Below, in pieces: positions 1 to 64,000 of a stretch of 64,000 nt of DNA. Below the pieces are notes generated by a model. That model searched no databases and was not told where the DNA came from. It saw only the letters and a list, made by a program, of their open reading frames with translations. Every line of letters starts with the position of its first letter. Position 1 is the first letter of the stretch. This stretch comes from Bacteroidia bacterium (GTDB taxonomy: Bacteria > Bacteroidota > Ignavibacteria > SZUA-365), in the NCBI GenBank assembly GCA_027493955.1, contig JAOSJT010000001.1, forward strand, positions 2,963,131 to 3,027,130, written 5' to 3'. Both the position numbers and the translations under genes were made by a program.

Positions 1-1
1 G

Positions 2-973
2 CTGATCGGACTGTGCATCACTGTGGTCAGCTATATCATGTTCGGCATGGCCGAATCTCTGACCGTGCTGTTCGTGTCACGGCTTCTCGGGGGCATAGGC
101 GGCGCGAACATCTCTGCGGCGCAGGCCTATATCGCGGACGTCACGCGTCCCGAGGAGCGCGCCAAGGGCATGGGCATGATCGGCGCCGCGTTCGGTTTGG
201 GCTTTGTATTCGGTCCCGTCATCGGCGGGGTTCTTGTCGGCTACGGCTACTCCGTCCCGGGTTATGCGGCCGCCATACTCAGCGCACTCGCGCTCGTCAC
301 CGCCGCCATTGCTCTGCCCGAATCGCTTCAGCGGAAGGGAGCGGTCGCGGAGGCCGCTTCCGCGGAATTCAGCTTTGCCTTGCTCTTCGATGCGCTGAAG
401 CGCCCTCTGGTCGGTCCCCTGTTGCTGCTCTTCTTTCTGGTCACCTTCGCGTATGCGAACATTTATGCCACCTTCCCCATGATTTCCACCCGGGAATTCG
501 GCATGACGGACAGAGAAGTCGGGTATCTCTTCGGCTTCATCGGTCTTGTCGGCGCTTTTACGCAGGGGTGGCTCATTCGTATTCTGGCACCGAAAATCGA
601 GGAACGCCTGCTGTTCATCGGAGGCGCGGTACTGGCAGCCATCGGCCTCGCGCTGATTCCGTTTTCCGTTTCTACGACGACACTGCTGATCATTCTCGCG
701 GTGCTCTCCCTGGGAACAGGCGTCATGACGCCCAGTTGCCTCGGGATGATTTCGCGTCACGCCGATCCGTCCCAACAGGGCGGCGTGCTCGGCATCAATC
801 AGGCGCTCGGAGCGCTGGGTCGCGTACTCGGTCCGATTTGGGGGGCCTTCGTGTTTGACGCCGCCGGAACATCGTGGCCGTTTCTCACCGGCGGTATCGT
901 CATGAGCCTTGTCGTCATTCTCGCATGGATCAGTCTCAGAGTACCGTCGCGAGACGGTGTTGTACAGCTCTGA
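2..973 (+). CDS. MFS drug/metabolite transporter, 5'-truncated by window edge
   Basis: The reading frame is open to the first bases of the window, so the N-terminus is missing; about 323 codons are visible, roughly the last three quarters of a 12-helix major facilitator. The visible part opens with the conserved helix-4/5 region (RLLGGIGGANISAAQAYIAD, then TRPEERAKGMGMIGAAFGLGFVFGPVIGG), which is the TetA/DHA1 subgroup signature, followed by repeated hydrophobic membrane segments to the C-terminus. It is probably an inner-membrane proton-coupled exporter of small molecules; the substrate cannot be told from sequence. The stop is 33 bp before the downstream phosphatase start, so the two may share a transcript. 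MFS membership is secure; a drug-efflux role is inference from subgroup likeness. Confidence 0.85.
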   Translation: MIGLCITVVSYIMFGMAESLTVLFVSRLLGGIGGANISAAQAYIADVTRPEERAKGMGMIGAAFGLGFVFGPVIGGVLVGYGYSVPGYAAAILSALALVTAAIALPESLQRKGAVAEAASAEFSFALLFDALKRPLVGPLLLLFFLVTFAYANIYATFPMISTREFGMTDREVGYLFGFIGLVGAFTQGWLIRILAPKIEERLLFIGGAVLAAIGLALIPFSVSTTTLLIILAVLSLGTGVMTPSCLGMISRHADPSQQGGVLGINQALGALGRVLGPIWGAFVFDAAGTSWPFLTGGIVMSLVVILAWISLRVPSRDGVVQL

Positions 974-1006
974 CGTGATCACCATTTATCGCATTCAGGA
1001 TATTCC

Positions 1007-2236
1007 ATGACACAGCGCACTCTGTACAGATTGATCGAGGATATTGGACGTCGGGATTTCGACAACGAAGACGATCTCCTCAAGGCGATTCTCAATGAAA
1101 TCGTGCAGAACGAACGCATCAGCATCACAGGGGGACGCATCTGGAAACTGCTTCCGGAAAAGCGGCGGTACACGTTGATGCACGAAAGCGGCAACATCGA
1201 GTCCGTCGGTATCGGCTTCACTATCAGTCTCAAGGGCTACCCGGTATTCGAGCAGGTGGCGCGTAAGGGTACCGTGCTCGCCGATGAAACCAATGCCGCT
1301 CTGAAGAAAAAAGGCATCGTGCGCTATTCCGCCACAGGTATCGGCGACCGAGTGACTATCGGGGTTCTGTCGTTCTATGAATATCTGATGGCGTTCAATA
1401 CCGTCTCCGTCGACAACGAGCTGCGTTACATGCTCGGTATTGCCGGGCAGGCGGTGACACAGCTTCTTTCCGGCCGGCGCAGCGAGAAGCAGCGCATGGA
1501 ATTGCTCACGGAAATGGAGCATGCGCGCGATCTTCAGCGACGCATTCTTCCGCAGCACGAGTATTCCTTCGGGCGCTACGAACTGTACGGTGTGAGTGTG
1601 CCGGAGAAAACCGTCGGCGGAGATTTTTTCAACTACTATGAAATTCCGGGTGATCACGATCGCCTGGCCATCGCCGTGGGTGACGCCGCGAGCAAGGGTT
1701 TTCCCGCCGCGGTACAGGCGCTGTTCGTTTCCGGCGCGCTGATGATGAGTGTCGAAGCGGAGAGCAAGATCTCCTCCATGCTGCGACGCATCAACACGAT
1801 CAACAGGAAAATTTTTCCACAGGAGCGCTTTCTCACACTCTGCTACTGTGAGCTGTTTGACGGCGACGAGGGTCTGATGCTCTACTCCAACGCAGGGCAC
1901 CCCAAGCCGATGCACTATCACGCCGCCAGCGCTTCCTGCACAGAGCTCAGCGTTACCGGTCCGGTGATCGGCCTGCTGCCGGATGCCCATTTCTCCGTCA
2001 CCAACACAAACATCCTGAAAGATGACGTGTTGGTGATTTACACCGATGGCATCTCCGAAGCCAACGACGGCGACGAAGAATTCGGCGAAGGCAAACTGAT
2101 GGAGTGCATTCGACGCAACGGCCAACTTTCCGCCAAAGAAATTTGCCAGACGATACTGCAGGAGGTGCAGACCTTCAGCGCACACGGAAGACATTCCGAC
2201 GACAAAACCCTCGTCGTCATCAAGCGTACCCGCTAA
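1007..2236 (+). CDS. PP2C-family SpoIIE/RsbU-type serine phosphatase with N-terminal GAF-like domain
   Basis: This 409-residue protein has a GAF-like sensor region (about 1-155), a short helical linker containing ARDLQRRILP (173-182), which in RsbU/SpoIIE proteins precedes the catalytic domain, and then a PP2C-type phosphatase domain. Metal-binding motifs are visible: VGGDFF (Asp206), GDAASKG (225-231), a central SNAGHPKP, YTDGISEA and the C-terminal SDDKTLVV. Such proteins dephosphorylate anti-sigma-factor antagonists in partner-switching pathways. No STAS antagonist or RsbW-type kinase lies nearby, so the partner is unknown. There is no signal peptide or membrane segment, which suggests a cytosolic protein. 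The ATG start fits the beginning of the conserved region and lies 33 bp after the MFS stop. Confidence 0.9.
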   Translation: MTQRTLYRLIEDIGRRDFDNEDDLLKAILNEIVQNERISITGGRIWKLLPEKRRYTLMHESGNIESVGIGFTISLKGYPVFEQVARKGTVLADETNAALKKKGIVRYSATGIGDRVTIGVLSFYEYLMAFNTVSVDNELRYMLGIAGQAVTQLLSGRRSEKQRMELLTEMEHARDLQRRILPQHEYSFGRYELYGVSVPEKTVGGDFFNYYEIPGDHDRLAIAVGDAASKGFPAAVQALFVSGALMMSVEAESKISSMLRRINTINRKIFPQERFLTLCYCELFDGDEGLMLYSNAGHPKPMHYHAASASCTELSVTGPVIGLLPDAHFSVTNTNILKDDVLVIYTDGISEANDGDEEFGEGKLMECIRRNGQLSAKEICQTILQEVQTFSAHGRHSDDKTLVVIKRTR

Positions 2237-2272
2237 TTGTTATTGTTGTTGTACGAAAGATCCGATACCACC

Positions 2273-4015
2273 ATGTCAGGTACACGCATCCCTCTCCTCC
2301 TGTTGTTGTTGCTCCCTCTGATGACCACGCACGCCCGCTCCGAGATCACCGCGATGACGGTCGTTTCCGGCTCGACGCGATTTACCGTGCCCGCGTTCAC
2401 GCACGACAAAGTGCTGTACGCCTCCATCACGGAGCTGAGCAAGCGTCTGTCCTTCCCCTTGTGGGGCAGCGCTGAGCATGCCAAAATTGAAGTGCGCGTC
2501 GGTGAGGCGCGCATGAAGCTCACTGCGGGCAATCCCTTCGTGGTCGTGATCGCACAAAAAGACAACAGCGTCAGCGAAGTATATCAAATGCCCGGCGAGG
2601 TCATGAAAACGGATGCCGCGTATTATGTGCCCATGCCGTCGCTCCTCCCGCTGCTGGCAAGGCTCATGAAACGCTCACTGACGCTCGACCGCGATGCGGC
2701 TCTGTTGACGGTCACGACCGAAACGGCGGGACTCGCCCGCATCACCGGCTCATCGGCAAGCAACACGTCTCCAGGTACAACACGCACGCAGTCCGCGACG
2801 AACCGAAATATCGTCGCCGATGAAACACCTGCGGCGGAGCAGCCGGGCACAACACCCGCAAAAAATGCCGGACCGGTGTCGGAAGCGCTTGCACCTCGCG
2901 CCATCGTCCCCGAAGCCGCCACGCGCTTCGACATTTCACATCTTACGGTGGATTCCAGAAAGAACGGCGTGCTCGTTCGCGTTCACTCGAAGAAGAAGAC
3001 CGCGAAGTTCGAGAGTGAGCTCGATGGCGAAGGTCGTCTGCTTGTTTCCATCGAAGGCGCCACCGCAGACATCGCGAATCTGCGACAGACGCCGACTGAC
3101 GGTGAGAGCGTGACCTCCGTCATGGCGGAGCAACTCGGCGGCAACGTGCGCCTGATTCTTGGACTCAACGGTGACTTCACTTCGCATAAGGTATCACGCG
3201 ATGTGCGCACGAACGATCTCCTCGTTTCGCTCTACAAGCAGGTGGATGTACACAAGGTGGTCCGCGAAGAGCAGTCGGGACCGCGAGGCGGCGACCGCAG
3301 CAAGTGGAAACTCGATTGCATCGTGATCGATCCGGGGCACGGCGGCAAGGATCCCGGCGCCATCGGCGTCAGCGGCATCAAGGAGAAAAACATCACACTC
3401 GGCATGGCGCTGAAGCTGGGCAAGCTGATCGAAGAAAACATGCCAGGCGTTCGCGTCGAGTACACCCGCAAAGACGATACCTTCGTCCCACTGGATAAGC
3501 GCGGTCAGATGGCGAACGCGGCCGGCGGCAAGCTCTTCATTTCCCTGCATTGCAACTCCACGGAGAAGAAACCTTCCAACGCGCGCGGTTTCGAAGTGTA
3601 CATCCTTCGGCCGGGACGTACGGAAGAAGCCATTCGCATCGCCGAATTCGAAAACTCCGTTATCAAGTTTGAAAAGGATTACGAGAAGCGCTACGCCAAG
3701 CTGACGGACGAAAATTTCATCCTGATCAATATGGCGCAAAGCGCCTATGCCAAATACAGCGAACGCGTGGCCGAGCTGATGCACGAAAAGGTAAAACGCA
3801 GTCCGCAGATCAGCAGCAAGGGAGTCAAACAGGCCGGATTTTACGTACTCGTCGGCGCCTCCATGCCCAGCGTCCTCATCGAAGCAGGCTTCCTCTCCAA
3901 CACGAAGGAAGAGCAATACCTCGCGACACAGGCAGGTCAATCCCATCTCGCACGGCTGTTCTATGACGCCATAGCGGATTTCGCCGTGGAATATGAGAAA
4001 AGTCTCAAGGAATAA
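2273..4015 (+). CDS. N-acetylmuramoyl-L-alanine amidase (Amidase_3) with AMIN-like domain
   Basis: The frame is open from a TTG at 2237, but the ATG at 2273 gives a classic signal peptide (MSGTRI, a Leu-rich core, then THARS), so I use it (580 aa). The N-terminal third resembles a copper-amine-oxidase-N/stalk-like beta domain. A low-complexity Thr/Ala/Pro linker and an AMIN-like beta domain (about 220-340) follow. The last ~230 residues are an Amidase_3 zinc hydrolase: DPGHGG (His about 355), the EKN glutamate (about 371), SLHCNS (His about 426) and the catalytic LIEAGFLSN glutamate (about 536). It should cleave the MurNAc-L-Ala bond of periplasmic peptidoglycan, as AmiA/B/C do in cell separation. 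The gene starts 36 bp after the phosphatase stop. Confidence 0.92.
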   Translation: MSGTRIPLLLLLLLPLMTTHARSEITAMTVVSGSTRFTVPAFTHDKVLYASITELSKRLSFPLWGSAEHAKIEVRVGEARMKLTAGNPFVVVIAQKDNSVSEVYQMPGEVMKTDAAYYVPMPSLLPLLARLMKRSLTLDRDAALLTVTTETAGLARITGSSASNTSPGTTRTQSATNRNIVADETPAAEQPGTTPAKNAGPVSEALAPRAIVPEAATRFDISHLTVDSRKNGVLVRVHSKKKTAKFESELDGEGRLLVSIEGATADIANLRQTPTDGESVTSVMAEQLGGNVRLILGLNGDFTSHKVSRDVRTNDLLVSLYKQVDVHKVVREEQSGPRGGDRSKWKLDCIVIDPGHGGKDPGAIGVSGIKEKNITLGMALKLGKLIEENMPGVRVEYTRKDDTFVPLDKRGQMANAAGGKLFISLHCNSTEKKPSNARGFEVYILRPGRTEEAIRIAEFENSVIKFEKDYEKRYAKLTDENFILINMAQSAYAKYSERVAELMHEKVKRSPQISSKGVKQAGFYVLVGASMPSVLIEAGFLSNTKEEQYLATQAGQSHLARLFYDAIADFAVEYEKSLKE

Positions 4016-4038
4016 TTTCCCGCGAATCGCGCGCTCGT

Positions 4039-4113
4039 AAAAAGGTGAAAAGGAGAAATGGTGAAAAGGTAAGAGACTGTTACCTTTTCACCTTTTTTCC
4101 TTTTCACCTTTTT
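4039..4113. repeat. Long purine/pyrimidine inverted repeat, possible terminator
   Basis: A purine-rich arm (AAAAAGGTGAAAAGGA... GGTGAAAAGGTAA) is followed 7 bases later by a pyrimidine-rich arm (TTACCTTTTCACC... TCCTTTTCACCTTTTTT). The GGTGAAAAGG unit occurs twice in each arm. The structure could fold into a ~30-bp hairpin ending in T-runs downstream of the amidase, so transcription termination is plausible. Unlike an ordinary terminator it is GC-poor and internally repeated. Confidence 0.6.
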
Positions 4114-4240
4114 TCCTTTTCACGACCACCCGGGTATCCGCACGGAGCAAGGATATTCGTCAATCGTCACTTGACATTCACTGCGCCATCGGCTACCTTG
4201 CCCGCGAGAAGCCGCACATTTTTCCGGAAGGAGTATCGCA

Positions 4241-4423
4241 ATGCGAAAGACGTTCAGGTGCGCCTGGTGTTTTGAGATCAATGAGATCTTCATAGATCTC
4301 TCTGCCGGGGAGGATCAGGAGTACGAAGAGGACTGCCAGGTGTGTTGCCGGCCCAACACTCTCAGGGTACACATCGACATTGATGCCCGCAGGGTGACAC
4401 TCGAAAACGAAGCGGAAGGATAG
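4241..4423 (+). CDS. CPXCG-motif cysteine-rich small protein
   Basis: This 60-residue protein has paired CxxC motifs (CAWC near residue 7 and CQVC near 33), followed by a C-terminal beta strand (VHIDIDARRVTL). This is the pattern of the small CPXCG cysteine-rich family, whose members probably bind zinc and have no established function. The first motif is CAWC rather than CPxC. An AAGGAG ribosome-binding site lies about 9 bases before the ATG. The gene stands alone between the amidase hairpin and the BNR gene cluster. The coding call rests on the good ribosome-binding site and the family pattern. Confidence 0.75.
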   Translation: MRKTFRCAWCFEINEIFIDLSAGEDQEYEEDCQVCCRPNTLRVHIDIDARRVTLENEAEG

Positions 4424-4574
4424 CGCCCCAACATACCGCACCGAAGCCCTTCCGGCCAATTCCCGGAGAAGCTGTCGTGTTTCAGTCGCCCGCCACAATC
4501 CGCCGTCATTGGTGCCACTCCCGCACGTGTTATCCTGCCTGGCAGCCGGTATCGTGCAGGGACAGCGTACCGCA

Positions 4575-4603
4575 TTGACAATCGCCTGCTCTGAGTGTAG
4601 TTT
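4575..4603 (+). promoter_or_regulatory. Possible sigma70-type promoter upstream of the BNR gene
   Basis: TTGACA (4575-4580) is followed 17 bp later by TAGTTT (4598-4603), about 70 bp before the ATG at 4672. The -35 box is perfect and the -10 box is weak. The rest of the 4424-4671 spacer shows no credible gene. Confidence 0.35.
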
Positions 4604-4671
4604 ACATATGCTCGGCCCTTTCTCACTTTTCCGAGACTGTATCGATTCGTGTTTACATTCGCGAGGTAGTT

Positions 4672-7600
4672 ATGTGCATCCGGAACGCGTTCATTATTCG
4701 TGTTCTCCTGCTTGCGTTTTTCCTCCCGGCAGTCGCCGCGGCACAAGGTACGCTCATTCATACGGATACTCCCACGGGTGATGCCGCCTTCAAGGAAAAA
4801 GCCCGCGCGCGCGCGGAGTATTTCTTCAACCGCGTGGCCTGGCCGAGCGGCGTGATTCCGGAAGGTGCGCGCGAAAAAGCCTGGCGGGCATCACGCGAGC
4901 TTCCCCTGTTCCACGGCGGCGGAAAGCACACCCTGTCGCGCGAGCTGGAGTGGAAGAACATCGGCCCCTTCAATGTCGGAGGTCGCATTTTCGGACTCGC
5001 GTTCAATCCCGGGCGGCCCGCGACCATGTATGCGGCAGCAGCCAACGGTGGTGTGTGGCGTTCGTACGATGCCGGCTTGCACTGGGAATCCGTGTCCGAG
5101 GACTTCCCCACGCAGGCGATGGGGACTCTGGTCGTGGATCCCGTGGATACGAATATCGTGTACGCAGGCACCGGCGACGCGAGCTTCGGCTCGCTCTCGT
5201 TCGACGGCGCGGGCATGTTTAAGAGCACGAACGGAGGACAGAGCTGGTTCGAGGTCGGAGCCGGTACGCTCCCGGACTATGCCAATATCAGCGACATGGC
5301 CATCAATCCCGCCAACCCTTCCGTACTCTACGCCGCAGTCCCTGATGGCGTCCGTGAAGCGTCGCAGCAGGGCATCTGGAGGACGCGTGACGGCGGTGAT
5401 ACGTGGCAACTCGTATTTCCCGGTCGCTGCACAGATATCATCATCGATCCGCTCCATCCGGATGTGCTGTATACCGTGTCGAGCATCATCTTTCAGGGCG
5501 GTGCCGCACCCGCCAATCAGGGCCTGTACAAGACCACGGACGGAGGCGATACCTGGACGCGCCTCGATCTCGGCATACCCCCCGAAACCATCGGCCGTAC
5601 CGGCATGGGCATATGCGCGACGCAGCCCGATGTACTGTACCTCGGTGTGTCGCACATTGTCGGGACGGGACGTACACCGTTACTCGGGGTCTTCAAATCC
5701 GTGGATGCGGGAGCGACCTGGACCAAACTGCCCGTGCCATTCGACTACATGATCTCGCAGGGCTGGTTCGACAATATTATTGGTGTACATCCCACGAATC
5801 CGGATATCGTGTACGCGGGCGGTGTGAAGCTCATTCGTTCTTCCGACGGAGGCGCGACCTGGGAACGCATCGCCGATCAGCTCGCGGGCGGCATCCTGCA
5901 TGTCGATCAGCATGAAATCGAGTTCGATCCCACCGATCCCGATCGCGTGTACGTTGGCAACGACGGCGGTCTGTATCTGCTGACCAATGCTGGCCAGACT
6001 CTGGAGAAGCGCGATATCGGCATGAGCATCACGCAATTCATAGGCGGCGACATGTATCCCGGCACTGACGCCTTCGCCTTCGGCGGCACGCAGGACAACG
6101 GGACGCTGATTTCGGAGCAACAGATCAATTTTGCACTTTCGCTCTACGGCGACGGAGGACACGGCTTCATACATCCCGCCGCGCCAAACAACATGTACAC
6201 GACGCAGGAGCAGCTCAAGCTCTGGCGCTCGCAGGACTTCGGGCGCACCTGGTCCTGGGCCAACGGCGATCTGCCCAATGAAGGATCGCTATTCTACATT
6301 CCGTATGATATGGACAGGAACGACCCCGAGCGCCTCTTTCTCGGCACGTACCGAATGTACCGCAGCACGAACGGCGGTGTGAACTGGAGTCAGCGGCAAA
6401 GCTGTCTCTTCCCGGCACCGAGCGGCGGGTGCTACTATATCACCTCGGTCAGTATCGCTCCCTACAACGCAAACCTCATACTCGCCGCCGGTCCGGGACA
6501 GACCGCACTATCACAGGATGGCGGCGATTCCTGGCAAGTCACCTCCTCTGGCCTGCCGGTATCAGCCTGCAGCGCCTTCCGCACCTTCCGGCCAAACGTC
6601 CTGTATGCCACGTTCAGCGGCTATGGTGTGCCCAAAGTGTGGAGATCCGGCGACAACGGTTCTACCTGGACCGATATCAACGGCAATCTGCCGGATATCC
6701 CGACCTACGACGTCATGGAACTTGACGGCAACATCATCATCGGGACGGAACTCGGCGTGTTCATTTCCGAAGACGAAGGCAGTACGTGGCAGCGACTGGG
6801 GACAGGCATGCCGGCGCTGTGCGTGCAACGTCTGCTCTATCAGGAAGAGACAGGAGTTCTCCGCGCTATCACGCACGGACGCGGCATGTACGACGCACAA
6901 TGGCTGCACATCCCGCCGTCCGCACCGGTGTTCGTTTCAACCCCGGACACCGAGACACTGCATATGCGTCAACCCTTCGTGTATGCGCCGGTGGTCCATG
7001 CCACACCGCGCCCCACATTCAGACTGCTCGAAGCACCGCAAGGTGCGACCATTGATCCTGTGCTGGGTGTCGTGCGCTGGACGGCGAGCGATATCGTTGC
7101 GCGTTTCACCATTGAAGCGGAAAACAGCACAGGAAAAACCGAGCAGTCCTGGGTGCTCGCCACCAATGATGTGCTCATGACCGACTGGGAGATCGTGTCC
7201 CACACGCCGATGACTACCGCAGTCAATCACGCATTTCTCGCTGCGGATAACTCTCTGTGGCTGGCCCGCGATACGGCCTGGATTTCCCGCTCCACCGACG
7301 CCGGACGGACTTGGGAGCACCTGCGCCTGCCCGACACCGAGGTTTCCGTGATCAGCGTATTCGCTTTTGACAAAAACACCGCCTTCGTCGGGACCGGCGG
7401 TCCGCAAAGTCTGATGAACACCGGCAGCGGTCATATCTGGAAAACCACGGACGGCGGTATGAGCTGGACCGATCAGCTCTACGGCATCGATTCCCGTTTC
7501 GCGAATATCCACTTCTGGGACGCACAGAACGGTATCGCCGCTTCGCAGGGCGCAAATGATTCCGCCGATGTGTTCCTGACCTCGAACGGAGGCACGACCT

Positions 7601-8424
7601 GGACACGCAGCGCGCGTGTGCTTGCGCGTGTTCCCATGTACAACACAATCACATTCGCCGACAGGAATCTCGGATGGTTCGGGACATCGGACTACTACAT
7701 CCGCGGCGACGCGGCTCTGCTCCGAACAACCGACGGCGGCCGCAGTTGGGAGCCGAAGAATTTCGGAACCGGCATGATATATGTGTCCGATATCGCTTTT
7801 CTTGACGGCCAATACGGCTGGGGTATAGATGAAATGCGACGCACGATCAAGAAATCCACAAGCGGCGGACAACGCTGGATCACGACCTCCTACCCGATGA
7901 ACGGCGAACGGCTGGTCGGGATGGCTGTGGACAAAGCGAGCCGCACCGTGTGGGTCCTGAGCGACGCGCATGCCTGGGCATCCCGCGATCTCGGGCTTAC
8001 CTGGATGAAAACCACGCTCGTCCCTGTCGGCGACATGCTCGGAATCGTCTTTGCGGATTCCGTTCGCGGCTGGGCGGTTTCGCGCAACGGCATTGTACAG
8101 GAACTGATGCGCGATCCCTTCGTCGTCTCCGCAGCCCAACCTCCCACCCCCGGCGGGGCGGAGCTCCAGGCTCCATGGCCCAATCCTTTGAGCTACGGCA
8201 CGGATGCCGTACAAATTCCTTTCCGCCTTATGAGGCCCGGCCCGGTGCGCATCTCCATCGTCAACAGCGCAGGTAAAGAGGTTGCCGTCGCCGCCGAAAA
8301 TCACTTCCCCGCGGGAAACCACTTCGCTTCCTGGACTCCCGACGGATTCAGCAACGGCATGTATTTCATCACCATGAAATCCGATGCCGGCACCAGCACA
8401 CGGAGTATGATCATCGCACGATGA
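4672..8424 (+). CDS. Secreted BNR/Asp-box (sortilin/sialidase-like) repeat protein with divergent T9SS sorting domain
   Basis: This 1250-residue protein starts with a signal peptide ending in AAAQ. Most of it is a series of Asp-box/BNR repeats (SxDGGxTW forms such as STNGGQSW, TTDGGDTW, SVDAGATW, SEDEGSTW, TTDGGRSW), expected to fold as two beta-propellers as in VPS10/sortilin and BNR glycosyl-hydrolase-like proteins. Between the propellers, around residue 755-830, is a He_PIG/cadherin-like Ig segment (ATIDPVLGVVRWTA). The last ~85 residues (PWPNPLSYGTDAV... FSNGMYFITMKSD) are a divergent T9SS type A sorting domain, so the product is probably exported through the outer membrane. No catalytic residues are evident; a binding or adhesion role is as likely as enzymatic activity. 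A paralogue follows directly. Confidence 0.85.
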   Translation: MCIRNAFIIRVLLLAFFLPAVAAAQGTLIHTDTPTGDAAFKEKARARAEYFFNRVAWPSGVIPEGAREKAWRASRELPLFHGGGKHTLSRELEWKNIGPFNVGGRIFGLAFNPGRPATMYAAAANGGVWRSYDAGLHWESVSEDFPTQAMGTLVVDPVDTNIVYAGTGDASFGSLSFDGAGMFKSTNGGQSWFEVGAGTLPDYANISDMAINPANPSVLYAAVPDGVREASQQGIWRTRDGGDTWQLVFPGRCTDIIIDPLHPDVLYTVSSIIFQGGAAPANQGLYKTTDGGDTWTRLDLGIPPETIGRTGMGICATQPDVLYLGVSHIVGTGRTPLLGVFKSVDAGATWTKLPVPFDYMISQGWFDNIIGVHPTNPDIVYAGGVKLIRSSDGGATWERIADQLAGGILHVDQHEIEFDPTDPDRVYVGNDGGLYLLTNAGQTLEKRDIGMSITQFIGGDMYPGTDAFAFGGTQDNGTLISEQQINFALSLYGDGGHGFIHPAAPNNMYTTQEQLKLWRSQDFGRTWSWANGDLPNEGSLFYIPYDMDRNDPERLFLGTYRMYRSTNGGVNWSQRQSCLFPAPSGGCYYITSVSIAPYNANLILAAGPGQTALSQDGGDSWQVTSSGLPVSACSAFRTFRPNVLYATFSGYGVPKVWRSGDNGSTWTDINGNLPDIPTYDVMELDGNIIIGTELGVFISEDEGSTWQRLGTGMPALCVQRLLYQEETGVLRAITHGRGMYDAQWLHIPPSAPVFVSTPDTETLHMRQPFVYAPVVHATPRPTFRLLEAPQGATIDPVLGVVRWTASDIVARFTIEAENSTGKTEQSWVLATNDVLMTDWEIVSHTPMTTAVNHAFLAADNSLWLARDTAWISRSTDAGRTWEHLRLPDTEVSVISVFAFDKNTAFVGTGGPQSLMNTGSGHIWKTTDGGMSWTDQLYGIDSRFANIHFWDAQNGIAASQGANDSADVFLTSNGGTTWTRSARVLARVPMYNTITFADRNLGWFGTSDYYIRGDAALLRTTDGGRSWEPKNFGTGMIYVSDIAFLDGQYGWGIDEMRRTIKKSTSGGQRWITTSYPMNGERLVGMAVDKASRTVWVLSDAHAWASRDLGLTWMKTTLVPVGDMLGIVFADSVRGWAVSRNGIVQELMRDPFVVSAAQPPTPGGAELQAPWPNPLSYGTDAVQIPFRLMRPGPVRISIVNSAGKEVAVAAENHFPAGNHFASWTPDGFSNGMYFITMKSDAGTSTRSMIIAR

Positions 8425-8471
8425 TGCTCCGGCACCTCAGCCCTCGCGACAGTTATTGAAGGATCAGGATC

Positions 8472-11400
8472 ATGCACATTCCGCACATCGTTTCGACACT
8501 GTTCTTCGTTTTAATGCTGAGCGACGCTCTTCAGGTCGTGGCCCAGACTACCGTCCCCAACGAGATCCCGCCCGTTCCCGACAAACCGGGTGCACGCAGC
8601 GCCTGGCACTACGAACGCCTGACCTCACCGGGCGGCACGATACCAGAAGGGGCCAGAGTGAAAGCGTGGAAGTACGCACAGGATCAGATGCAGTTGTTCA
8701 AACCGTCAGGGAAGCAGGAGCTCTGGCAAAATATGGAATGGCGCAACGCCGGTCCCTTCAATGTCGGCGGACGACTGCTCACGGTGGCCGTCAATCCAAA
8801 AAATCCACGCACCATTTTTATCGGAGCGGCGGGTGGCGGAATCTGGCGGACCTATGACGAAGGCCTGAGCTGGCACAGTGTGTCGGATGCGTTACCGACC
8901 CAAGCCATGGGCGCAATAGTCATTAATCCCGTGGATACCTCCATCGTATACGCCGGTACAGGCGAGGCGAGCTACGCGCTCAACACCTTCGACGGCGGCG
9001 GGATGTTCAAGAGCACCGACGGCGGCACGAGTTGGTTCGAAATCGGCGTCGGGACGCTACCGCCCTATGGCCGGGCCAGCGACATGGTCATCAATCCTCT
9101 GAATCCCGATATCCTTTTCGCCGCAATACCGGACGGCTTCCGGGATCCGGCGCATATCGGCATCTGGCGCAGCACCGACGCGGGCAACACCTGGGCACTG
9201 GTCCTCGACGGCAGGATGAATGACATCGTGATCAATGTAAAGGATCCCAACATCCTGTATACGGTTTCCAGCGCCGTGAGCCAGGGCCGTGAGGCCTCGC
9301 GCTTCGGCGTGTATAAAACCAGTGACGGCGGTGACAGCTGGTTCAAGCTGGATTTGCCGGATATGAACGATACGCTCATGGGACGCACCAGCATCGGAAT
9401 TTGCGACGCACAGCCCGATGTGGTGTATCTCGGTGTTTCGGCACTGAGCGGCGAGCGTACTCCGCTGCTGGGCGTGTTTAAAACCGTGGACGGCGGAGCG
9501 ACCTGGAACAAACTCACCGTTCCGTTCGACTACATGGTATCGCAGGGCTGGTTCGACAATATCATGGGCGTGCATCCGGAGAATCCGGACATCGTCTATG
9601 CCGGCGGAGTCAAGCTCATCGTCACCACCGACGGAGGAACGAGCTGGTTCCGCGTACCGGATCAGGGTTACGGCGGCATCGTGCATGTGGATCAGCACGC
9701 GATTGAATTCAACCGGCATGATCCCTCCATTGTGTACCTCGGCAATGACGGCGGTTTTTTTGTGGGACGGAACAACGGGCAGGATTGGGAGAAACGTGAT
9801 TACGGACTTTCGGTTACACAATTCATCGGCGGCGCCATGCATCCCTCGAGCGACGCCGTGCTCTTCGGCGGTACGCAGGACAATGGCACGCTGCTGTCCA
9901 CCGAGGCGCCGCGTTTCGATCTGGTGCTGTACGGCGATGGGGGGAACACCGAAATCAATCCCGAGCGGCCCAATATCATGTACACCACCCGCGAAACGCT
10001 GAAATTTTTCCGTTCGGATGATTTCGGCGCGACGTGGACGCGCATGCAAAACGGGCTGGGCATGGATCGCTCGCTGTTCTATATCGCCTATGCAATGGAC
10101 CCGAACAATCCCGAAACGCTGTATCTCGGGACGACGAATTTGTACAAGACCACCAACGGCGCGAAACTGTGGCGACAGGTCGCGTCCTGCGCCCTCGGTT
10201 CGGGCAACTCCTGTTACTTCATTTCCGCGCTGTCCGTCGCACCGTACGACGGCAACGTCGTGATGGCCGGGAGCAACGCGGGCGGTATCACCATTTCGCA
10301 CGACGCCGGCGGCAGTTGGTCGCGCATACCCGATGGCCTTCTTCCCTTCGCCTATGTCAGCAGCGTGCGCAGTTTCGAAGCGGGCGTGTATTACGTCACC
10401 TTCAGCCGCTATGGTGTGCCCAAGGTCTGGCGCAGCGCGGACAGCGGCGCGACCTGGCAGGATCTCAACGGCAACCTCCCCGACGTTCCGGTCAATGACA
10501 TTGTGTTGCTCGACGGCAAGCTCCTGCTTGCAAGCGAGGTGGGCATGTTCATTTCGGAGGATCAAGGTGCCACCTGGCAGCGCTTCGGTACGGGCATGCC
10601 GTCGGTGCCTGTGTTCCGTCTTCGCTACAACGCCCGCACCGGAACGCTGCGCGCCATCACACACGGACGCGGCATGTACGACCTGCAATGGCAGACTCTG
10701 GCGGGAAGTGCGCCGGAATTCCGTTCGCATCCGGATACCACAGCGTTGGAGCGTGCCTCGATGTTCGTGTACGCACCCGTGCTGAATTCCTCCCCTGCGG
10801 CACGCTTCACTTTGCTCGACGCTCCCGCCGGTGCCACGATCGATCCGGATCTCGGCATCGTGCGCTGGACGGCGGAAGGTGTCGGTACATTCACCATCGA
10901 AGCGGAGAACAGCATCGGCAAGGCAACGCAGCATTTCACCGTGGCGACACACGAGTATCGGACGACGGACTGGGAAATCGTACAACCATATCCTTTGTCT
11001 ACCTCAGTCACCACGCTGGTGCGCGCGTCCGATGGCAGTCTGTGGATGGGGCGTGACAGCGCCTTCGTTATGCGTTCCACCGACGGCGGACAACGCTGGG
11101 AGGAGTTCGTCCTTCCGGGCGGGAACGCCAACGTCCTCGCGCTGCACGCGTTCAGCGCGATGCGGGCTGTTGCCGGTACGCGTGATGGCCGCTTGCTGCG
11201 TACGAACGACGGCGGTGCAACCTGGACGGTATGTCTCAACGAGATCAATGCGAGCTTCGGCAATATTCGCTTCACCGACGACAACAACGGCCTCGCGATC
11301 ACAGGCGATCCTGATCGCACGGATCTCGCGATAATCTATGCCAGCAGTGACGGAGGGGCCCTCGGAGTGTGCTCGCCTCTGCACCGGCCCGGCAGGTGCT

Positions 11401-12185
11401 GGACAACACACTGGTGATGCACGACGCGATGACCGCCCTGGTTCGCGTCGTCGAATTATTCGCGCTCCTCACCCGGCGGTCCCGATGTGTTGCGGAGCAC
11501 AGACGGTGGCAAAAGCTGGCAATCCTCGGTGGTGTCGGCGCAGAATATTTCCGGTCTCGCATTTACCGACGCACGTACCGGATTCTGCTCGGACGACATG
11601 AGCGGCGTGCTTCGACGCAGTACGGACGGTGGCGCGGGCTGGCGCGCCGCGTTCTATCCCATGAGCGGTGAACGCAACGCACACGCAACGAGTACCAGCG
11701 ATCCGTCCGCTGTCTGGATCGTCAACGACACGCATGCCTGGGTGAGCAACACAAACGGACAAAACTGGATGCGTACAACGCTCGTCCCGGCCGGACCTGT
11801 GCAGGCATCGGTGTTTGCGGATTCTGCGCAGGGTTGGGTGGTGACCAAGGCGGGTATCGTTCAGCGCCTGAAGAATTCTCCCCTGCTCTCCGCAACCGCA
11901 CGCGTCAGCCCTGGCGCGATGCACCTGTATCCCGCCTGGCCCAATCCCGTCGGCCCCGATCAGCTGGGCGGCATGCTGCGCTTCCGCCTCGACGCTCCCG
12001 GGCATGCGCTGCTCGAGGTGTACAACAGTGCGGGTGTGCGCGTGGCGCGACTCGTAGATACACGACTGCCCGCGGGCGACCATGTCGCTGCGTTCAGCAG
12101 CGAGGGGCTTCCCGCCGGCAGCTATTTCGCACAGCTTCGGGTCGGAACATTTTCCCGGACTGTCCGTATCTTGGTGCTACGGTAA
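8472..12185 (+). pseudogene. Tandem paralogue of the BNR/Asp-box T9SS protein, interrupted by two compensating frameshifts
   Basis: The frame opens at 8472 with a signal peptide (MHIPHIVS... LQVVAQ) and parallels the upstream gene along its length: the same Asp-box repeats, the central He_PIG-like segment and a C-terminal sorting domain (YPAWPNPVGPDQLGG... GRNIF-region end at 12185). Near 11,360, at an expected SDGGATW box, the frame shifts by one base and the original frame hits a stop at 11,415. About 90 bp of homologous sequence (VLASAPARQVLDNTLVMHD) then continues in another frame. Near 11,450 the first frame resumes (SPGGPDVLRSTDGGKSW) and runs to the end. The two shifts compensate, so either the gene is decaying or two small base-calling errors occurred. 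The rest of the reading frame is intact and well conserved, which favours a recent event or an error. Confidence 0.75.
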
Positions 12186-12271
12186 ATTTGAACATTTCGC
12201 AGCCGCAACCGACGGTACGCGACCCCGGACGGCTTAACGCAACGCATCCGAATATCATGGAGATAGCCATC

Positions 12272-13350
12272 GTGAAAAAACTGTTTCTCTTCGCCTTCCT
12301 TCCTTTGTTATTGCTTGCCGCGTGCAGCGACGACGACAACACCACACAGCCGCCGACCGGAGATACGGAAAAGCCCAGCGTCACCTTCGTCAAGCCGGCG
12401 AATGATCAGCAATTCAGCGAGGCGACGCTGGACGTCGAGCTCACCGCTACCGACAATGTAGGCGTGGTGAAAATCGAGCTCTACGTCAATACCGCGAGTT
12501 CGCCTGCCGTCACCCTGCAAAACGCACCATGGCAGACCGCGCTGGACGTCTCCGCCCTCACACCGGGGACGCACACGATTCGCGCGAAAGCGTACGATGC
12601 CGCCGGAAACGCCTCGAATTTCGTTGCTGTCACCGTAGTGAAATTGTCCCGGGCGTCTTCGGTTTCACCTTCCGTGCCGGAGCGACATTCTCTTACGATG
12701 TCTGGAACCTCGACGAGACCAATCAAAAGACCGGCTCGCCGGTGACGGTGAACAGCGTCGTCGAGCAAGGCAGCGGTCAAAATCTGGACGGACACTCGGA
12801 TTGGTGGCGCGTCATTGACACTGATCCCGCCGGCACGAAAGACACGCTTACAGCGCGGATTGACGCGAACGGAAATCTTGCAGTGTACGGCTTCGCCACG
12901 GATTTCATCAAGCGTTTCATTCAGGGAATGAATGACGGTGGATTTCCTATCGAGGTACCCACATTGCCTGATCCCGAGTGGAAGGTTCTCGGCTATTTCA
13001 ACAGCGCCGCAGGTACACCCGCCGCGCCCGGTGTGGAATGGGATATCACCGATGCCGCGGGTATCAACATCCCGGTTGGCCTGTTCTCCGCAAATGTCAA
13101 GATCAGGGGAAAATTCGTGGACAGGACCGAAACCGTCACCGTCAATGGAAAAACCATCAATCTGTGGCACGTCGAACTGTCGAATATCATCAACATCCTT
13201 GGGAGTGAATCGACGATCAAGGTGCATATCTGGTACTCCGACGATCCCTCAGGCCGAATCCTTCTTTGGCAGGAAAGCACGCTGCTGAATCTCGTGCTGA
13301 CCAATTACCAGCTCAACGGCGAACGTTGGGAACTGAAGGCCTGGCAATAA
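12272..13350 (+). pseudogene. Ig-like lipoprotein with one apparent frameshift
   Basis: A GTG at 12272 with GGAG 9 bases upstream gives a lipoprotein signal (MKKLFLFAFLPLLLLAAC, lipobox LAAC), a better start than the ATG at 12257. A Thr/Pro-rich tether and a bacterial Ig-like domain follow (SVTFVKPANDQQFSEATLDV... GVVKIELYVN... GTHTIRAKAYDAAGN). Near 12,640-12,655 the frame must shift by one base to continue into an otherwise unbroken C-terminal region of about 230 codons (PGVFGFTFRAGATFSYDVW... ending at 13350), which has no recognised domain but looks like a secreted beta protein. The frameshift lies within 1.3 kb of two others in the upstream gene. If it is a sequence error, this is one ~358-residue surface lipoprotein. 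Confidence 0.65.
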
Positions 13351-13387
13351 ACTGCTGAAAGCGCGGAAAACGCTTCTCTGCGCGTTC

Positions 13388-13424
13388 GGGGCGCGGTGTG
13401 CTTGCATGCCGCGCCCCTTTTGTT
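13388..13424 (+). terminator. Rho-independent terminator
   Basis: Perfect 9-bp stem GGGGCGCGG / CCGCGCCCC with a 12-base loop, followed by TTTTGTTT. It lies 38 bp after the lipoprotein stop and before the next gene. Confidence 0.85.
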
Positions 13425-13471
13425 TCTGGAATCTCCGTATCTTGCGACACGCACGGCACAGGATCACAAGA

Positions 13472-13915
13472 ATGAAGACCATTACCACCTGTCTGTTTTT
13501 CCTCTTCACGCTCAGTTCGACTGTCATGCTCGCGCAGGAGGAAGAATTCCCCGACGCACAATTTTTTGTCGGCTCCTATACGCTCATCGGAAAAGCGTTG
13601 AATTCGGAGACAACCTTTCTCGGTGTCCTCACACTGTCGGTGGACGAGAACGGCGCGGGGACCTTCGACAGACGGACCGGGCAAGCGTCCGTACGCGGGA
13701 GCTGGGGCCTGGAGTACGCCATCGGGAATGAAGTGCGCGTGGTCCGGATACGCTGGGAGGCGGACGGCACGAAACACGAATGCACGTATCAATGGTGCAT
13801 GGATTTCGACAGCTATCCCCGTCTGTCGGGGCACTGCTATGAAAGCGGCAAATACACCGACAATCCGGGCATGGAAGTCGGTTTCTACCTTCACCCGGAG
13901 TACGACGACGACTGA
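13472..13915 (+). CDS. Small secreted protein of unknown function
   Basis: The frame is open from 13406, but the ATG at 13472 starts a good signal peptide (MKTITTCLFFLFTLSSTVMLAQ), giving 147 residues. The mature part reads as a single small beta domain: GSYTLIGKALNSET near its start, a central SVDENGAGTFD, and two cysteines around ECTYQWC that could form a disulfide. It ends in an acidic YDDD tail. I do not recognise the family. The gene is monocistronic between a terminator and a hairpin, and no sorting domain or lipobox is present, so a periplasmic location is most likely. Confidence 0.65.
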   Translation: MKTITTCLFFLFTLSSTVMLAQEEEFPDAQFFVGSYTLIGKALNSETTFLGVLTLSVDENGAGTFDRRTGQASVRGSWGLEYAIGNEVRVVRIRWEADGTKHECTYQWCMDFDSYPRLSGHCYESGKYTDNPGMEVGFYLHPEYDDD

Positions 13916-13955
13916 TTTCGCCGTACCGCGGTCTTCCCCATCATGGAAACAAGCG

Positions 13956-13991
13956 ACCGCCGCCTCGTAGGTCTCCATACGAGGCGGCGGT
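13956..13991. terminator. Perfect 14-bp hairpin between convergent genes
   Basis: ACCGCCGCCTCGTA and TACGAGGCGGCGGT are exact inverted copies around an 8-base loop. The hairpin sits between the converging genes ending at 13915 and 14039, so a bidirectional terminator is likely, although neither side has a clear T-tract. Confidence 0.6.
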
Positions 13992-14038
13992 CTGACATGC
14001 GTGCGATCTGCCCTTCAGGTATCAGCGAGCCTACGCCA

Positions 14039-15556
14039 CTATGCTTCGAGTATCTTTTCCACCTCTTCCAGAATCTCACAACTCCGCACCACTGCCTGCA
14101 TCGTCGTGTGATCGGGATAGAGGGGGCGATCCACGTCCAGATGCGCGATGTGCCGACGCACGACTTCCCGCGCTTTCTGTACACCGATTCCGTTGCCGAA
14201 ATCCCGGAAATCCAGCGCCTGCGCCGCGGCCATGAACTCGATGCCCAGCACACCACAGGCGTTGTCCAGGATTTGCGCATTCTTGATGGCCGTGTTCATG
14301 CCCATGGACACGAAATCTTCCTGATCCGCCGCCGCCGGGATGGACTGTATGGAGGCGGGTACAGAGAGAATGCGCTGCTCCACGATAAGCGAATCGGCGG
14401 TGTACTGGCTGAGCATCATGCCTGAAAACATCCCGGCGCCTTTGGTCAGGAAGGAAGGAAGACCGACGCTGAGCGCGGGATTGAGCAAGCGATTCAGGCG
14501 TCGTTCGGAGAGTACGCTCACCATGGTGACAGCGGCTCCGACCATATCCATGGGCAGAGCTACCGGTGTCCCCTGGAAATTTGCACCCGTGAGTGTCAGT
14601 CTCTCTTCCGGAAGAAAAATGGGATTGTCGCCGACACCGTTGAGCTCGATCTCCACCTGACGCCGGGCGTGCGCCACCGCGTCGTGCGCGGCACCGATAA
14701 CTTGCGGTGTCGAGCGCATGGAATAGGCGTCCTGCACTTTCACTTTGAGCTTGCCCGTCTGTAAATCGCTGCCCTTGATGCAGCGGGCGATGGCGTGTGC
14801 ACTGCGCACCGCACCCGGGAAACCACGCAGCTCGTGCAGACGCGTATCGTAGGGCTTGAGATTCGCGAGCAGCGCTTCGAGCGACATTGCCGCGGCGATT
14901 TCCGCCTGACGCAGCCAGCGGTCAATATCATAGAGATGAATGGCGCTCATGGCCGTAAGCAGATTGGATCCGTTGATTGTCGCCAGACCATCGCGCGCCT
15001 GCAAGCCGGGCACGGGAATGCCGGCCGCCTCCATTGCCCGGAGCGCGGGCATACGTTCGCCACGGTAGTACGCCTCCCCTTCGCCCATCATGAGCAGGGC
15101 TATTTGCGACATGGGCGCCAGATCGCCACAGGCGCCGACCGATCCCTTCTGACACACCACGGGCGTAACACCCTTGTTGAGAAGCTCGATAAGCGTCAGA
15201 GTGATTTCGGGTCTGCAACCCGAGTTTCCATGCGCATGCACATTGATGCGCGCGGCCATGGCTCCGCGCACGTACTCGATGGGTGCGGGATCGCCGATAC
15301 CGGCGGAGTGATTGTAAATCAGGTACTTCTGGAATTCCTGCACCTGTTCGTCGGAGAGCACGACCTCGGAAAATTCTCCGATGCCGGTATTCACTCCGTA
15401 CATGATTTCGTGCTGCGTTATTTTCTCCTCCAGCATGGCGCGACAGGTTTTGATGCGCTCCAGCGCCGCGGGATGCAAGGCAACGGACTCGTGATCACGC
15501 GCGATGCGCACGAGTGCTTCAATGGTCAAATTCGAACCGTCAAGAACAATGGACAT
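14039..15556 (-). CDS. hutH: Histidine/aromatic amino-acid ammonia-lyase family protein (MIO enzyme)
   Basis: The ATG at 15556, preceded by GGAGGA, gives 505 residues, the normal HutH length; the longer open frame upstream is only repeat sequence. Conserved family signatures are present: YGVNTGIGEF, the MIO region GSVGACGDLAPMSQIALL, LPMDMVGAA, and QEDFVSMG near the C-terminus. These enzymes remove ammonia from histidine (to urocanate) or from phenylalanine/tyrosine using an MIO group built from an Ala-Ser-Gly triad. Here the triad reads Ala142-Cys143-Gly144 (codon TGT). The Tyr of YGVNTG and a His two residues before AGIG are kept. Other hut genes are absent nearby, so substrate assignment (His versus aromatic lyase or aminomutase) is uncertain. 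Confidence 0.85.
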   Translation of the reverse strand: MSIVLDGSNLTIEALVRIARDHESVALHPAALERIKTCRAMLEEKITQHEIMYGVNTGIGEFSEVVLSDEQVQEFQKYLIYNHSAGIGDPAPIEYVRGAMAARINVHAHGNSGCRPEITLTLIELLNKGVTPVVCQKGSVGACGDLAPMSQIALLMMGEGEAYYRGERMPALRAMEAAGIPVPGLQARDGLATINGSNLLTAMSAIHLYDIDRWLRQAEIAAAMSLEALLANLKPYDTRLHELRGFPGAVRSAHAIARCIKGSDLQTGKLKVKVQDAYSMRSTPQVIGAAHDAVAHARRQVEIELNGVGDNPIFLPEERLTLTGANFQGTPVALPMDMVGAAVTMVSVLSERRLNRLLNPALSVGLPSFLTKGAGMFSGMMLSQYTADSLIVEQRILSVPASIQSIPAAADQEDFVSMGMNTAIKNAQILDNACGVLGIEFMAAAQALDFRDFGNGIGVQKAREVVRRHIAHLDVDRPLYPDHTTMQAVVRSCEILEEVEKILEA

Positions 15557-15612
15557 GGTATCCTCCGATTTCACAGAGCGGGTAGTCCCGTAACATAGCT
15601 TTTTGTCGGGAA

Positions 15613-15765
15613 ATGGAGAAACAGGCAGAGACGCAGGGGAGAGACGCAGGGGAGAGACGCAGGGGAGAGACGCAGGGGAATTTAACGCAGAGACGCAAAG
15701 GTGCAAAGACGCAGAGGAATTTAACGCAGAGACGCAAAGGTGCAAAGACGCAGAGGAATTTTTTG
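15613..15765. repeat. Direct intergenic repeats of the 'AETQR' type
   Basis: Four copies of GAGACGCAGGG(GA) are followed by two copies of a ~45-bp unit built from AACGCAGAGACGCAAAGGTGC and AAAGACGCAGAGGAATTT. In translation these give the familiar NAETQRxKDAEEF phrase, seen between genes in many environmental genomes; it is non-coding repeat sequence, not a gene. It lies 57 bp or more upstream of the ammonia-lyase start. Confidence 0.8.
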
Positions 15766-16110
15766 TGGGGATTTTTTATGGGGAGGCGTATTGCTGGATT
15801 CGTCGAGGCCCGAAACAAAGGGTCGGGAATTGGCGCTGGCGAATCCCAGGATGCACATACGTCGGCCCTGTCAATCTATCGCAAAGGCGTAGAAGTGGGG
15901 AATAAACGCAAAGGCGCAAAGACGCAGAGGAATTTTTTATGGGGAGGCCTAGTGCTGGATTCGTCGAGGCCGGGAGTGTGTCTCGGCCACCCACGTCTTG
16001 AGCGAGGTTTCGGCGGTTCCTCCTCCCTCTATTTTTCCTCTGCGCCTCTGCTACTCCTGAGCGTAGTCGAAGGGGCGTCTCTGCGTTAATCTCCCCTCTG
16101 CTCCTTTGCG
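15766..16110. repeat. Duplicated intergenic block with further AETQR-type repeats, one inverted
   Basis: TTTTTATGGGGAGGC, followed by a TGCTGGATTCGTCGAGGCC tract, occurs twice (about 15774-15812 and 15935-15973). The second copy is preceded by another CGCAAAGACGCAGAGGAATTT unit (15904-15934). An inverted partial copy (CCTCTGCGCCTCTGCTACTC ... CGTCTCTGCGTTAAT) lies at about 16035-16090. Together with the preceding block this fills the 640-bp gap before the DHFR-family gene. I see no gene in it. Confidence 0.65.
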
Positions 16111-16196
16111 ATACGATCCCTCCCCTGTGACATTGCGATGAAAATGGAATCGTTCGTATCATGCAGCAGCATCACTTCATAACATCAAGGTGACAC

Positions 16197-16727
16197 ATGC
16201 GCAAGGTCATTCTCTACATCGCCATGAGTCTGGACGGATACATCGCACGCGAAGACGGCTCGATTGACTGGCTGCCCGCAGTGGACGAGGCCGGGGAGGA
16301 TTACGGCTACGGCGAGTTCATCGCGGACATTGACACCGTACTGATGGGAAGAATCACCTACGAGCAGATTCTGACCTTCGGCGCGTATCCCTACGCGGGG
16401 ATGCAGGGGATAGTGTTTTCGCGCTCGCGTGCAGGCGAAATCGGCGAACATGTGCGCTTCACCGACGAGAATCCGGGCGAGGTGCTCCACGCGCTCAGAC
16501 TCGAAGAGGGCAAGGACATCTGGCTGGTCGGCGGTGGTGCTCTCATCTCCGCCTTCCTTGACGGCGGGCTGATAAACGAATATTGTATCTTCATCGTCCC
16601 CGTTCTTCTCGGCCGCGGGATCACGCTGTTTGACGGACCCTTCCCGGAGACCTCACTCACCCTCCGCGACACAAAACACTACTCGTCCGGCATGGTACGG
16701 CTGCGGTATGGTGCCGCGAGTGCATGA
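16197..16727 (+). CDS. Dihydrofolate reductase-family (RibD C-terminal-like) protein
   Basis: This 176-residue protein has the DHFR/RibD-C fold signatures of the YyaP/YwjB group: ILYIAMSLDGYIA at the N-terminus, DTVLMGRITYEQ around residue 47-58 (nucleotide-binding helix), WLVGGGALISAFLDGGLINEYCIFIVPVLLGRG in two adjacent blocks around 115-145, and a hydrophobic C-terminal strand. The family probably performs NAD(P)H-dependent reductions, but the physiological substrate is mostly unknown; it is not a housekeeping FolA. The ATG follows a short AAGGTGA stretch that can serve as a ribosome-binding site. The gene is alone, between repeat-rich spacers. Confidence 0.88.
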   Translation: MRKVILYIAMSLDGYIAREDGSIDWLPAVDEAGEDYGYGEFIADIDTVLMGRITYEQILTFGAYPYAGMQGIVFSRSRAGEIGEHVRFTDENPGEVLHALRLEEGKDIWLVGGGALISAFLDGGLINEYCIFIVPVLLGRGITLFDGPFPETSLTLRDTKHYSSGMVRLRYGAASA

Positions 16728-16742
16728 ACGGTGAAAAGAAGA

Positions 16743-16775
16743 GTTAAACGTTAAAGGTTAAACGTTAAACGATAT
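16743..16775. repeat. Short GTTAAACG tandem repeat
   Basis: GTTAAACGTTAAAGG TTAAACGTTAAACG: three or four iterations of a 7-8 base AT-rich unit. Inverted iterations of the same unit (CGTTTAAC) lie at 19322-19350 on the other side of the downstream gene. Confidence 0.6.
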
Positions 16776-16837
16776 TGTGATAACGTAAAGAAAGTCGTAA
16801 TCCGTAAATTGTGTCGTAAGTCGCAGATCGTAAATAG

Positions 16838-16869
16838 AAACTCCCGCTCCGATTCCAGAGCGGGAGTTT
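16838..16869 (-). terminator. Hairpin terminator for the 16895-18925 gene
   Basis: AAACTCCCGCTC and GAGCGGGAGTTT form a 12-bp stem around an 8-base loop, 26 bp past the stop of the minus-strand gene. On the minus strand it is followed by a short TCTATTT tract. Confidence 0.75.
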
Positions 16870-16894
16870 GTGTGATTTTGGCTTTTCGGAGCGC

Positions 16895-18925
16895 TTATTT
16901 CATCACGGTCATTTTCTTCTGAATGGTCTGGCCGCCGGCGCTGATCTGATAGATGTAGGTGCCGGAGGGGAGCTTCTCCGCGCTCATGGACACCTGATGT
17001 GCGCCCGCGGATTTCTGCTCGTCAACCAACAGGGCTACCTGCTCGCCGAGGGAGTTGAACACGCGCAGCGTGACATGCCCGGGCTCGGTGATCTGATAGC
17101 TGATCGTGGTGTAGGGATTGAAGGGATTGGGGTAGTTCTGATACAACGCTACCGTGGTCGGAGTGCTGCTGAAGAACACATCCACAACGGGCGAGAGGGA
17201 CTGCGTGCCGTCGGTGTCAATCTGACGGAGGCGATATTTCACGCTGCCGACACTGCGATGCGTGCTGGTGACCTCATCGGAGTAATCGTACTGCTTGGGC
17301 TCGCTGGTGGTACCGCGGCCGGGCACGAAACCGAAGACTTCCCAGTTGCTTCCGCCGTCGAAGCTGCGCTGCAGTTCGAAACCGTGGTTGTTGGTCTCCA
17401 TGGTGATGTTCCACTTGAGATCCACCTTGTCGCCGTTGAGTTGCGCCGCGAAGGTGCTGAGCTCGACCGGGAAGGCCTTGCGTGAGCGATACGCCGCGAT
17501 GCCGTTGTTGGACATCAGCACGTACAGGATGATGTGCAGGCCGGGATTGTCGGGATCTTCGTCCGGAGTGTAGTACTGCAGTTTGTAGTCAACATCCGCG
17601 ATGTAGTTTTCTTCACCGGAGTTGTTGTTGAGCGTCTTGTTGCCGAGCTGTGGTGTGGCGCCGAATACGATGAAGTCGTTACCCGGCGTGGAGATGTCGA
17701 GGACGCGCGCGGTGGTGTTGTTGTTCGGAATAGTCGGATCGATGCCCCCTGTGGGAGCGCCGTCCGCCAGCACCAGGAACTTGCGTCCGTACTGCGGCAG
17801 CTCGAAGTACTTCAACGGACCGGAGGAGCCGGTGATGTTTGTAGACAGCGAGCGGTTACCTGTTGCGTTCTGATTGTAGGTCTGCGGCCAGGCGCCGGTC
17901 GCGGTCTGCACATGTGTGGCCGCGGTGGTCAGACGGGGATTGGAGTCCATCCACACATCGTGCACGAGACTCAGGTCCGTTCCCGCGACACCGTGCGATG
18001 AGAGACCGGAGTTGGAATTCGAAAGGCGCACGGCCAGACGCAGCGGCAGCTTGCCGCCACCGGGCACGTCACGATTGGCACGCTGATTTTCCGGACGGGG
18101 ATCGGCGAGAATGACGTTGACTTCGCGATTCCATTCGCTCTGCAGCGGGAAGGAGCCACCGGACACGTAAATGCGTACGCTGTCCACCTCGTATGGCGGA
18201 TCGCCATTGGTCGGATAGAAAGTGGAGCGCATGCCGATGACATCGAATGCATCGCCCCAGCGGGTGTAGGTCTGTTCGCTGTTGCCCATGCTGCCTACCG
18301 CCGATGCACTGGGATTCAATGTGGCATACGCAAGCACCGGTGTGGCTTTGGGGTGCTCCCAACGCCAGACGCGGAAGGGCCCCTGACCAAGATACACGGG
18401 ATCGCACTGGCCGCTGGGCAGCAAAATGCAGATACCCCAAATCGGCACCACGAGGTTACAGGCGTAAATACGGCCTTCATCGTCAAGGTCGATCTTGTAA
18501 ATGCTGTATGTGTTTTGCGAAAATCCACGATTGAGGGGATTGAGCCCGATGAGAGTATCTGGTACAGGGAGTTCGCCACCGGCGCCCGCGTATTGCGCAT
18601 CGGCGGAGCGGCCGACACTCATGGCCGGTTGACCAGTGTTAGCATTCCATACCCAGATACGCGGTGTCTGCCACCACAAGGTACCGGACACAGTGGTATG
18701 GGGATTCACGATATACACCACGTCGCGCCACTTGTCATAGGCGAGGCCGGTGAAGGAGCGCGCGGGAGTCATCCATGCGTTTGGGTGTGTGGGCTGATTT
18801 GCCGGGGGAAGGGTGTTGCGCCACAGTTCCTCCCAGTCGATGTTACCCTGGGCGGCCATGTTGCCTGGAAGCGTGCCCAGCAACAGCGCCAGCAGGCAAC
18901 CTGTCGTCAGTAGAAATCTCTTCAT
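16895..18925 (-). CDS. T9SS cargo protein, beta-propeller-like, tandem paralogue 1
   Basis: This 676-residue protein has a signal peptide (MKRFLLTTGCLLALLLGTLP... AAQ) and starts its mature part with GNIDWEELW. The body (FTGLAYDKWRDVVYIVNPH; ILLPSGQCDPVYLGQGPFRVWRW in two parts; YFELPQYGRKFLVLADG) has no named domain that I recognise but reads as repeated beta blades tied to a display of measured or stored values. From about residue 500 it has a fibronectin-like segment (NNHGFELQRSFDGG... YRLRQIDTDG), then the T9SS type A sorting domain (NYPNPFNPYTTISYQI... LPSGTYIYQISAGGQT). It should be exported to the cell surface. GGAGAG precedes the ATG. The next gene upstream encodes a same-length paralogue. 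Confidence 0.8.
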   Translation of the reverse strand: MKRFLLTTGCLLALLLGTLPGNMAAQGNIDWEELWRNTLPPANQPTHPNAWMTPARSFTGLAYDKWRDVVYIVNPHTTVSGTLWWQTPRIWVWNANTGQPAMSVGRSADAQYAGAGGELPVPDTLIGLNPLNRGFSQNTYSIYKIDLDDEGRIYACNLVVPIWGICILLPSGQCDPVYLGQGPFRVWRWEHPKATPVLAYATLNPSASAVGSMGNSEQTYTRWGDAFDVIGMRSTFYPTNGDPPYEVDSVRIYVSGGSFPLQSEWNREVNVILADPRPENQRANRDVPGGGKLPLRLAVRLSNSNSGLSSHGVAGTDLSLVHDVWMDSNPRLTTAATHVQTATGAWPQTYNQNATGNRSLSTNITGSSGPLKYFELPQYGRKFLVLADGAPTGGIDPTIPNNNTTARVLDISTPGNDFIVFGATPQLGNKTLNNNSGEENYIADVDYKLQYYTPDEDPDNPGLHIILYVLMSNNGIAAYRSRKAFPVELSTFAAQLNGDKVDLKWNITMETNNHGFELQRSFDGGSNWEVFGFVPGRGTTSEPKQYDYSDEVTSTHRSVGSVKYRLRQIDTDGTQSLSPVVDVFFSSTPTTVALYQNYPNPFNPYTTISYQITEPGHVTLRVFNSLGEQVALLVDEQKSAGAHQVSMSAEKLPSGTYIYQISAGGQTIQKKMTVMK

Positions 18926-19357
18926 GGAATTCTCTCCGTGATGATGATATAAGTGAAAATGAACATTCTTGATGTCGGTGAATTGCGAAATATCACTTTT
19001 TCAGCCGTTCATTCAACATACCGAAATGTGAAAGATCACGCAAGATTTCCGAACGGTGCACGCCGATTTGCATGTTTTTCTTGCGGTTTGCGCGCACATT
19101 ACAGAAAGACACGTCACGGCGCGCTTTGTTACACTGTGTCCCCGAGCTGTCGCCAGGATAGAAGATCGAAGATTCGCGTGGCGGGGATAGAGGAGCCGTA
19201 GCTCTTCGGGCTCGGGATCGCTCCCCCAACTGCCGTCGGGGGGTACAGGAAGTGTCGTCAGCCAAAGGCTGCGCTTGGGAGCCCGGTGCTTGTCGCGAGT
19301 CGCCCTGCGGGCTCAGACATCGTTTAACGTTTCACGTTTAACGTTTAACTCCTCCTC
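18926..19357. other. 432-bp spacer without a gene
   Basis: It contains the leader of the 16895-18925 gene. It also carries an AT-rich tandem repeat at 19322-19350 (CGTTTAACGTTTCACGTTTA and on), the inverted counterpart of the repeat at 16743-16775. The short reading frames here have no ribosome-binding site or family likeness. I see nothing else. Confidence 0.6.
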
Positions 19358-21388
19358 TCACTTCATTACCGTCATTTTCCTCTCAACGCTCACGCCATTT
19401 GCGCTCAAACGGTACAGATAGACACCAGCGGGCAATCGCGACGCGTCCATGCCAATGCTGTGCGTCCCCGCCTTTCTGTACTCGTCGGTCAGAATGCCGA
19501 CCCGCTCACCAAGCGTATTGAACACCTCGAGGGACACCCATGCGGGTTCCGCAATCGCATAGCTGATGGTGGTAGCCGGGTTGAACGGATTGGGGTAATT
19601 CTGGTACAGGGTGATTGTCGCAGGCAGCGCGTCATTGCGCACTTCGGCCACAGGTGAAAGCCAGTCGGAGCCGTCGTGATCAATCTGCCGCAGGCGGTAC
19701 AGCACCCTGCGCAGGTGCCTGTGCGTCTCGCTCAGGGCATCGGTGTAGGTGTAGCGCGTTGGCTGCGTTGTCGTACCCTGACCAGGGACGAAGCCAAGCA
19801 CCTCCCATTGCGCGCCACCGTCGAAGCTCCGCTGGATTTCAAAACCATGGTTGTTCAATTCCATGGCGACATCCCAGCGCAGTTCCACCACACCATCAAT
19901 TCTTGTGGCCCGGAAACTGGTGAGTTCGATGGGAATGGGATCTATGCTCCGGCGCGAACGAAATGCCGCGATACCGTTATTCGACATGAGCACATAGAGG
20001 ATCAAATAGGTACCCGGATCGTCCGGCGCTTCCTGTGCGGAGTAGAAACGGAAGCCATAGTCCACATCGCTGATATAGTTGCTCATCGCGTCCGTGATGT
20101 CGAGCCGTTTGTCGCCCAATCTCGGCGTCGCACCGAGGGCGAGGAAAGCGCTGCCGGGAGATGTGATATCCAGCACGCGCGCAGTGGTATTGTTGTTCGC
20201 GATGCTCGTATCCATACCACCTGTGGGAGTGCCGTCGGCAAGAACGAGGAATTTGCGCCCGTACTGCGGAAGCTCGAAATATTTGAGCGTGCCTGACGGG
20301 CCGGTGATATTGGTGCTGATGCTGCGATTCGCTACCACGGATTGCTGGTAGGTCTGCGGCCAGGGATTCGTCGGGTGCTGTACGTGCAATGCCACGGTCG
20401 TCAAACCGGGATTCGAGTCCATCCACACGTCATGCGTCAGTGATGTCGCCGTCGCCGCCACACCATGCGCCGCGAGGCCGGAGTTCGTGTTGGAGAGCTT
20501 GACGGCGAGGCGCAGATCGAGTTTGCCGCCGCCAGGCGTATCGCGGTCGGGCCGCTGTGCGGGCGGACGCGTGTCGGCCAGTATCACATTCACCTCGCGA
20601 TTCCATTCGCTTTGCAGCGGGAAGGATCCTCCGGAGACGTACACCCGCACACTGTCCACTTCGTAGGGCGGATTCCCGTCCTGCGGATCGTACAGTGATC
20701 GCTTCCCGATCACATCGAAGGCGTCGCCCCAGCGTGTATAGGCCTGCTCGCTGCCCTGAATTGAACCGATAGCCGATGCGGTGCTGTTGAGCGTGGCGTA
20801 GGCGAGCATCGGCGTGGATGTCGGTGTATCCCAGCGCCAGACGCGGAATGGGCCCTGGTCCAGATAGGCCGGATCGCATTGCGCAGAAGGCAGCAATACG
20901 CATATCCCCCACAGCGGTGAGACGAGATTGCAGGCCCAGATACGACCTTCGTCGTCGAGATCGATTCTGAACAGTGAGTAGCGATTTCTGTCGAAACCGA
21001 AACGCTGGCCGCTCGCCGGCGCGAGCGTATCGAGCGGCACGGGCAGTTCGGCTCCCCCGCCGGCGTTTGACGGATGCGCGGAACGGCCCAGGTACTGCGA
21101 GGGCTGACCCGTTGCCGCGTCCCAGATATGGATGCGTGGTTGCGCATTGCCCTGCGCATCAACAGCGGGATTGACCACGTACACGACATCGCGCCATTTG
21201 TCGTAGGCGAGACCGGTGAAAGATGCTGTCGGTTGCATCCACCCTGTGTGATGCGCGGGGCTGGTGGGCGCAGTCGGGACGTTGATCCAGAGCAATTCCC
21301 AGTCAATGTTGCCCTGTGCGCGCAGCGATGCGCCCGAAAGCAACAACAGCGTGACGAAACAGGCAAAAAAAGCGTAGCGTTTGTTCAT
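19358..21388 (-). CDS. T9SS cargo protein, beta-propeller-like, tandem paralogue 2
   Basis: The ATG at 21388, preceded by GGAGGAGCTC, gives 676 residues, exactly the length of its downstream paralogue, with a signal peptide (MNKRYAFFACFVTLLLLSGASLRAQ). The mature N-terminus (GNIDWELLW), the propeller-like body, the fibronectin-like NNHGFEIQRSFDGG segment and the C-terminal sorting domain (NYPNPFNPATTISYAI... LPAGVYLYRLSANGVS) all match the neighbour at roughly two thirds of positions by eye. The sorting domain predicts surface export by T9SS. The longer open frame (to 21472) has no ribosome-binding site. Function is unknown; the pair looks like an old tandem duplication that has diverged evenly. 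Confidence 0.8.
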   Translation of the reverse strand: MNKRYAFFACFVTLLLLSGASLRAQGNIDWELLWINVPTAPTSPAHHTGWMQPTASFTGLAYDKWRDVVYVVNPAVDAQGNAQPRIHIWDAATGQPSQYLGRSAHPSNAGGGAELPVPLDTLAPASGQRFGFDRNRYSLFRIDLDDEGRIWACNLVSPLWGICVLLPSAQCDPAYLDQGPFRVWRWDTPTSTPMLAYATLNSTASAIGSIQGSEQAYTRWGDAFDVIGKRSLYDPQDGNPPYEVDSVRVYVSGGSFPLQSEWNREVNVILADTRPPAQRPDRDTPGGGKLDLRLAVKLSNTNSGLAAHGVAATATSLTHDVWMDSNPGLTTVALHVQHPTNPWPQTYQQSVVANRSISTNITGPSGTLKYFELPQYGRKFLVLADGTPTGGMDTSIANNNTTARVLDITSPGSAFLALGATPRLGDKRLDITDAMSNYISDVDYGFRFYSAQEAPDDPGTYLILYVLMSNNGIAAFRSRRSIDPIPIELTSFRATRIDGVVELRWDVAMELNNHGFEIQRSFDGGAQWEVLGFVPGQGTTTQPTRYTYTDALSETHRHLRRVLYRLRQIDHDGSDWLSPVAEVRNDALPATITLYQNYPNPFNPATTISYAIAEPAWVSLEVFNTLGERVGILTDEYRKAGTHSIGMDASRLPAGVYLYRLSANGVSVERKMTVMK

Positions 21389-21805
21389 GAGCTCCTCCGC
21401 TCTCTCGTGGTGTACATTGGTTGCGATTGGGTCAGGCGTTGGCACTGTGCCGCCGGTTTTCGAAACAGACACGGAAGCGCTGCGCTTTGTTACGTCCGAG
21501 GAAGCCGGGAGGTAAACCTGTGCTCCTGTTAATCGGGAATCGTTAATCGAGAATCGTTAATCGGTGCGCCTGGGCGGAGGGAATCGTTCCGCCCAGGTCG
21601 GAGTGAAAGGTGAATCGTGAATCGTTTTGCCTGCGGTGGGGTGGGACGTGGAGTGACGGATGAAGCCGGATGATACGGCGGATAAGCACACTGGGAAATC
21701 GCATCTTTGTCTGTCGCAGACTTTTGATTCCCGCGGTCCCTCAGATGTTCATTGGTCCGATTTCAATGGTTTTGTTCCGCTCCTGTGAAAAATCGCGGCG
21801 CCATC
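21389..21805. other. Spacer with short ATCGTTAATCG repeats, no gene
   Basis: At about 21527-21563 a GTTAATCGGGAATC / GTTAATCGAGAATC / GTTAATCGG unit is repeated three times, with another GAATCGTGAATCGT at about 21611. These resemble the other simple intergenic repeats of this genome. No coding frame is credible between the cargo gene and the tRNA promoter. Confidence 0.55.
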
Positions 21806-21834
21806 TTGACATCATAGCTCCGGATTGCTATATT
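21806..21834 (+). promoter_or_regulatory. Promoter of tRNA-Glu
   Basis: Perfect -35 box TTGACA (21806-21811), 17-bp spacer, -10 box TATATT (21829-21834). Predicted transcription start is at about 21841, a few bases before the tRNA 5' end. Confidence 0.85.
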
Positions 21835-21844
21835 TATAGACTAG

Positions 21845-21920
21845 GCACCCATCGACTAGAGGCCTAGGTCGTCAGCCTTTCACGCTGAAAACACGGGTTC
21901 GAATCCCGTTGGGTGTACCA
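21845..21920 (+). tRNA. tRNA-Glu (anticodon UUC)
   Basis: 76 nt with encoded CCA. The acceptor arm GCACCCA pairs with TGGGTGT (the first pair is a G-U wobble). The D arm is GAC...GTC, the anticodon arm TCAGC-CTTTCAC-GCTGA with anticodon TTC, and the T arm ACGGG-TTCGAAT-CCCGT; the discriminator base is A. The last nine bases overlap the core repeat of the integrated element, so the acceptor 3' strand and CCA may have been supplied by the element. A rho-independent terminator follows at 21929. Confidence 0.93.
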
Positions 21921-23459
21921 AACAGGATAAACAGGCGGTTCAGTCAATGAATCGCCTGTTTTCTTTTGAGCTTCAATCCCCGCAAACGCAATCGCACCAA
22001 GGGGTTCCCGATACGTGACTTCAAGGTGCCCATCCCTCCACACCGAGTTCGAGAGCGTCGCAGAGAGGCAAAGTTGTCGCTCGGCTGGATTCGCTTCCTT
22101 GAACCGTGTTTGCAGGGTCTTGAGTAGTTCGAGAATCTCAATGCCACCTCGCAAGGCTGAGCCGTTCATCTCAGTTACAAGAAGGATCTCCCCTTCCACG
22201 CTGTCGTACTCCTTCTCGACCTGACCTTTGTAGGTCTTGTACGCATCCGTACTGATGATGTGGTCGAGCCGATCTTTGTAGAGCAGATCCAAACGTCTCG
22301 TCAGGAGAGCGAGTTGAGTGCGTAGTTCATGGAGCCGCTGAGCCTTGATCTCGTCACGATCTGTCGAGGTTGTTTCCAACGACTCACGGAACGAGCGTTC
22401 AATCTCGATGGGAAGGCACAGTGCCGATAGAACTTCTTCGAACACCGAGTCAAGAAGCTCAGCACGGACGTAGGCTCGGCTCTTGCATGGTTTGATGCGA
22501 CCGCTACAGTGGTAATAGGTGTATCTCTTCTTCTTTCGGTCGGCACTCATGATCCCGCCGCACTCGCCGCACCTGAGCAGACCCTGATACGCCCAACGGG
22601 CTGTGTGCTTCCGCTTCGTCTTCCTGCGGTTGCCTTCGCTGATCTGCTGTGCATGGAGGAAGATGCTCTTGGAAATCAGCGGCTCGTGAACGCCATGGTA
22701 TCTGACCCCACGCCAGTAGTAGTCGCCGTAGTATATGGGGTTGGCGAGGATGCGATGAATGTTGGAAGTGCTGAAGCGGTAGTCCACATCGATTTCGCCT
22801 GATCGGATCTTCGACTCGATTACCGCTTGTACCTGCTGTAGTGAACGGCACCCATTCGTGTAGAGTTCAAAGATCAGCCGCACGACGGATGCGGCTTGGG
22901 GATCGACCTCCATGAGACTTTTACCACTCTGACGAACGTTCCTGAATCCGAAAGGAGCACGGCTGGGATAATGACCCTGACTTGCCTTTTCACCCATCCC
23001 CTTCACGATTTCCTCGGACAGGTTATCAAGAAAGTTCTTGGCTAACACGACCTTCATGCTGTGCAGAAGCTTCACGGAGCTTTGCGAGTTCTTGCTGAGC
23101 ACCACGTTTTCAGTTACGAGATGAACAGCAACATCCAGTTCATCTATCTGGACGTAGTCCCTGAAATTTCGGTACGCTCGATCCGTCTTTTCGCAAAGGA
23201 TTGCGTACTCGATCTGGGCATCTGAGACACCCTGCCTGAGTTTGGCAAGCATCTCAAGCATCTCATTGAATTTTTCCCTCCCTGCTTTTTTTGCCGATTC
23301 AGCTTCAACAAACTCTCCGATCACCTTTATGTGTTGCTCTCTTGCGTACCGTCTCAGCAACTTGACTTGAGCGTCCAAGGAATACCCCGACCGCTTCTGT
23401 TCAGTGGAGGATACTCGTGCATAGATCACGGCATGAATATGAACGTTCATCCTTTTCAT
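21864..23459 (-). CDS. Large serine recombinase (integrase)
   Basis: This 531-residue protein has an N-terminal resolvase catalytic domain (IYARVSSTEQKRSGYSLDAQ; catalytic Ser in the ARVSS motif at about residue 17-18), then the Recombinase domain (residues about 165-270, GEKASQGHYPSRAPFGF, NPIYYGDYYWRGV), a zinc ribbon (CGECGG near 298 with CSG..C about 20 residues on) and a coiled-coil-like C-terminal region. It should integrate and excise the element at the GGTGTACC core. The last residues (QRDSNPCFQRERLTT) are translated from the antisense of tRNA-Glu, so they were acquired on integration; the native tail is preserved at 26417-26539. It is divergent from the restriction gene, with a 155-bp gap. 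The ATG at 23459 gives MKRMNVHIHAVIYARVSS; the internal MNVHIH start is equally possible. Confidence 0.93.
   Translation of the reverse strand: MKRMNVHIHAVIYARVSSTEQKRSGYSLDAQVKLLRRYAREQHIKVIGEFVEAESAKKAGREKFNEMLEMLAKLRQGVSDAQIEYAILCEKTDRAYRNFRDYVQIDELDVAVHLVTENVVLSKNSQSSVKLLHSMKVVLAKNFLDNLSEEIVKGMGEKASQGHYPSRAPFGFRNVRQSGKSLMEVDPQAASVVRLIFELYTNGCRSLQQVQAVIESKIRSGEIDVDYRFSTSNIHRILANPIYYGDYYWRGVRYHGVHEPLISKSIFLHAQQISEGNRRKTKRKHTARWAYQGLLRCGECGGIMSADRKKKRYTYYHCSGRIKPCKSRAYVRAELLDSVFEEVLSALCLPIEIERSFRESLETTSTDRDEIKAQRLHELRTQLALLTRRLDLLYKDRLDHIISTDAYKTYKGQVEKEYDSVEGEILLVTEMNGSALRGGIEILELLKTLQTRFKEANPAERQLCLSATLSNSVWRDGHLEVTYREPLGAIAFAGIEAQKKTGDSLTEPPVYPVWYTQRDSNPCFQRERLTT
21912..21923 (+). other. 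attL core repeat
   Basis: GGTGTACCAAAC spans the junction of the tRNA-Glu 3' end and the recombinase 3' end. The identical 12 bases recur in direct orientation at 32808-32819 and inverted at 26405-26416. Confidence 0.75.
21929..21968 (+). terminator. tRNA terminator encoded within the recombinase 3' end
   Basis: AAACAGGCG (21929-21937) and CGCCTGTTT (21953-21961) form a 9-bp stem followed by TCTTTTG on the plus strand, directly after the tRNA. The same bases are read antisense as recombinase C-terminal codons. A hairpin of different sequence occupies the same place in the recombinase remnants at 32825 and 52988. Confidence 0.75.
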
Positions 23460-23614
23460 ACAAGCTCCAATCCGGTTGCCAAATGTTCAGACCAAGACTC
23501 TTCCATCCACCAGTTCGAAACATCCGCTGTTGAGCAGTGATCGTCTTGGTGATCTGGGCTGAAAGACGCATCTTTGTTGAAGTACCTAACCCGTCGTCGA
23601 TTCGGGTTCGCTGA

Positions 23615-24406
23615 ATGAAGTTGCATGTTGAGTCCATCATGACCATCGAGAAGAAGAAGTACGTCGCCTCGCTTATCGATAACCTTCCTGACCTCACCGC
23701 TGGTCAGCTTTACTGGGTGGAAAAAGTCGTAAAGGTTTTTGAACCCGACTTCACTTATGAGTTCCATCGTGCTGATCTCTTCGACGGTCAAATACTCGAA
23801 GGTCTCGGAGATGCCATGAGGGTTCATCACGCCTTTTCCGCAGAGCCATTCAGCAAAGACAAGTTTGAATACGTGCTGGTTCGCATCTCGGCAATGCATG
23901 GGAAGTCTGCCGAGTTGGCACCAAAAGGGAACCCGGGACACGACATCACCGTCGATGGAATCAGGTATTCGCTCAAGACACAAGCCGATTCGGGAATCAA
24001 GGAGACGGTGCTCTGGATCAGCAAGTTCATGGAGCTTGGCAAGGGCGAATGGAGTGACGATCCTGCTCAACTCGAAGGACTTCGAGACCAATTCTTGGAA
24101 CACATGAAGAGCTACGAGCGGATCATCGTTCTCCGTTCTTTGAGGAAACCGCCTGACTGCAAGTACGAGTTGGTCGAGATTCCAAAAGACCTTCTTCTCC
24201 GAGCAAAGGAAGGTGAACTTCAGATGATGGGAAAGAGCAAGCAGAATCCGAAACCCGGGTACTGCTACGTCAAAGACGACAAGGGTGAGGTTCTTTTCGA
24301 ACTTTACTTTGATGGCGGCTCCGAGAGAAAGCTCCAAATCAAGAATCTGAAGAAGGATCAATGCCGAGTCCATGCTACATGGGAGTTCTCAATTCCTACA
24401 GAGTGA
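23615..24406 (+). CDS. Putative type II restriction endonuclease
   Basis: This 263-residue protein is encoded tail-to-tail with a DNA methyltransferase, their 3' ends overlapping by 11 bp, the usual setting of a restriction enzyme. Its central part reads GNPGHDITVDGIRYSLKTQ (about residues 104-122), a plausible PD-(D/E)xK core with Asp in GHD and Lys in SLK; the usual Glu of ExK is replaced by Ser. The C-terminal half (YCYVKDDKGEVLFELYFDGGSERKLQIK in part) looks like a beta-rich specificity region. No family match can be named with certainty and the recognition site is unknown. The start could instead be the ATG at 23639 (MTIEKKKY); neither has a strong ribosome-binding site, as is common for restriction genes kept at low expression. 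Confidence 0.7.
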   Translation: MKLHVESIMTIEKKKYVASLIDNLPDLTAGQLYWVEKVVKVFEPDFTYEFHRADLFDGQILEGLGDAMRVHHAFSAEPFSKDKFEYVLVRISAMHGKSAELAPKGNPGHDITVDGIRYSLKTQADSGIKETVLWISKFMELGKGEWSDDPAQLEGLRDQFLEHMKSYERIIVLRSLRKPPDCKYELVEIPKDLLLRAKEGELQMMGKSKQNPKPGYCYVKDDKGEVLFELYFDGGSERKLQIKNLKKDQCRVHATWEFSIPTE

Positions 24407-25460
24407 GAGCACTCTGAACGGACGACGTTCTCCGTTCAGCAATCTCAATGTATTCCGGCTTAAGTTCGATCCCGACACATAGACGACTGAGTTCTGCGGA
24501 AACCATCCCTACTGTACCTGCACCATAGAAGGGATCGAGCACCAAGTCGCCCGGGCGAGACCCTGCTTCAACACACGGTCTTACCAATGCACGAGGGAAA
24601 ACTGCAAAGTGTGCCTCTGGACATGGCTCCGTATTGATTGACCATACTGTCCGCTTGTTCTTCCATCCTTTCCCGTCCTGCGTTTGCTCTTTGATAGCGT
24701 CTTGGTCAAAGAAGTATCGTTCGGACTTACTGAACAGAAACAGGTATTCATGTGAAACAGTGAGCCGATCTCTCACGCTTTCTGGCTGACAGTTCGGCTT
24801 GTTCCAGATGATGTCGTTTCGCAAATACCAGCCGTCTTTCTGGCATTCAAGAGCAAGTAGCCAAGCGACTCCGATCAGATCCTTCTTCTTCAGCCCGTCT
24901 GGTGTTGGAGGGCGGTACGACATTCCCCTGCCTTTGTTCTTGTCGTCTTCCTGCCTCCACGTTCGCCCACCCGAAGTGTATGTGTTTGCAATGTTCAGCC
25001 AGAAAGTGCCATCTGGTTTCAAGATTCTGCGAACCTCACTGAAGATTGCCACAAGGTCTTTGATGTAATCCATCAAGACTGGTTCTGCTCCAATCTGTCC
25101 ATTCACTCCGTAATCTCGCACCCCCCAGTATGGAGGCGATGTAACTACACACTGCACCGAATCAGACGGGATGGTCTGTATTACCTCTCTGGTATCACCT
25201 TGGATTACGAGTAGAGGTGAGTGCTCTGTCGGAAGGGTGATTTGTTTCACATGAGCCTTATAGATGTCTGCTGATTCCTTAACCAAGAGCGGCTGGTGCA
25301 CCTCTATCCTTTTCCATCGGCTCTGAGCCGCCTTCTTTGCGATCTCAGACCTGCGTTCGTCACTCAATGATTCGGCTCTTGCAGTGCCGCCTTTGAGACC
25401 ACCAAGTTTACCCAATGCCACTGCGTGTGGATTTTTTGACCGAGATGCTTTCTTTGCCAC
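24396..25460 (-). CDS. Site-specific DNA methyltransferase (beta class) with N-terminal KGG-type basic domain
   Basis: This 354-residue protein starts at a GTG with AAGGAAG 6 bases upstream. Motif IV TSPPYWG (about residue 109-115) comes before motif I DPFYGAGTVG (about 312-321), the beta-class order used by N4-cytosine and N6-adenine methyltransferases; TSPPYW favours N4-cytosine but does not prove it. GTFWLNIANTY, WNKPNCQPESVRDRL and VSHEYLFLFSKS are further family blocks. Residues 1-52 (GKLGGLKGGTARAESLSDER, then IAKKAAQSRW) are a basic KGG-type segment, often found as a stand-alone small protein and unusual as a fusion to a methyltransferase. It should protect element and host DNA from the adjacent endonuclease. 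Confidence 0.9.
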   Translation of the reverse strand: MAKKASRSKNPHAVALGKLGGLKGGTARAESLSDERRSEIAKKAAQSRWKRIEVHQPLLVKESADIYKAHVKQITLPTEHSPLLVIQGDTREVIQTIPSDSVQCVVTSPPYWGVRDYGVNGQIGAEPVLMDYIKDLVAIFSEVRRILKPDGTFWLNIANTYTSGGRTWRQEDDKNKGRGMSYRPPTPDGLKKKDLIGVAWLLALECQKDGWYLRNDIIWNKPNCQPESVRDRLTVSHEYLFLFSKSERYFFDQDAIKEQTQDGKGWKNKRTVWSINTEPCPEAHFAVFPRALVRPCVEAGSRPGDLVLDPFYGAGTVGMVSAELSRLCVGIELKPEYIEIAERRTSSVQSALTL

Positions 25461-25543
25461 TGTCTTCCTTCGGATGGATGCTGTTTCATCTCTGCATTTA
25501 CAGGTAAAGATACAAAATTATTCTTGAGCAGTCAAGCATATTC

Positions 25544-26539
25544 GACTACCGCTTCAGCACTTCCAACATTCATCGCATCCTCGCCAACCCCATATACTAC
25601 GGCGACTACTACTGGCGTGGGGTCAGATACCATGGCGTTCACGAGCCGCTGATTTCCAAGAGCATCTTCCTCCATGCACAGCAGATCAGCGAAGGCAACC
25701 GCAGGAAGACGAAGCGGAAGCACACAGCCCGTTGGGCGTATCAGGGTCTGCTCAGGTGCGGCGAGTGCGGCGGGATCATGAGTGCCGACCGAAAGAAGAA
25801 GAGATACACCTATTACCACTGTAGCGGTCGCATCAAACCATGCAAGAGCCGAGCCTACGTCCGTGCTGAGCTTCTTGACTCGGTGTTCGAAGAAGTTCTA
25901 TCGGCACTGTGCCTTCCCATCGAGATTGAACGCTCGTTCCGTGAGTCGTTGGAAACAACCTCGACAGATCGTGACGAGATCAAGGCTCAGCGGCTCCATG
26001 AACTACGCACTCAACTCGCTCTCCTGACGAGACGTTTGGATCTGCTCTACAAAGATCGGCTCGACCACATCATCAGTACGGATGCGTACAAGACCTACAA
26101 AGGTCAGGTCGAGAAGGAGTACGACAGCGTGGAAGGGGAGATCCTTCTTGTAACTGAGATGAACGGCTCAGCCTTGCGAGGTGGCATTGAGATTCTCGAA
26201 CTACTCAAGACCCTGCAAACACGGTTCAAGGAAGCGAATCCAGCCGAGCGACAACTTTGCCTCTCTGCGACGCTCTCGAACTCGGTGTGGAGGGATGGGC
26301 ACCTTGAAGTCACGTATCGGGAACCCCTTGGTGCGATTGCGTTTGCGGGGATTGAAGCTCAAAAGAAAACAGGCGATTCATTGACTGAACCGCCTGTTTA
26401 TCCTGTTTGGTACACCAAGACCGAGGATTCTCCCACCACTTTGAATCAGGCACTGGAGCGTTTCCGAGCGTTTTTCCTGTCGCCAACTCGTGCGACACGG
26501 GAACTCATCGATCTGTTCCAACCACTCCTTCGTGGTTGA
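25544..26539 (+). pseudogene. Serine recombinase 3' fragment with native C-terminal tail
   Basis: It matches the last ~290 residues of the 21864-23459 recombinase exactly, starting abruptly within YRFSTSNIHRIL, so the catalytic domain is absent. Beyond the GGTACACC core it continues in frame into KTEDSPTTLNQALERFRAFF and a further 20 residues to the stop. This tail aligns with the remnant at 52.9 kb (STPDSPSSLEQALDQFRSFF) and so is the original recombinase C-terminus, lost from the integrated gene when the tRNA replaced it. It may only be a silent inverted copy of the attP region. Its stop overlaps the convergent small gene ending at 26505. Confidence 0.85.
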
Positions 26540-26801
26540 GTCCGCTTTCGTCTCTCACTTTCCGAAGCAACTGCGAGATTCTCTTGCGACGTGCCGAGTC
26601 TGCGGCATTCACAAGCTGTCCGTATGCATCGAGATATTCCACCGCTCGTTGAAGGTAATCGGTCAGATCGGTCGCCCACGGTGATGCGGAGACCGAACCA
26701 GCCATTGCTTGTTCTCCCTGCGTCAGCGAGTCGATGTTGGTGCAGAGTGCGATCAGTACACCCAAGTCCACTTCATCGCTCAAGGATACCCTCTGGCTCA
26801 T
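26505..26801 (-). CDS. Small helical protein, element module gene 1 (left copy)
   Basis: 98 residues, unknown family. It overlaps the stop of the preceding gene by ATGA (26798-26801), so translation is probably coupled. The sequence is mostly alpha-helical (DEVDLGVLIALCTNIDSLTQ; DLTDYLQRAVEYLDAYGQL; RRKRISQLLRKVRDE) and ends in a basic helix. The DYLQRAVEYL block resembles DYIRRATMYL of the next gene, suggesting the two are distant paralogues. An identical copy lies at 32423-32719. The 3' end runs into the recombinase tail coding region. Confidence 0.65.
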   Translation of the reverse strand: MSQRVSLSDEVDLGVLIALCTNIDSLTQGEQAMAGSVSASPWATDLTDYLQRAVEYLDAYGQLVNAADSARRKRISQLLRKVRDESGLNHEGVVGTDR

Positions 26802-27106
26802 GATCGCACCGCCTGTGTGCTCGACCGCAGGAGACGAGCAATGCGGCGACGGGTCTGAGACTCCGAGATCGGTGCCGTCGAGATTCTCTCGATGTCATCC
26901 TTCTCGATCCAGTCTCGCAGGAAGCCCAGATACATCGTCGCTCGTCGGATATAGTCCACCAGTTCTCGTCCATCCTCACGCTCAATCACAGAGCCATTGA
27001 TGATCAGGTGCTGGAAGCCCAACGAGTCTACTGCCGCTGTCAATGCGAGTAGATCCTCTTCGGGTACGTTGGTGGATACGGTGAATGCGGTGTCGATGTC
27101 GTTCAT
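26798..27106 (-). CDS. Small helical protein, element module gene 2 (left copy)
   Basis: 102 residues, unknown family, with a strong AGGAGG site 7 bases before its ATG. It is divergent from the gene at 27190 across a palindromic operator-like site. The protein is acidic at the N-terminus and carries DYIRRATMYLGFLRDWIEKDD, then a basic SQTRRRIARLLRSS helix that could bind nucleic acid. Identical copy at 32118-32426. Co-transcribed with gene 1. Confidence 0.68.
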   Translation of the reverse strand: MNDIDTAFTVSTNVPEEDLLALTAAVDSLGFQHLIINGSVIEREDGRELVDYIRRATMYLGFLRDWIEKDDIERISTAPISESQTRRRIARLLRSSTQAVRS

Positions 27107-27138
27107 GGTTGCCTCCTGTTCTTATGACTGTCTCTCCG

Positions 27139-27172
27139 ATAACTACACTTGACGAGTCTCAAGTGTAGTTAT
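27139..27172. promoter_or_regulatory. Palindromic operator between divergent module genes (left copy)
   Basis: ATAACTACACTTGA and TCAAGTGTAGTTAT are perfect 14-bp inverted arms around CGAGTC. The site is centred between the divergent starts at 27106 and 27190, so one regulator could control both directions. Mirrored at 32052-32085. Confidence 0.7.
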
Positions 27173-27189
27173 GAGAAAGGAGGAACACC

Positions 27190-27549
27190 ATGAGACCCAA
27201 CCGAACACCGAACCGCCAGCGAAGACTCCGCACTCGTGGATTGATCCACGAGATCGTTGAACGAACCGCCATCGTAGAGGACATCAAAGCCTTGTTCTTT
27301 TCACTGCTCTCGCAAGCTCAGGATCTCTTGCGTCTCGCTGAGGACGGGTGCGTGGACGGGATGATGGCGAGGGGATTTCTTTCGAGAGCCAGTATGCTCC
27401 TCAACGACGTGCGGACTTCGATCCAAGAGCTTGGAGACGGAGAGGAGGAGCGACGACTCCTCGGACAGGCGACCAAGGTCGAGAACATCATCAGACAAAT
27501 CACCGATCTGTGTCTCGACGACGATCTCCTTACTGAGAGGTGGAGGTGA
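27190..27549 (+). CDS. Small helical protein, element module gene 3 (left copy)
   Basis: 119 residues, unknown family. AAAGGAGG lies just before the ATG. The N-terminus is very basic (MRPNRTPNRQRRLRTRG); the remainder is helical (IVEDIKALFFSLLSQAQDLL; FLSRASMLLNDVRTSIQEL; KVENIIRQITDLCLDDDL). The spacing of the central FLSRASMLL helix recalls the YLQRAVEYL/YIRRATMYL helices of genes 1 and 2. DNA or RNA binding by the arginine-rich head is a guess. Identical copy at 31675-32034. Confidence 0.68.
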   Translation: MRPNRTPNRQRRLRTRGLIHEIVERTAIVEDIKALFFSLLSQAQDLLRLAEDGCVDGMMARGFLSRASMLLNDVRTSIQELGDGEEERRLLGQATKVENIIRQITDLCLDDDLLTERWR

Positions 27550-27592
27550 TTGATCCGTTCATCTTTTCTCACGCCTGCGGGATAGTTATGTG

Positions 27593-27606
27593 TGAAAGAT
27601 CTTTCA
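27593..27606. promoter_or_regulatory. 14-bp perfect palindrome before module gene 4
   Basis: TGAAAGATCTTTCA, just upstream of the ribosome-binding site of the gene at 27633. It could be an operator, or a coincidence of sequence. Mirrored in the right-hand copy. Confidence 0.4.
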
Positions 27607-27632
27607 TCATCACAGACAATGGAGGTACATCC

Positions 27633-27842
27633 ATGACGCTTCAAGATTTTCCGCACGGCATGCTCATCGATTGCACTGGCGACTCGCAGGTGGACATCGG
27701 CTTTTTCCTGCTCATGCGAGAGACCTACGGTGAGAGAGCAACGCCAGAATCGAACCAGTTGGCGATTGACTTCTCTGGGCTTTCGCCAAGAAAGATCCAT
27801 GAGGAGAAGGGATGGGTCAGGCACATGTTCGATCTCCGGTGA
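27633..27842 (+). CDS. Small protein, element module gene 4 (left copy)
   Basis: The frame is open from a GTG at 27540 that overlaps the gene 3 stop, but the ATG at 27633 has GGAGG 7 bases upstream and fits the conserved part best, giving 69 residues (MTLQDFPHGMLIDCTGDSQV... WVRHMFDLR). I do not recognise the family. It is probably in the same operon as gene 3. The region upstream contains the only substitution I found between the two module copies (27579), which would change one residue only if the longer start were used. The copy at 31382-31591 is identical. Confidence 0.55.
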   Translation: MTLQDFPHGMLIDCTGDSQVDIGFFLLMRETYGERATPESNQLAIDFSGLSPRKIHEEKGWVRHMFDLR

Positions 27843-27848
27843 CCCCAA

Positions 27849-27865
27849 TGGTCGTGTTACGACCA
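27849..27865 (+). terminator. Short hairpin after module gene 4
   Basis: TGGTCGT-GTT-ACGACCA, a 7-bp stem with 3-base loop, starting 7 bp after the stop. No T-tract follows, so termination is tentative. Confidence 0.4.
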
Positions 27866-28044
27866 CGAGGAACACCGTTCCCTGATTATTGAGACTGACT
27901 CGTGGAAGAGAGGTAGGACTTGAGTGTTCCTGCCTCTCTTTGCTTTCTACCCCTCTCACCACCCCGCTGTGTGCATTGCAGATCCTGCCCATCAGACCTC
28001 CCCGAACCCGTGCGTTGCGGGTCTGATGCTCACCGTCTCAAGGG

Positions 28045-28170
28045 ATCGTTGGCACACGCAGGATCAACACCTGCGGTGCGTGAACGATGTCCTCCATCAG
28101 ATGAGTCCCAAGAGGCACCGCTGATGCGTGGGTCGTCAGCGGGTCGTGCCCAGCGGCGACGGCAACGCTG
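28045..28170. ncRNA. Three consecutive hairpins: possible structured RNA or replication origin (left copy)
   Basis: Hairpin 1 (28045-28088): ATCGTT/AACGAT, GCAC/GTGC and CGCAGG/CCTGCG nested around ATCAACA. Hairpin 2 (28114-28150): GGCAC/GTGCC outside CGCTGA/TCAGCG. Hairpin 3 (28151-28170): CAGCG/CGCTG. The gap between gene 4 and the DsrE genes (27843-28444, 602 bp) holds no credible gene. The structure is duplicated at 31054-31179. It could be a non-coding RNA, an origin or a recombinase accessory site; the sequence alone does not decide. Confidence 0.45.
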
Positions 28171-28204
28171 GATCTGCGGCTCCCGTTCCTCCCTCGTCCG
28201 TGAT

Positions 28205-28216
28205 AACGTATACGTT
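28205..28216. promoter_or_regulatory. 12-bp palindrome AACGTATACGTT (left copy)
   Basis: Perfect palindrome between the hairpin cluster and the unique DsrE/polymerase segment. Mirrored at 31008-31019, where it precedes the polymerase-like gene. Possible operator common to both flanks of unique segment 2. Confidence 0.45.
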
Positions 28217-28444
28217 TCGGTACATAGGGGAGCATGCCATTCCTCACACAATGTCAGACTGATGGAAGAAAGAGAGATCCTTGGTAGATTTGAAGAGCAA
28301 GAAATCTTGATGAGAGAAATCTTCTCTTCTGGATTCTGATAACGTGAAATCTTCCGTTGAACCTAAACGCTTTTACACGCATCCCACAACTACGGCTTCT
28401 CCTGAAGAGGCTTTTCCGTAACCTTCTATTTTGGAGACTTTTCT

Positions 28445-28804
28445 ATGCAACAAATCCTTATTATCATCAATGACGCACCCTACGGAACCGAGAAGGCGTA
28501 CAACGCCCTGCGAATGGCAATGACTCTTCAGAAGGAGCATGGCGAGAGCGTCTCAGTCAAAATCTTCCTCCTTGCGGACGCAGTATTCTGCGGACTCCCC
28601 AGTCAGGTCACGCCTTCCGGATATTACAACATCGAACGGATGTTGAAGTCTGTTCTTCAAAAGGGAGGAGAGGTGAAAAGTTGTGGGGGGTGCTCGGAAG
28701 CCAGAGGGATCGACAAGGTTGCCTTTATTGAGGGAGTCCAACTGAGCAACATGAAGGAATTTGCTCAGTGGACAGTGGATTGCGACAAAGTGTTGACCTT
28801 TTAA
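28445..28804 (+). CDS. DsrE/DsrF-family sulfur-relay-like protein
   Basis: 119 residues with the DsrE/F/YchN fold pattern: ILIIINDAPYGTEKAYNALRMA at the N-terminus in two blocks (Rossmann-like strand and helix), VKIFLLADAVFCG, the conserved cysteine cluster SCGGCSEARGI near residues 80-90, and the terminal KVLTF. DsrE-type proteins carry persulfide on a conserved Cys in sulfur transfer. GGAG lies 8 bases before the ATG. It is followed after 12 bp by a secreted relative. These genes are in the unique segment 2 of the element, an odd cargo for an integrative element. Confidence 0.85.
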   Translation: MQQILIIINDAPYGTEKAYNALRMAMTLQKEHGESVSVKIFLLADAVFCGLPSQVTPSGYYNIERMLKSVLQKGGEVKSCGGCSEARGIDKVAFIEGVQLSNMKEFAQWTVDCDKVLTF

Positions 28805-28816
28805 GGAGATTGTAAG

Positions 28817-29236
28817 ATGAAGCTTCTTCCCTTACTAATGATCATGCTGGTGGCAATTTTTCAAGATCCTTCAACGGCTCAACAGCCTCAAGCAACCAAT
28901 ATAGCCCCTGAGCCTACCTCCATGGGCATCATCATCACTTCGAATGATGAAGAGACGATCTGGAATGTCCTGAGATTAGCGAACTACTCTATCACGAATG
29001 GCGATACCGTCACCATCTTTCTTCTTGGGAAGGGCGTAGAGCTTGACGGATTGCTGTTGACGAGTTCTCGATTGAAGGAACAGGTTGACCTGTTCCGAGG
29101 CAACCATGGTTCAATTCTTGCTTGTGGCACATGTTTGCAGAGCAGGAACAATCCGAACCCGAAACAGTGCTCCATCTCAACTATGGGTGAACTATACGAC
29201 ATTGTCCGGAAGAACAAGATCGTGCTGACATTCTGA
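28817..29236 (+). CDS. Exported DsrE-family protein
   Basis: 139 residues, AAGGAG before the ATG, probably in one operon with the preceding gene. The N-terminus is a signal peptide (MKLLPLLMIMLVAIFQDPSTAQ). The mature part follows the DsrE pattern: GIIITSNDEETIWNVLRLANYS, VTIFLLGKGVELDG, a cysteine pair ACGTC near residue 100, an additional Cys in KQCS, and KIVLTF at the end, like its cytosolic neighbour. A cytosolic plus periplasmic DsrE pair suggests handling of reactive sulfur species on both sides of the inner membrane; this is inference. Confidence 0.8.
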   Translation: MKLLPLLMIMLVAIFQDPSTAQQPQATNIAPEPTSMGIIITSNDEETIWNVLRLANYSITNGDTVTIFLLGKGVELDGLLLTSSRLKEQVDLFRGNHGSILACGTCLQSRNNPNPKQCSISTMGELYDIVRKNKIVLTF

Positions 29237-29319
29237 ATCATGTCCATGGGTTCTTGCGGTTTTTAACAAAACGAAAACATTTAATTGAGTCATGGTAGTC
29301 CCTGTGGTTGACGAAGGAT

Positions 29320-30834
29320 TCAATGCCAGTCGTCAATGCTCACCGTTGGCTCGAAACCAACGAACTTTTCTACTTCTTCAAGCAGAACCTGCTTGACGAT
29401 CTCCGCATGTTCCTTCGTAGTACTGATGGAATCATGGATCGTGAGCAGAGGGATTTCGGGGTCAAGTTCGTGCAACCGCTTGCAGGTATGAGCGAGAACC
29501 ACCATCGACTCCGACCGCTGAAGGAAACGGGCAAGACGGTTCTTCTCCCCCTCCTTTAGTTTCCGAATGACGCTGTATACATCTGGAAAGAACTCTCTGA
29601 ATCTATTCTTCATATCAGCGTCGGGCTTGTATCCAATGTGCCTGTTGGAAGAAAACAGGGTTACCATTACTTCCCTCTTCACCTGATCTCGATCCATCGT
29701 TTTGTACTTCGTCAATTTCTTGAGCCGATTGATGACGTTTTCATACTCACTTGCGTTGGGGTCGTGAGGATTCCAGCTACGGAGTCTCTCGATGAAGTCC
29801 TCGTAGAACCTGCCTTCACGGACGAGGTCGCAGTAGGTTCTGATATCGGACTCCTCTGTATCGATGCGTTGAAGAAGCCGGATCGTCTTCAAGAAAGTCT
29901 CGTATTCCTTTGATCCAGCTTCGATTCCAACCTCCGAGAGGAACTCCAATGGTGTCTTCCGAATGTTTCCCCGTAGCAATGCGGCGAGAAGCATCGGCTG
30001 AGAATTCTTGAGATCGATATTCGCAAGAGTTGCTCCATTCAGTCGAAGGAAGGGTCGGAGATCCCTCGGCAAACTCGTGATGTTGGAGTGGATACGGTGC
30101 CCGAAATCATCCTGACTGAAGCGGATTCTTCCGGATACCAACTCGCACACCGCATGAAGCCGCATTCTTCGAGGTATGCCAATTGTTAAGTGCCCTCCGT
30201 CAGCAGACGAGTACAGTTCAGCAAGGTGGCGTGAGACACCCTCGATGTCGATGGAAAGCTGGGACAGCCACTTGGCAAGAAATCCGTATTCATGATTTTG
30301 GATGAGATCCTCCAAGTTCATCCCTTCTGTTCCCGTATGCAATCGAAAGAGCCAGATATGCTGTCTCTTGACTCGCACAGGTGTGAGAGGAGAGTCCTTC
30401 CATGCAGGAGCGATCCGATACCTCATTGAAATCGCCTTGACATCACCCCCGTCTCCAGTCGCCTTGTTCTTCTCAGAGAGAGCATCGGCGTAATCAGTTG
30501 AGATGTACGTGCGATTGATCTCAACCCATCCGAAATCCTCCAGCATCCGGAAGATCTTTGCGTGGTTGTGGGGAATGACCTCCTCGATTCTTGTGGACAT
30601 CAATGGAACCCATCCATCGTCATCCTGAAGCCAAGGATTCTCCAGTTCCACAGAAGTGATGAGATGAAGAAGAAAAAGGGCATTTTCTTTGTTGTAACCA
30701 CGAAAGGGTTTTCCCTTCATGATGCGGTCATCAAGGAGGGCGGCTTCTGGCACCAGAAGGTATTCGTGCGAGAATTTCTTCTGAGAAGCAATTTTGTTCA
30801 GAAGAGAAGAGAAATACTCGGCAGTGTAGCGATC
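29320..30834 (-). CDS. Compact single-subunit polymerase-like protein (Pol A / T7 RNA polymerase superfamily motifs)
   Basis: The ATG at 30834 gives 504 residues; an alternative TTG at 30882 would add 16. Three palm/finger motifs are visible in the right order. Motif A is LANIDLKNSQPML (Asp274). A motif-B-like helix has Arg382, Lys386 and Phe394 (RDQVKREVMVTLFSS), with the R-x3-K-x7-aromatic spacing of T7 RNA polymerase (RSVTKRSVMTLAYG). Motif C is LLTIHDSIST (His467, Asp468). The N-terminal region (about 80-145) could be a winged helix. There is no 3'-5' exonuclease domain. It probably replicates or transcribes the element; template and product are unknown. It is convergent with the DsrE operon and is preceded by the right-hand hairpin cluster. 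Confidence 0.7.
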   Translation of the reverse strand, partial: DRYTAEYFSSLLNKIASQKKFSHEYLLVPEAALLDDRIMKGKPFRGYNKENALFLLHLITSVELENPWLQDDDGWVPLMSTRIEEVIPHNHAKIFRMLEDFGWVEINRTYISTDYADALSEKNKATGDGGDVKAISMRYRIAPAWKDSPLTPVRVKRQHIWLFRLHTGTEGMNLEDLIQNHEYGFLAKWLSQLSIDIEGVSRHLAELYSSADGGHLTIGIPRRMRLHAVCELVSGRIRFSQDDFGHRIHSNITSLPRDLRPFLRLNGATLANIDLKNSQPMLLAALLRGNIRKTPLEFLSEVGIEAGSKEYETFLKTIRLLQRIDTEESDIRTYCDLVREGRFYEDFIERLRSWNPHDPNASEYENVINRLKKLTKYKTMDRDQVKREVMVTLFSSNRHIGYKPDADMKNRFREFFPDVYSVIRKLKEGEKNRLARFLQRSESMVVLAHTCKRLHELDPEIPLLTIHDSISTTKEHAEIVKQVLLEEVEKFVGFEPTVSIDDWH

Positions 30835-31007
30835 CATTTGTTCTCTATTTCTCTGTCGCTGGATGAGTTCAAGAAATCTCAAGTAAGAAATCCAGAAGGG
30901 AAGCGTTCTCTCATCAGGATTCCTTGCTCTTCAAATCTACCAAGGATCTCTCTTTCTTCCATCAGTCTGACATTGTGTGAGGAATGGCATGCTCCCCTAT
31001 GTACCGA

Positions 31008-31019
31008 AACGTATACGTT
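31008..31019. promoter_or_regulatory. 12-bp palindrome AACGTATACGTT (right copy)
   Basis: Mirror of 28205-28216. It lies about 175 bp upstream of the polymerase-like gene start, so it may belong to that gene's control region. Confidence 0.4.
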
Positions 31020-31053
31020 ATCACGGACGAGGGAGGAACGGGAGCCGCAGATC

Positions 31054-31179
31054 CAGCGTTGCCGTCGCCGCTGGGCACGACCCGCTGACGACCCACGCAT
31101 CAGCGGTGCCTCTTGGGACTCATCTGATGGAGGACATCGTTCACGCACCGCAGGTGTTGATCCTGCGTGTGCCAACGAT
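31054..31179. ncRNA. Three consecutive hairpins (right copy)
   Basis: Mirror of 28045-28170 with the same stems. It occupies the gap between the polymerase-like gene and module gene 4 (30883-31381), which otherwise holds no gene. Confidence 0.42.
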
Positions 31180-31381
31180 CCCTTGAGACGGTGAGCATCA
31201 GACCCGCAACGCACGGGTTCGGGGAGGTCTGATGGGCAGGATCTGCAATGCACACAGCGGGGTGGTGAGAGGGGTAGAAAGCAAAGAGAGGCAGGAACAC
31301 TCAAGTCCTACCTCTCTTCCACGAGTCAGTCTCAATAATCAGGGAACGGTGTTCCTCGTGGTCGTAACACGACCATTGGGG

Positions 31382-31591
31382 TCACCGGAGATCGAACATG
31401 TGCCTGACCCATCCCTTCTCCTCATGGATCTTTCTTGGCGAAAGCCCAGAGAAGTCAATCGCCAACTGGTTCGATTCTGGCGTTGCTCTCTCACCGTAGG
31501 TCTCTCGCATGAGCAGGAAAAAGCCGATGTCCACCTGCGAGTCGCCAGTGCAATCGATGAGCATGCCGTGCGGAAAATCTTGAAGCGTCAT
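31382..31591 (-). CDS. Small protein, element module gene 4 (right copy)
   Basis: 69 residues, identical to the product of 27633-27842. The same GGAGG site precedes the ATG. A longer GTG start at 31684 would include one Gly-to-Arg difference from the left copy, caused by the single substitution between the repeats. Confidence 0.55.
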   Translation of the reverse strand: MTLQDFPHGMLIDCTGDSQVDIGFFLLMRETYGERATPESNQLAIDFSGLSPRKIHEEKGWVRHMFDLR

Positions 31592-31674
31592 GGATGTACC
31601 TCCATTGTCTGTGATGATGAAAGATCTTTCACACATAACTATCCTGCAGGCGTGAGAAAAGATGAACGGATCAA

Positions 31675-32034
31675 TCACCTCCACCTCTCAGTAAGGAGAT
31701 CGTCGTCGAGACACAGATCGGTGATTTGTCTGATGATGTTCTCGACCTTGGTCGCCTGTCCGAGGAGTCGTCGCTCCTCCTCTCCGTCTCCAAGCTCTTG
31801 GATCGAAGTCCGCACGTCGTTGAGGAGCATACTGGCTCTCGAAAGAAATCCCCTCGCCATCATCCCGTCCACGCACCCGTCCTCAGCGAGACGCAAGAGA
31901 TCCTGAGCTTGCGAGAGCAGTGAAAAGAACAAGGCTTTGATGTCCTCTACGATGGCGGTTCGTTCAACGATCTCGTGGATCAATCCACGAGTGCGGAGTC
32001 TTCGCTGGCGGTTCGGTGTTCGGTTGGGTCTCAT
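31675..32034 (-). CDS. Small helical protein, element module gene 3 (right copy)
   Basis: 119 residues, identical to the product of 27190-27549, with the same AAAGGAGG site and arginine-rich N-terminus. Divergent from module gene 2 across the palindrome at 32052. Confidence 0.65.
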   Translation of the reverse strand: MRPNRTPNRQRRLRTRGLIHEIVERTAIVEDIKALFFSLLSQAQDLLRLAEDGCVDGMMARGFLSRASMLLNDVRTSIQELGDGEEERRLLGQATKVENIIRQITDLCLDDDLLTERWR

Positions 32035-32051
32035 GGTGTTCCTCCTTTCTC

Positions 32052-32085
32052 ATAACTACACTTGAGACTCGTCAAGTGTAGTTAT
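32052..32085. promoter_or_regulatory. Palindromic operator between divergent module genes (right copy)
   Basis: Mirror of 27139-27172: ATAACTACACTTGA / TCAAGTGTAGTTAT, inverted around GACTCG. Confidence 0.68.
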
Positions 32086-32117
32086 CGGAGAGACAGTCAT
32101 AAGAACAGGAGGCAACC

Positions 32118-32426
32118 ATGAACGACATCGACACCGCATTCACCGTATCCACCAACGTACCCGAAGAGGATCTACTCGCATTGACAGCGGCAGTAGACTC
32201 GTTGGGCTTCCAGCACCTGATCATCAATGGCTCTGTGATTGAGCGTGAGGATGGACGAGAACTGGTGGACTATATCCGACGAGCGACGATGTATCTGGGC
32301 TTCCTGCGAGACTGGATCGAGAAGGATGACATCGAGAGAATCTCGACGGCACCGATCTCGGAGTCTCAGACCCGTCGCCGCATTGCTCGTCTCCTGCGGT
32401 CGAGCACACAGGCGGTGCGATCATGA
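32118..32426 (+). CDS. Small helical protein, element module gene 2 (right copy)
   Basis: 102 residues, identical to the product of 26798-27106, with the same AGGAGG site. Its stop overlaps the next start by 4 bp (32423-32426). Confidence 0.65.
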   Translation: MNDIDTAFTVSTNVPEEDLLALTAAVDSLGFQHLIINGSVIEREDGRELVDYIRRATMYLGFLRDWIEKDDIERISTAPISESQTRRRIARLLRSSTQAVRS

Positions 32427-32719
32427 GCCAGAGGGTATCCTTGAGCGATGAAGTGGACTTGGGTGTACTGATCGCACTCTGCACCAACATCGACTCGCTG
32501 ACGCAGGGAGAACAAGCAATGGCTGGTTCGGTCTCCGCATCACCGTGGGCGACCGATCTGACCGATTACCTTCAACGAGCGGTGGAATATCTCGATGCAT
32601 ACGGACAGCTTGTGAATGCCGCAGACTCGGCACGTCGCAAGAGAATCTCGCAGTTGCTTCGGAAAGTGAGAGACGAAAGCGGACTCAACCACGAAGGAGT
32701 GGTTGGAACAGATCGATGA
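32423..32719 (+). CDS. Small helical protein, element module gene 1 (right copy)
   Basis: 98 residues, identical to the product of 26505-26801, translationally coupled to gene 2. Its 3' end overlaps the antisense of the recombinase native tail, about 90 bp from attR. Confidence 0.63.
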   Translation: MSQRVSLSDEVDLGVLIALCTNIDSLTQGEQAMAGSVSASPWATDLTDYLQRAVEYLDAYGQLVNAADSARRKRISQLLRKVRDESGLNHEGVVGTDR

Positions 32720-32807
32720 GTTCCCGTGTCGCACGAGTTGGCGACAGGAAAAACGCTCGGAAACGCTCCAGTGCCTGATTCAAAGTGGTGGGAGAATCCT
32801 CGGTCTT

Positions 32808-32819
32808 GGTGTACCAAAC
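32808..32819 (+). other. attR core repeat
   Basis: GGTGTACCAAAC in direct orientation with attL. Left of it is the element's native recombinase tail (antisense); right of it is the body of a different, older recombinase remnant. Confidence 0.72.
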
Positions 32820-33003
32820 GGATGAACGGCGTTTTTCGAACGAGAAACGCCGTTTTTCTTTTTGTGGAAAAGTGAAGCGGAGGCAATAGAATCAAGGGGT
32901 TGACGGTATTCGATCACCAGTGCGCCCTCCTTCCAACACGAGTTGGAAAGTAGTGCTGTGTTGAAAGGTGAGCTTGAATTTCCGGCTGCTTTGCCTTCTG
33001 CGC
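32820..33003 (-). pseudogene. Remnant of an older serine recombinase 3' end
   Basis: On the minus strand this reads LLSNSCWKEGALVIEYRQPL, DSIASASLFHKKKNG and SKNAVHPF, aligning with the recombinase C-terminal region (LSNSVWRDGHLEVTYREPL) of the resident element. The frame breaks at the GGTACACC core, where it joins the newer element's tail one base out of phase. It seems to be the trace of an earlier integration at the same tRNA, separated from the tRNA by the younger insertion. No catalytic domain remains. Confidence 0.7.
32825..32863 (+). terminator. Hairpin with T-tract next to attR
   Basis: AACGGCGTTT (32825-32834) / AAACGCCGTT (32845-32854), followed by TTTCTTTTT. It is positioned relative to the core exactly like the tRNA terminator at 21929, but with unrelated stem sequence. 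Confidence 0.75.
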
Positions 33004-33014
33004 AGACGGGGCGG

Positions 33015-34856
33015 TCAATGCTGTACGATAACTTTGTGCACCGAAACAGCGGCGCCGGAACGCAGGACTGCGAAATATAGCCCGGACTGCAGACCCTTGA
33101 TACTGATCGCCACCCGATGCGAGCCCTGCCGCAGATCGCCGTCGTGTAGCAGTCCGACCTGGCGGCCGAGATAATCCATCAGCTCGAGCTGTACATAGCC
33201 GTCGTGCGACAGACGAAAGCGCATGGTCCCATCACTCGTGACCGGATGCGGTTGTATTGAAGTGATCTCGACCCTCTCCGGGAGAGCGGCTGGCGCATCG
33301 ACCGCGACAGGAGTACCGTACTCCACTCCGCACACGATGGCGTGGACAAGCGAATAATTCTTGCTCCCTCCGCCATAACCCCAGAAATGGTCTGAAAGCA
33401 AGCCAATACCTTCAAGCCACTCTCGGTGTGTAGAATGATCCGTAATGACATAATTGTGCAGTACGTAAAAGCGCGGGACGCCCCTGTCCGTTCGCGTCGA
33501 GGTGTCGGACACAAAGCCCGATGGCGTCATCGAACCCAGAGAGGCATCGCTCTGGATCAGGCACAGGTCGCCGTTCGCATTATATTGATACACTCCGCTT
33601 TCATCGCTTCGAAGCAATCCGCGCAGCGGTCCCCATCCGCTGAACCGGTAGTAGCGGCGGCCTGCGATCATTGTATCGGCGGTAATGGTCGAGGTAACGA
33701 GCTCATCGATATTCCGCTCATCCTCCTCGTGACGATACACATAGCGATTGCCGACGCACAACGGGAGATACTCTCTGCGTGTCGTGTCGCGGTTGTACAG
33801 CGTGTCGCGGAGCACGGCGCTGTTCAAGGTCAGAATGAAATCGTCCTCCTGCGCAAAGAGCTCGCCGAAGCGATCCGAAACGATGAATTGCATGTTCTTT
33901 CGTTTGATGTGATAGGCCTTCGTCGGCATGCCGAAGACTGTTGTGTCCAATGTACGGACGACGTCCCAGATCGTATTGTTCAGAAGCACTTCCTTACCCT
34001 TCGGTATATAGGCGGGATACATCTGCATGCGCTCACGACCATACAAGGTGATGAAGTTCGAAGCATCCACGAACATCTCATAATAATCATACGTGGATAT
34101 CCAAAACATCGGATGGTACTTTGCGTTGATACACCAGGTTTCCACTCTCGCGGTAGAACCGTGCGCACGCGACGCAACGATGAAGGCTTTCGAGTGGAGC
34201 ACTCTGTTTGATTGTTCGGGCGTCACCTTGTAGACAAGGATGTCGCCGGGCCCGTAGGGGAGCTGGAATTCCGCGGGCTGCACATCGAGAACAGGGTTCC
34301 GGTATCCGCCGGTGTGGAGAAGCAGATAGCGATAGGATCTATCCGTCATGGCATAAATCCCCAGACTGTCGGCCCAGGTGATGGTGCCCCGTGTTCCGTA
34401 TCTGACGGTTACGGTGCGCCGTATAACGCCGCCGTGCGCTATGCTTCCGGTATCGATAAGCTCCCCGTCCCGCAGTGCTTCATGCCGGCGAACGACGGCG
34501 GGGATCAGCAAACGATCAACCAGCATTCCGTTTGCGGTGTCCCGCAGTGAATGCAACCCGTCGCTGTCGTTACGGTACCACCCATCCGCCGTGATGGTCC
34601 GGCCGGGTATATACATGCGATACCAGATGTGACCGTAGAGCATTCTGCTTTCGCCGATCCGCATCGTTTTTCTGTCATCCGGGTCTTCGGCATACTCGTA
34701 CTCGCGCAGCGTATCCAGCGGAATGTACATCCGTATCGTGTCGGCGTCGCTATCAGAGGATGTGCGCACGGGAGAATGGGATTGCGCGAACAGCAATTGC
34801 GCCCATGCCAGCATGAGCACCGCCGCGCACAAGACGAACCGTGTGATCGTCAACAT
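33015..34856 (-). CDS. T9SS cargo protein of unknown function
   Basis: The open frame continues to 35141, but the ATG at 34856 gives a proper signal peptide (MLTITRFVLCAAVLMLAWAQ... FAQ) and 613 residues. The body has repeated short beta segments with conserved aromatic residues (MYIPLDTLREYEY; HIWYRMYIPGRT; VCGVEYG) and no domain I can name. The last ~80 residues (ITSIQPHPVTSDGTMRF... YLGRQVGLLHDGDLRQGSH... LQSGLYFAVLRSG) form a divergent T9SS sorting domain, so surface export is likely. It lies just beyond the integrative element and is probably part of the original chromosome. The 5' neighbour is a response regulator gene 233 bp away. Confidence 0.78.
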   Translation of the reverse strand: MLTITRFVLCAAVLMLAWAQLLFAQSHSPVRTSSDSDADTIRMYIPLDTLREYEYAEDPDDRKTMRIGESRMLYGHIWYRMYIPGRTITADGWYRNDSDGLHSLRDTANGMLVDRLLIPAVVRRHEALRDGELIDTGSIAHGGVIRRTVTVRYGTRGTITWADSLGIYAMTDRSYRYLLLHTGGYRNPVLDVQPAEFQLPYGPGDILVYKVTPEQSNRVLHSKAFIVASRAHGSTARVETWCINAKYHPMFWISTYDYYEMFVDASNFITLYGRERMQMYPAYIPKGKEVLLNNTIWDVVRTLDTTVFGMPTKAYHIKRKNMQFIVSDRFGELFAQEDDFILTLNSAVLRDTLYNRDTTRREYLPLCVGNRYVYRHEEDERNIDELVTSTITADTMIAGRRYYRFSGWGPLRGLLRSDESGVYQYNANGDLCLIQSDASLGSMTPSGFVSDTSTRTDRGVPRFYVLHNYVITDHSTHREWLEGIGLLSDHFWGYGGGSKNYSLVHAIVCGVEYGTPVAVDAPAALPERVEITSIQPHPVTSDGTMRFRLSHDGYVQLELMDYLGRQVGLLHDGDLRQGSHRVAISIKGLQSGLYFAVLRSGAAVSVHKVIVQH

Positions 34857-35088
34857 CGACACCTCGTCGACAGGGAAATTGGGAGAAACAGGCAGAGATC
34901 TGGTACAACGTGAAATGTACTCCCGCTTGCCGGGAAAGTCAATGCGTGATGAATGGTCCGGATTCACCAGCATTGATCTCAGGGAGAATGCCGGTTTTCG
35001 TTTTGCGGCAAGCGCGCCGGATGTGTGGTGCAGGTGAGCGTTGAGGAACTCAATTGCCGGTTGCGCCCCCGGGCGCACTCCAGCGGTG

Positions 35089-35736
35089 TTACGCAATATC
35101 CAGCAACGACTTGTTCTCCAGAGCATACCGCAGGAGCGCATAGCTGCCCGACAGATTGAGTTTATTGCAGATCCGTTCGCGGTGATGCTCGATGGTCCGC
35201 GGACTCAGATGCAGTTCTTCCGCGATCTGATTGGTGGTACGCGAGGAGGCGATAAGGCCAAAGACTTTCCGCTCGGAGGGCGTCAGTTCGCTGAGCGGAT
35301 GCTGGGGCGTCGATTTCTGTCCGCGCATCACGTATTTGTTCAGCGCCGGACTGATGTAGTATTCGCCGCTCAGCACCGCTTCTATTCCCCGGATGACGTC
35401 CTCTCCTGCGCTGTCCTTGAGCATGTAGCCCATTACGCCGAGGTCCATTGCGCGGTTGAAGATCGACTCCTGATTGTACATGGTCAGAATAAGGATCAGC
35501 ACCCCGATGCCTTCATCGCGGATTGCCCTGGCTACCTCGAGCCCGCTTTTCTTCGGCATCTCGATATCGAGGATCAACACATCCGGTACGTTGATACGCA
35601 GGCAGCGGAGGACTTCTTCGCCGTCGCCAGCCTCACCAGCGATGACGAATCGATCGTGCTGTTCGAGTATATCGCGCAGTCCATCCCGCACGATGGGATG
35701 GTCGTCGGCGAGAAAGATAGAGATCGGGGATTTCAT
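35089..35736 (-). CDS. NarL/FixJ-family response regulator
   Basis: The ATG at 35736 gives 215 residues starting directly at the receiver domain (MKSPISIFLADDHPIVRDGL; acidic pair DD at 11-12, phosphoacceptor Asp in VLILDIEMP near residue 56, Lys in MLKDSAGE near 106). A C-terminal LuxR-type helix-turn-helix follows (LTPSERKVFGLIASSRTTNQIAEELHLSPRTIEHHRERI in consecutive blocks). It probably receives phosphate from the TPR histidine kinase encoded 79 bp upstream and activates transcription. Target genes are unknown. Confidence 0.93.
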   Translation of the reverse strand: MKSPISIFLADDHPIVRDGLRDILEQHDRFVIAGEAGDGEEVLRCLRINVPDVLILDIEMPKKSGLEVARAIRDEGIGVLILILTMYNQESIFNRAMDLGVMGYMLKDSAGEDVIRGIEAVLSGEYYISPALNKYVMRGQKSTPQHPLSELTPSERKVFGLIASSRTTNQIAEELHLSPRTIEHHRERICNKLNLSGSYALLRYALENKSLLDIA

Positions 35737-35815
35737 GGCGGCCTGGACGCTGGAGGTTGAATATTGAATGCTGAAAAAACTACTGTCGTGAACGTGTTGT
35801 GGCATCGAAGACCAG

Positions 35816-38800
35816 TCAGGATAGTTCACCTTCTGCGAATGTTGCCGGCGTGCTGCTCAGGGGAATGTCGATCAGGACGGACGTTCCCCTGCCGGGGGCT
35901 GATTCTATGGTGCACGATCCGCCGATGATTTCCGCCCGCTCGCGGATGCCGTTGAGCCCGAGACTGCGATGCGAGCGGCCGGGGCCTCGCGTGTCGAACC
36001 CGATGCCGTCGTCGCGTATGGTGACGATGAGCCGATCCGCCTCGCGTCTGACGCGAAGCTCGCAGGACTGAGCCTGCGCATGTCGGAGGACGTTGCCCAC
36101 CGCTTCCTGGACGATGCGGAACATATGAATCTCATCCGTCTTGCCGAGCAGCCCGTCGATATCATCCACATGCAGATCGAGACGGATGTTTGTGGGCTGA
36201 AACACTTCTTCGGTGGTCTCGCGCAGGGTTTCGCTGAGTCCAACGCGCTCGAGCTGAATCGGGCGGAGATTGTACGCGATGGCGCGGATATCGTCGAGCA
36301 TGCTCGCGGAGATGGTTGTGGCTTTGGACAACGGGCGGCGAAGCTGTTCGGGCAGCGTCGTATCGTTCAGGGCGCGGTGCAGATTACTCTTGATGACCAT
36401 GGCCTCCTGCCCCACGCTGTCGTGAAGTTCGGAAGCGATGCGCTTGCGTTCGAGCTCCTGTGCGTCGATCAATTGCCGGGCGAATTCGAGCTGGATTTCT
36501 TTCTGGCGGCGGTCGTGTTCCGCTTGCAGCCGCAGCGCCTCCGCCTCCGCCGCCTGCGCCTGATACTCAGCAGCCTTCGCCTGAAATTCGGCCGCGGCAG
36601 CGCGCAGTTCGGAGGCCTTGCGTTTTTGCCTCGCCTGCTTGTAGCCCAGCAGACCGACTACTAACAGCAGAGTCAGTCCGCCAATCATACCGCCGGTGAA
36701 CTGCTCCTGCCTGCTGAGTATCGATGCCTTGAGCTGGTTGTCGGTGCGGAGCAGCGTCGCTTCCCGCTGCTTCCGCTCGTACTGCTCTTTCTGATAGGCG
36801 AGGTCGAGCTCGTGAATATCCTTCTCCTGTTCGAGAAGCTGAATCTGCTGCAGGCGTTGCGAGGCTTCAAGTTGCTGACGCCGTATGGCCTCCTGCTGCA
36901 GGCGCAACGACGACTGCTGACGGAGGAGTTCCAGACCGGAAATCGATTTATCCTTTTCGAGGAGAGCGATGCGTTGCTCGCGCTGCGCCGTCTCATATGC
37001 GATGTTCAGCTCGTGCAGCCGCAGCAGGTTTGCGCGGTTGAGCACCGTATCCTTCGCTGTCGCGAATTGCTTATAGTGGGAGAAGGCGCGAGCCGTGTCG
37101 CCGCGTCTCTCGTACAGGCTGCTGAGCGCCCGGTGCGCATCGCGCTCCCTGTCTGCGAATCCGTTCTTCCGTGCAAGTGTGCAGCCACGTTCGAGGAACA
37201 GCGCCGCTGCGTCATAATCGCCCTGGCCAAGATATATCTGCCCCTCCTCGATCAGGTCATTACTGACGGCTCGATCGCCGCGACCCTCGCGAAGACGGAG
37301 ACTGTTGCTGAACGCATCACGCGATTTCTCTGCCTCCCCGATGGATCGGTACAGCGCCCCAAGCTTACTCCATACCCTGGCCCGGGCGAGTCGGTCATCC
37401 GTCTGTTCACTGATCCGCATCGCGCGGCGAAACATCTCCAGCGCACGGTCGGAAGCGCCGTCCGCCTGCAGGCATTCGCCGGCGAGCAGCGCTGCGTTCA
37501 TGATCTCGATTTTGTCGCCGGTTTCTTCGTGCAGTGCGATAGCGCGCATTGCATAAGACAACGCTTTTCCGATCTCGCCGGCTGCGAGGAGCGGTGCCGT
37601 CATGCGCTGATACGCTTGTGCCTGGAGATCTTTCCGTCCGATGCGTTCGGCGATTGCGCTGCCCTTGAGAAAGCACTCCAGCGCCCTGTCCATCGCTCCG
37701 AGACCGTGGTGGACCATCCCGATGCGCAGCCAGCTTGCAGCGACGTTGTCCTGTTCATCGACCTCATTGAAAAGACGGAGCGCATGCTCGTTGGCCTCGA
37801 GCGACAACGTATATTCTTCCCTGCTGCGGTACAATTCGCCGATATTCGCCAGGCTCTGTGCTATCCCTGCTTTGTCGTCGAGAGACTCGCGAATGCGCAG
37901 CGCAGTAGTGTAGTATTCCAGCGCCTTGTCGGAATTCCGTTGAGTTTTTTCGAGCGACCCGAGATTGTTGAGCGCACCGGCCATCTGGTACTTGTCGCCC
38001 AGCTCCTTCCACATAGAGTAGCTCTCATCGTAGCACCGTCGCGCATCGACGTAGTCGCCGCGCAGTTCCTGCACGAGGCCGAGATTTTCCATCGCCGAGG
38101 CGATGCCGTTTTTATTCCCGATGTCCTGATAGATGTCGAGCGATTCTCTGAAATAGAGCGCCGCGCTGTCGTACATTGCGCGGGTACGGAACACATTGCC
38201 GATGTTGTTCAGCGCCATGGCGATGCCGGACGGCTGCTGAATCTTTCGATAGGATTCCAGGCTGCGAGTGTAGAGCCGCAAGGCCGCAACGAGGTTACCG
38301 CGCCTGACTTCCACGTTGGCGATTGCATTCTCAACGCCAGCGATTTCCGCGGGAGCCTGGAGTTCTTTGGTGATGGTGAGCGCCTGCTCGAGGAAACGCA
38401 TCGCATCTCCATAACGTCCCTGGGACTCATGGATCGAGGCAATATTTTTCAGGACGGTGGGGAGTCCCCGTCGGAAATTGGTCTCCGTCCACAGCGCCAG
38501 CGCACGGTTGAGGCAGCTCAGCGCCGTATCGAGCCGGCCCAGCCGCATAAGCGTGGTGCCGACGTTATTCGCCGACATGGCGATGGCCTGTTTGTCGCCG
38601 AGCGATTCGCGGATGCGCAGTCCCCGGGAGAAGTAGTCAAGCGAACGCTCTGTGCCGCCTTTCTTCCCGTGTATGTCCCCGGCCATGTTCAGCGCAACCG
38701 CTATCCTCTTCTGATTGCCAAGTTCTTCCTGTATCTTCCGGAATTTTTCCAGATGTTCCAGCGCCTCGTCGTAGCGGCCGGCGTTCAGCGAGAGTCGGCA

Positions 38801-39058
38801 TCGCTGATATTCGCACTCGGCGATCCACTCTTTCAAACCGAGCTTTTTCGCCATTTTCGCCGCCTGATCGAGATAAGGCAGTGCATCCTTCGTGCTGACA
38901 AGACTGGTGTAAGCAGAGAGATTGACCAGGACCTCCACCTTCGTCTTGTCGTCCTTCTTGAGCCCTGCGAGAACGCGCTTCAGACTGTCGATATGCGCGG
39001 GCTGAGCGAATGCGGGGATGGAGGCCAACAGCAACGCGAAGAGCAGCACGACGGGCAT
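35816..39058 (-). CDS. TPR-repeat sensor histidine kinase (HisKA_3/NarX-DesK type)
   Basis: The frame is open to 39463, but the ATG at 39058 starts a signal peptide (MPVVLLFALLLASIPAFAQ), giving 1080 residues. About 600 residues of tetratricopeptide repeats follow, with recurring ALNNIGNVF, DKALEYYTTALRIRE-type units (Tetratricopeptide_12-like), which should lie in the periplasm. A coiled coil, a transmembrane helix (about 786-803), a second coiled coil, the HisKA_3 dimerisation box ERKRIASELHDSVGQE (His about 879) and a HATPase domain (EAVGNVLRHAQA; DDGIGFDTRG; GLNGIRERAEIIGG) complete the protein. The repeats probably sense a protein ligand. Partner: the regulator at 35089-35736. Confidence 0.92.
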   Translation of the reverse strand: MPVVLLFALLLASIPAFAQPAHIDSLKRVLAGLKKDDKTKVEVLVNLSAYTSLVSTKDALPYLDQAAKMAKKLGLKEWIAECEYQRCRLSLNAGRYDEALEHLEKFRKIQEELGNQKRIAVALNMAGDIHGKKGGTERSLDYFSRGLRIRESLGDKQAIAMSANNVGTTLMRLGRLDTALSCLNRALALWTETNFRRGLPTVLKNIASIHESQGRYGDAMRFLEQALTITKELQAPAEIAGVENAIANVEVRRGNLVAALRLYTRSLESYRKIQQPSGIAMALNNIGNVFRTRAMYDSAALYFRESLDIYQDIGNKNGIASAMENLGLVQELRGDYVDARRCYDESYSMWKELGDKYQMAGALNNLGSLEKTQRNSDKALEYYTTALRIRESLDDKAGIAQSLANIGELYRSREEYTLSLEANEHALRLFNEVDEQDNVAASWLRIGMVHHGLGAMDRALECFLKGSAIAERIGRKDLQAQAYQRMTAPLLAAGEIGKALSYAMRAIALHEETGDKIEIMNAALLAGECLQADGASDRALEMFRRAMRISEQTDDRLARARVWSKLGALYRSIGEAEKSRDAFSNSLRLREGRGDRAVSNDLIEEGQIYLGQGDYDAAALFLERGCTLARKNGFADRERDAHRALSSLYERRGDTARAFSHYKQFATAKDTVLNRANLLRLHELNIAYETAQREQRIALLEKDKSISGLELLRQQSSLRLQQEAIRRQQLEASQRLQQIQLLEQEKDIHELDLAYQKEQYERKQREATLLRTDNQLKASILSRQEQFTGGMIGGLTLLLVVGLLGYKQARQKRKASELRAAAAEFQAKAAEYQAQAAEAEALRLQAEHDRRQKEIQLEFARQLIDAQELERKRIASELHDSVGQEAMVIKSNLHRALNDTTLPEQLRRPLSKATTISASMLDDIRAIAYNLRPIQLERVGLSETLRETTEEVFQPTNIRLDLHVDDIDGLLGKTDEIHMFRIVQEAVGNVLRHAQAQSCELRVRREADRLIVTIRDDGIGFDTRGPGRSHRSLGLNGIRERAEIIGGSCTIESAPGRGTSVLIDIPLSSTPATFAEGELS

Positions 39059-39449
39059 GGCTGCGCGGAAAGTGAGTGACAAGAAACCTGGCGAAGGGTG
39101 CAGGACGGGGTGCACGAGACAGGATGCGTCCGCTGCCGGCTTGCACGTCTGCACACACCTCCGGTCCGCGGTGGACGCGTATGCCGCGCATTGAGGAATG
39201 ACGGGTTCTACGCACGGAGGACAGGAGATGGATCGGACACAAGTCTCGGGGTATCGGGAGGTGGCACTCATTGCAGCTCCATCAGCTCTATGGATAGTGC
39301 AGGCTCTATTGTGCGAAGGGTATTTCGGATTCATGGTATCCATATTCGAAACTGCGGGAAGATGTACTATTCTACTGCATTTTTCCACGTAATTCGGTCC
39401 TGTATATGCATGATACTCGACACATTGTTTTTCGGACGCGTGCCTGTCT
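39059..39449. other. 391-bp spacer without a gene
   Basis: Leader region of the TPR kinase. Short open frames on both strands have no ribosome-binding site. I found no clear promoter, hairpin or repeat. Confidence 0.5.
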
Positions 39450-42400
39450 TTACCTAACGACACTCAGCCTTTTCACCTTCACCAATCCGGCCGACTCAAG
39501 CCGTACCATATACATTCCTGCAGGTAATGCCGCCGCGTCGAACACGACTGAGTGCATACCGCCCTGGCGTATACCATCCTCCACCACCGCCACTTCGCGG
39601 CCGAGTGCATCATGGATGGTCAGGCGGACGTACGCTTCGGCGGCAAGCGAGTAGGTGAAGATCGTTGCGGACGCTCCGGCTTCGCCGTTGTATACGGGAT
39701 TCGGATAATTCTGCGCCAGAGAAAATGCCGGATCCGACGACTGCAGCACGGTCACTTCGTGACTCACCGTCTCGGTGCCGTCCGTGTCGATCTGGCGGAG
39801 ACGGTAGGCCAGCGGTGTCCCGGCCGGGATACCGGTCTCGATCGCATCGCTGAATGCGTATTCCTGCCCGGCCATGGTCGTGCCGCTTCCCGGGACGAAA
39901 CCACGGGACCGCCATGGCCCGGATCCGACCCGCCGCTCGACGATGAATCCCGCGTTGTTCGTCTCCGACGCCGTGCTCCACGTAACTATCGCCGCACCGG
40001 CCTCGAGCCGCGCCGAGAAGGAAAGCAGTTCCACCGGCAGATTCGCCGCGCTGTCGGCAATTGCGAAGGGCGAGAAAGCCGTCACACCGTACACGGTACG
40101 GGTGTACGGATTGCTGCCTGCCGTTGGCCCAGGCGGCTGCAGCGCGTACCAGGTGCTGCCGTTGAAGCGGTGGATCATACTCCCGGTTCGCAGAAAAGCC
40201 GGCAGTTCGTCGTTGAGGTACCATTGAAGCGTGATCGTCGCGTCGCTACCGCCGGGATTCCCCTCCTCGATCACCCAGGTGCGTCCGACCGCATGCGAGG
40301 TGAGGACGGTTCCCGAGAGACCCGCAAGCCGCAAATCTGCAACGGCGCGCACGCGGAACGCGTCCGCTGTGCCGGCGTTCGTGAGCGACACGGGAGTGTA
40401 GCTCACATGCGACGCTCCGACGGGAAAGAGCACAGCGCCTGTCCGTGCTCCCGTGCCGATGCCGTCGATAACGAGCGAACCCGTGTCCGATGTCACGATA
40501 TGCGAGGTAAAGCTTCCGCCGGAGATCGCGGCTGTCGGTCCGAGACGAATCTCTCCCGCTCCCGCATCGATATTGCCGCTGCTGAGGATGAGCGCATCGG
40601 TGATTCCGAGCTGACCGCCCACGAGCGTGCCATTGGTGTTGTTCATCTCGAGGGCGGAGAGCGTCACGCTTGGAATGGAAATCGGGGTCTGTCCGCTTCC
40701 GGCGATCACGACTGTATCTCCCGAACCCGGTGTGGCACACGGATGATTCCAATTCCCGGGAGTACTCCATTCACGTGACACTGCGCCGGTCCAGACCAGG
40801 TGCGTCGTATCGGCGGAGTAAAGCACAAGCTGCGTTGCCACCGAGGTGTCTTTGCAGGCTGCAGGAGATGTGAGTATCACGCGATACAATCCCGGTAAGG
40901 CCGCCATGTAGGTGGCGTTGATTGCGCCACCGATTGCATTGCCGTCCCTGAGCCATTGATATGTATATCCCGATCCTCCGGAGGAAGTGAGTGCTATAGA
41001 GGTACTGGGGCAGAGAGGTACAGCCCCTGCCGGTGTGATACTGGCACTGGGCCTGGGACCGATGGTGAGATCCGAGCCATTGTCGGTACCGGTCCAGGGA
41101 AGGATTGAGGCTACGACGCGGATGCGGTAACGGGTACCGAGTACAGCATTCACAGGTAACAAGCAATTGATGCTTCCGGATTGCGTCCCTGCTAGGGTGC
41201 CGATAGCAACAGGCGTCGAGAAAGACCCTGTCGCATCCGAAAGTTGTGCGGTGAAATTATTCCCCGAATTGAATACTCCTGTTGCGGTGAAGCTGACCTG
41301 CAGCATGGAACCGGCACAGAATATCGAGGGATTGACTGCAGCGGTCTGGAGAGCCATTATGTTGTTGGTAAAATGACCGTACTGATTGAACGATGCAATA
41401 AAGGCGTTGTTAACCGGCGAGATGTAGATAGGATTAAATAAGGGCAACCCTGGTCCGGCGTTACCGACAACAGTTACCGCACCACCGGATCCGACTGTAC
41501 AAGAGTATCCATAGTCGCCCCCCGTCCCCCCATAATACGTTGACCAGAGGCATCCACCGCCAGGGCTGAAAGCTGTAATGACCACATCAGGACCACCTGC
41601 ATTCGAGGCTTGAAACGCATTCATCGTGGGGTAATTTGCGCTACTTGCCCATCCGGCCACATATAATGAACCGCCGCTGTCGCAGTCAATACCGAGCATC
41701 GAATCCGTATTCGAACCGCCCAAGAATGTCGACCACATCAGGGTGCCAGTGCTGGAGAACTTCACAACGAATCCGTCGTCCTGTCCTCCGCCATATACAC
41801 TTTGAAATGCTCCATACACCGGGAAATTCACATTGCTCGTCTGGCCGGCGATAGACACATTGCCGCTCCCATCCACGGTCATGTCGCGCAGTATTTCGTA
41901 TGCGCTCCCGGAACCTCCGAAATAGGTGGACCAAAGAAGTTGTCTCCCCGGACTGAACTTAGACAACGCCAGATCGCCGCTCCCCGCACGTGTGGCCTGA
42001 AACGGGTTGAGCACAGGGAAATTATTACTTTCTGTTCCGGAGGCAACGTAGATTGAATTATCGAAACCGAAGGCGGCGAAACAGCCGTCGTCATCGGAGC
42101 CACCAAAGTATGTGGCCCAGCTTACTTGCCCAGTACTTGAAAACACCACGATGAATCCGTCGCTGGGGCCACTGAGATTCGATTGAAAGGGATTAGAGGT
42201 CGCCATATTCGAACTCTGTGTGACGAAACCCAGAACAATACTGCCGTTAGAAGCACAATCAGGGAACGCGAGTTGTTCGGAACCTGAACCACCAACGTAC
42301 GTCGCCCAATTTCGGAGTCCGCTGGGGGTCAATAGAACGAGCACGCAATCCTTCTGACCGCCAAACGTCGTCTGATACGCTCCGGTGCTTACCGGGAAGT

Positions 42401-43646
42401 CTATACTTTCAGTCGTGCCTGCAATGGCGATATTGCCGGCCGGGTCGATAGAAACCCGATTCACGTATCCGTTGTTACCGAATTCCTGGCCGCTGCCTCC
42501 ATAATACGTCGCCCATTGTACAGTACAACTCGCGGAGTACTTGATGACACACCAATCTATTGAACCCGCGACTGACGATTGAATGGCATTCTGCACCGGA
42601 AATCCGCCACTCGAAAAACCGACGGCAACGATATTTCCCGAGGCATCACAATCAACATTCCAAAAACCTGCTCCGGCACAATACGTCGCCCACGGATCAA
42701 TCACGAGCAGCGCGTTCGGATCATAATTTCCAACGGAAAAGCCCACAACCTCGCCCTGGAGCGAGAATGCGGACGGCACTTCTGCCCCGTTCTGGTGTGT
42801 ATACGGCTTCTTTTCGTTGATCTCGCCCAACGGCGTTTCTACCTCCAGTCCGCCATTATCGTTCACCCGGATATTCGTCGCGCCATCGTAGTGCATGCGG
42901 ATATCTTTCGGATTTCCTCCCGGATGCACGATGAACTCGTATTTCATTTTTTGTTGATCGGAGTAGTACACCAGATCGATGTTGTCGTAGATGTTCTCGT
43001 ACACCAGTTTCCCGTAGCTTTTCACATAGGTGATCCCGTCGGGACAGTGGGCGAGGTAGTAGTTGCTGTAGCCCTCCTGCTCGATATCATGCCGTATGCG
43101 CACATTCGCATTGCAGCCCTGCAGCTTCATATCCATCCTGTACACCGAGACCTGCTCCGGCTCCCGGTCGCGTTCGTCAAGCGGGTCGTCGCTCATCCGC
43201 CGGCCAGCCTGATTGTCATCATTTTCCGTCCTGGTGAACACGTAACTCACACCGGTCGCCGTAAAGTACAACCTGGTCCCTCCCGCATCGGCCGTATAGC
43301 GAATCTCAGGCCGGGGCTTCCCATCCGTATCGGCGACTTGCCCGCGGTTCTCCGTGAAACGGATCGACGCAGTCGCCATGGCGGAACGGACTTTCTGCTC
43401 CGCGGCCGGATCGGCATCGCGCTTCATCTCCGCTTTCGGCAGAAGCACCGCATCGTAGAGTATCGGCGATCGCCTCGTTACCGGTAGTGTTACTCTGTCA
43501 CGCGTCAACTCCGCATCGGAGGCCCTCGGCACACCGTTCACACGCACATTGTCCATTGCCGCCGAAAAATACGGCGATGCGGAAAAAGACACAGACATTG
43601 AGAGGAACAGCAGAATGAGCGTATGGAAGGCAGAAGCGCGTGTCAT
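39450..43646 (-). CDS. SBBP-repeat T9SS cargo protein, tandem copy A
   Basis: 1398 residues with a signal peptide (MTRASAFHTLILLFLSMSVSFSAS). An N-terminal domain (ENRGQVADTDGKPRPEIRYT... GVSYVF... KYEFIVHPGGNPKDIRMHYDG), typical of SBBP proteins, leads into about nine beta-propeller repeats (VQWATYYGGSGQE, LLWSTYFGGSGSAYE, and so on). These are followed by Ig/PKD-like domains (PAGAVPLCPSTSIALTSSGG), a fibronectin-like NNAGFIVERRVG segment and a T9SS sorting domain (NYPNPVYNGE... LPAGMYMVRLESAGLVKVKR). This suggests a surface-exposed adhesin-like protein. The next gene (43848-48047) is nearly identical at both ends, but the propeller centre differs strongly. Confidence 0.85.
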   Translation of the reverse strand: MTRASAFHTLILLFLSMSVSFSASPYFSAAMDNVRVNGVPRASDAELTRDRVTLPVTRRSPILYDAVLLPKAEMKRDADPAAEQKVRSAMATASIRFTENRGQVADTDGKPRPEIRYTADAGGTRLYFTATGVSYVFTRTENDDNQAGRRMSDDPLDERDREPEQVSVYRMDMKLQGCNANVRIRHDIEQEGYSNYYLAHCPDGITYVKSYGKLVYENIYDNIDLVYYSDQQKMKYEFIVHPGGNPKDIRMHYDGATNIRVNDNGGLEVETPLGEINEKKPYTHQNGAEVPSAFSLQGEVVGFSVGNYDPNALLVIDPWATYCAGAGFWNVDCDASGNIVAVGFSSGGFPVQNAIQSSVAGSIDWCVIKYSASCTVQWATYYGGSGQEFGNNGYVNRVSIDPAGNIAIAGTTESIDFPVSTGAYQTTFGGQKDCVLVLLTPSGLRNWATYVGGSGSEQLAFPDCASNGSIVLGFVTQSSNMATSNPFQSNLSGPSDGFIVVFSSTGQVSWATYFGGSDDDGCFAAFGFDNSIYVASGTESNNFPVLNPFQATRAGSGDLALSKFSPGRQLLWSTYFGGSGSAYEILRDMTVDGSGNVSIAGQTSNVNFPVYGAFQSVYGGGQDDGFVVKFSSTGTLMWSTFLGGSNTDSMLGIDCDSGGSLYVAGWASSANYPTMNAFQASNAGGPDVVITAFSPGGGCLWSTYYGGTGGDYGYSCTVGSGGAVTVVGNAGPGLPLFNPIYISPVNNAFIASFNQYGHFTNNIMALQTAAVNPSIFCAGSMLQVSFTATGVFNSGNNFTAQLSDATGSFSTPVAIGTLAGTQSGSINCLLPVNAVLGTRYRIRVVASILPWTGTDNGSDLTIGPRPSASITPAGAVPLCPSTSIALTSSGGSGYTYQWLRDGNAIGGAINATYMAALPGLYRVILTSPAACKDTSVATQLVLYSADTTHLVWTGAVSREWSTPGNWNHPCATPGSGDTVVIAGSGQTPISIPSVTLSALEMNNTNGTLVGGQLGITDALILSSGNIDAGAGEIRLGPTAAISGGSFTSHIVTSDTGSLVIDGIGTGARTGAVLFPVGASHVSYTPVSLTNAGTADAFRVRAVADLRLAGLSGTVLTSHAVGRTWVIEEGNPGGSDATITLQWYLNDELPAFLRTGSMIHRFNGSTWYALQPPGPTAGSNPYTRTVYGVTAFSPFAIADSAANLPVELLSFSARLEAGAAIVTWSTASETNNAGFIVERRVGSGPWRSRGFVPGSGTTMAGQEYAFSDAIETGIPAGTPLAYRLRQIDTDGTETVSHEVTVLQSSDPAFSLAQNYPNPVYNGEAGASATIFTYSLAAEAYVRLTIHDALGREVAVVEDGIRQGGMHSVVFDAAALPAGMYMVRLESAGLVKVKRLSVVR

Positions 43647-43787
43647 GTCGACCCCGGCTGATGTGGGAGTGAGGGATTGGTTATTTCTTCCTTAGGTGCT
43701 CAATGGCGAAAATACGGACTTCGTGTGAAAATTTCAGATAGACTGGTAAGAATTTTCTCGACCGGCGCATCGGAAACCCTCCGTGCC

Positions 43788-43812
43788 TTCCCCGGCGATG
43801 TGCACCGGGGAA
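43788..43812. other. Hairpin in duplicated spacer (copy A side)
   Basis: TTCCCCGG / CCGGGGAA around CGATGTGCA. It lies in the ~200-bp spacer that is repeated almost exactly at 48048-48248. No T-tract follows, so it may be a terminator remnant or mRNA stabiliser. Confidence 0.45.
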
Positions 43813-43847
43813 AGCAGGATATTTCGGGATTTCGAATACCAAATCCG

Positions 43848-46800
43848 TCATCTGACGATATGCATCATCCTTGTCCGCACCACGCCCTGCGCCTCGAGAC
43901 GGCACACATAGCTGCCGGCGGGAAGACCGGATGCGTTGAAGCTGATGCTCTGCGTGCCCGCGGGACGCACGCCTTCGACCACCACCGCCACTTCGCGGCC
44001 GAGAGCATCATGGATGGTCAGACGGACGTACGCTTCGGCGGCAAGCGAGTAGGTGAAGATCGTTGCGGACGCTCCGGCTTCGCCGTTGTATACGGGATTC
44101 GGATAATTCTGCGCCAGAGAAAATGCCGGATCCGACGACTGCAGCACGGTCACTTCGTGACTCACCGTCTCGGTGCCGTCAGTGTCGATCTGGCGGAGAC
44201 GGTAGGCGAGCGGTGTCCCGGCCGGGATACTGGTCTCGATCGCATCGCTGAATGCGTATTCCTGCCCGGCCATGGTCGTGCCGCTTCCCGGGACGAAACC
44301 ACGGGACCGCCATGGCCCGGATCCGACCCGCCGCTCGACGATGAATCCCGCGTTGTTCGTCTCCGACGCCGTGCTCCACGTAACTATCGCCGCACCGGCC
44401 TCGAGCCGCGCCGAGAAGGAAAGCAGTTCCACCGGCAGATTCGCCGCGCTGTCGGCAATTGCGAAGAGCGAGAAAGCCGTCACACCGTACACGGTACGGG
44501 TGTACGGATTGCTGCCTGCCGTTGGCCCAGGCGGCTGCAGCGCGTACCAGGTGCTGCCGTTGAAGCGGTGGATCATACTCCCGGTTCGCAGAAAAGCCGG
44601 CAGTTCGTCGTTGAGGTACCATTGAAGCGTGATCGTCGCGTCGCTACCGCCGGGATTCCCCTCCTCGATCACCCAGGTGCGTCCGACCGCATGCGAGGTG
44701 ATGACGGTTCCCGAGAGACCCGCAAGCCGCAAATCTGCAACGGCGCGCACGCGGAACGCATCCGCTGTGCCGGCGTTCGTGAGCGACACGGGAGTGTAGC
44801 TCACATGCGACGCTCCGACGGGAAAGAGCACAGCGCCTGTCCGTGCTCCCGTGCCGATGCCGTCGATAACGAGCGAACCCGTGTCCGATGTCACGATATG
44901 CGAGGTAAAGCTTCCGCCGGAGATCGCGGCTGTCGGTCCGAGACGAATCTCTCCCGCTCCCGCATCGATATTGCCGCTGCTGAGGATGAGCGCATCGGTG
45001 ATTCCGAGCTGACCGCCCACGAGCGTGCCATTGGTGTTGTTCATCTCGAGGGCGGAGAGCGTCACGCTTGGAATGGAAATCGGGGTCTGTCCGCTTCCGG
45101 CGATCACGACTGTATCTCCCGAACCCGGTGTGGCACACGGATGATTCCAATTCCCGGGAGTACTCCATTCACGTGACACTGCGCCGGTCCAGACCAGGTG
45201 CGTCGTATCGGCGGAGTAAAGCACAAGCTGCGTTGCCGCCGAGGTGTCTTTGCAGGCTGCAGGAGATGTGAGTATCACGCGATACAATCCCGGTAAGGCC
45301 GCCATGTAGGTGGCGTTGATTGCGCCACCGATTGCATTGCCGTCCCTGAGCCATTGATATGTATATCCCGATCCTCCGGAGGAAGTGAGTGCTATAGAGG
45401 TACTGGGGCAGAGAGGTACAGCCCCTGCCGGTGTGATACTGGCACTGGGCCTGGGACCGATGGTGAGATCCGAGCCATTGTCGGTACCGGTCCAGGAAGG
45501 ATTGGAGGCTACGACACGGATGCGGTATCGAGTACCGGGTACAGCGTTTACAGGTAACGAGCAATTGATGCTTCCGGATTGCGTCCCTGACAATGCTCCG
45601 ATGGCTGAGGGTGATGTAAACGACCCTGTGGCGTCGGACAATTGCGCTGTGAAAACATTTGCAGCGTTGAAAGTGCCTGATGCAGTGAACGACACGGGCA
45701 GAGATGCACCACCACAAAGCAAAGAGGGAATAATCTGCGATGTCAGTATCTGCATGGGCACAGACGAAAACTGGCCCTGTGCGTTCATGACGACGACGAA
45801 CAGATCGTCATTACCGGCGTTAGCTGACTGATATGGGTTCAACGTGTACATGTTCATGCTAAACGTCCTTCCGATCCCTATCACTTCACCGGTTGAGCTA
45901 CACGCTATTCCCTGGAACCAATCATTACCACTTCCTCCAAAATAGGTTGCCCATTGCAAAACGCCGCTTGACGACGCGGCAAGGAAAAATCCGTCATAGC
46001 CTCCTCCAATTGTGCTCTGGTGGGCGTTCAATACAGGGAGATTCGTGCTGTTGGTGGACCCGGTGACATACACTGCTCCGCTCGATGCGCAAACGATATC
46101 ATCTACGTATTCGGTACCGCTTCCTCCAAAATATGTCGACCAATAGAGGGTTCCATTAGAGGAGAACTTTGAGATAAATGCATCATAGCCTCCTCCGTTA
46201 TTTGTGGTTTGCCATCCGTTGGGAGCCGGCAGGTTGGAACTGCTCGTCGTGCCGTCCAAAAAAACATTACCTGCCTGATCCATGGCTACTCCTCGACAGC
46301 GGTCATCCCCTGACCCACCGTAGTACGTCGCCCACTCACGCTGTCCGGATGCATTGAATTTCACAAGGACGGCTTCACGGCCGACTCGAACAGACTGCCA
46401 TGCATTCTGCAATGGAAAATTTGAACTGTCGGTAAAACCTCCCGCCGCGAGAGCGCCGGAAGGCGTGACAGAAATACGCGTCGAGGTATCGCTATCGCTC
46501 CCACCATAGTACGTTGACCACAGTAGCTGGCCGGAGGAACTGAATTTCCCTATCACCCAATCATACGCTCCTGAGAGAGACGATTGAAACGGATTCACCA
46601 TTGGAAAGTTTGAGCCGTTGGTATATCCGATGAAATAGATGTTGTCATTGGCATCGCATTTCAAATCAGTTATAGTATCCACTCCGTTACTGCCGATGTA
46701 TGTAGCCCAGACGCGAATACCGGTGTTTGATAATTTGATGATCGCACCTTCATCATTGCCTCCGGCGTGAGCCGCTTGAAACGCGCCAAAAGTTGTAGGA

Positions 46801-48047
46801 AAATTCGTGCTCTGTGTGCGAACTGAGACAGTGGCGTTGCCGGAATTGTCGCAAGCGAACGAAGGCCAGCCATCGGATCCGCTTCCCCCATAGTATGTAG
46901 CCCAACGTAATGACCCGGTCGGGGTGAACGAAATGATGGCAAGGTCTGATAAACCTGCGTGGGTCGATTGATGGGCGTTCATCACTGGGAAATTCGTGCT
47001 ATATGTGTCTCCGCCGGTGAAGATGTTGTCATTACCATCTCGGGAAATCCAACCACAGTTCTCACCTCCCGATCCTCCGAAATACGTTGCCCACGGATCA
47101 ATCACCAGCATCGCGTTCGGATCATAATTTCCAACGGAAAAGCCCACAACCTCGCCCTGGAGCGAAAAAGCGGACGGCACTTCGGCGCCGTTCTGGTGTG
47201 TATACGGCTTCTTTTCGTTGATCTCGCCCAACGGCGTTTTGACCTCAAGGCCGCCGTTATCGTTCACCCGGATATTCGTCGCGCCGTCGTAGTGCATGCG
47301 GATATCTTTCGGATTTCCTCCCGGATGCACGATGAACTCGTATTTCATTTTTTGTTGATCGGAGTAGTACACCAGATCGATGTTGTCGTAGATGTTCTCG
47401 TACGCCAGTTTCCCGTAGCTTTTCACATAGGTGATTCCGTCGGGACAGTGGGCGAGGTAGTAGTTGCTGTAGCCCTCCTGCTCGATATCATGCCGTATAC
47501 GCACATTCGCATTGCAGCCCTGCAGCCTCATATCCATCCTGTACACCGTGACCTTCTCCGGCTCCCGGTCGCGTTCGTCAAGCGGGTCGTCGCTCATCCG
47601 CCGGCCAGCCTGAGTGTCATCATCTTCAGTCCTGGTGAACACGTAACTCACACCTGTCGCCGTAAAGTACAACCTGGTCCCTCCCGCATCGGCCGTATAG
47701 CGAATCTCAGGCCGGGGCTTCCCATCCGTATCGGCGACTTGCCCGCGGTTCTCCGTGAAACGGATCGACGCAGTCGCCATGGCGGAACGGACTTTCTGCT
47801 CCGCGGCCGGATCGGCATCGCGCTTCATCTCCGCTTTCGGCAGAAGCACCGCATCGTAGAGTATCGGCGATCGCCTCGTTACCGGTAGTGTTACTCTGTC
47901 ACGCGTCAACTCCGCATCGGAGGCCCTCGGCACACCGTTCACACGCACATTGTCCATTGCCGCCGAAAAATACGGCGAAGCGGAAAAAGACACAGACATT
48001 GAGAGGAACAGCAGAATGAGCGTATGGAAGGCAGAAGCACGTGTCAT
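43848..48047 (-). CDS. SBBP-repeat T9SS cargo protein, tandem copy B
   Basis: 1399 residues; signal peptide, N-terminal ~300 residues and C-terminal ~480 residues are almost identical to copy A. The central SBBP repeats (RWATYYGGSGSDGW, REWATYYGGSGDDR, LYWSTYFGGSGTEY and others) match only as family members. The last ~45 residues (VAVVVEGVRPAGTQSISFNA... SYVCRLEAQGVVRTRMMHIVR in two parts) are not those of copy A. They match the end of the unrelated ELWxxDGT protein encoded upstream, so the sorting domain is a hybrid. Expected surface exposure and role are as for copy A. Confidence 0.85.
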   Translation of the reverse strand: MTRASAFHTLILLFLSMSVSFSASPYFSAAMDNVRVNGVPRASDAELTRDRVTLPVTRRSPILYDAVLLPKAEMKRDADPAAEQKVRSAMATASIRFTENRGQVADTDGKPRPEIRYTADAGGTRLYFTATGVSYVFTRTEDDDTQAGRRMSDDPLDERDREPEKVTVYRMDMRLQGCNANVRIRHDIEQEGYSNYYLAHCPDGITYVKSYGKLAYENIYDNIDLVYYSDQQKMKYEFIVHPGGNPKDIRMHYDGATNIRVNDNGGLEVKTPLGEINEKKPYTHQNGAEVPSAFSLQGEVVGFSVGNYDPNAMLVIDPWATYFGGSGGENCGWISRDGNDNIFTGGDTYSTNFPVMNAHQSTHAGLSDLAIISFTPTGSLRWATYYGGSGSDGWPSFACDNSGNATVSVRTQSTNFPTTFGAFQAAHAGGNDEGAIIKLSNTGIRVWATYIGSNGVDTITDLKCDANDNIYFIGYTNGSNFPMVNPFQSSLSGAYDWVIGKFSSSGQLLWSTYYGGSDSDTSTRISVTPSGALAAGGFTDSSNFPLQNAWQSVRVGREAVLVKFNASGQREWATYYGGSGDDRCRGVAMDQAGNVFLDGTTSSSNLPAPNGWQTTNNGGGYDAFISKFSSNGTLYWSTYFGGSGTEYVDDIVCASSGAVYVTGSTNSTNLPVLNAHQSTIGGGYDGFFLAASSSGVLQWATYFGGSGNDWFQGIACSSTGEVIGIGRTFSMNMYTLNPYQSANAGNDDLFVVVMNAQGQFSSVPMQILTSQIIPSLLCGGASLPVSFTASGTFNAANVFTAQLSDATGSFTSPSAIGALSGTQSGSINCSLPVNAVPGTRYRIRVVASNPSWTGTDNGSDLTIGPRPSASITPAGAVPLCPSTSIALTSSGGSGYTYQWLRDGNAIGGAINATYMAALPGLYRVILTSPAACKDTSAATQLVLYSADTTHLVWTGAVSREWSTPGNWNHPCATPGSGDTVVIAGSGQTPISIPSVTLSALEMNNTNGTLVGGQLGITDALILSSGNIDAGAGEIRLGPTAAISGGSFTSHIVTSDTGSLVIDGIGTGARTGAVLFPVGASHVSYTPVSLTNAGTADAFRVRAVADLRLAGLSGTVITSHAVGRTWVIEEGNPGGSDATITLQWYLNDELPAFLRTGSMIHRFNGSTWYALQPPGPTAGSNPYTRTVYGVTAFSLFAIADSAANLPVELLSFSARLEAGAAIVTWSTASETNNAGFIVERRVGSGPWRSRGFVPGSGTTMAGQEYAFSDAIETSIPAGTPLAYRLRQIDTDGTETVSHEVTVLQSSDPAFSLAQNYPNPVYNGEAGASATIFTYSLAAEAYVRLTIHDALGREVAVVVEGVRPAGTQSISFNASGLPAGSYVCRLEAQGVVRTRMMHIVR

Positions 48048-48185
48048 GTCGACCCCGGCTGATGTGGGAGTGAGGGATTGGTGATTTCTTCCTTAGGTGC
48101 TCAATGGCGAAAATACGGACTTCGTGTGAAAATTTCAGATAGACTGGTAAGTATTCTCTCGACCGGCGCATCGGGAACGCTCCGT

Positions 48186-48216
48186 GCCTTCCCCGGCGAT
48201 GTGCACCGGGGAAGGC
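48186..48216. other. Hairpin in duplicated spacer (copy B side)
   Basis: GCCTTCCCCGG / CCGGGGAAGGC, an 11-bp perfect stem 33 bp past the stop of the gene ending at 48249. The copy at 43788 has one stem mismatch. No U-tract on the minus strand. Confidence 0.45.
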
Positions 48217-48248
48217 AGGATATTTCGGGATTTCGAATACCAAACCCG

Positions 48249-50159
48249 TCATCTGACGATATGCATCATCCTTGTCCGCATCGCGCCCTGCGCCTCGAGG
48301 CGGCACACATAGCTGCCGGCGGGAAGAAGGGATGCGTTGAAGCTGATGCTCTGCGTGCCAGCGGGACGCACGCCTTCGACCACCACCGCCACTTCGCGGC
48401 CAAGCATGTCGTGTATCGAAATCCGAACAAGCGCTGATTCAGGCAGCGAGAAGGTGATCGCGGTAGACTGCATGCTTGCTGAGCCGAAGGGATTCGGGTA
48501 ATTCTGCTCCAGCGCGAGTGATGTCGGTGCCGCCTGCCGCTCGCCCGCGCTCTTTGGAAGCGTGGCCAGATCGATCATGTACGGCTCCCAGCCGTACGGC
48601 TTGTCGTAGCCATGAAAGAAGAGCTTGTTGTTGACGACGCACATAGTGTATGGGATGTCGCTTGAGCCGATGTTGAACGTCGGGTCGGTGTTGATGTCGG
48701 TCAGCAGTTGGGTGGTTGTGCCGTTGCTGCGCCAGAGTTCGATGCCGTGCACGCCGTCGTCGGCCGGGAAATAAAGCCATCCGTTATGCGAGAAGAAACA
48801 GTGTTCATTCTCGGAATGCACGTCAAGCGTCATTGCACCCGGCCAGGAAATGTTCGGATACGAACCATGAACTCCCGGATTGATATCCGCCACACGCACC
48901 GTGTTGCCGCCCAGCGCCACGGGAATGCCGTCGCTCTTCCACAATTCCTGCCCGTGCTCAGGATCAAACGCCGAGAAGTACAGTGTTCCGTCAATAGCGG
49001 TGATCCAGCTTACATAGGCACTGTCGCGCGGTCCGGTGCCCGGGTGTATGTCGGCCACGACGTCCACCGTGTTCGTTGCAGGTATATAGCGCATGAGTTT
49101 ATCGCCGTCGTTGGCCGTGCGGCCGGAAAAATAGACGATGTTGTTCATCACGGTCAGCCAGGCCGGCAGGCTGCTCTCCGCACCGGGGAAAATATCCATG
49201 ACGCGCGTCGTGCCGACGGAAGTGCCGTCGGACTTCCAGAGCTCGTACCCGCTGCTCCCGTCCGTCGCCGTGAAGTAGATGTAATCGCCGACTGAGACGA
49301 TCCGGTTCGCATCATAGGCCAGGGGCCAGTTCCCGGAAATAGCGGGAACGCATCCCGACCCCGTGCCCGGGTTGATGTCCTTTACCATGACCGTGCCCGC
49401 GGCGGTGCCGTCGCTTTTCCACAGCTCTTCGCCGAACTTCGTCGACGGGGCGCCTTTCTTCACGGCAACGTAATCCTTGAGAAAACAGTAGGCGGTGCCG
49501 TTGTGCACGGTCAACGCGATTTTGTGGCTCCCGTGTGACTGGAATGCTTTGTTCGTGGTGAGGCCGCTGGTACCTGAGGAGGTGCCGTTCGTCACGAAGA
49601 GGCCGTAGATACTTACATAGTACGACTTCCACGGGAAAGACTCCCAGAACCCCCATGCGGCGGTGAAAATGACCTTACCGTTCCCGAGCATATGATAATA
49701 AGACGGATTGCTGTGCGGGACCTTGGTGGAGGTCAGTAGATCGCGGACGAGCACCGTGCCGGCGGTCGTGCCGTCGGACTTGAACAGTTCCATTCCGACG
49801 GCGACGCTCGGCGCGGCAGAAAGATACACGGTTCCGTTGACATTGCGCGGCGTGCCGGCATAAGCAGGTTCATTGGCCATGAAATAGAAATCCTTGATCC
49901 GTCTCGGACTCGGTGAGGCGGCCGTGGCGTCAATGCCGTAGAGCGAAGTGCTCATGCCGTCGGTTGCCGCGAGAATCAGTTCGTTACCGAGCGACGTGAA
50001 CGAGCCGCACCAGGACCACGCTCCCTCGCCGTTGACGACGAGCTTGTTGATGTCGAACAATACGGGGTTCGCGATGGGCATCTGCTGTGCCGGACTCTGC
50101 GTAACAATGCCTGCAAGCATCAGCAGGAACAATGCGATACAATGGAATGAACGATTCAT
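48249..50159 (-). CDS. ELWxxDGT-repeat T9SS cargo protein 1
   Basis: The ATG at 50159, with AAAGGAG 8 bases upstream, gives 636 residues and a signal peptide (MNRSFHCIALFLLMLAGIVTQSPAQ). The body carries repeated ELWKSDGTxxGT units (ELWKSDGTAAGTVMVKDINP; YELWKSDGTSVGTTRVMDI; QELWKSDG; IELWRSNGT), probably a beta-propeller. The C-terminus is a T9SS sorting domain (NYPNPFGSASMQSTAITFSL... DMLGREVAVVVEGVRPAGTQ). The protein should be surface-exposed or released; no enzymatic motif is seen. The following gene upstream is a paralogue with the same leader and promoter region. Confidence 0.83.
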   Translation of the reverse strand: MNRSFHCIALFLLMLAGIVTQSPAQQMPIANPVLFDINKLVVNGEGAWSWCGSFTSLGNELILAATDGMSTSLYGIDATAASPSPRRIKDFYFMANEPAYAGTPRNVNGTVYLSAAPSVAVGMELFKSDGTTAGTVLVRDLLTSTKVPHSNPSYYHMLGNGKVIFTAAWGFWESFPWKSYYVSIYGLFVTNGTSSGTSGLTTNKAFQSHGSHKIALTVHNGTAYCFLKDYVAVKKGAPSTKFGEELWKSDGTAAGTVMVKDINPGTGSGCVPAISGNWPLAYDANRIVSVGDYIYFTATDGSSGYELWKSDGTSVGTTRVMDIFPGAESSLPAWLTVMNNIVYFSGRTANDGDKLMRYIPATNTVDVVADIHPGTGPRDSAYVSWITAIDGTLYFSAFDPEHGQELWKSDGIPVALGGNTVRVADINPGVHGSYPNISWPGAMTLDVHSENEHCFFSHNGWLYFPADDGVHGIELWRSNGTTTQLLTDINTDPTFNIGSSDIPYTMCVVNNKLFFHGYDKPYGWEPYMIDLATLPKSAGERQAAPTSLALEQNYPNPFGSASMQSTAITFSLPESALVRISIHDMLGREVAVVVEGVRPAGTQSISFNASLLPAGSYVCRLEAQGAMRTRMMHIVR

Positions 50160-50346
50160 GTCTGCTCCTTTCGGCTGTATGGTTGTGAGATTGCGATGAG
50201 TCCTGCTGTTGATTACTGTGAGTCGGCTCTGCTTCTGCTCCGGGTGCCGAAGCTGTGCACGAAAGCGCGGTATTTCGTCCTGTCGCATCTGCGGCTGTTG
50301 CGGTCAGGGTTTGCTTAACAGATATGAGGGCCCTTTATTTTTAATA

Positions 50347-50354
50347 CAAAGATA
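50347..50354 (-). promoter_or_regulatory. Possible Bacteroidota -7 element (TATCTTTG)
   Basis: On the minus strand TATCTTTG matches the Bacteroidota TAnnTTTG -7 box, about 190 bp before the ATG at 50159. It is repeated at 52796-52803 before the paralogue. No clear -33 TTTG box is present. Confidence 0.4.
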
Positions 50355-50375
50355 GCGACCGGGATCAGGTGCGGG

Positions 50376-50418
50376 AATGGGTAGTTTCACCCTTTTTGTA
50401 TAGGTGGTAGCACCCATT
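50376..50418. promoter_or_regulatory. Inverted repeat upstream of the -7 element
   Basis: AATGGGT ... ACCCATT, with an inner CACC/GGTG pair, 22 bp upstream of the candidate promoter. The same structure is at 52825-52867. It could be a regulator site or an upstream terminator. Confidence 0.35.
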
Positions 50419-50665
50419 TTTTCATTGTCGGGGAGGGACGATTTACGATTGACGATTTCGGATTGCGGATTGGGGATTGGGGATTAGGGACGGATGGCAT
50501 GGAAGCAGTCGCTCGAGTCGATGATGCCGGGGGCATGGCTTTCTTGCGCTCTCTCAAGCCGGCAGTGTAAATCATCAGGATCGCAACGAAGAAAAAAAGC
50601 GGATTGATATGAGGAAGTCCCCTGTGACTGAGGATACGGAATGTATGTCTTAGCGAAAATATTAC

Positions 50666-50702
50666 AACGGCCACAACCCGGCGCATGCGGATTGTGGCCG
50701 TT
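50666..50702 (-). terminator. Hairpin terminator of the 50712-52610 gene
   Basis: AACGGCCACAA / TTGTGGCCGTT, a perfect 11-bp stem with a 15-base loop, 10 bp past the minus-strand stop. A weak GTAATATTTT tract follows on that strand. Confidence 0.7.
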
Positions 50703-50711
50703 TCATGTATG

Positions 50712-52610
50712 CTACTTCATGAGCGACATCTTTCCGGAGAGTACGGAGCCGTTGGCTTCGAGACGGTAGAGATACAAGCCGCTCGGGAGATCGCGCGGCG
50801 CGTCGAATATGACGCTGTGCGTACCGGCCTCCTTCATCCCGTTTTCGAGCTCAGCGACAACGCGTCCGAGTGCATCGAAAACACGGAGCTGAACGCGGGC
50901 GTCCTGCGGAATCGCGTAGCGGATTGTGGTTGTCGGATTGAAGGGGTTAGGGTAGTTCTGCTGCAGTGCGAGAGACGACGGTGTCGCCTGCCGCTCGCCA
51001 GAGCTTTTTGGAAGCGTGGCGAGATCGATCATGTACGGCTCCCAGCCGTGCGGCTTGTCGTAGCCATGGAAGAACAGCTTGTTGTTCACCACGTTCATGG
51101 TGTACGGAATATCGCTCGAGCCTCCGTTGAACGTGGGATCCGTATTGATATCGGTCAGGAGCTGTGTTACTGTTCCGTTGCTGCGCCAGAGCTCGATGCC
51201 GTGCGTGCCATCGTCGGCCGGGAAGTATATCCAGCCGTTGTGCCAGAAGAAACGGTGTTCGTCCATGGAATTGGCTTCCATCGTCTCGGCACCAGGCCAG
51301 GCGATATTCGGGTACGATCCATGAATTCCCGGATTGATATCCGCCACACGCACCGTGCTGCCGCCCAGCGCCACGGGAATGCCGTCGCTCTTCCACAATT
51401 CCTGCCCGTGCTCGGGATCAAACGCCGAGAAATACAGTGTGCCGTCAATAGCCGTCATCCAGCTTACATAGGCACTGTCGCGCGGGCCGGTGCCCGGGTG
51501 TATGTCGGCCACGACGTCCACCGTGTTCGTTGCAGGCACATAGCGCATGAGTTTGTCGCCGTCGTTGCCGTTGCGGCCGGCGAAGTACACAATGTCGTTC
51601 ATCACCGTCAGCCAGGCCGGCCATCCGCTCTCGGCGCCCGGAAAGATGTCAGCCGCGCGGACTGTGCCGGCCGCTGTGCCGTTGGTCTTCCACAGCTCGT
51701 AACCGCTGCTGCCATCGGTCGCTGTGAAATAGAGATCGTTGCCCACGGGGACGAGCCGACTGGATGCGCTTGCCAGGGCGACCCCCGCATTGTTGGAATA
51801 TGCCAGCACACATCCCGAGGCCGTTCCGGGATTGATGTCCTTGACCATGACGGTACCGGCTACCGTACCATTGCTCTTCCAGAGTTCCACCCCATATTTA
51901 GAAGATGGCGGACTGCCCTTGATGTAGTCCTTCATAAAGCAGTAAGCAATACCGTTATGCACGGTAAGAGCCATGATCTCGCTATTGTTGCCTAACACGA
52001 ATGATTTGCCAGAACTGAGGCTTGCGGTACCGGAGGACGTGCCATCCGTCACGCCCAGACCAATGAGCTCGACATACCACTGCGGTCGTTCCTGCCAGAA
52101 TCCCCACGCGGCGGTGAAGATGGTTTTGCCATTCCCCAACGCATGAAAGTTCCCCGGCTGGCTGTGCGGGTACTTGGTGGACGTCTGCAGATCCCGGACG
52201 AGCACGGTACCGGCGGTGGTGCCGTTGGATTTGAACAGTTCCCGCCCGACTGTAGCGCTCGGCGCAGCCGGGAGATATACGGTGCCGTTGACGTTGCGCG
52301 GCGAACGGGCGTGCGGGTTCTGGTTTGCCACGTAATAGAAATCCTTGATCCTTCTCGGTACCGGAGCGGCGACGGTGGCATCGATGCCGTACAATGCGGT
52401 GCTCATGCCATCAGTTGCCGCGAGTATCAACTCGTTTCCGAGTGAAGTAAACGGACCGCACCACGACCACTCACCTTCACCATTTGTGACGAGGGGATTG
52501 ATGTCGAAGAGCACAGGATTCGCGATGGGCTGCTGCTGCGCCTGACTCTGCGTAACAATGCCTGCAAGCGTCAGCAGGAACAATGCGATAAAATTGAATG
52601 AACGATTCAT
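50712..52610 (-). CDS. ELWxxDGT-repeat T9SS cargo protein 2
   Basis: 632 residues, the same leader peptide type (MNRSFNFIALFLLTLAGIVTQSQAQ) and ribosome-binding site as the downstream paralogue, to which it is about 80% identical by eye through the repeats (VELWKSNGTVAGT; YELWKTNGTAAGT; IELWRSNGT). Its sorting domain differs: NYPNPFNPTTTIRYAIPQDARVQL... ALGRVVAELENGMKEAGTH... LPSGLYLYRLEANGSVLSGK. This is the canonical form, whereas gene 1 has the GREVAVVVEGVRPAGTQ form. So the duplicated genes carry different C-terminal tails, as in the SBBP pair. A terminator follows directly. Confidence 0.83.
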   Translation of the reverse strand: MNRSFNFIALFLLTLAGIVTQSQAQQQPIANPVLFDINPLVTNGEGEWSWCGPFTSLGNELILAATDGMSTALYGIDATVAAPVPRRIKDFYYVANQNPHARSPRNVNGTVYLPAAPSATVGRELFKSNGTTAGTVLVRDLQTSTKYPHSQPGNFHALGNGKTIFTAAWGFWQERPQWYVELIGLGVTDGTSSGTASLSSGKSFVLGNNSEIMALTVHNGIAYCFMKDYIKGSPPSSKYGVELWKSNGTVAGTVMVKDINPGTASGCVLAYSNNAGVALASASSRLVPVGNDLYFTATDGSSGYELWKTNGTAAGTVRAADIFPGAESGWPAWLTVMNDIVYFAGRNGNDGDKLMRYVPATNTVDVVADIHPGTGPRDSAYVSWMTAIDGTLYFSAFDPEHGQELWKSDGIPVALGGSTVRVADINPGIHGSYPNIAWPGAETMEANSMDEHRFFWHNGWIYFPADDGTHGIELWRSNGTVTQLLTDINTDPTFNGGSSDIPYTMNVVNNKLFFHGYDKPHGWEPYMIDLATLPKSSGERQATPSSLALQQNYPNPFNPTTTIRYAIPQDARVQLRVFDALGRVVAELENGMKEAGTHSVIFDAPRDLPSGLYLYRLEANGSVLSGKMSLMK

Positions 52611-52880
52611 GTCTGCTCCTTTCGGCTGTATGGTTGTGAGATTGCGATGAGTCCTGGTTGATTGCTGTGAGTCGGCTCTGCTTCTGTTTCGTGTGCCGGG
52701 GCTGTGCGAGGGGAAGCGGCACTTCGTCCTGTCGTATCGTGGGCAGTTGCGGTCCGGACCTGATTAACAGATATGAGGGCCCTTTATTTTTAATACAAAG
52801 ATAGCGTCCGGGATCAGGCGCGGGAATGGGTAGTTTCACCCTTTTTGTATAGGTGGTAGCACCCATTTTTTCATTGTCGA
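52611..52880. repeat. Duplicated leader/promoter region of the ELWxxDGT genes
   Basis: Nearly identical to 50160-50425: ribosome-binding site, AT-rich GGGCCCTTTATTTTTAAT tract, TATCTTTG on the minus strand (52796-52803) and the inverted repeat (52825-52867). The similarity ends at about 52880, beside a recombinase remnant. No gene. Confidence 0.7.
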
Positions 52881-53150
52881 GGGACGATCTACGAGGAACG
52901 ATCTCGGCGATAAGAAGAAAGAGCGGAATTGATCCAATGCCTGCTCCAAACTGCTTGGAGAGTCAGGCGTACTGGTGTACTCAAACGGATGAACGGCGTT
53001 TTTCGAACGAGAAACGCCGTTCATCTTTTTGTGGAAAAATGAAGCGGAGGCAATAGAATCAAGGGGTTTGCGATACTCGACCACCAGTCCCCTCTCCTTG
53101 CAGATCGAGCTGGAGAGCGAGGCGACAGGACGGACTGCTGCAGGAGCGCG
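52881..53150 (-). pseudogene. Remnant of a serine recombinase 3' end with native tail
   Basis: The minus strand reads SLSSSICKERGLVVEYRKPL, DSIASASFFHKKMNG, AVHPFEYTSTPDSPSS and ALDQFRSFFLS, aligning with the C-terminal end of the element recombinase, including its native tail. A 14-bp perfect hairpin, GATGAACGGCGTTT/AAACGCCGTTCATC (52988-53025), sits where the element carries its terminator hairpin. The N-terminal catalytic part is gone. It is 20 kb from the tRNA, so either another att locus or a rearrangement is implied. Confidence 0.65.
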
Positions 53151-53262
53151 GAAAAAATATCCTGTTGTGTGCGCGGTGATCGGTTCATTCGTGACTCTGT
53201 ACACCAGGTATGGACCGAGGTTTCCATCCAACATTTCCATCCAACGGGGCACAACTGTTCTT

Positions 53263-53304
53263 TGATGTATTACGATTATCGTTTACATTTACCGTAATAC
53301 ATCA
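53263..53304. promoter_or_regulatory. PadR-type operator
   Basis: TGATGTATTACG (53263-53274) and CGTAATACATCA (53293-53304) are perfect 12-bp inverted arms just upstream of the padR-like gene. The ATGTA...TACAT core matches known PadR-family sites, so autorepression is likely. Confidence 0.7.
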
Positions 53305-53317
53305 CAGGAGAACAGAT

Positions 53318-53680
53318 ATGAACGATACACAACGAAAATACTTGCAGCGCGAGATTCTGCTCTCGTTCTGGAAATTGCATATCCTTTATCACGCGGGGGA
53401 GGAGCCGCTGCTGGGGCAGTGGATGCTGGAGGAACTGCGGCGGCATGGCTACGCGGTGAGTCCCGGTACGCTCTACCCCATACTGCATCGCATGGAGGAA
53501 GCGGGCCTATTGAGCGGATCCACGGGTGAGGGACGGGGGAGCCGCGCGCCCCGCTGGTATTCGCTTACCGACGATGGACGAGCGCTGCTGGACGAGGCGC
53601 TCGTGCAGCTTCGCGAGCTCTCCGGGGAAATTGATCCCGCGCAGCATCGCGTCGGAAAAAAGCACGGGGGGACGGCATGA
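53318..53680 (+). CDS. PadR-family transcriptional regulator
   Basis: The ATG at 53318, with AGGAG before it, gives 120 residues. The winged helix is typical: ILYHAGEEPLLGQWMLEELRRHGYAVSPGTLYPILHRMEEAGLL in consecutive blocks, then a wing ending in PRWYSLTDDGRALL, and a short C-terminal dimerisation helix. PadR proteins are ligand-responsive repressors. The start is 13 bp after a palindromic operator, and the stop overlaps the following permease gene (ATGA), so it probably controls that permease and itself. Confidence 0.92.
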   Translation: MNDTQRKYLQREILLSFWKLHILYHAGEEPLLGQWMLEELRRHGYAVSPGTLYPILHRMEEAGLLSGSTGEGRGSRAPRWYSLTDDGRALLDEALVQLRELSGEIDPAQHRVGKKHGGTA

Positions 53681-54468
53681 CATCCTTCATCCTCGTTGCC
53701 CTGATCGCGCTGTTTGCCGCCGGTCTCACACTGTACTCCGGCTTCGGGCTCGGAACCCTGTTGCTGCCGGTGTTCGCATTGTTCTTCCCTATCGAAGCGG
53801 CCGTGGCCGCAACCGCCGTGGTGCATGGCGCGAATAATGTATTCAAGCTCTTTCTGGTCGGTGGCCATGCGGACCGCGGCATTGTGCTGCGCTTCGGCGT
53901 CCCCGCCATTCTCGCGGCCTTCGCGGGCGCCGCGGCGCTGGGCTTCGTTGCGCATGTTGACGAAATCGCACGCTACAGCATCGGCGGCAAAGACGCCGTG
54001 GTCACGCCGGTGAAGCTGCTGCTGGGCCTCATGATGCTGTTCTTCGCGCTGTTCGAACTGCTGCCGCGGCTGCGCGCACTGACCTTCGATAAACGGCATC
54101 TCGTCATCGGCGGAATATTGTCCGGATTCTTCGGGGGATTTTCGGGGCATCAGGGCGCGCTGCGCTCGGCCTTTCTCGCCAAAGTCGGCATCGATACGAA
54201 AGCGTTTGTGGGGACGAACGCCGTCATCGGCTTTCTCGTGGACGCCGCGCGTATTATCATGTACGCCGCGTTGTTCGTGTTCGCCTCGGCGGACAATCCC
54301 CTCGGCGCCGGACAATGGCCACTGATACTCACGGGTATTGCCGCGGCCTTCGCCGGTGTGCTGCTCGGGACACGCTTCCTGCATAAGATCACCATGCACA
54401 CGGTGCAGACCATCACCGGTATCATGCTGATCGGAATAGCGCTGGCGTTGGGCGCGGGATTGATCTGA
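53677..54468 (+). CDS. TSUP-family (TauE/SafE) membrane permease
   Basis: 263 residues with about eight hydrophobic segments in two similar halves. The first opens with LFAAGLTLYSGFGLGTLLLP and EAAVAATAVVHGANNVFK, the second with GGILSGFFGGFSGHQGALRSA, the two internal repeats of the TSUP/DUF81 family. Members export or import sulfite, sulfoacetate, taurine-derived or other organosulfur anions. It is translationally coupled to the PadR regulator, which probably represses it until an inducer binds. The substrate is unknown. Confidence 0.9.
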   Translation: MTSFILVALIALFAAGLTLYSGFGLGTLLLPVFALFFPIEAAVAATAVVHGANNVFKLFLVGGHADRGIVLRFGVPAILAAFAGAAALGFVAHVDEIARYSIGGKDAVVTPVKLLLGLMMLFFALFELLPRLRALTFDKRHLVIGGILSGFFGGFSGHQGALRSAFLAKVGIDTKAFVGTNAVIGFLVDAARIIMYAALFVFASADNPLGAGQWPLILTGIAAAFAGVLLGTRFLHKITMHTVQTITGIMLIGIALALGAGLI

Positions 54469-54483
54469 TCCCGTACGGGATCA
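54466..54483. terminator. 18-bp palindrome between convergent genes
   Basis: TGATCCCGTACGGGATCA, overlapping the permease stop codon and lying 24 bp before the end of the convergent response-regulator gene. Possible bidirectional terminator; no T-tract. Confidence 0.4.
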
Positions 54484-54506
54484 TCCGAGTGGATGCAGCG
54501 CCGTGG

Positions 54507-55160
54507 TCAATCGAGCAGCGCCTTGTAGCGCACCGCGAACTTGATCAGCGCATACACGCCGGTGATTTTCAGCTTGGAGCAGATATGTGCCCGGTGATTG
54601 TCCACCGTGCGCGGACTGACGCTCAGCGTCTCGGAAATTTCCTTCGTGGTTTTGTCCTCCGCGATCAGCTGCAGCACACGCTTCTCGGCCGGGGTGAGTA
54701 AATGCAAGCCGAGACGTTTGCGTAACTGCGGATGCGCTTCCGTCTTGCCGCGCAGCGCGGCAGAGGTCATCGCGGCGCTGACGAAAATTTCGCCCCGGGC
54801 GACCTTGCTCAAACCTTTGACGATTTCCAGAATCGCGCTGTCCTTGAGGATATATCCCATGGCCCCGGCATCCATGGCCTCGTTGAACATATCCTCGTCG
54901 TCGTACATGGTCAGGATCAGACTGGACACATGCAGTCCGGCTTCGCTCACCTTTCGCAGGATGTCAATGCCGCTCATCCCGGGCATCTCGATATCGAGGA
55001 TGGCGACATCCGGTATTTCCTCCATGATGAGCGCCAGCGCCGAGGCGCCGTCGCTGGCTTCGCCGAGCACACGGAAGCGGGCGCTGTTTTCGATGACGTC
55101 GCGAAGTCCTTTGCGGAAGATGGGATGGTCATCCGCGATGATGACGGTCGGTTCGTGCAT
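54507..55160 (-). CDS. NarL/FixJ-family response regulator
   Basis: 217 residues: a receiver domain (VIIADDHPIFRKGL, phosphoacceptor Asp in VAILDIEMPGMSG near residue 55, Lys in ILKDSAI near 105) and a LuxR-type helix-turn-helix (LTPAEKRVLQLIAEDKTTKE, then SETLSVSPRTVDNHRAHI). Its ATG overlaps the kinase stop in a TAATG, so the two are translationally coupled and form a pair. It is closely similar in plan to the regulator at 35089-35736, so the two systems are paralogous. Confidence 0.94.
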   Translation of the reverse strand: MHEPTVIIADDHPIFRKGLRDVIENSARFRVLGEASDGASALALIMEEIPDVAILDIEMPGMSGIDILRKVSEAGLHVSSLILTMYDDEDMFNEAMDAGAMGYILKDSAILEIVKGLSKVARGEIFVSAAMTSAALRGKTEAHPQLRKRLGLHLLTPAEKRVLQLIAEDKTTKEISETLSVSPRTVDNHRAHICSKLKITGVYALIKFAVRYKALLD

Positions 55161-58100
55161 TATGATTGTTCTCCTGAATTATGCGCTCTTTGCCACGACC
55201 CGGGTGCGGCGTTGACACGCGATTCCGGTTCCGTCTGTTTTGAGTGAGCGTGTTGCGTCGCCAATTTCGTGTCATCCGTTCCCGCCGGGAGTTCAAGGGA
55301 AATCCAGGCACCGCCGTCCGGGTGCGATCGGAAGCGCACTTCGCCGTGCAGCATCTCCGCGCGCTCGCGCAGGTTGCGCAGACCGAAGCCGTCCGAATAT
55401 CCCATGGTGACGTTCGCATCGAAGCCCTTGCCGTTGTCCCGCACACTGATGGTTATGCGCGAGGCGTTCCTTCCGATGTACACATCTGCTGCTGTCGCGC
55501 CCGAATGTTTGAGGACATTATTCAGACACTCCTGCACGATACGATAAATGCTGGTTTCGTCGTCCTTCGGGAAAACTCCGTCAATATCGTCTATCTCCGC
55601 CGTGCAGGCGATGCGCGATTGCTCCGCCACGTTTTGCACGAGCGAGCGCAGGGTACGGGTCAGACCGACGCGGTCCAGCTGATACGGACGGAGATCGTGG
55701 GAGATATGACGGACTTCCTTGAGTGCATTCGTCGCCATGCGTTCGATCTGTTCGAATTCGCTGCGGATTTCATCCGGGAGGTCTTCCCGTTGCATCGCGA
55801 ACAGCGTCCTGTTCTTGATCACGAGCAGGTCCTGTCCGAGACTGTCATGCAATTCGCCCGCGATGCGTTTGCGTTCCCGTTCCTGCGTGTCAATGAGTTG
55901 CTTGGTGTAGCGGCGTTGCGCGAGACGGTCGCGGCGCTCTGTTTCGACCTGCAATGCGAGCGCCTGTGCTTCCGCCGCTTTCGCGCGGTATTCGGCGCCT
56001 TCCGCGCGCAGCGTGGCTTCGACGCGTCGTGATTGAATACGCTTCACTCCGAGGAAACCCAGAGCGACGATCAGGACGAGCCCTCCTATCAGGACGTTGC
56101 GCAGCCCGTTGGCGCGAGCCGCGATGGAGGCCAGGTATTCCTTTTCTTTCGCGAGTTGCCGCTTATGCGCTCTTTCGGACTCCACAGTGTTTTTTTGCAG
56201 CGCCAGCTCGGCGTCCTGCATTTCCATCCTGATGACGTACAGTTCCTGATCACGCTCGAGCAGTTCGGTTCGCTGACGGATGCGCGCCGATTCCGAGCGC
56301 TGAAAAGCGAGCTGTCGCTGCTTCGACTCCAATTCCAGGGTTTGCAGACGCTTATCCTTTTCCAGCAGTTCGATTGTTTTCTGCTGCTGTGACGAGCGAT
56401 ACTTCGCCTCCATTTCGCTCACGGATTTCACATTCGCCTCATTGACCAGCGAATCACGCAATGAGACGGTGGTATTGAGATAATCGTATGCCCGGCGGTG
56501 ATTTCCTGCCTGCGCATAGGCCTCGCTGAGGGAATGCGCCGCCCGCTCGCTGATACGGATATCGTTCAGGACGCCAGCCAGAATTTCCGCCTGCTGTGCA
56601 TGCAATACCGCGCTGTCGTGTACTCCTCGCGCCGCCTGCACGGACGAGAGGGAGACATGCGCCCAGACCATTCCGGTGGAATCTTTCACCTCGCGCGCTT
56701 GCGCAAGGCTCTTTCGATAGAACTGTACCGCCTGCTCCAAGCGGCCGCGTCGCTGGTGAAGATGCCCGAGACTGTTCGCACAGGCCGCAATGCCGCCCGG
56801 CGACCAGAGGCTCTCAAAGAGCGCGAGACTCCTCTTGTAGTATTGCAACGCCGCTTCGTCGTTGTCCTGTGCGACATACGCGTTACCGATATTGAGAAGC
56901 GCCGCAGCCTGACCTTGCTTGTCCCCCAATTCCTCCCTCAATGCCAACTCGCGCTGGTTGTATTCGAGCGCCTTCTCCACGCGTCCCTGCTCCCAGTGAA
57001 TACCGGCAATAGTTACGTACGCACTCGCGTAGGCGATTTTGTCCTCGGACTCATCGGCGGTATCCATACAGCGATATGCGTATTTCAATGCCTCCTCGTA
57101 CCTGCCGAGTTTCTTTAACACCGATGCGAAGCCGAGCAACGCGTTGCGCTCGCCGGGCCGGTCACCAATTTCCCGGCATTGTGCCAGCGTACGCTCGTAG
57201 ATGTCCAGTGCTTCCTGGTATCGTCCCTGCGTACTGTGAATTATTGCGATGTTGTTCAACGCCCCGACCATTTTCTGCTTCTCGCCAAGTTCCTCGAACA
57301 GAGAGAGGCATTTCTGATGCGCAGCCAACGCATGTTCGGGTTGGCCCCGAAGTTCATGAATGAGTCCGATGTTTCCGAGTGCGCTGGCAATAGCGGACTT
57401 ATCACTGACCTTTTCAGCTAAATGCAGTCCGCGTGCATAATACTCCGACGCCGTATCATACTCACCCCGCATGTAATGAGAGATTCCCATGTTTATCAGG
57501 AGCGCCACCATGCCGCTGGTATCTTTTTGCTGTTTGCGTATCTCCAGACCTTGCCCGAACATACGCAATGCCCGCTCTTGCTTGTTCTGCTCGCGGTAAG
57601 CCATGCCGAGATTGTTGAGAAAGCTTGCGATACTCACGGTATCCTTCAGGCCTTCCGCAATTTTCAGACCACGCTCAAAATACTTCAGGGCCGGCAGGTA
57701 CTCGCCCCTGTTCAACCGCAGGAGTCCGAGACTATTCAGCGTACCTGCGACATTTCTTTGCTCATCGAAGCGTTCAAACAGCAGCAGACCACGCTGGAGG
57801 TATTCTATCGCAACGGCGTAATTCCCCGTATGATAGTGCACATTCCCGATATCGGTGAGTAAGGCGCCGATGAGTACGGAATCGCCGCATCCTCCGGCAG
57901 CGGCGAGTGCATCTTCGTAGGCAACCAGCGCGGAATCATTGTTTCCAAGAGCCTTCATGACCGCACCGATTTCCCGCCATGCGATTATTTGTGTGCGATC
58001 GTCGTGCGCGTCTTTCGCATACGCCAGAGCGGTCTGGAGATTATCCTGTGCTTCCCTGTATTGCCCGATCCATCGCTGTGTCGCACCCAGAGCTGTGTAC

Positions 58101-58375
58101 GCCCTCGCCCTGATCATCCGCGACGCGACGGCTCGCGAACGTTTCGCCGCCTGAAGACCGTACTCCAGGGACTCTTCTTGATTCCGCCAACGCAGCTCTT
58201 CACAGATTTTTGTCAGCAGTATCACTCTGCTTGTATCATGCCGCGCAGTTTTTAATGCACGCCGGAGATCATCCACTGAAGAGTTTTGCGCGTCTGCCGA
58301 CACAGATGCACCCAACATCAGCAATGCCGTCATAACCATCAGACGCCAGGTCGGAGAAGAGGGTCGCAATTTCAT
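55160..58375 (-). CDS. TPR-repeat sensor histidine kinase, cognate of the 54507 regulator
   Basis: 1071 residues. A signal peptide (MKLRPSSPTWRLMVMTALLM... DAQ) precedes about 600 residues of tetratricopeptide repeats (ALNNIAIIHSTQGRYQEALD-type units, periplasmic). A charged coiled coil, a transmembrane helix (about 755-777), a HisKA_3 box ERKRIAGELHDSLGQDLLVI (His about 842) and a HATPase domain follow (QECLNNVLKHSGA; DNGKGFDANV; GLRNLRERAEML). The kinase core is almost identical to that of the neighbouring kinase at 58607-61765, while the sensor repeats differ. It probably phosphorylates the coupled NarL-type regulator. Confidence 0.93.
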   Translation of the reverse strand: MKLRPSSPTWRLMVMTALLMLGASVSADAQNSSVDDLRRALKTARHDTSRVILLTKICEELRWRNQEESLEYGLQAAKRSRAVASRMIRARAYTALGATQRWIGQYREAQDNLQTALAYAKDAHDDRTQIIAWREIGAVMKALGNNDSALVAYEDALAAAGGCGDSVLIGALLTDIGNVHYHTGNYAVAIEYLQRGLLLFERFDEQRNVAGTLNSLGLLRLNRGEYLPALKYFERGLKIAEGLKDTVSIASFLNNLGMAYREQNKQERALRMFGQGLEIRKQQKDTSGMVALLINMGISHYMRGEYDTASEYYARGLHLAEKVSDKSAIASALGNIGLIHELRGQPEHALAAHQKCLSLFEELGEKQKMVGALNNIAIIHSTQGRYQEALDIYERTLAQCREIGDRPGERNALLGFASVLKKLGRYEEALKYAYRCMDTADESEDKIAYASAYVTIAGIHWEQGRVEKALEYNQRELALREELGDKQGQAAALLNIGNAYVAQDNDEAALQYYKRSLALFESLWSPGGIAACANSLGHLHQRRGRLEQAVQFYRKSLAQAREVKDSTGMVWAHVSLSSVQAARGVHDSAVLHAQQAEILAGVLNDIRISERAAHSLSEAYAQAGNHRRAYDYLNTTVSLRDSLVNEANVKSVSEMEAKYRSSQQQKTIELLEKDKRLQTLELESKQRQLAFQRSESARIRQRTELLERDQELYVIRMEMQDAELALQKNTVESERAHKRQLAKEKEYLASIAARANGLRNVLIGGLVLIVALGFLGVKRIQSRRVEATLRAEGAEYRAKAAEAQALALQVETERRDRLAQRRYTKQLIDTQERERKRIAGELHDSLGQDLLVIKNRTLFAMQREDLPDEIRSEFEQIERMATNALKEVRHISHDLRPYQLDRVGLTRTLRSLVQNVAEQSRIACTAEIDDIDGVFPKDDETSIYRIVQECLNNVLKHSGATAADVYIGRNASRITISVRDNGKGFDANVTMGYSDGFGLRNLRERAEMLHGEVRFRSHPDGGAWISLELPAGTDDTKLATQHAHSKQTEPESRVNAAPGSWQRAHNSGEQS

Positions 58376-58606
58376 GCATTCCCCCCCCTAGCAGTCGAAA
58401 CCGGCGTCCACTGCAGCGGCGCGAGCTCCGGAGGTGTCGTATCCCTTTTCTCTCTTGTGCGCAGTACGCGGCGCAACGCGCCGGAAACAGGCACGCTCCA
58501 CGCCCTTGCTTCCCGGAGCGATCCTGTACGTTCATGCATATGAGGCGCATACATCCATCGAAGGTGCACGTGTCCGGACCTGCCGTAACCTGAAGCATGG
58601 CGTGCC

Positions 58607-61600
58607 TCAGACATACGCATGCCCTCCGCGGGCGGGCTCTGTATCACCTTGGTTGAGGATACGCTCTGTCGCAACCGGCAGCTCAATCTCCACGGTAGTA
58701 CCGCCGCCACCAGCCTGTGTCAGACGCAGTACACCTTTGAGCATTTCGGCGCGCTCGCGCATATTCTGCAATCCGAAACCAGCAGTGGCGCCGGCCCCAT
58801 CATCTTCGCGCAGTCCTTTTCCATTATCGGAAACGAGAATGGAAATGCGCCCATTCACGCGCACGATGCGTATCATAGCCGCGGTCGCACCGGAGTGTTT
58901 CATGATGTTATTCAGACTCTCCTGCACAATGCGATAAATACTTGTTTCGTCTTCCTTCGGGAAGAGCTCGTCAATGTCGTCTATCTCCGCCGTGCAGGCG
59001 ATGCGCGATTGCTCCGCCACGTTCTGCACGAGCGAGCGCAGGGTACGGGTCAGACCGACGCGGTCCAGCTGATACGGACGGAGATCGTGGGAGATATGAC
59101 GGACTTCCTTGAGCGCATTGGTCGCCATGTGTTCGATCTGTTCGAACTCACTGCGGATTTCCGAGGGAAGATCACCCTTTTGCATCGCGAACAGCGTCCT
59201 GTTCTTGATCACGAGCAGGTCCTGGCCGAGACTATCGTGCAATTCGCCCGCGATGCGTTTGCGTTCCCGTTCCTGCGTGTCTATGAGTTGTTTGGTGTAG
59301 CGGCGTTGTGCGAGACGGTCGCGGCGTTCTGTTTCGACCTGTATCGCGAGAGCCTGCGCTTCCGCCGCTTTCGCACGGTATTCGGCGGCTTCCGCGCGCA
59401 ACGTGGCTTCGACGCGTCGTGATTGCATACGCTTTACTCCGAGGAAGCCCAGAGCGACGATCAGGACGAGCCCCCCTATCAATGCGTTGCGCAGGCTGTT
59501 GGCGCGAGCCGCGATGGAGGCAAGGTAGGTTTTTTCTTTCGCGAGTTGCAGCTTTTTTGCTTTCTCGGACTCGGCTTCCTTTTTTTGCAAGGCGAGTTCC
59601 GCTCTCTGCTTGTCTATTTGCAACAGATGCTGTTCCTGCTCCTTCGCAAGCAATTCCGCTCGTTGCCGGTTCCGTTCGGCTTCCAGCCTTTGCAGCTGAA
59701 GAAGCCGCTGATTCCGCTCCATTTCCAGGCCTTGGAGTCGTTTGTCCTTTTCGAGCAGGGCTATGGTTTGTTCTTTCTGCCGGGAAAGATACTTCGCCTC
59801 CATTTCCTGCATGGAACGCACGTTCTGCATATTGACCATCGAGTCGCGCAGCACGGCGGCGGTGTTCAGCTGCCGCCAGGCTTCTCTGTAGTCTCCCTTC
59901 GCTGCAAGCGAGGTACTCAGCGTGTGCGCGGCGGTTTTCATCAGTCCTATATCACCCATAGCAGAAGCAAGCGCGTAGGCCTGATCGGCGTAGACCACAG
60001 CGCTGTCGTGCCTGCCCTGCATAGCGGAGACAGAGGCCATGGAAGCCAGCGTGTAGGAAACTCCGGCCTTGTCTCCGATATCCTTGGACAACGCAAGGCT
60101 TCTGGTATAGCATTGCATGGCTTCGGTCCAGCGCTGACGCTCTTCGTGTATCATCCCGATGTTGTTCAGACAATGTGCGACGCTGGCATCGAGTCCGAGT
60201 TTTTCGTTCATCGCCAGGCTGCGCATGAAATAATCGAGTGCTTCATCCGTTTTATCCTGATGGACAAGGACCGTGCCGATATTCGACAGGGACGCCGCAA
60301 TTTTTGCCTTCTCCCCGAGTTGTTCCCGGATTTCCAGAGCCCGCATGTGATACTCCAGTCCCTGATCCGGGCGCCCCTGTTCCGTATGCAGGCTGCCGAT
60401 GTTGGCCAATGCGGATGCATACTGCGCCCGGTCTCCGGATTCCTGTGAGATTGTCAAACCGCGGAGTAAATACTCCAGAGCTTGTTCATTCCTGCCCATA
60501 CGCCTGAGAAGCGAGCTGATATTGTTCAGGGAGATGGCGATGCCGTGTTTGTCTCCCATTCCCTCTCGCAATTCCAGACTCTCTTTGGCGATATCCAGTG
60601 CCTCCTCGTAGCGGCCCTGCGCTTTGTATATGAGACCGATGTTGCTCAGCACCGCCGCGATACCGTATTTGTCGCCAAGCTCCATTGAGAGACGGCGGCT
60701 CCGCTCATACGCGTCCAGGGCCTCGGCATACTTCCCCTGATCTTCGCGAATGATCCCGATACCGCCCAGTGCGGCTGCCGCGCTCCTTTTGTCGCCGATC
60801 GACGCGCTGAGCCGCGCACTGCGCTCGAACGTGCGTTCCGCCAAGGCCGTTTTTCCCTGCGCGTGATAGATGTTGCCGAGATTCCCCAGGGATTTCACTA
60901 TCCCCGCTGTGTCCTGTATTGCCTCACGAATGGCGAGACTGCGCTCGAAGTGCTCGCGCGCTTTGTTGTTCTGCTTCTGCTGTCCGTACACCATCCCCAT
61001 ATTGTGAAGATAGGAAGCAAGTTGGAGTGAATCTCCCTTTTCCTCAAGCAGCCGCAAGCCCCGTTGCAGCATTTCCATCGCGCGCTTCGACTCCCCGAGG
61101 CGGAGCAGCGTCATGGCGACATTGCTGGCTGCGGCAGCGATATTCGCGGGAGTACCGTGACGCTCCGTCAAGGCGAGACCGCGCTCCTCATGTACGATCG
61201 CTTCCTTGAAGTCACCCCGATCCGCGTACAGGATGCCGATGTCGAGGTGTATCGCCCCAATGTTGAGCGAGTCAGCATTTGCCTCTGCGATCGCCAGTGC
61301 CTGCGTGTAATACGACAGCGCTTCTTCGAAATTATTCTGCTTTTCCGCGATCGCTCCGATCGCGCGCAGCACCCGGAACCGCATCCGGCCGTCGCTGCCT
61401 TGCGCCGCCCATTTCAGCGCGGACGCGTAGCTTTTCCGCGCTTCGCCGTACTGCCTGTCCGCATCCTGAATTCGTCCCAGCGCGAAATAGGCCGTTGTCT
61501 TCGCGCGCGGCACGTTGAGGCCCTCTGCAAGCTGCACGGCCCTCGTGGCGTACTCCTTCGCTTTCCGCCGGTCTTTCGCGAGGGTCTGCGCGCTCAGGCC

Positions 61601-61765
61601 CGTCAGCGCCTGAACACGAACCGTGTCGTGCTTCGCCCGTTTAAGGACGTGAAGAAGACTGTCGCTTTTGCCGTTCTGTGAATATGCCGGCGCGATTGGG
61701 AACAGCGTCAGCAGAAGCAGCGTCAGAGCGGGCAGCGAAAATGTGATGGTTGAATGAGCGGTCAT
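58607..61765 (-). CDS. TPR-repeat sensor histidine kinase, orphan paralogue
   Basis: 1052 residues with a signal peptide (MTAHSTITFSLPALTLLLLT... AYSQ), about 15 tetratricopeptide repeats, coiled coil, transmembrane helix, HisKA_3 box ERKRIAGELHDSLGQDLLVI (His about 843) and HATPase (QESLNNIMKHSGA; DNGKGLREDDG; GLQNMRERAEML). From the transmembrane helix to the ATPase it is nearly the same as the kinase at 55160-58375, but it has no regulator gene of its own. It probably signals to the same regulator, giving two sensor inputs into one output. A 231-bp spacer without a gene separates the two. Confidence 0.92.
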   Translation of the reverse strand: MTAHSTITFSLPALTLLLLTLFPIAPAYSQNGKSDSLLHVLKRAKHDTVRVQALTGLSAQTLAKDRRKAKEYATRAVQLAEGLNVPRAKTTAYFALGRIQDADRQYGEARKSYASALKWAAQGSDGRMRFRVLRAIGAIAEKQNNFEEALSYYTQALAIAEANADSLNIGAIHLDIGILYADRGDFKEAIVHEERGLALTERHGTPANIAAAASNVAMTLLRLGESKRAMEMLQRGLRLLEEKGDSLQLASYLHNMGMVYGQQKQNNKAREHFERSLAIREAIQDTAGIVKSLGNLGNIYHAQGKTALAERTFERSARLSASIGDKRSAAAALGGIGIIREDQGKYAEALDAYERSRRLSMELGDKYGIAAVLSNIGLIYKAQGRYEEALDIAKESLELREGMGDKHGIAISLNNISSLLRRMGRNEQALEYLLRGLTISQESGDRAQYASALANIGSLHTEQGRPDQGLEYHMRALEIREQLGEKAKIAASLSNIGTVLVHQDKTDEALDYFMRSLAMNEKLGLDASVAHCLNNIGMIHEERQRWTEAMQCYTRSLALSKDIGDKAGVSYTLASMASVSAMQGRHDSAVVYADQAYALASAMGDIGLMKTAAHTLSTSLAAKGDYREAWRQLNTAAVLRDSMVNMQNVRSMQEMEAKYLSRQKEQTIALLEKDKRLQGLEMERNQRLLQLQRLEAERNRQRAELLAKEQEQHLLQIDKQRAELALQKKEAESEKAKKLQLAKEKTYLASIAARANSLRNALIGGLVLIVALGFLGVKRMQSRRVEATLRAEAAEYRAKAAEAQALAIQVETERRDRLAQRRYTKQLIDTQERERKRIAGELHDSLGQDLLVIKNRTLFAMQKGDLPSEIRSEFEQIEHMATNALKEVRHISHDLRPYQLDRVGLTRTLRSLVQNVAEQSRIACTAEIDDIDELFPKEDETSIYRIVQESLNNIMKHSGATAAMIRIVRVNGRISILVSDNGKGLREDDGAGATAGFGLQNMRERAEMLKGVLRLTQAGGGGTTVEIELPVATERILNQGDTEPARGGHAYV

Positions 61766-61940
61766 GTATCCACCGTGAGGAGCCGTTTTACGACAGGCCC
61801 GGGCATACTGACGTCATGCCGGAATGCAACCTTTCGTATGAAGTGTTTGTCTGCGTACAATATAAAAATTGCAGCGAATCTGTACATAGCACGTCGCGGC
61901 GCATTGTCCACCAGCGGCTGCCTTGAAGAAAAAAATGAAG

Positions 61941-61985
61941 GCAGTCACAGCCCCTCGCCTACGGGCTGTGACTGCCGTGCGACGC
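61941..61985 (-). terminator. Rho-independent terminator of the FISUMP gene
   Basis: GCAGTCACAGCCC / GGGCTGTGACTGC (61941-61975), a 13-bp perfect stem with a 9-base loop, followed on the minus strand by CTTCATTTTTTTCTT. It lies 10 bp past the stop codon at 61986. Confidence 0.9.
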
Positions 61986-64000
61986 TTATTTTTGCAGCGT
62001 CATCGAATGCGTGAGCACGCGACCTTCAACTTCGAGACGGTAGAAGTACACGCCGCTCGCGAGCGAAGAAGCGTCGAAGGTTACGGCGTAGGATCCGGCT
62101 GCTTTCGCGCCGTTGACCAGTTCCGCAACGATACGACCGCTCGCATCGAATACGCGCAGCGTGACTTCAGCGCTTTCAGGAATGGAGTATTGAATCGTCG
62201 TCGAGGGATTGAAGGGATTGGGGAAGTTGCGCGAGAGAGAAAAATCGGGAACGTGCCTTCCGGACTCCCGTCCCGACGCGCTGCCCTTGTACACAATATT
62301 CCCGGCTGGTACTATGCCCGCGCCTATCATCACCTGATTGTTGACGCGTTCGGCGAGATCCTTCGCGAGCGCATCGTTGCCGGAATTATTGTCGGTAAGA
62401 AGTACTGAGACGTAGGTCATCACATCCGCCGCGGTGCGCCCGTCCAGAGTGACGACACTGACAGGTCCGATTTTCAGTGAGAAGAAATTCATGAGCAGCG
62501 CGGCAAGCTCCCGTTTCGCCTTTCCGTGCATGGGCTGGGGATTGACTCCGGTCAGAGCCGTCTGCCACTGCTGGAAGGACGCAACGCCCGCGAACAGATC
62601 GAAGCGCGGGGTGTAATGCGCGTGCACTGCGGTGATGTAGTCCGCAAGTTGGGATGCCGTTTCCTGCGCTTGTCCCTGCGACGTAACGTGCACATCATAC
62701 TGATGCTTCCAGTAGCCCCTGCCTCTGGCGTCGTTGCTGGTGGCTACAGGCGTGAGAGAGAAGTCCAGCGTGTGTACGGTGGCGGGGAGTACGGTGACCG
62801 CTTTGGGATTCTGATCGATGGTATAGCCGAAGGGTTCCACCAACATGATTTGATACGCCGCCGGCGGAAGCGGCGAGAATTCGTACTGTCCGTTACTGCC
62901 TGAGAGGACCGGATCGAAGCCGGGAAGAGGATTTCCGTTTCCATCGAGCAGTTTGACGGTGACGCCGGAGAGTCCGCTGCTGCCCGAAGTGAGCACACCT
63001 TCGATACTTCCGGGTAACGGCGCGAATTCCACCGCGATGCTCTGATCGCTGATGACATTCGTGAACGTGTACGTGGACTGCGGATTCGGTACTGGTACAC
63101 CGTTCACCTTCACCGAAGCTATCTCATATCCCGGATCGGGAGTGAAGGTAAAGCTTTTATTTTCACCCTCACCAACTATCACGAGTCCGGTCGGTGAGAT
63201 GGTGCCGCCGGGTCCGGACGATGCGCTGATTTTCTGGATGTCACGCATGCAACGCACGGAAAGACCGAGCAGCCGGTAGTTATCCTTGTTCGGAGAGGCG
63301 ATGACGAACACGATATCATCGCTGCTGTAATACAGCTCGCGGTAAAAGGCCCAGCCTCCCGAGAGCGAAGTGCTCCACAGTCGTGCTCTGTCTCCCCGCT
63401 GCAGGTAGGATCCGCCTTGCGAGCGATACCCGGCCGGCAGCGCGGTAAAACCGCTGATATTTGTTGCGTCGTTCGGCGAGGTCCAATGTATCGTGCCGAT
63501 CTCCTTGAGCTTTCGACCGATCCCATTGACGGTGGAGCCGCTGCCGGTGCTCCCGAGATACAATTCCATTTCGTTCCAGTCATCTCTCGAAGGAACACGG
63601 AATCCCGCCGGCGCGATGTTGCGCGCATCTGTGGCTGCGTACCAATTGTAGAGTCGTCCGTAGGTCGGGACGTTCGAAGCATCGTTGTCGTAGTTGCAAT
63701 ACGCGCCTTTGTCGGTGGCGGTGTTTATATTGAACCAGGTCGCATTATTGGTGACGTGCTGAATCGGATCGCCGTTGCTGTAGCGTGTCACCTTGAGGTT
63801 TTCCATCATCCATTCCTGCGAACCGATGATCACCGTCGTGTAGGTGTTGGCGTCGATGTCCGTGACCGTACCGAAGACAGGATCGGCGAGAGTGGTAAAG
63901 ACGATTTGATTGCCGTAGGTTCTGCCGTTATCGGTGACGGCATACGCGCGTGCATAGTAGGTGGTATTCGGTTGCAATCCTGTAAGATCACACCAGTAAT
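61986..64000 (-). CDS. FISUMP-domain T9SS cargo protein, 5'-truncated by window edge
   Basis: The frame is open to the last base, so the N-terminus lies outside. Visible in order: the end of a fibronectin type III-like repeat (GLQPNTTYYARAYAVTDNG); a FISUMP domain (Fibrobacter succinogenes major paralogous domain: GSQEWMMENLKVTRYSNGD, YGRLYNWYAA, PAGFRVPSRDDWNE, LGLSVRCMRD); a short beta repeat (GEGENKSFTFTPDPGYEIAS); a carboxypeptidase-regulatory-like Ig domain (SGLSGVTVKLLDGNGNPLPG); an unassigned helical segment (about 430-570); and a canonical T9SS sorting domain (NFPNPFNPSTTIQYSIPESA... LASGVYFYRLEVEGR). It is a surface or secreted protein of unknown role. Confidence 0.87.
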   Translation of the reverse strand, partial: YWCDLTGLQPNTTYYARAYAVTDNGRTYGNQIVFTTLADPVFGTVTDIDANTYTTVIIGSQEWMMENLKVTRYSNGDPIQHVTNNATWFNINTATDKGAYCNYDNDASNVPTYGRLYNWYAATDARNIAPAGFRVPSRDDWNEMELYLGSTGSGSTVNGIGRKLKEIGTIHWTSPNDATNISGFTALPAGYRSQGGSYLQRGDRARLWSTSLSGGWAFYRELYYSSDDIVFVIASPNKDNYRLLGLSVRCMRDIQKISASSGPGGTISPTGLVIVGEGENKSFTFTPDPGYEIASVKVNGVPVPNPQSTYTFTNVISDQSIAVEFAPLPGSIEGVLTSGSSGLSGVTVKLLDGNGNPLPGFDPVLSGSNGQYEFSPLPPAAYQIMLVEPFGYTIDQNPKAVTVLPATVHTLDFSLTPVATSNDARGRGYWKHQYDVHVTSQGQAQETASQLADYITAVHAHYTPRFDLFAGVASFQQWQTALTGVNPQPMHGKAKRELAALLMNFFSLKIGPVSVVTLDGRTAADVMTYVSVLLTDNNSGNDALAKDLAERVNNQVMIGAGIVPAGNIVYKGSASGRESGRHVPDFSLSRNFPNPFNPSTTIQYSIPESAEVTLRVFDASGRIVAELVNGAKAAGSYAVTFDASSLASGVYFYRLEVEGRVLTHSMTLQK

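Follow-up and report, generated by a model that had tools for sequence, protein, structure and literature searches.

Tandem gene families undergo concerted evolution by gene conversion. The T9SS cargo genes kgp, rgpA and hagA of P. gingivalis are mosaics that arose by recombination of repeated modules, and the near-identical 3' ends of hagA and kgp have been named a likely recombination substrate (PMC5266723, PMC9328147). The locus considered here lies in a window of 64,000 nt (the whole stretch of DNA that was analysed, G000:C1:2963131-3027130) of a Bacteroidia bacterium genome, a single contig of 5.24 Mb that is 100% complete. Four genes, E2, E1, B and A, follow one another head to tail on the minus strand (Table 1), each with a C-terminal T9SS type A sorting domain (CTD). 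These domains resemble the described type A family (TIGR04183/PF18962) in that all four score above the curated TIGR04183 cut-off of 23 bits (A 31.6, B 28.4, E1 28.8 and E2 35.2 bits), with only E2 reaching PF18962 of Pfam; the family differs from what is described below in being defined by protein features. The genome also encodes T9SS machinery (SprA with 989 bits and a sortase of PorU type with 994 bits, each above its cut-off) and at least 150 genes with a CTD. All four genes are predicted to encode T9SS type A cargo.

The listed open reading frame of E1 starts at 50288; comparison with E2 makes 50159 (MNRSF...) the likely start. The homology of E1 and E2 (79%) reaches 15 nt into the CTD and stops there, at the QNYPNPF motif; the tails beyond differ, and this break is a second tail switch within the same cluster. 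Directly adjoining A downstream is a TPR-rich histidine kinase gene (HisKA_3, HATPase; 35816-39463), whose listed open reading frame overlaps the end of A. The window also holds a further direct repeat of 975 nt (55488-56460 and 58878-59850; 83%).

Table 1. Features of the cargo gene cluster, in window coordinates
Feature	Position	Strand	Remarks
Gene E2, tandem paralog of E1	50712..52610	-	
Gene E1, ELWxxDGT-repeat protein + T9SS CTD	48249..50159	-	
22-mer GGCCGCGAAGTGGCGGTGGTGG in E1 CTD (junction tract)	48380..48401	-	
Spacer E1-B	48048..48248	-	201 nt; contains perfect hairpin 48185-48217
Gene B, architecture as A, hybrid CTD with 3' half of E1 type	43848..48047	-	1399 aa
Propeller of B, residues ~321-815	about 45600..47073	-	38% aa versus A; not recently shared
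C-terminal half of B	44001..45510	-	about 99% identical to A 39603-41112; dS 0.013; youngest tract
22-mer GGCCGCGAAGTGGCGGTGGTGG in B CTD, A-like/E1-like junction	43979..44000	-	
Spacer B-A	43647..43847	-	201 nt; 7 differences versus E1-B spacer
Gene A, DUF7948 + SBBP propeller + C-terminal region + T9SS CTD	39450..43646	-	1398 aa
Propeller of A, counterpart of that of B	about 41200..42669	-	
22-mer GGCCGCGAAGTGGCGGTGGTGG in A CTD	39581..39602	-	sequence past the 22-mer unrelated to that of B and E1

The CTDs of A, B and E1 have a 22-mer in common, GGCCGCGAAGTGGCGGTGGTGG (read on the minus strand). Upstream of it B matches A, with 98.9% identity in a stretch of 1612 nt whose end lies 127 nt inside the CTD; downstream of it B matches E1, with 97.3% identity over 553 nt (both by BLASTN). 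The tract common to E1 and B runs from 100 nt into the E1 CTD through the 3' half of that CTD, the stop codon and the spacer into the start of the next gene. The 22-nt match falls in the conserved CTD motif LGREVAVV and is by itself unremarkable; the switch of identity on either side of it, extending into the non-coding spacer, is not a matter of chance. As these alignments show, B changes from A-like to E1-like inside a 22-bp identical tract of CTD-coding DNA. Conversion and crossover histories alike require recombination with an endpoint in CTD DNA, a step to which the sequence attests.

The first-pass annotation had described B as the body of A joined to the tail of E1 through a crossover tract shared by all three genes. 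The hybrid tail stands; the A-like body does not extend throughout, the propeller being the exception. The shared tract exists in all three genes as the 22-mer, with coordinates in A that had been about 10 nt off; the 24-mer originally cited, GACCACCACCGCCACTTCGCGGCC, is found in B and E1 only, and is absent from A because its first two bases are already past the junction. That the spacers of about 200 bp are duplicated is borne out, and the junction, for which a position outside the sorting domain had been named as contrary evidence, lies inside it. Both spacers contain a GC-rich hairpin, TGCCTTCCCCGG...CCGGGGAAGGCA, which is perfect after E1 and has one mismatch after B (43784-43816); it is possibly a 3' processing or terminator element that was copied along with the tail.

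The resemblance between A and B is anything but uniform. Residues 1-320 are 97.5% identical in amino acids (dS 0.08); residues ~321-815, the central 1.5 kb that encodes the SBBP propeller, are 38% identical, with 4-fold sites at chance level and synonymous sites saturated; residues ~858-1340 are about 99% identical in nucleotides (dS 0.013). The tail common to E1 and B has a dS of 0.07, and the two spacers differ at 7 positions. Judged by synonymous divergence, the tail, the spacer and the N-terminal part are equally old (dS about 0.07-0.08) and the C-terminal half is about six-fold younger (0.013). Tail, spacer and N-terminal part also form one contiguous block with a constant offset of 4401 nt, beginning exactly at the 22-mer. 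The left border of the propeller is abrupt; the right border is graded (4-fold identity of 4/13, 14/16 and 20/20 in successive 40-codon windows), as is expected of tract ends. The notion that the A and B propellers are not each other's closest relatives was dropped: compared by one method throughout, they are about as distant from each other as from a paralog at 1857053. A search of the complete genome for a propeller donor gave nothing nearer than about 39% amino acid identity, and the relatives supplied none that was clearly closer. By these distances the two propellers are old paralogs, and the history of A, B and E1 comprises at least two, and probably three, events.

The reading that we prefer, with a probability of roughly 0.52, is that the cluster is a recombination mosaic of older tandem paralogs whose flanks were overwritten by conversion, with CTDs serving as recombination handles here and elsewhere. 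A and B would have started out as older tandem cargo paralogs with propellers that had diverged beforehand, and homologous recombination between neighbours would afterwards have overwritten their flanks. One tract of ~1.3 kb (the 3' half of the CTD, the spacer and the N-terminal third) would have been copied between the E1-B and B-A intervals, with one of its ends in the CTD 22-mer, the sole coding homology common to E1 and B; a subsequent tract would have homogenised the 1.5-kb C-terminal half of A and B. At other loci of this genome and of related ones, the same local recombination would overwrite the CTDs of adjacent T9SS cargo genes; tract ends and whole tracts would fall in CTDs because adjacent cargo genes often have no other homologous DNA in common.

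The survey of this last point covered four genomes of one class: the genome of the window (G000), two of the same family (G001 and G003) and one of another family (G029). Its material was the tandem CTD clusters and the 150 best-scored CTD matches per genome. For pairs with homologous bodies, 4-fold-site identity at conserved codons was compared between CTD and body. At p<0.01 the CTD was the more similar part in 18 of the 64 tandem pairs, against 2 of the 148 dispersed ones (Fisher p 7e-9), pairs inside one cluster being non-independent; by genome, the tandem counts are 9/34 in G000, 4/6 in G001, 2/10 in G003 and 3/14 in G029. The opposite difference, body over CTD at p<0.01, was found in none of the tandem or dispersed pairs tested. 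After within-locus correction 11 of 35 tandem loci pass and 24 show no effect, and with one closest pair taken per locus the shift relative to dispersed pairs reaches only p=0.08. The effect can be large: at L089 (2422592/2425138) 4-fold identity is 32/33 in the CTD and 66/163 in the body, and at L105 it is 21/23 and 74/184. Testing the first 80 body codons in the same way gave 3/63, and the last 80 codons before the CTD gave 4/63; a control of non-CTD tandem paralogs is weak, its members being too few and partly antisense open reading frames. Dispersed paralogs have median 4-fold identities of 0.33-0.35 in the CTD and 0.32-0.35 in the body, which rules out codon constraint in CTDs as the source of the synonymous identity. 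Synonymous identity is raised in tracts and for neighbours only, as gene conversion between tandem paralogs predicts; the A/B profile has the same character.

Neighbours stand out equally when their bodies are unrelated. Neighbours make up 2% of the 9695 pairs that lack body similarity (blastp 1e-3), yet they account for 15 of the 16 pairs with the most similar CTDs. The unrelated neighbours with similar CTDs include B/E1 and pairs at L098, L142, L121, L126, L168, where a sortilin/BNR gene adjoins an RCC1 gene, and L119. L119 (4191-15161, in G029) consists of five successive cargo genes with YCF48/BNR (two), BNR, CarboxypepD_reg and SBBP bodies, and several of its pairs have 84-91% CTD DNA identity; the tracts begin 5-6 nt ahead of the CTD and reach just beyond the stop codon or ~0.1 kb further (~0.1 kb past the stop for 7108/9259). 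Most unrelated-body tracts start at most 30 nt ahead of the CTD and finish close to the stop codon. Since the tracts mostly coincide with the CTD, conversion appears to be the common mode, and the survey tracts are best described as CTD-limited conversion or replacement, not as duplication with a CTD junction. When all unrelated neighbours are taken together their median is barely elevated, so the process is episodic.

The window locus is the only one in the four genomes at which a duplication was seen to have its junction within a CTD. The CTD gene at L098 was considered as a tandem duplication junction and rejected: the 99% duplicate ends 8 nt after the CTD, outside it, and the copies are not adjacent. 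The duplicate in question, which pairs L098 with L111 (G000:C1:4348998-4354809 and 4358521-4364333), is 5.8 kb long and 99.2% identical, with copies 3.7 kb apart. At L109 (G000:C1:3709263-3710568) a 427-nt unit is present in three tandem copies of 100% identity, apparently a very recent amplification. The suggestion of the first-pass annotation that sorting domains are recombination handles for cargo expansion is to be divided: neighbours tend to share CTD DNA in this genome and three relatives, and expansion through CTD crossover was seen only once. The other surveyed cases are mainly tail homogenisation or replacement, not gene gain.

The history closest to the original proposal starts from one ancestral A-type gene, whose CTD would have undergone unequal crossing over with that of E1. 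This would have duplicated a ~4.4-kb unit and generated the hybrid B in one step, with later replacement of the propeller of one copy from a paralog and homogenisation of the C-terminal halves. The single age of the tail, spacer and N-terminal block, its constant offset and its start at the 22-mer are just the geometry that such a crossover predicts, and the junction lies within DNA homologous between the partners, the 22-mer being present in both CTDs. However, for the separate 1.5-kb propeller replacement that it requires no near donor was found in the complete genome, and the C-terminal half is about six times younger at synonymous sites. As a single event the crossover fails: the repeated unit is not of one age (propeller 38% identical in amino acids; dS 0.08 versus 0.013), and the propeller mismatch and younger C-terminal half need further events, so that the claim of one unequal crossover accounting for everything does not survive. 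With those events added it is a history that fits, though the less likely of two. Gene conversion between pre-existing tandem paralogs fits as well or better and is slightly favoured because it needs no propeller donor from elsewhere, and none was found; the choice between the two is made by inference. Among 40 relatives there is no same-genus outgroup for the A/B arrangement, the best being a full-length homolog in G001 (37% amino acid identity) that is uninformative for the junction.

The junction could also have been made by illegitimate (microhomology) joining, with its position in a CTD a coincidence. Perfect identity there spans only 22 bp, and an estimated 6% or so of random junctions in the 4.4-kb unit would land in a CTD; yet tail exchange between neighbours recurs in four genomes and E1/E2 homology likewise breaks in the CTD, which makes coincidence unlikely. 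Ordinary divergence, in which neighbouring CTDs are alike through one duplication and slow evolution under selection for secretion, draws on the functional constraint on CTDs and on their often higher amino acid identity. The excess, however, sits at 4-fold synonymous sites and is absent in dispersed paralogs, and in B/E1, L168 and L119 the genes have unrelated bodies or bodies from different families. Already refuted for the strongest pairs, this explanation is improbable to a slightly greater degree than joining by microhomology. Near-identical repeats can be mis-joined, which would make the locus an assembly artefact; against a complete single-contig genome, and with copies whose differences are strong in the central part and slight outside it, leaving no signature of collapse or chimera, this is scarcely credible.

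Taken with the survey, the handle idea is better supported than it was from the window alone, mostly in the form of local CTD conversion. It is about an even bet that T9SS sorting domains serve generally as handles for local recombination, such that neighbours go on exchanging or overwriting their CTDs even where the bodies are unrelated, tails evolve by neighbourhood and not together with the exported protein, and new hybrids of body and tail arise as a by-product. In some of the surveyed genomes at least 150 genes have this sorting tail in common. If exchange of tails between neighbours is independent of the bodies, CTD phylogenies are not readable as cargo phylogenies, and tail type may track chromosomal position. 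If the idea is true, the modular expansion of T9SS cargo gains a route that is simple and testable, namely recombination in the one sequence common to all cargos.

Reports of CTD-focused exchange between neighbouring cargo genes were not found in the open-access literature, of which coverage was incomplete. The gingipain and hagA-kgp system of P. gingivalis is alike in that T9SS cargo genes with shared modules recombine into mosaic surface proteins, with neighbours favoured. In that system large repeated adhesin domains are part of the homology, and the outcome described is deletion, inter-strain allelic exchange or loss of kgp; here, the homology is the sorting domain of ~80 codons alone, the bodies are unrelated and exchange takes place within one genome. 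The likeness to concerted evolution of tandem families lies in neighbours being closer than dispersed paralogs at synonymous sites and in graded tract ends. In contrast with that general pattern, homogenisation here centres on a single domain, the secretion signal, and also connects genes that are not homologous anywhere else.
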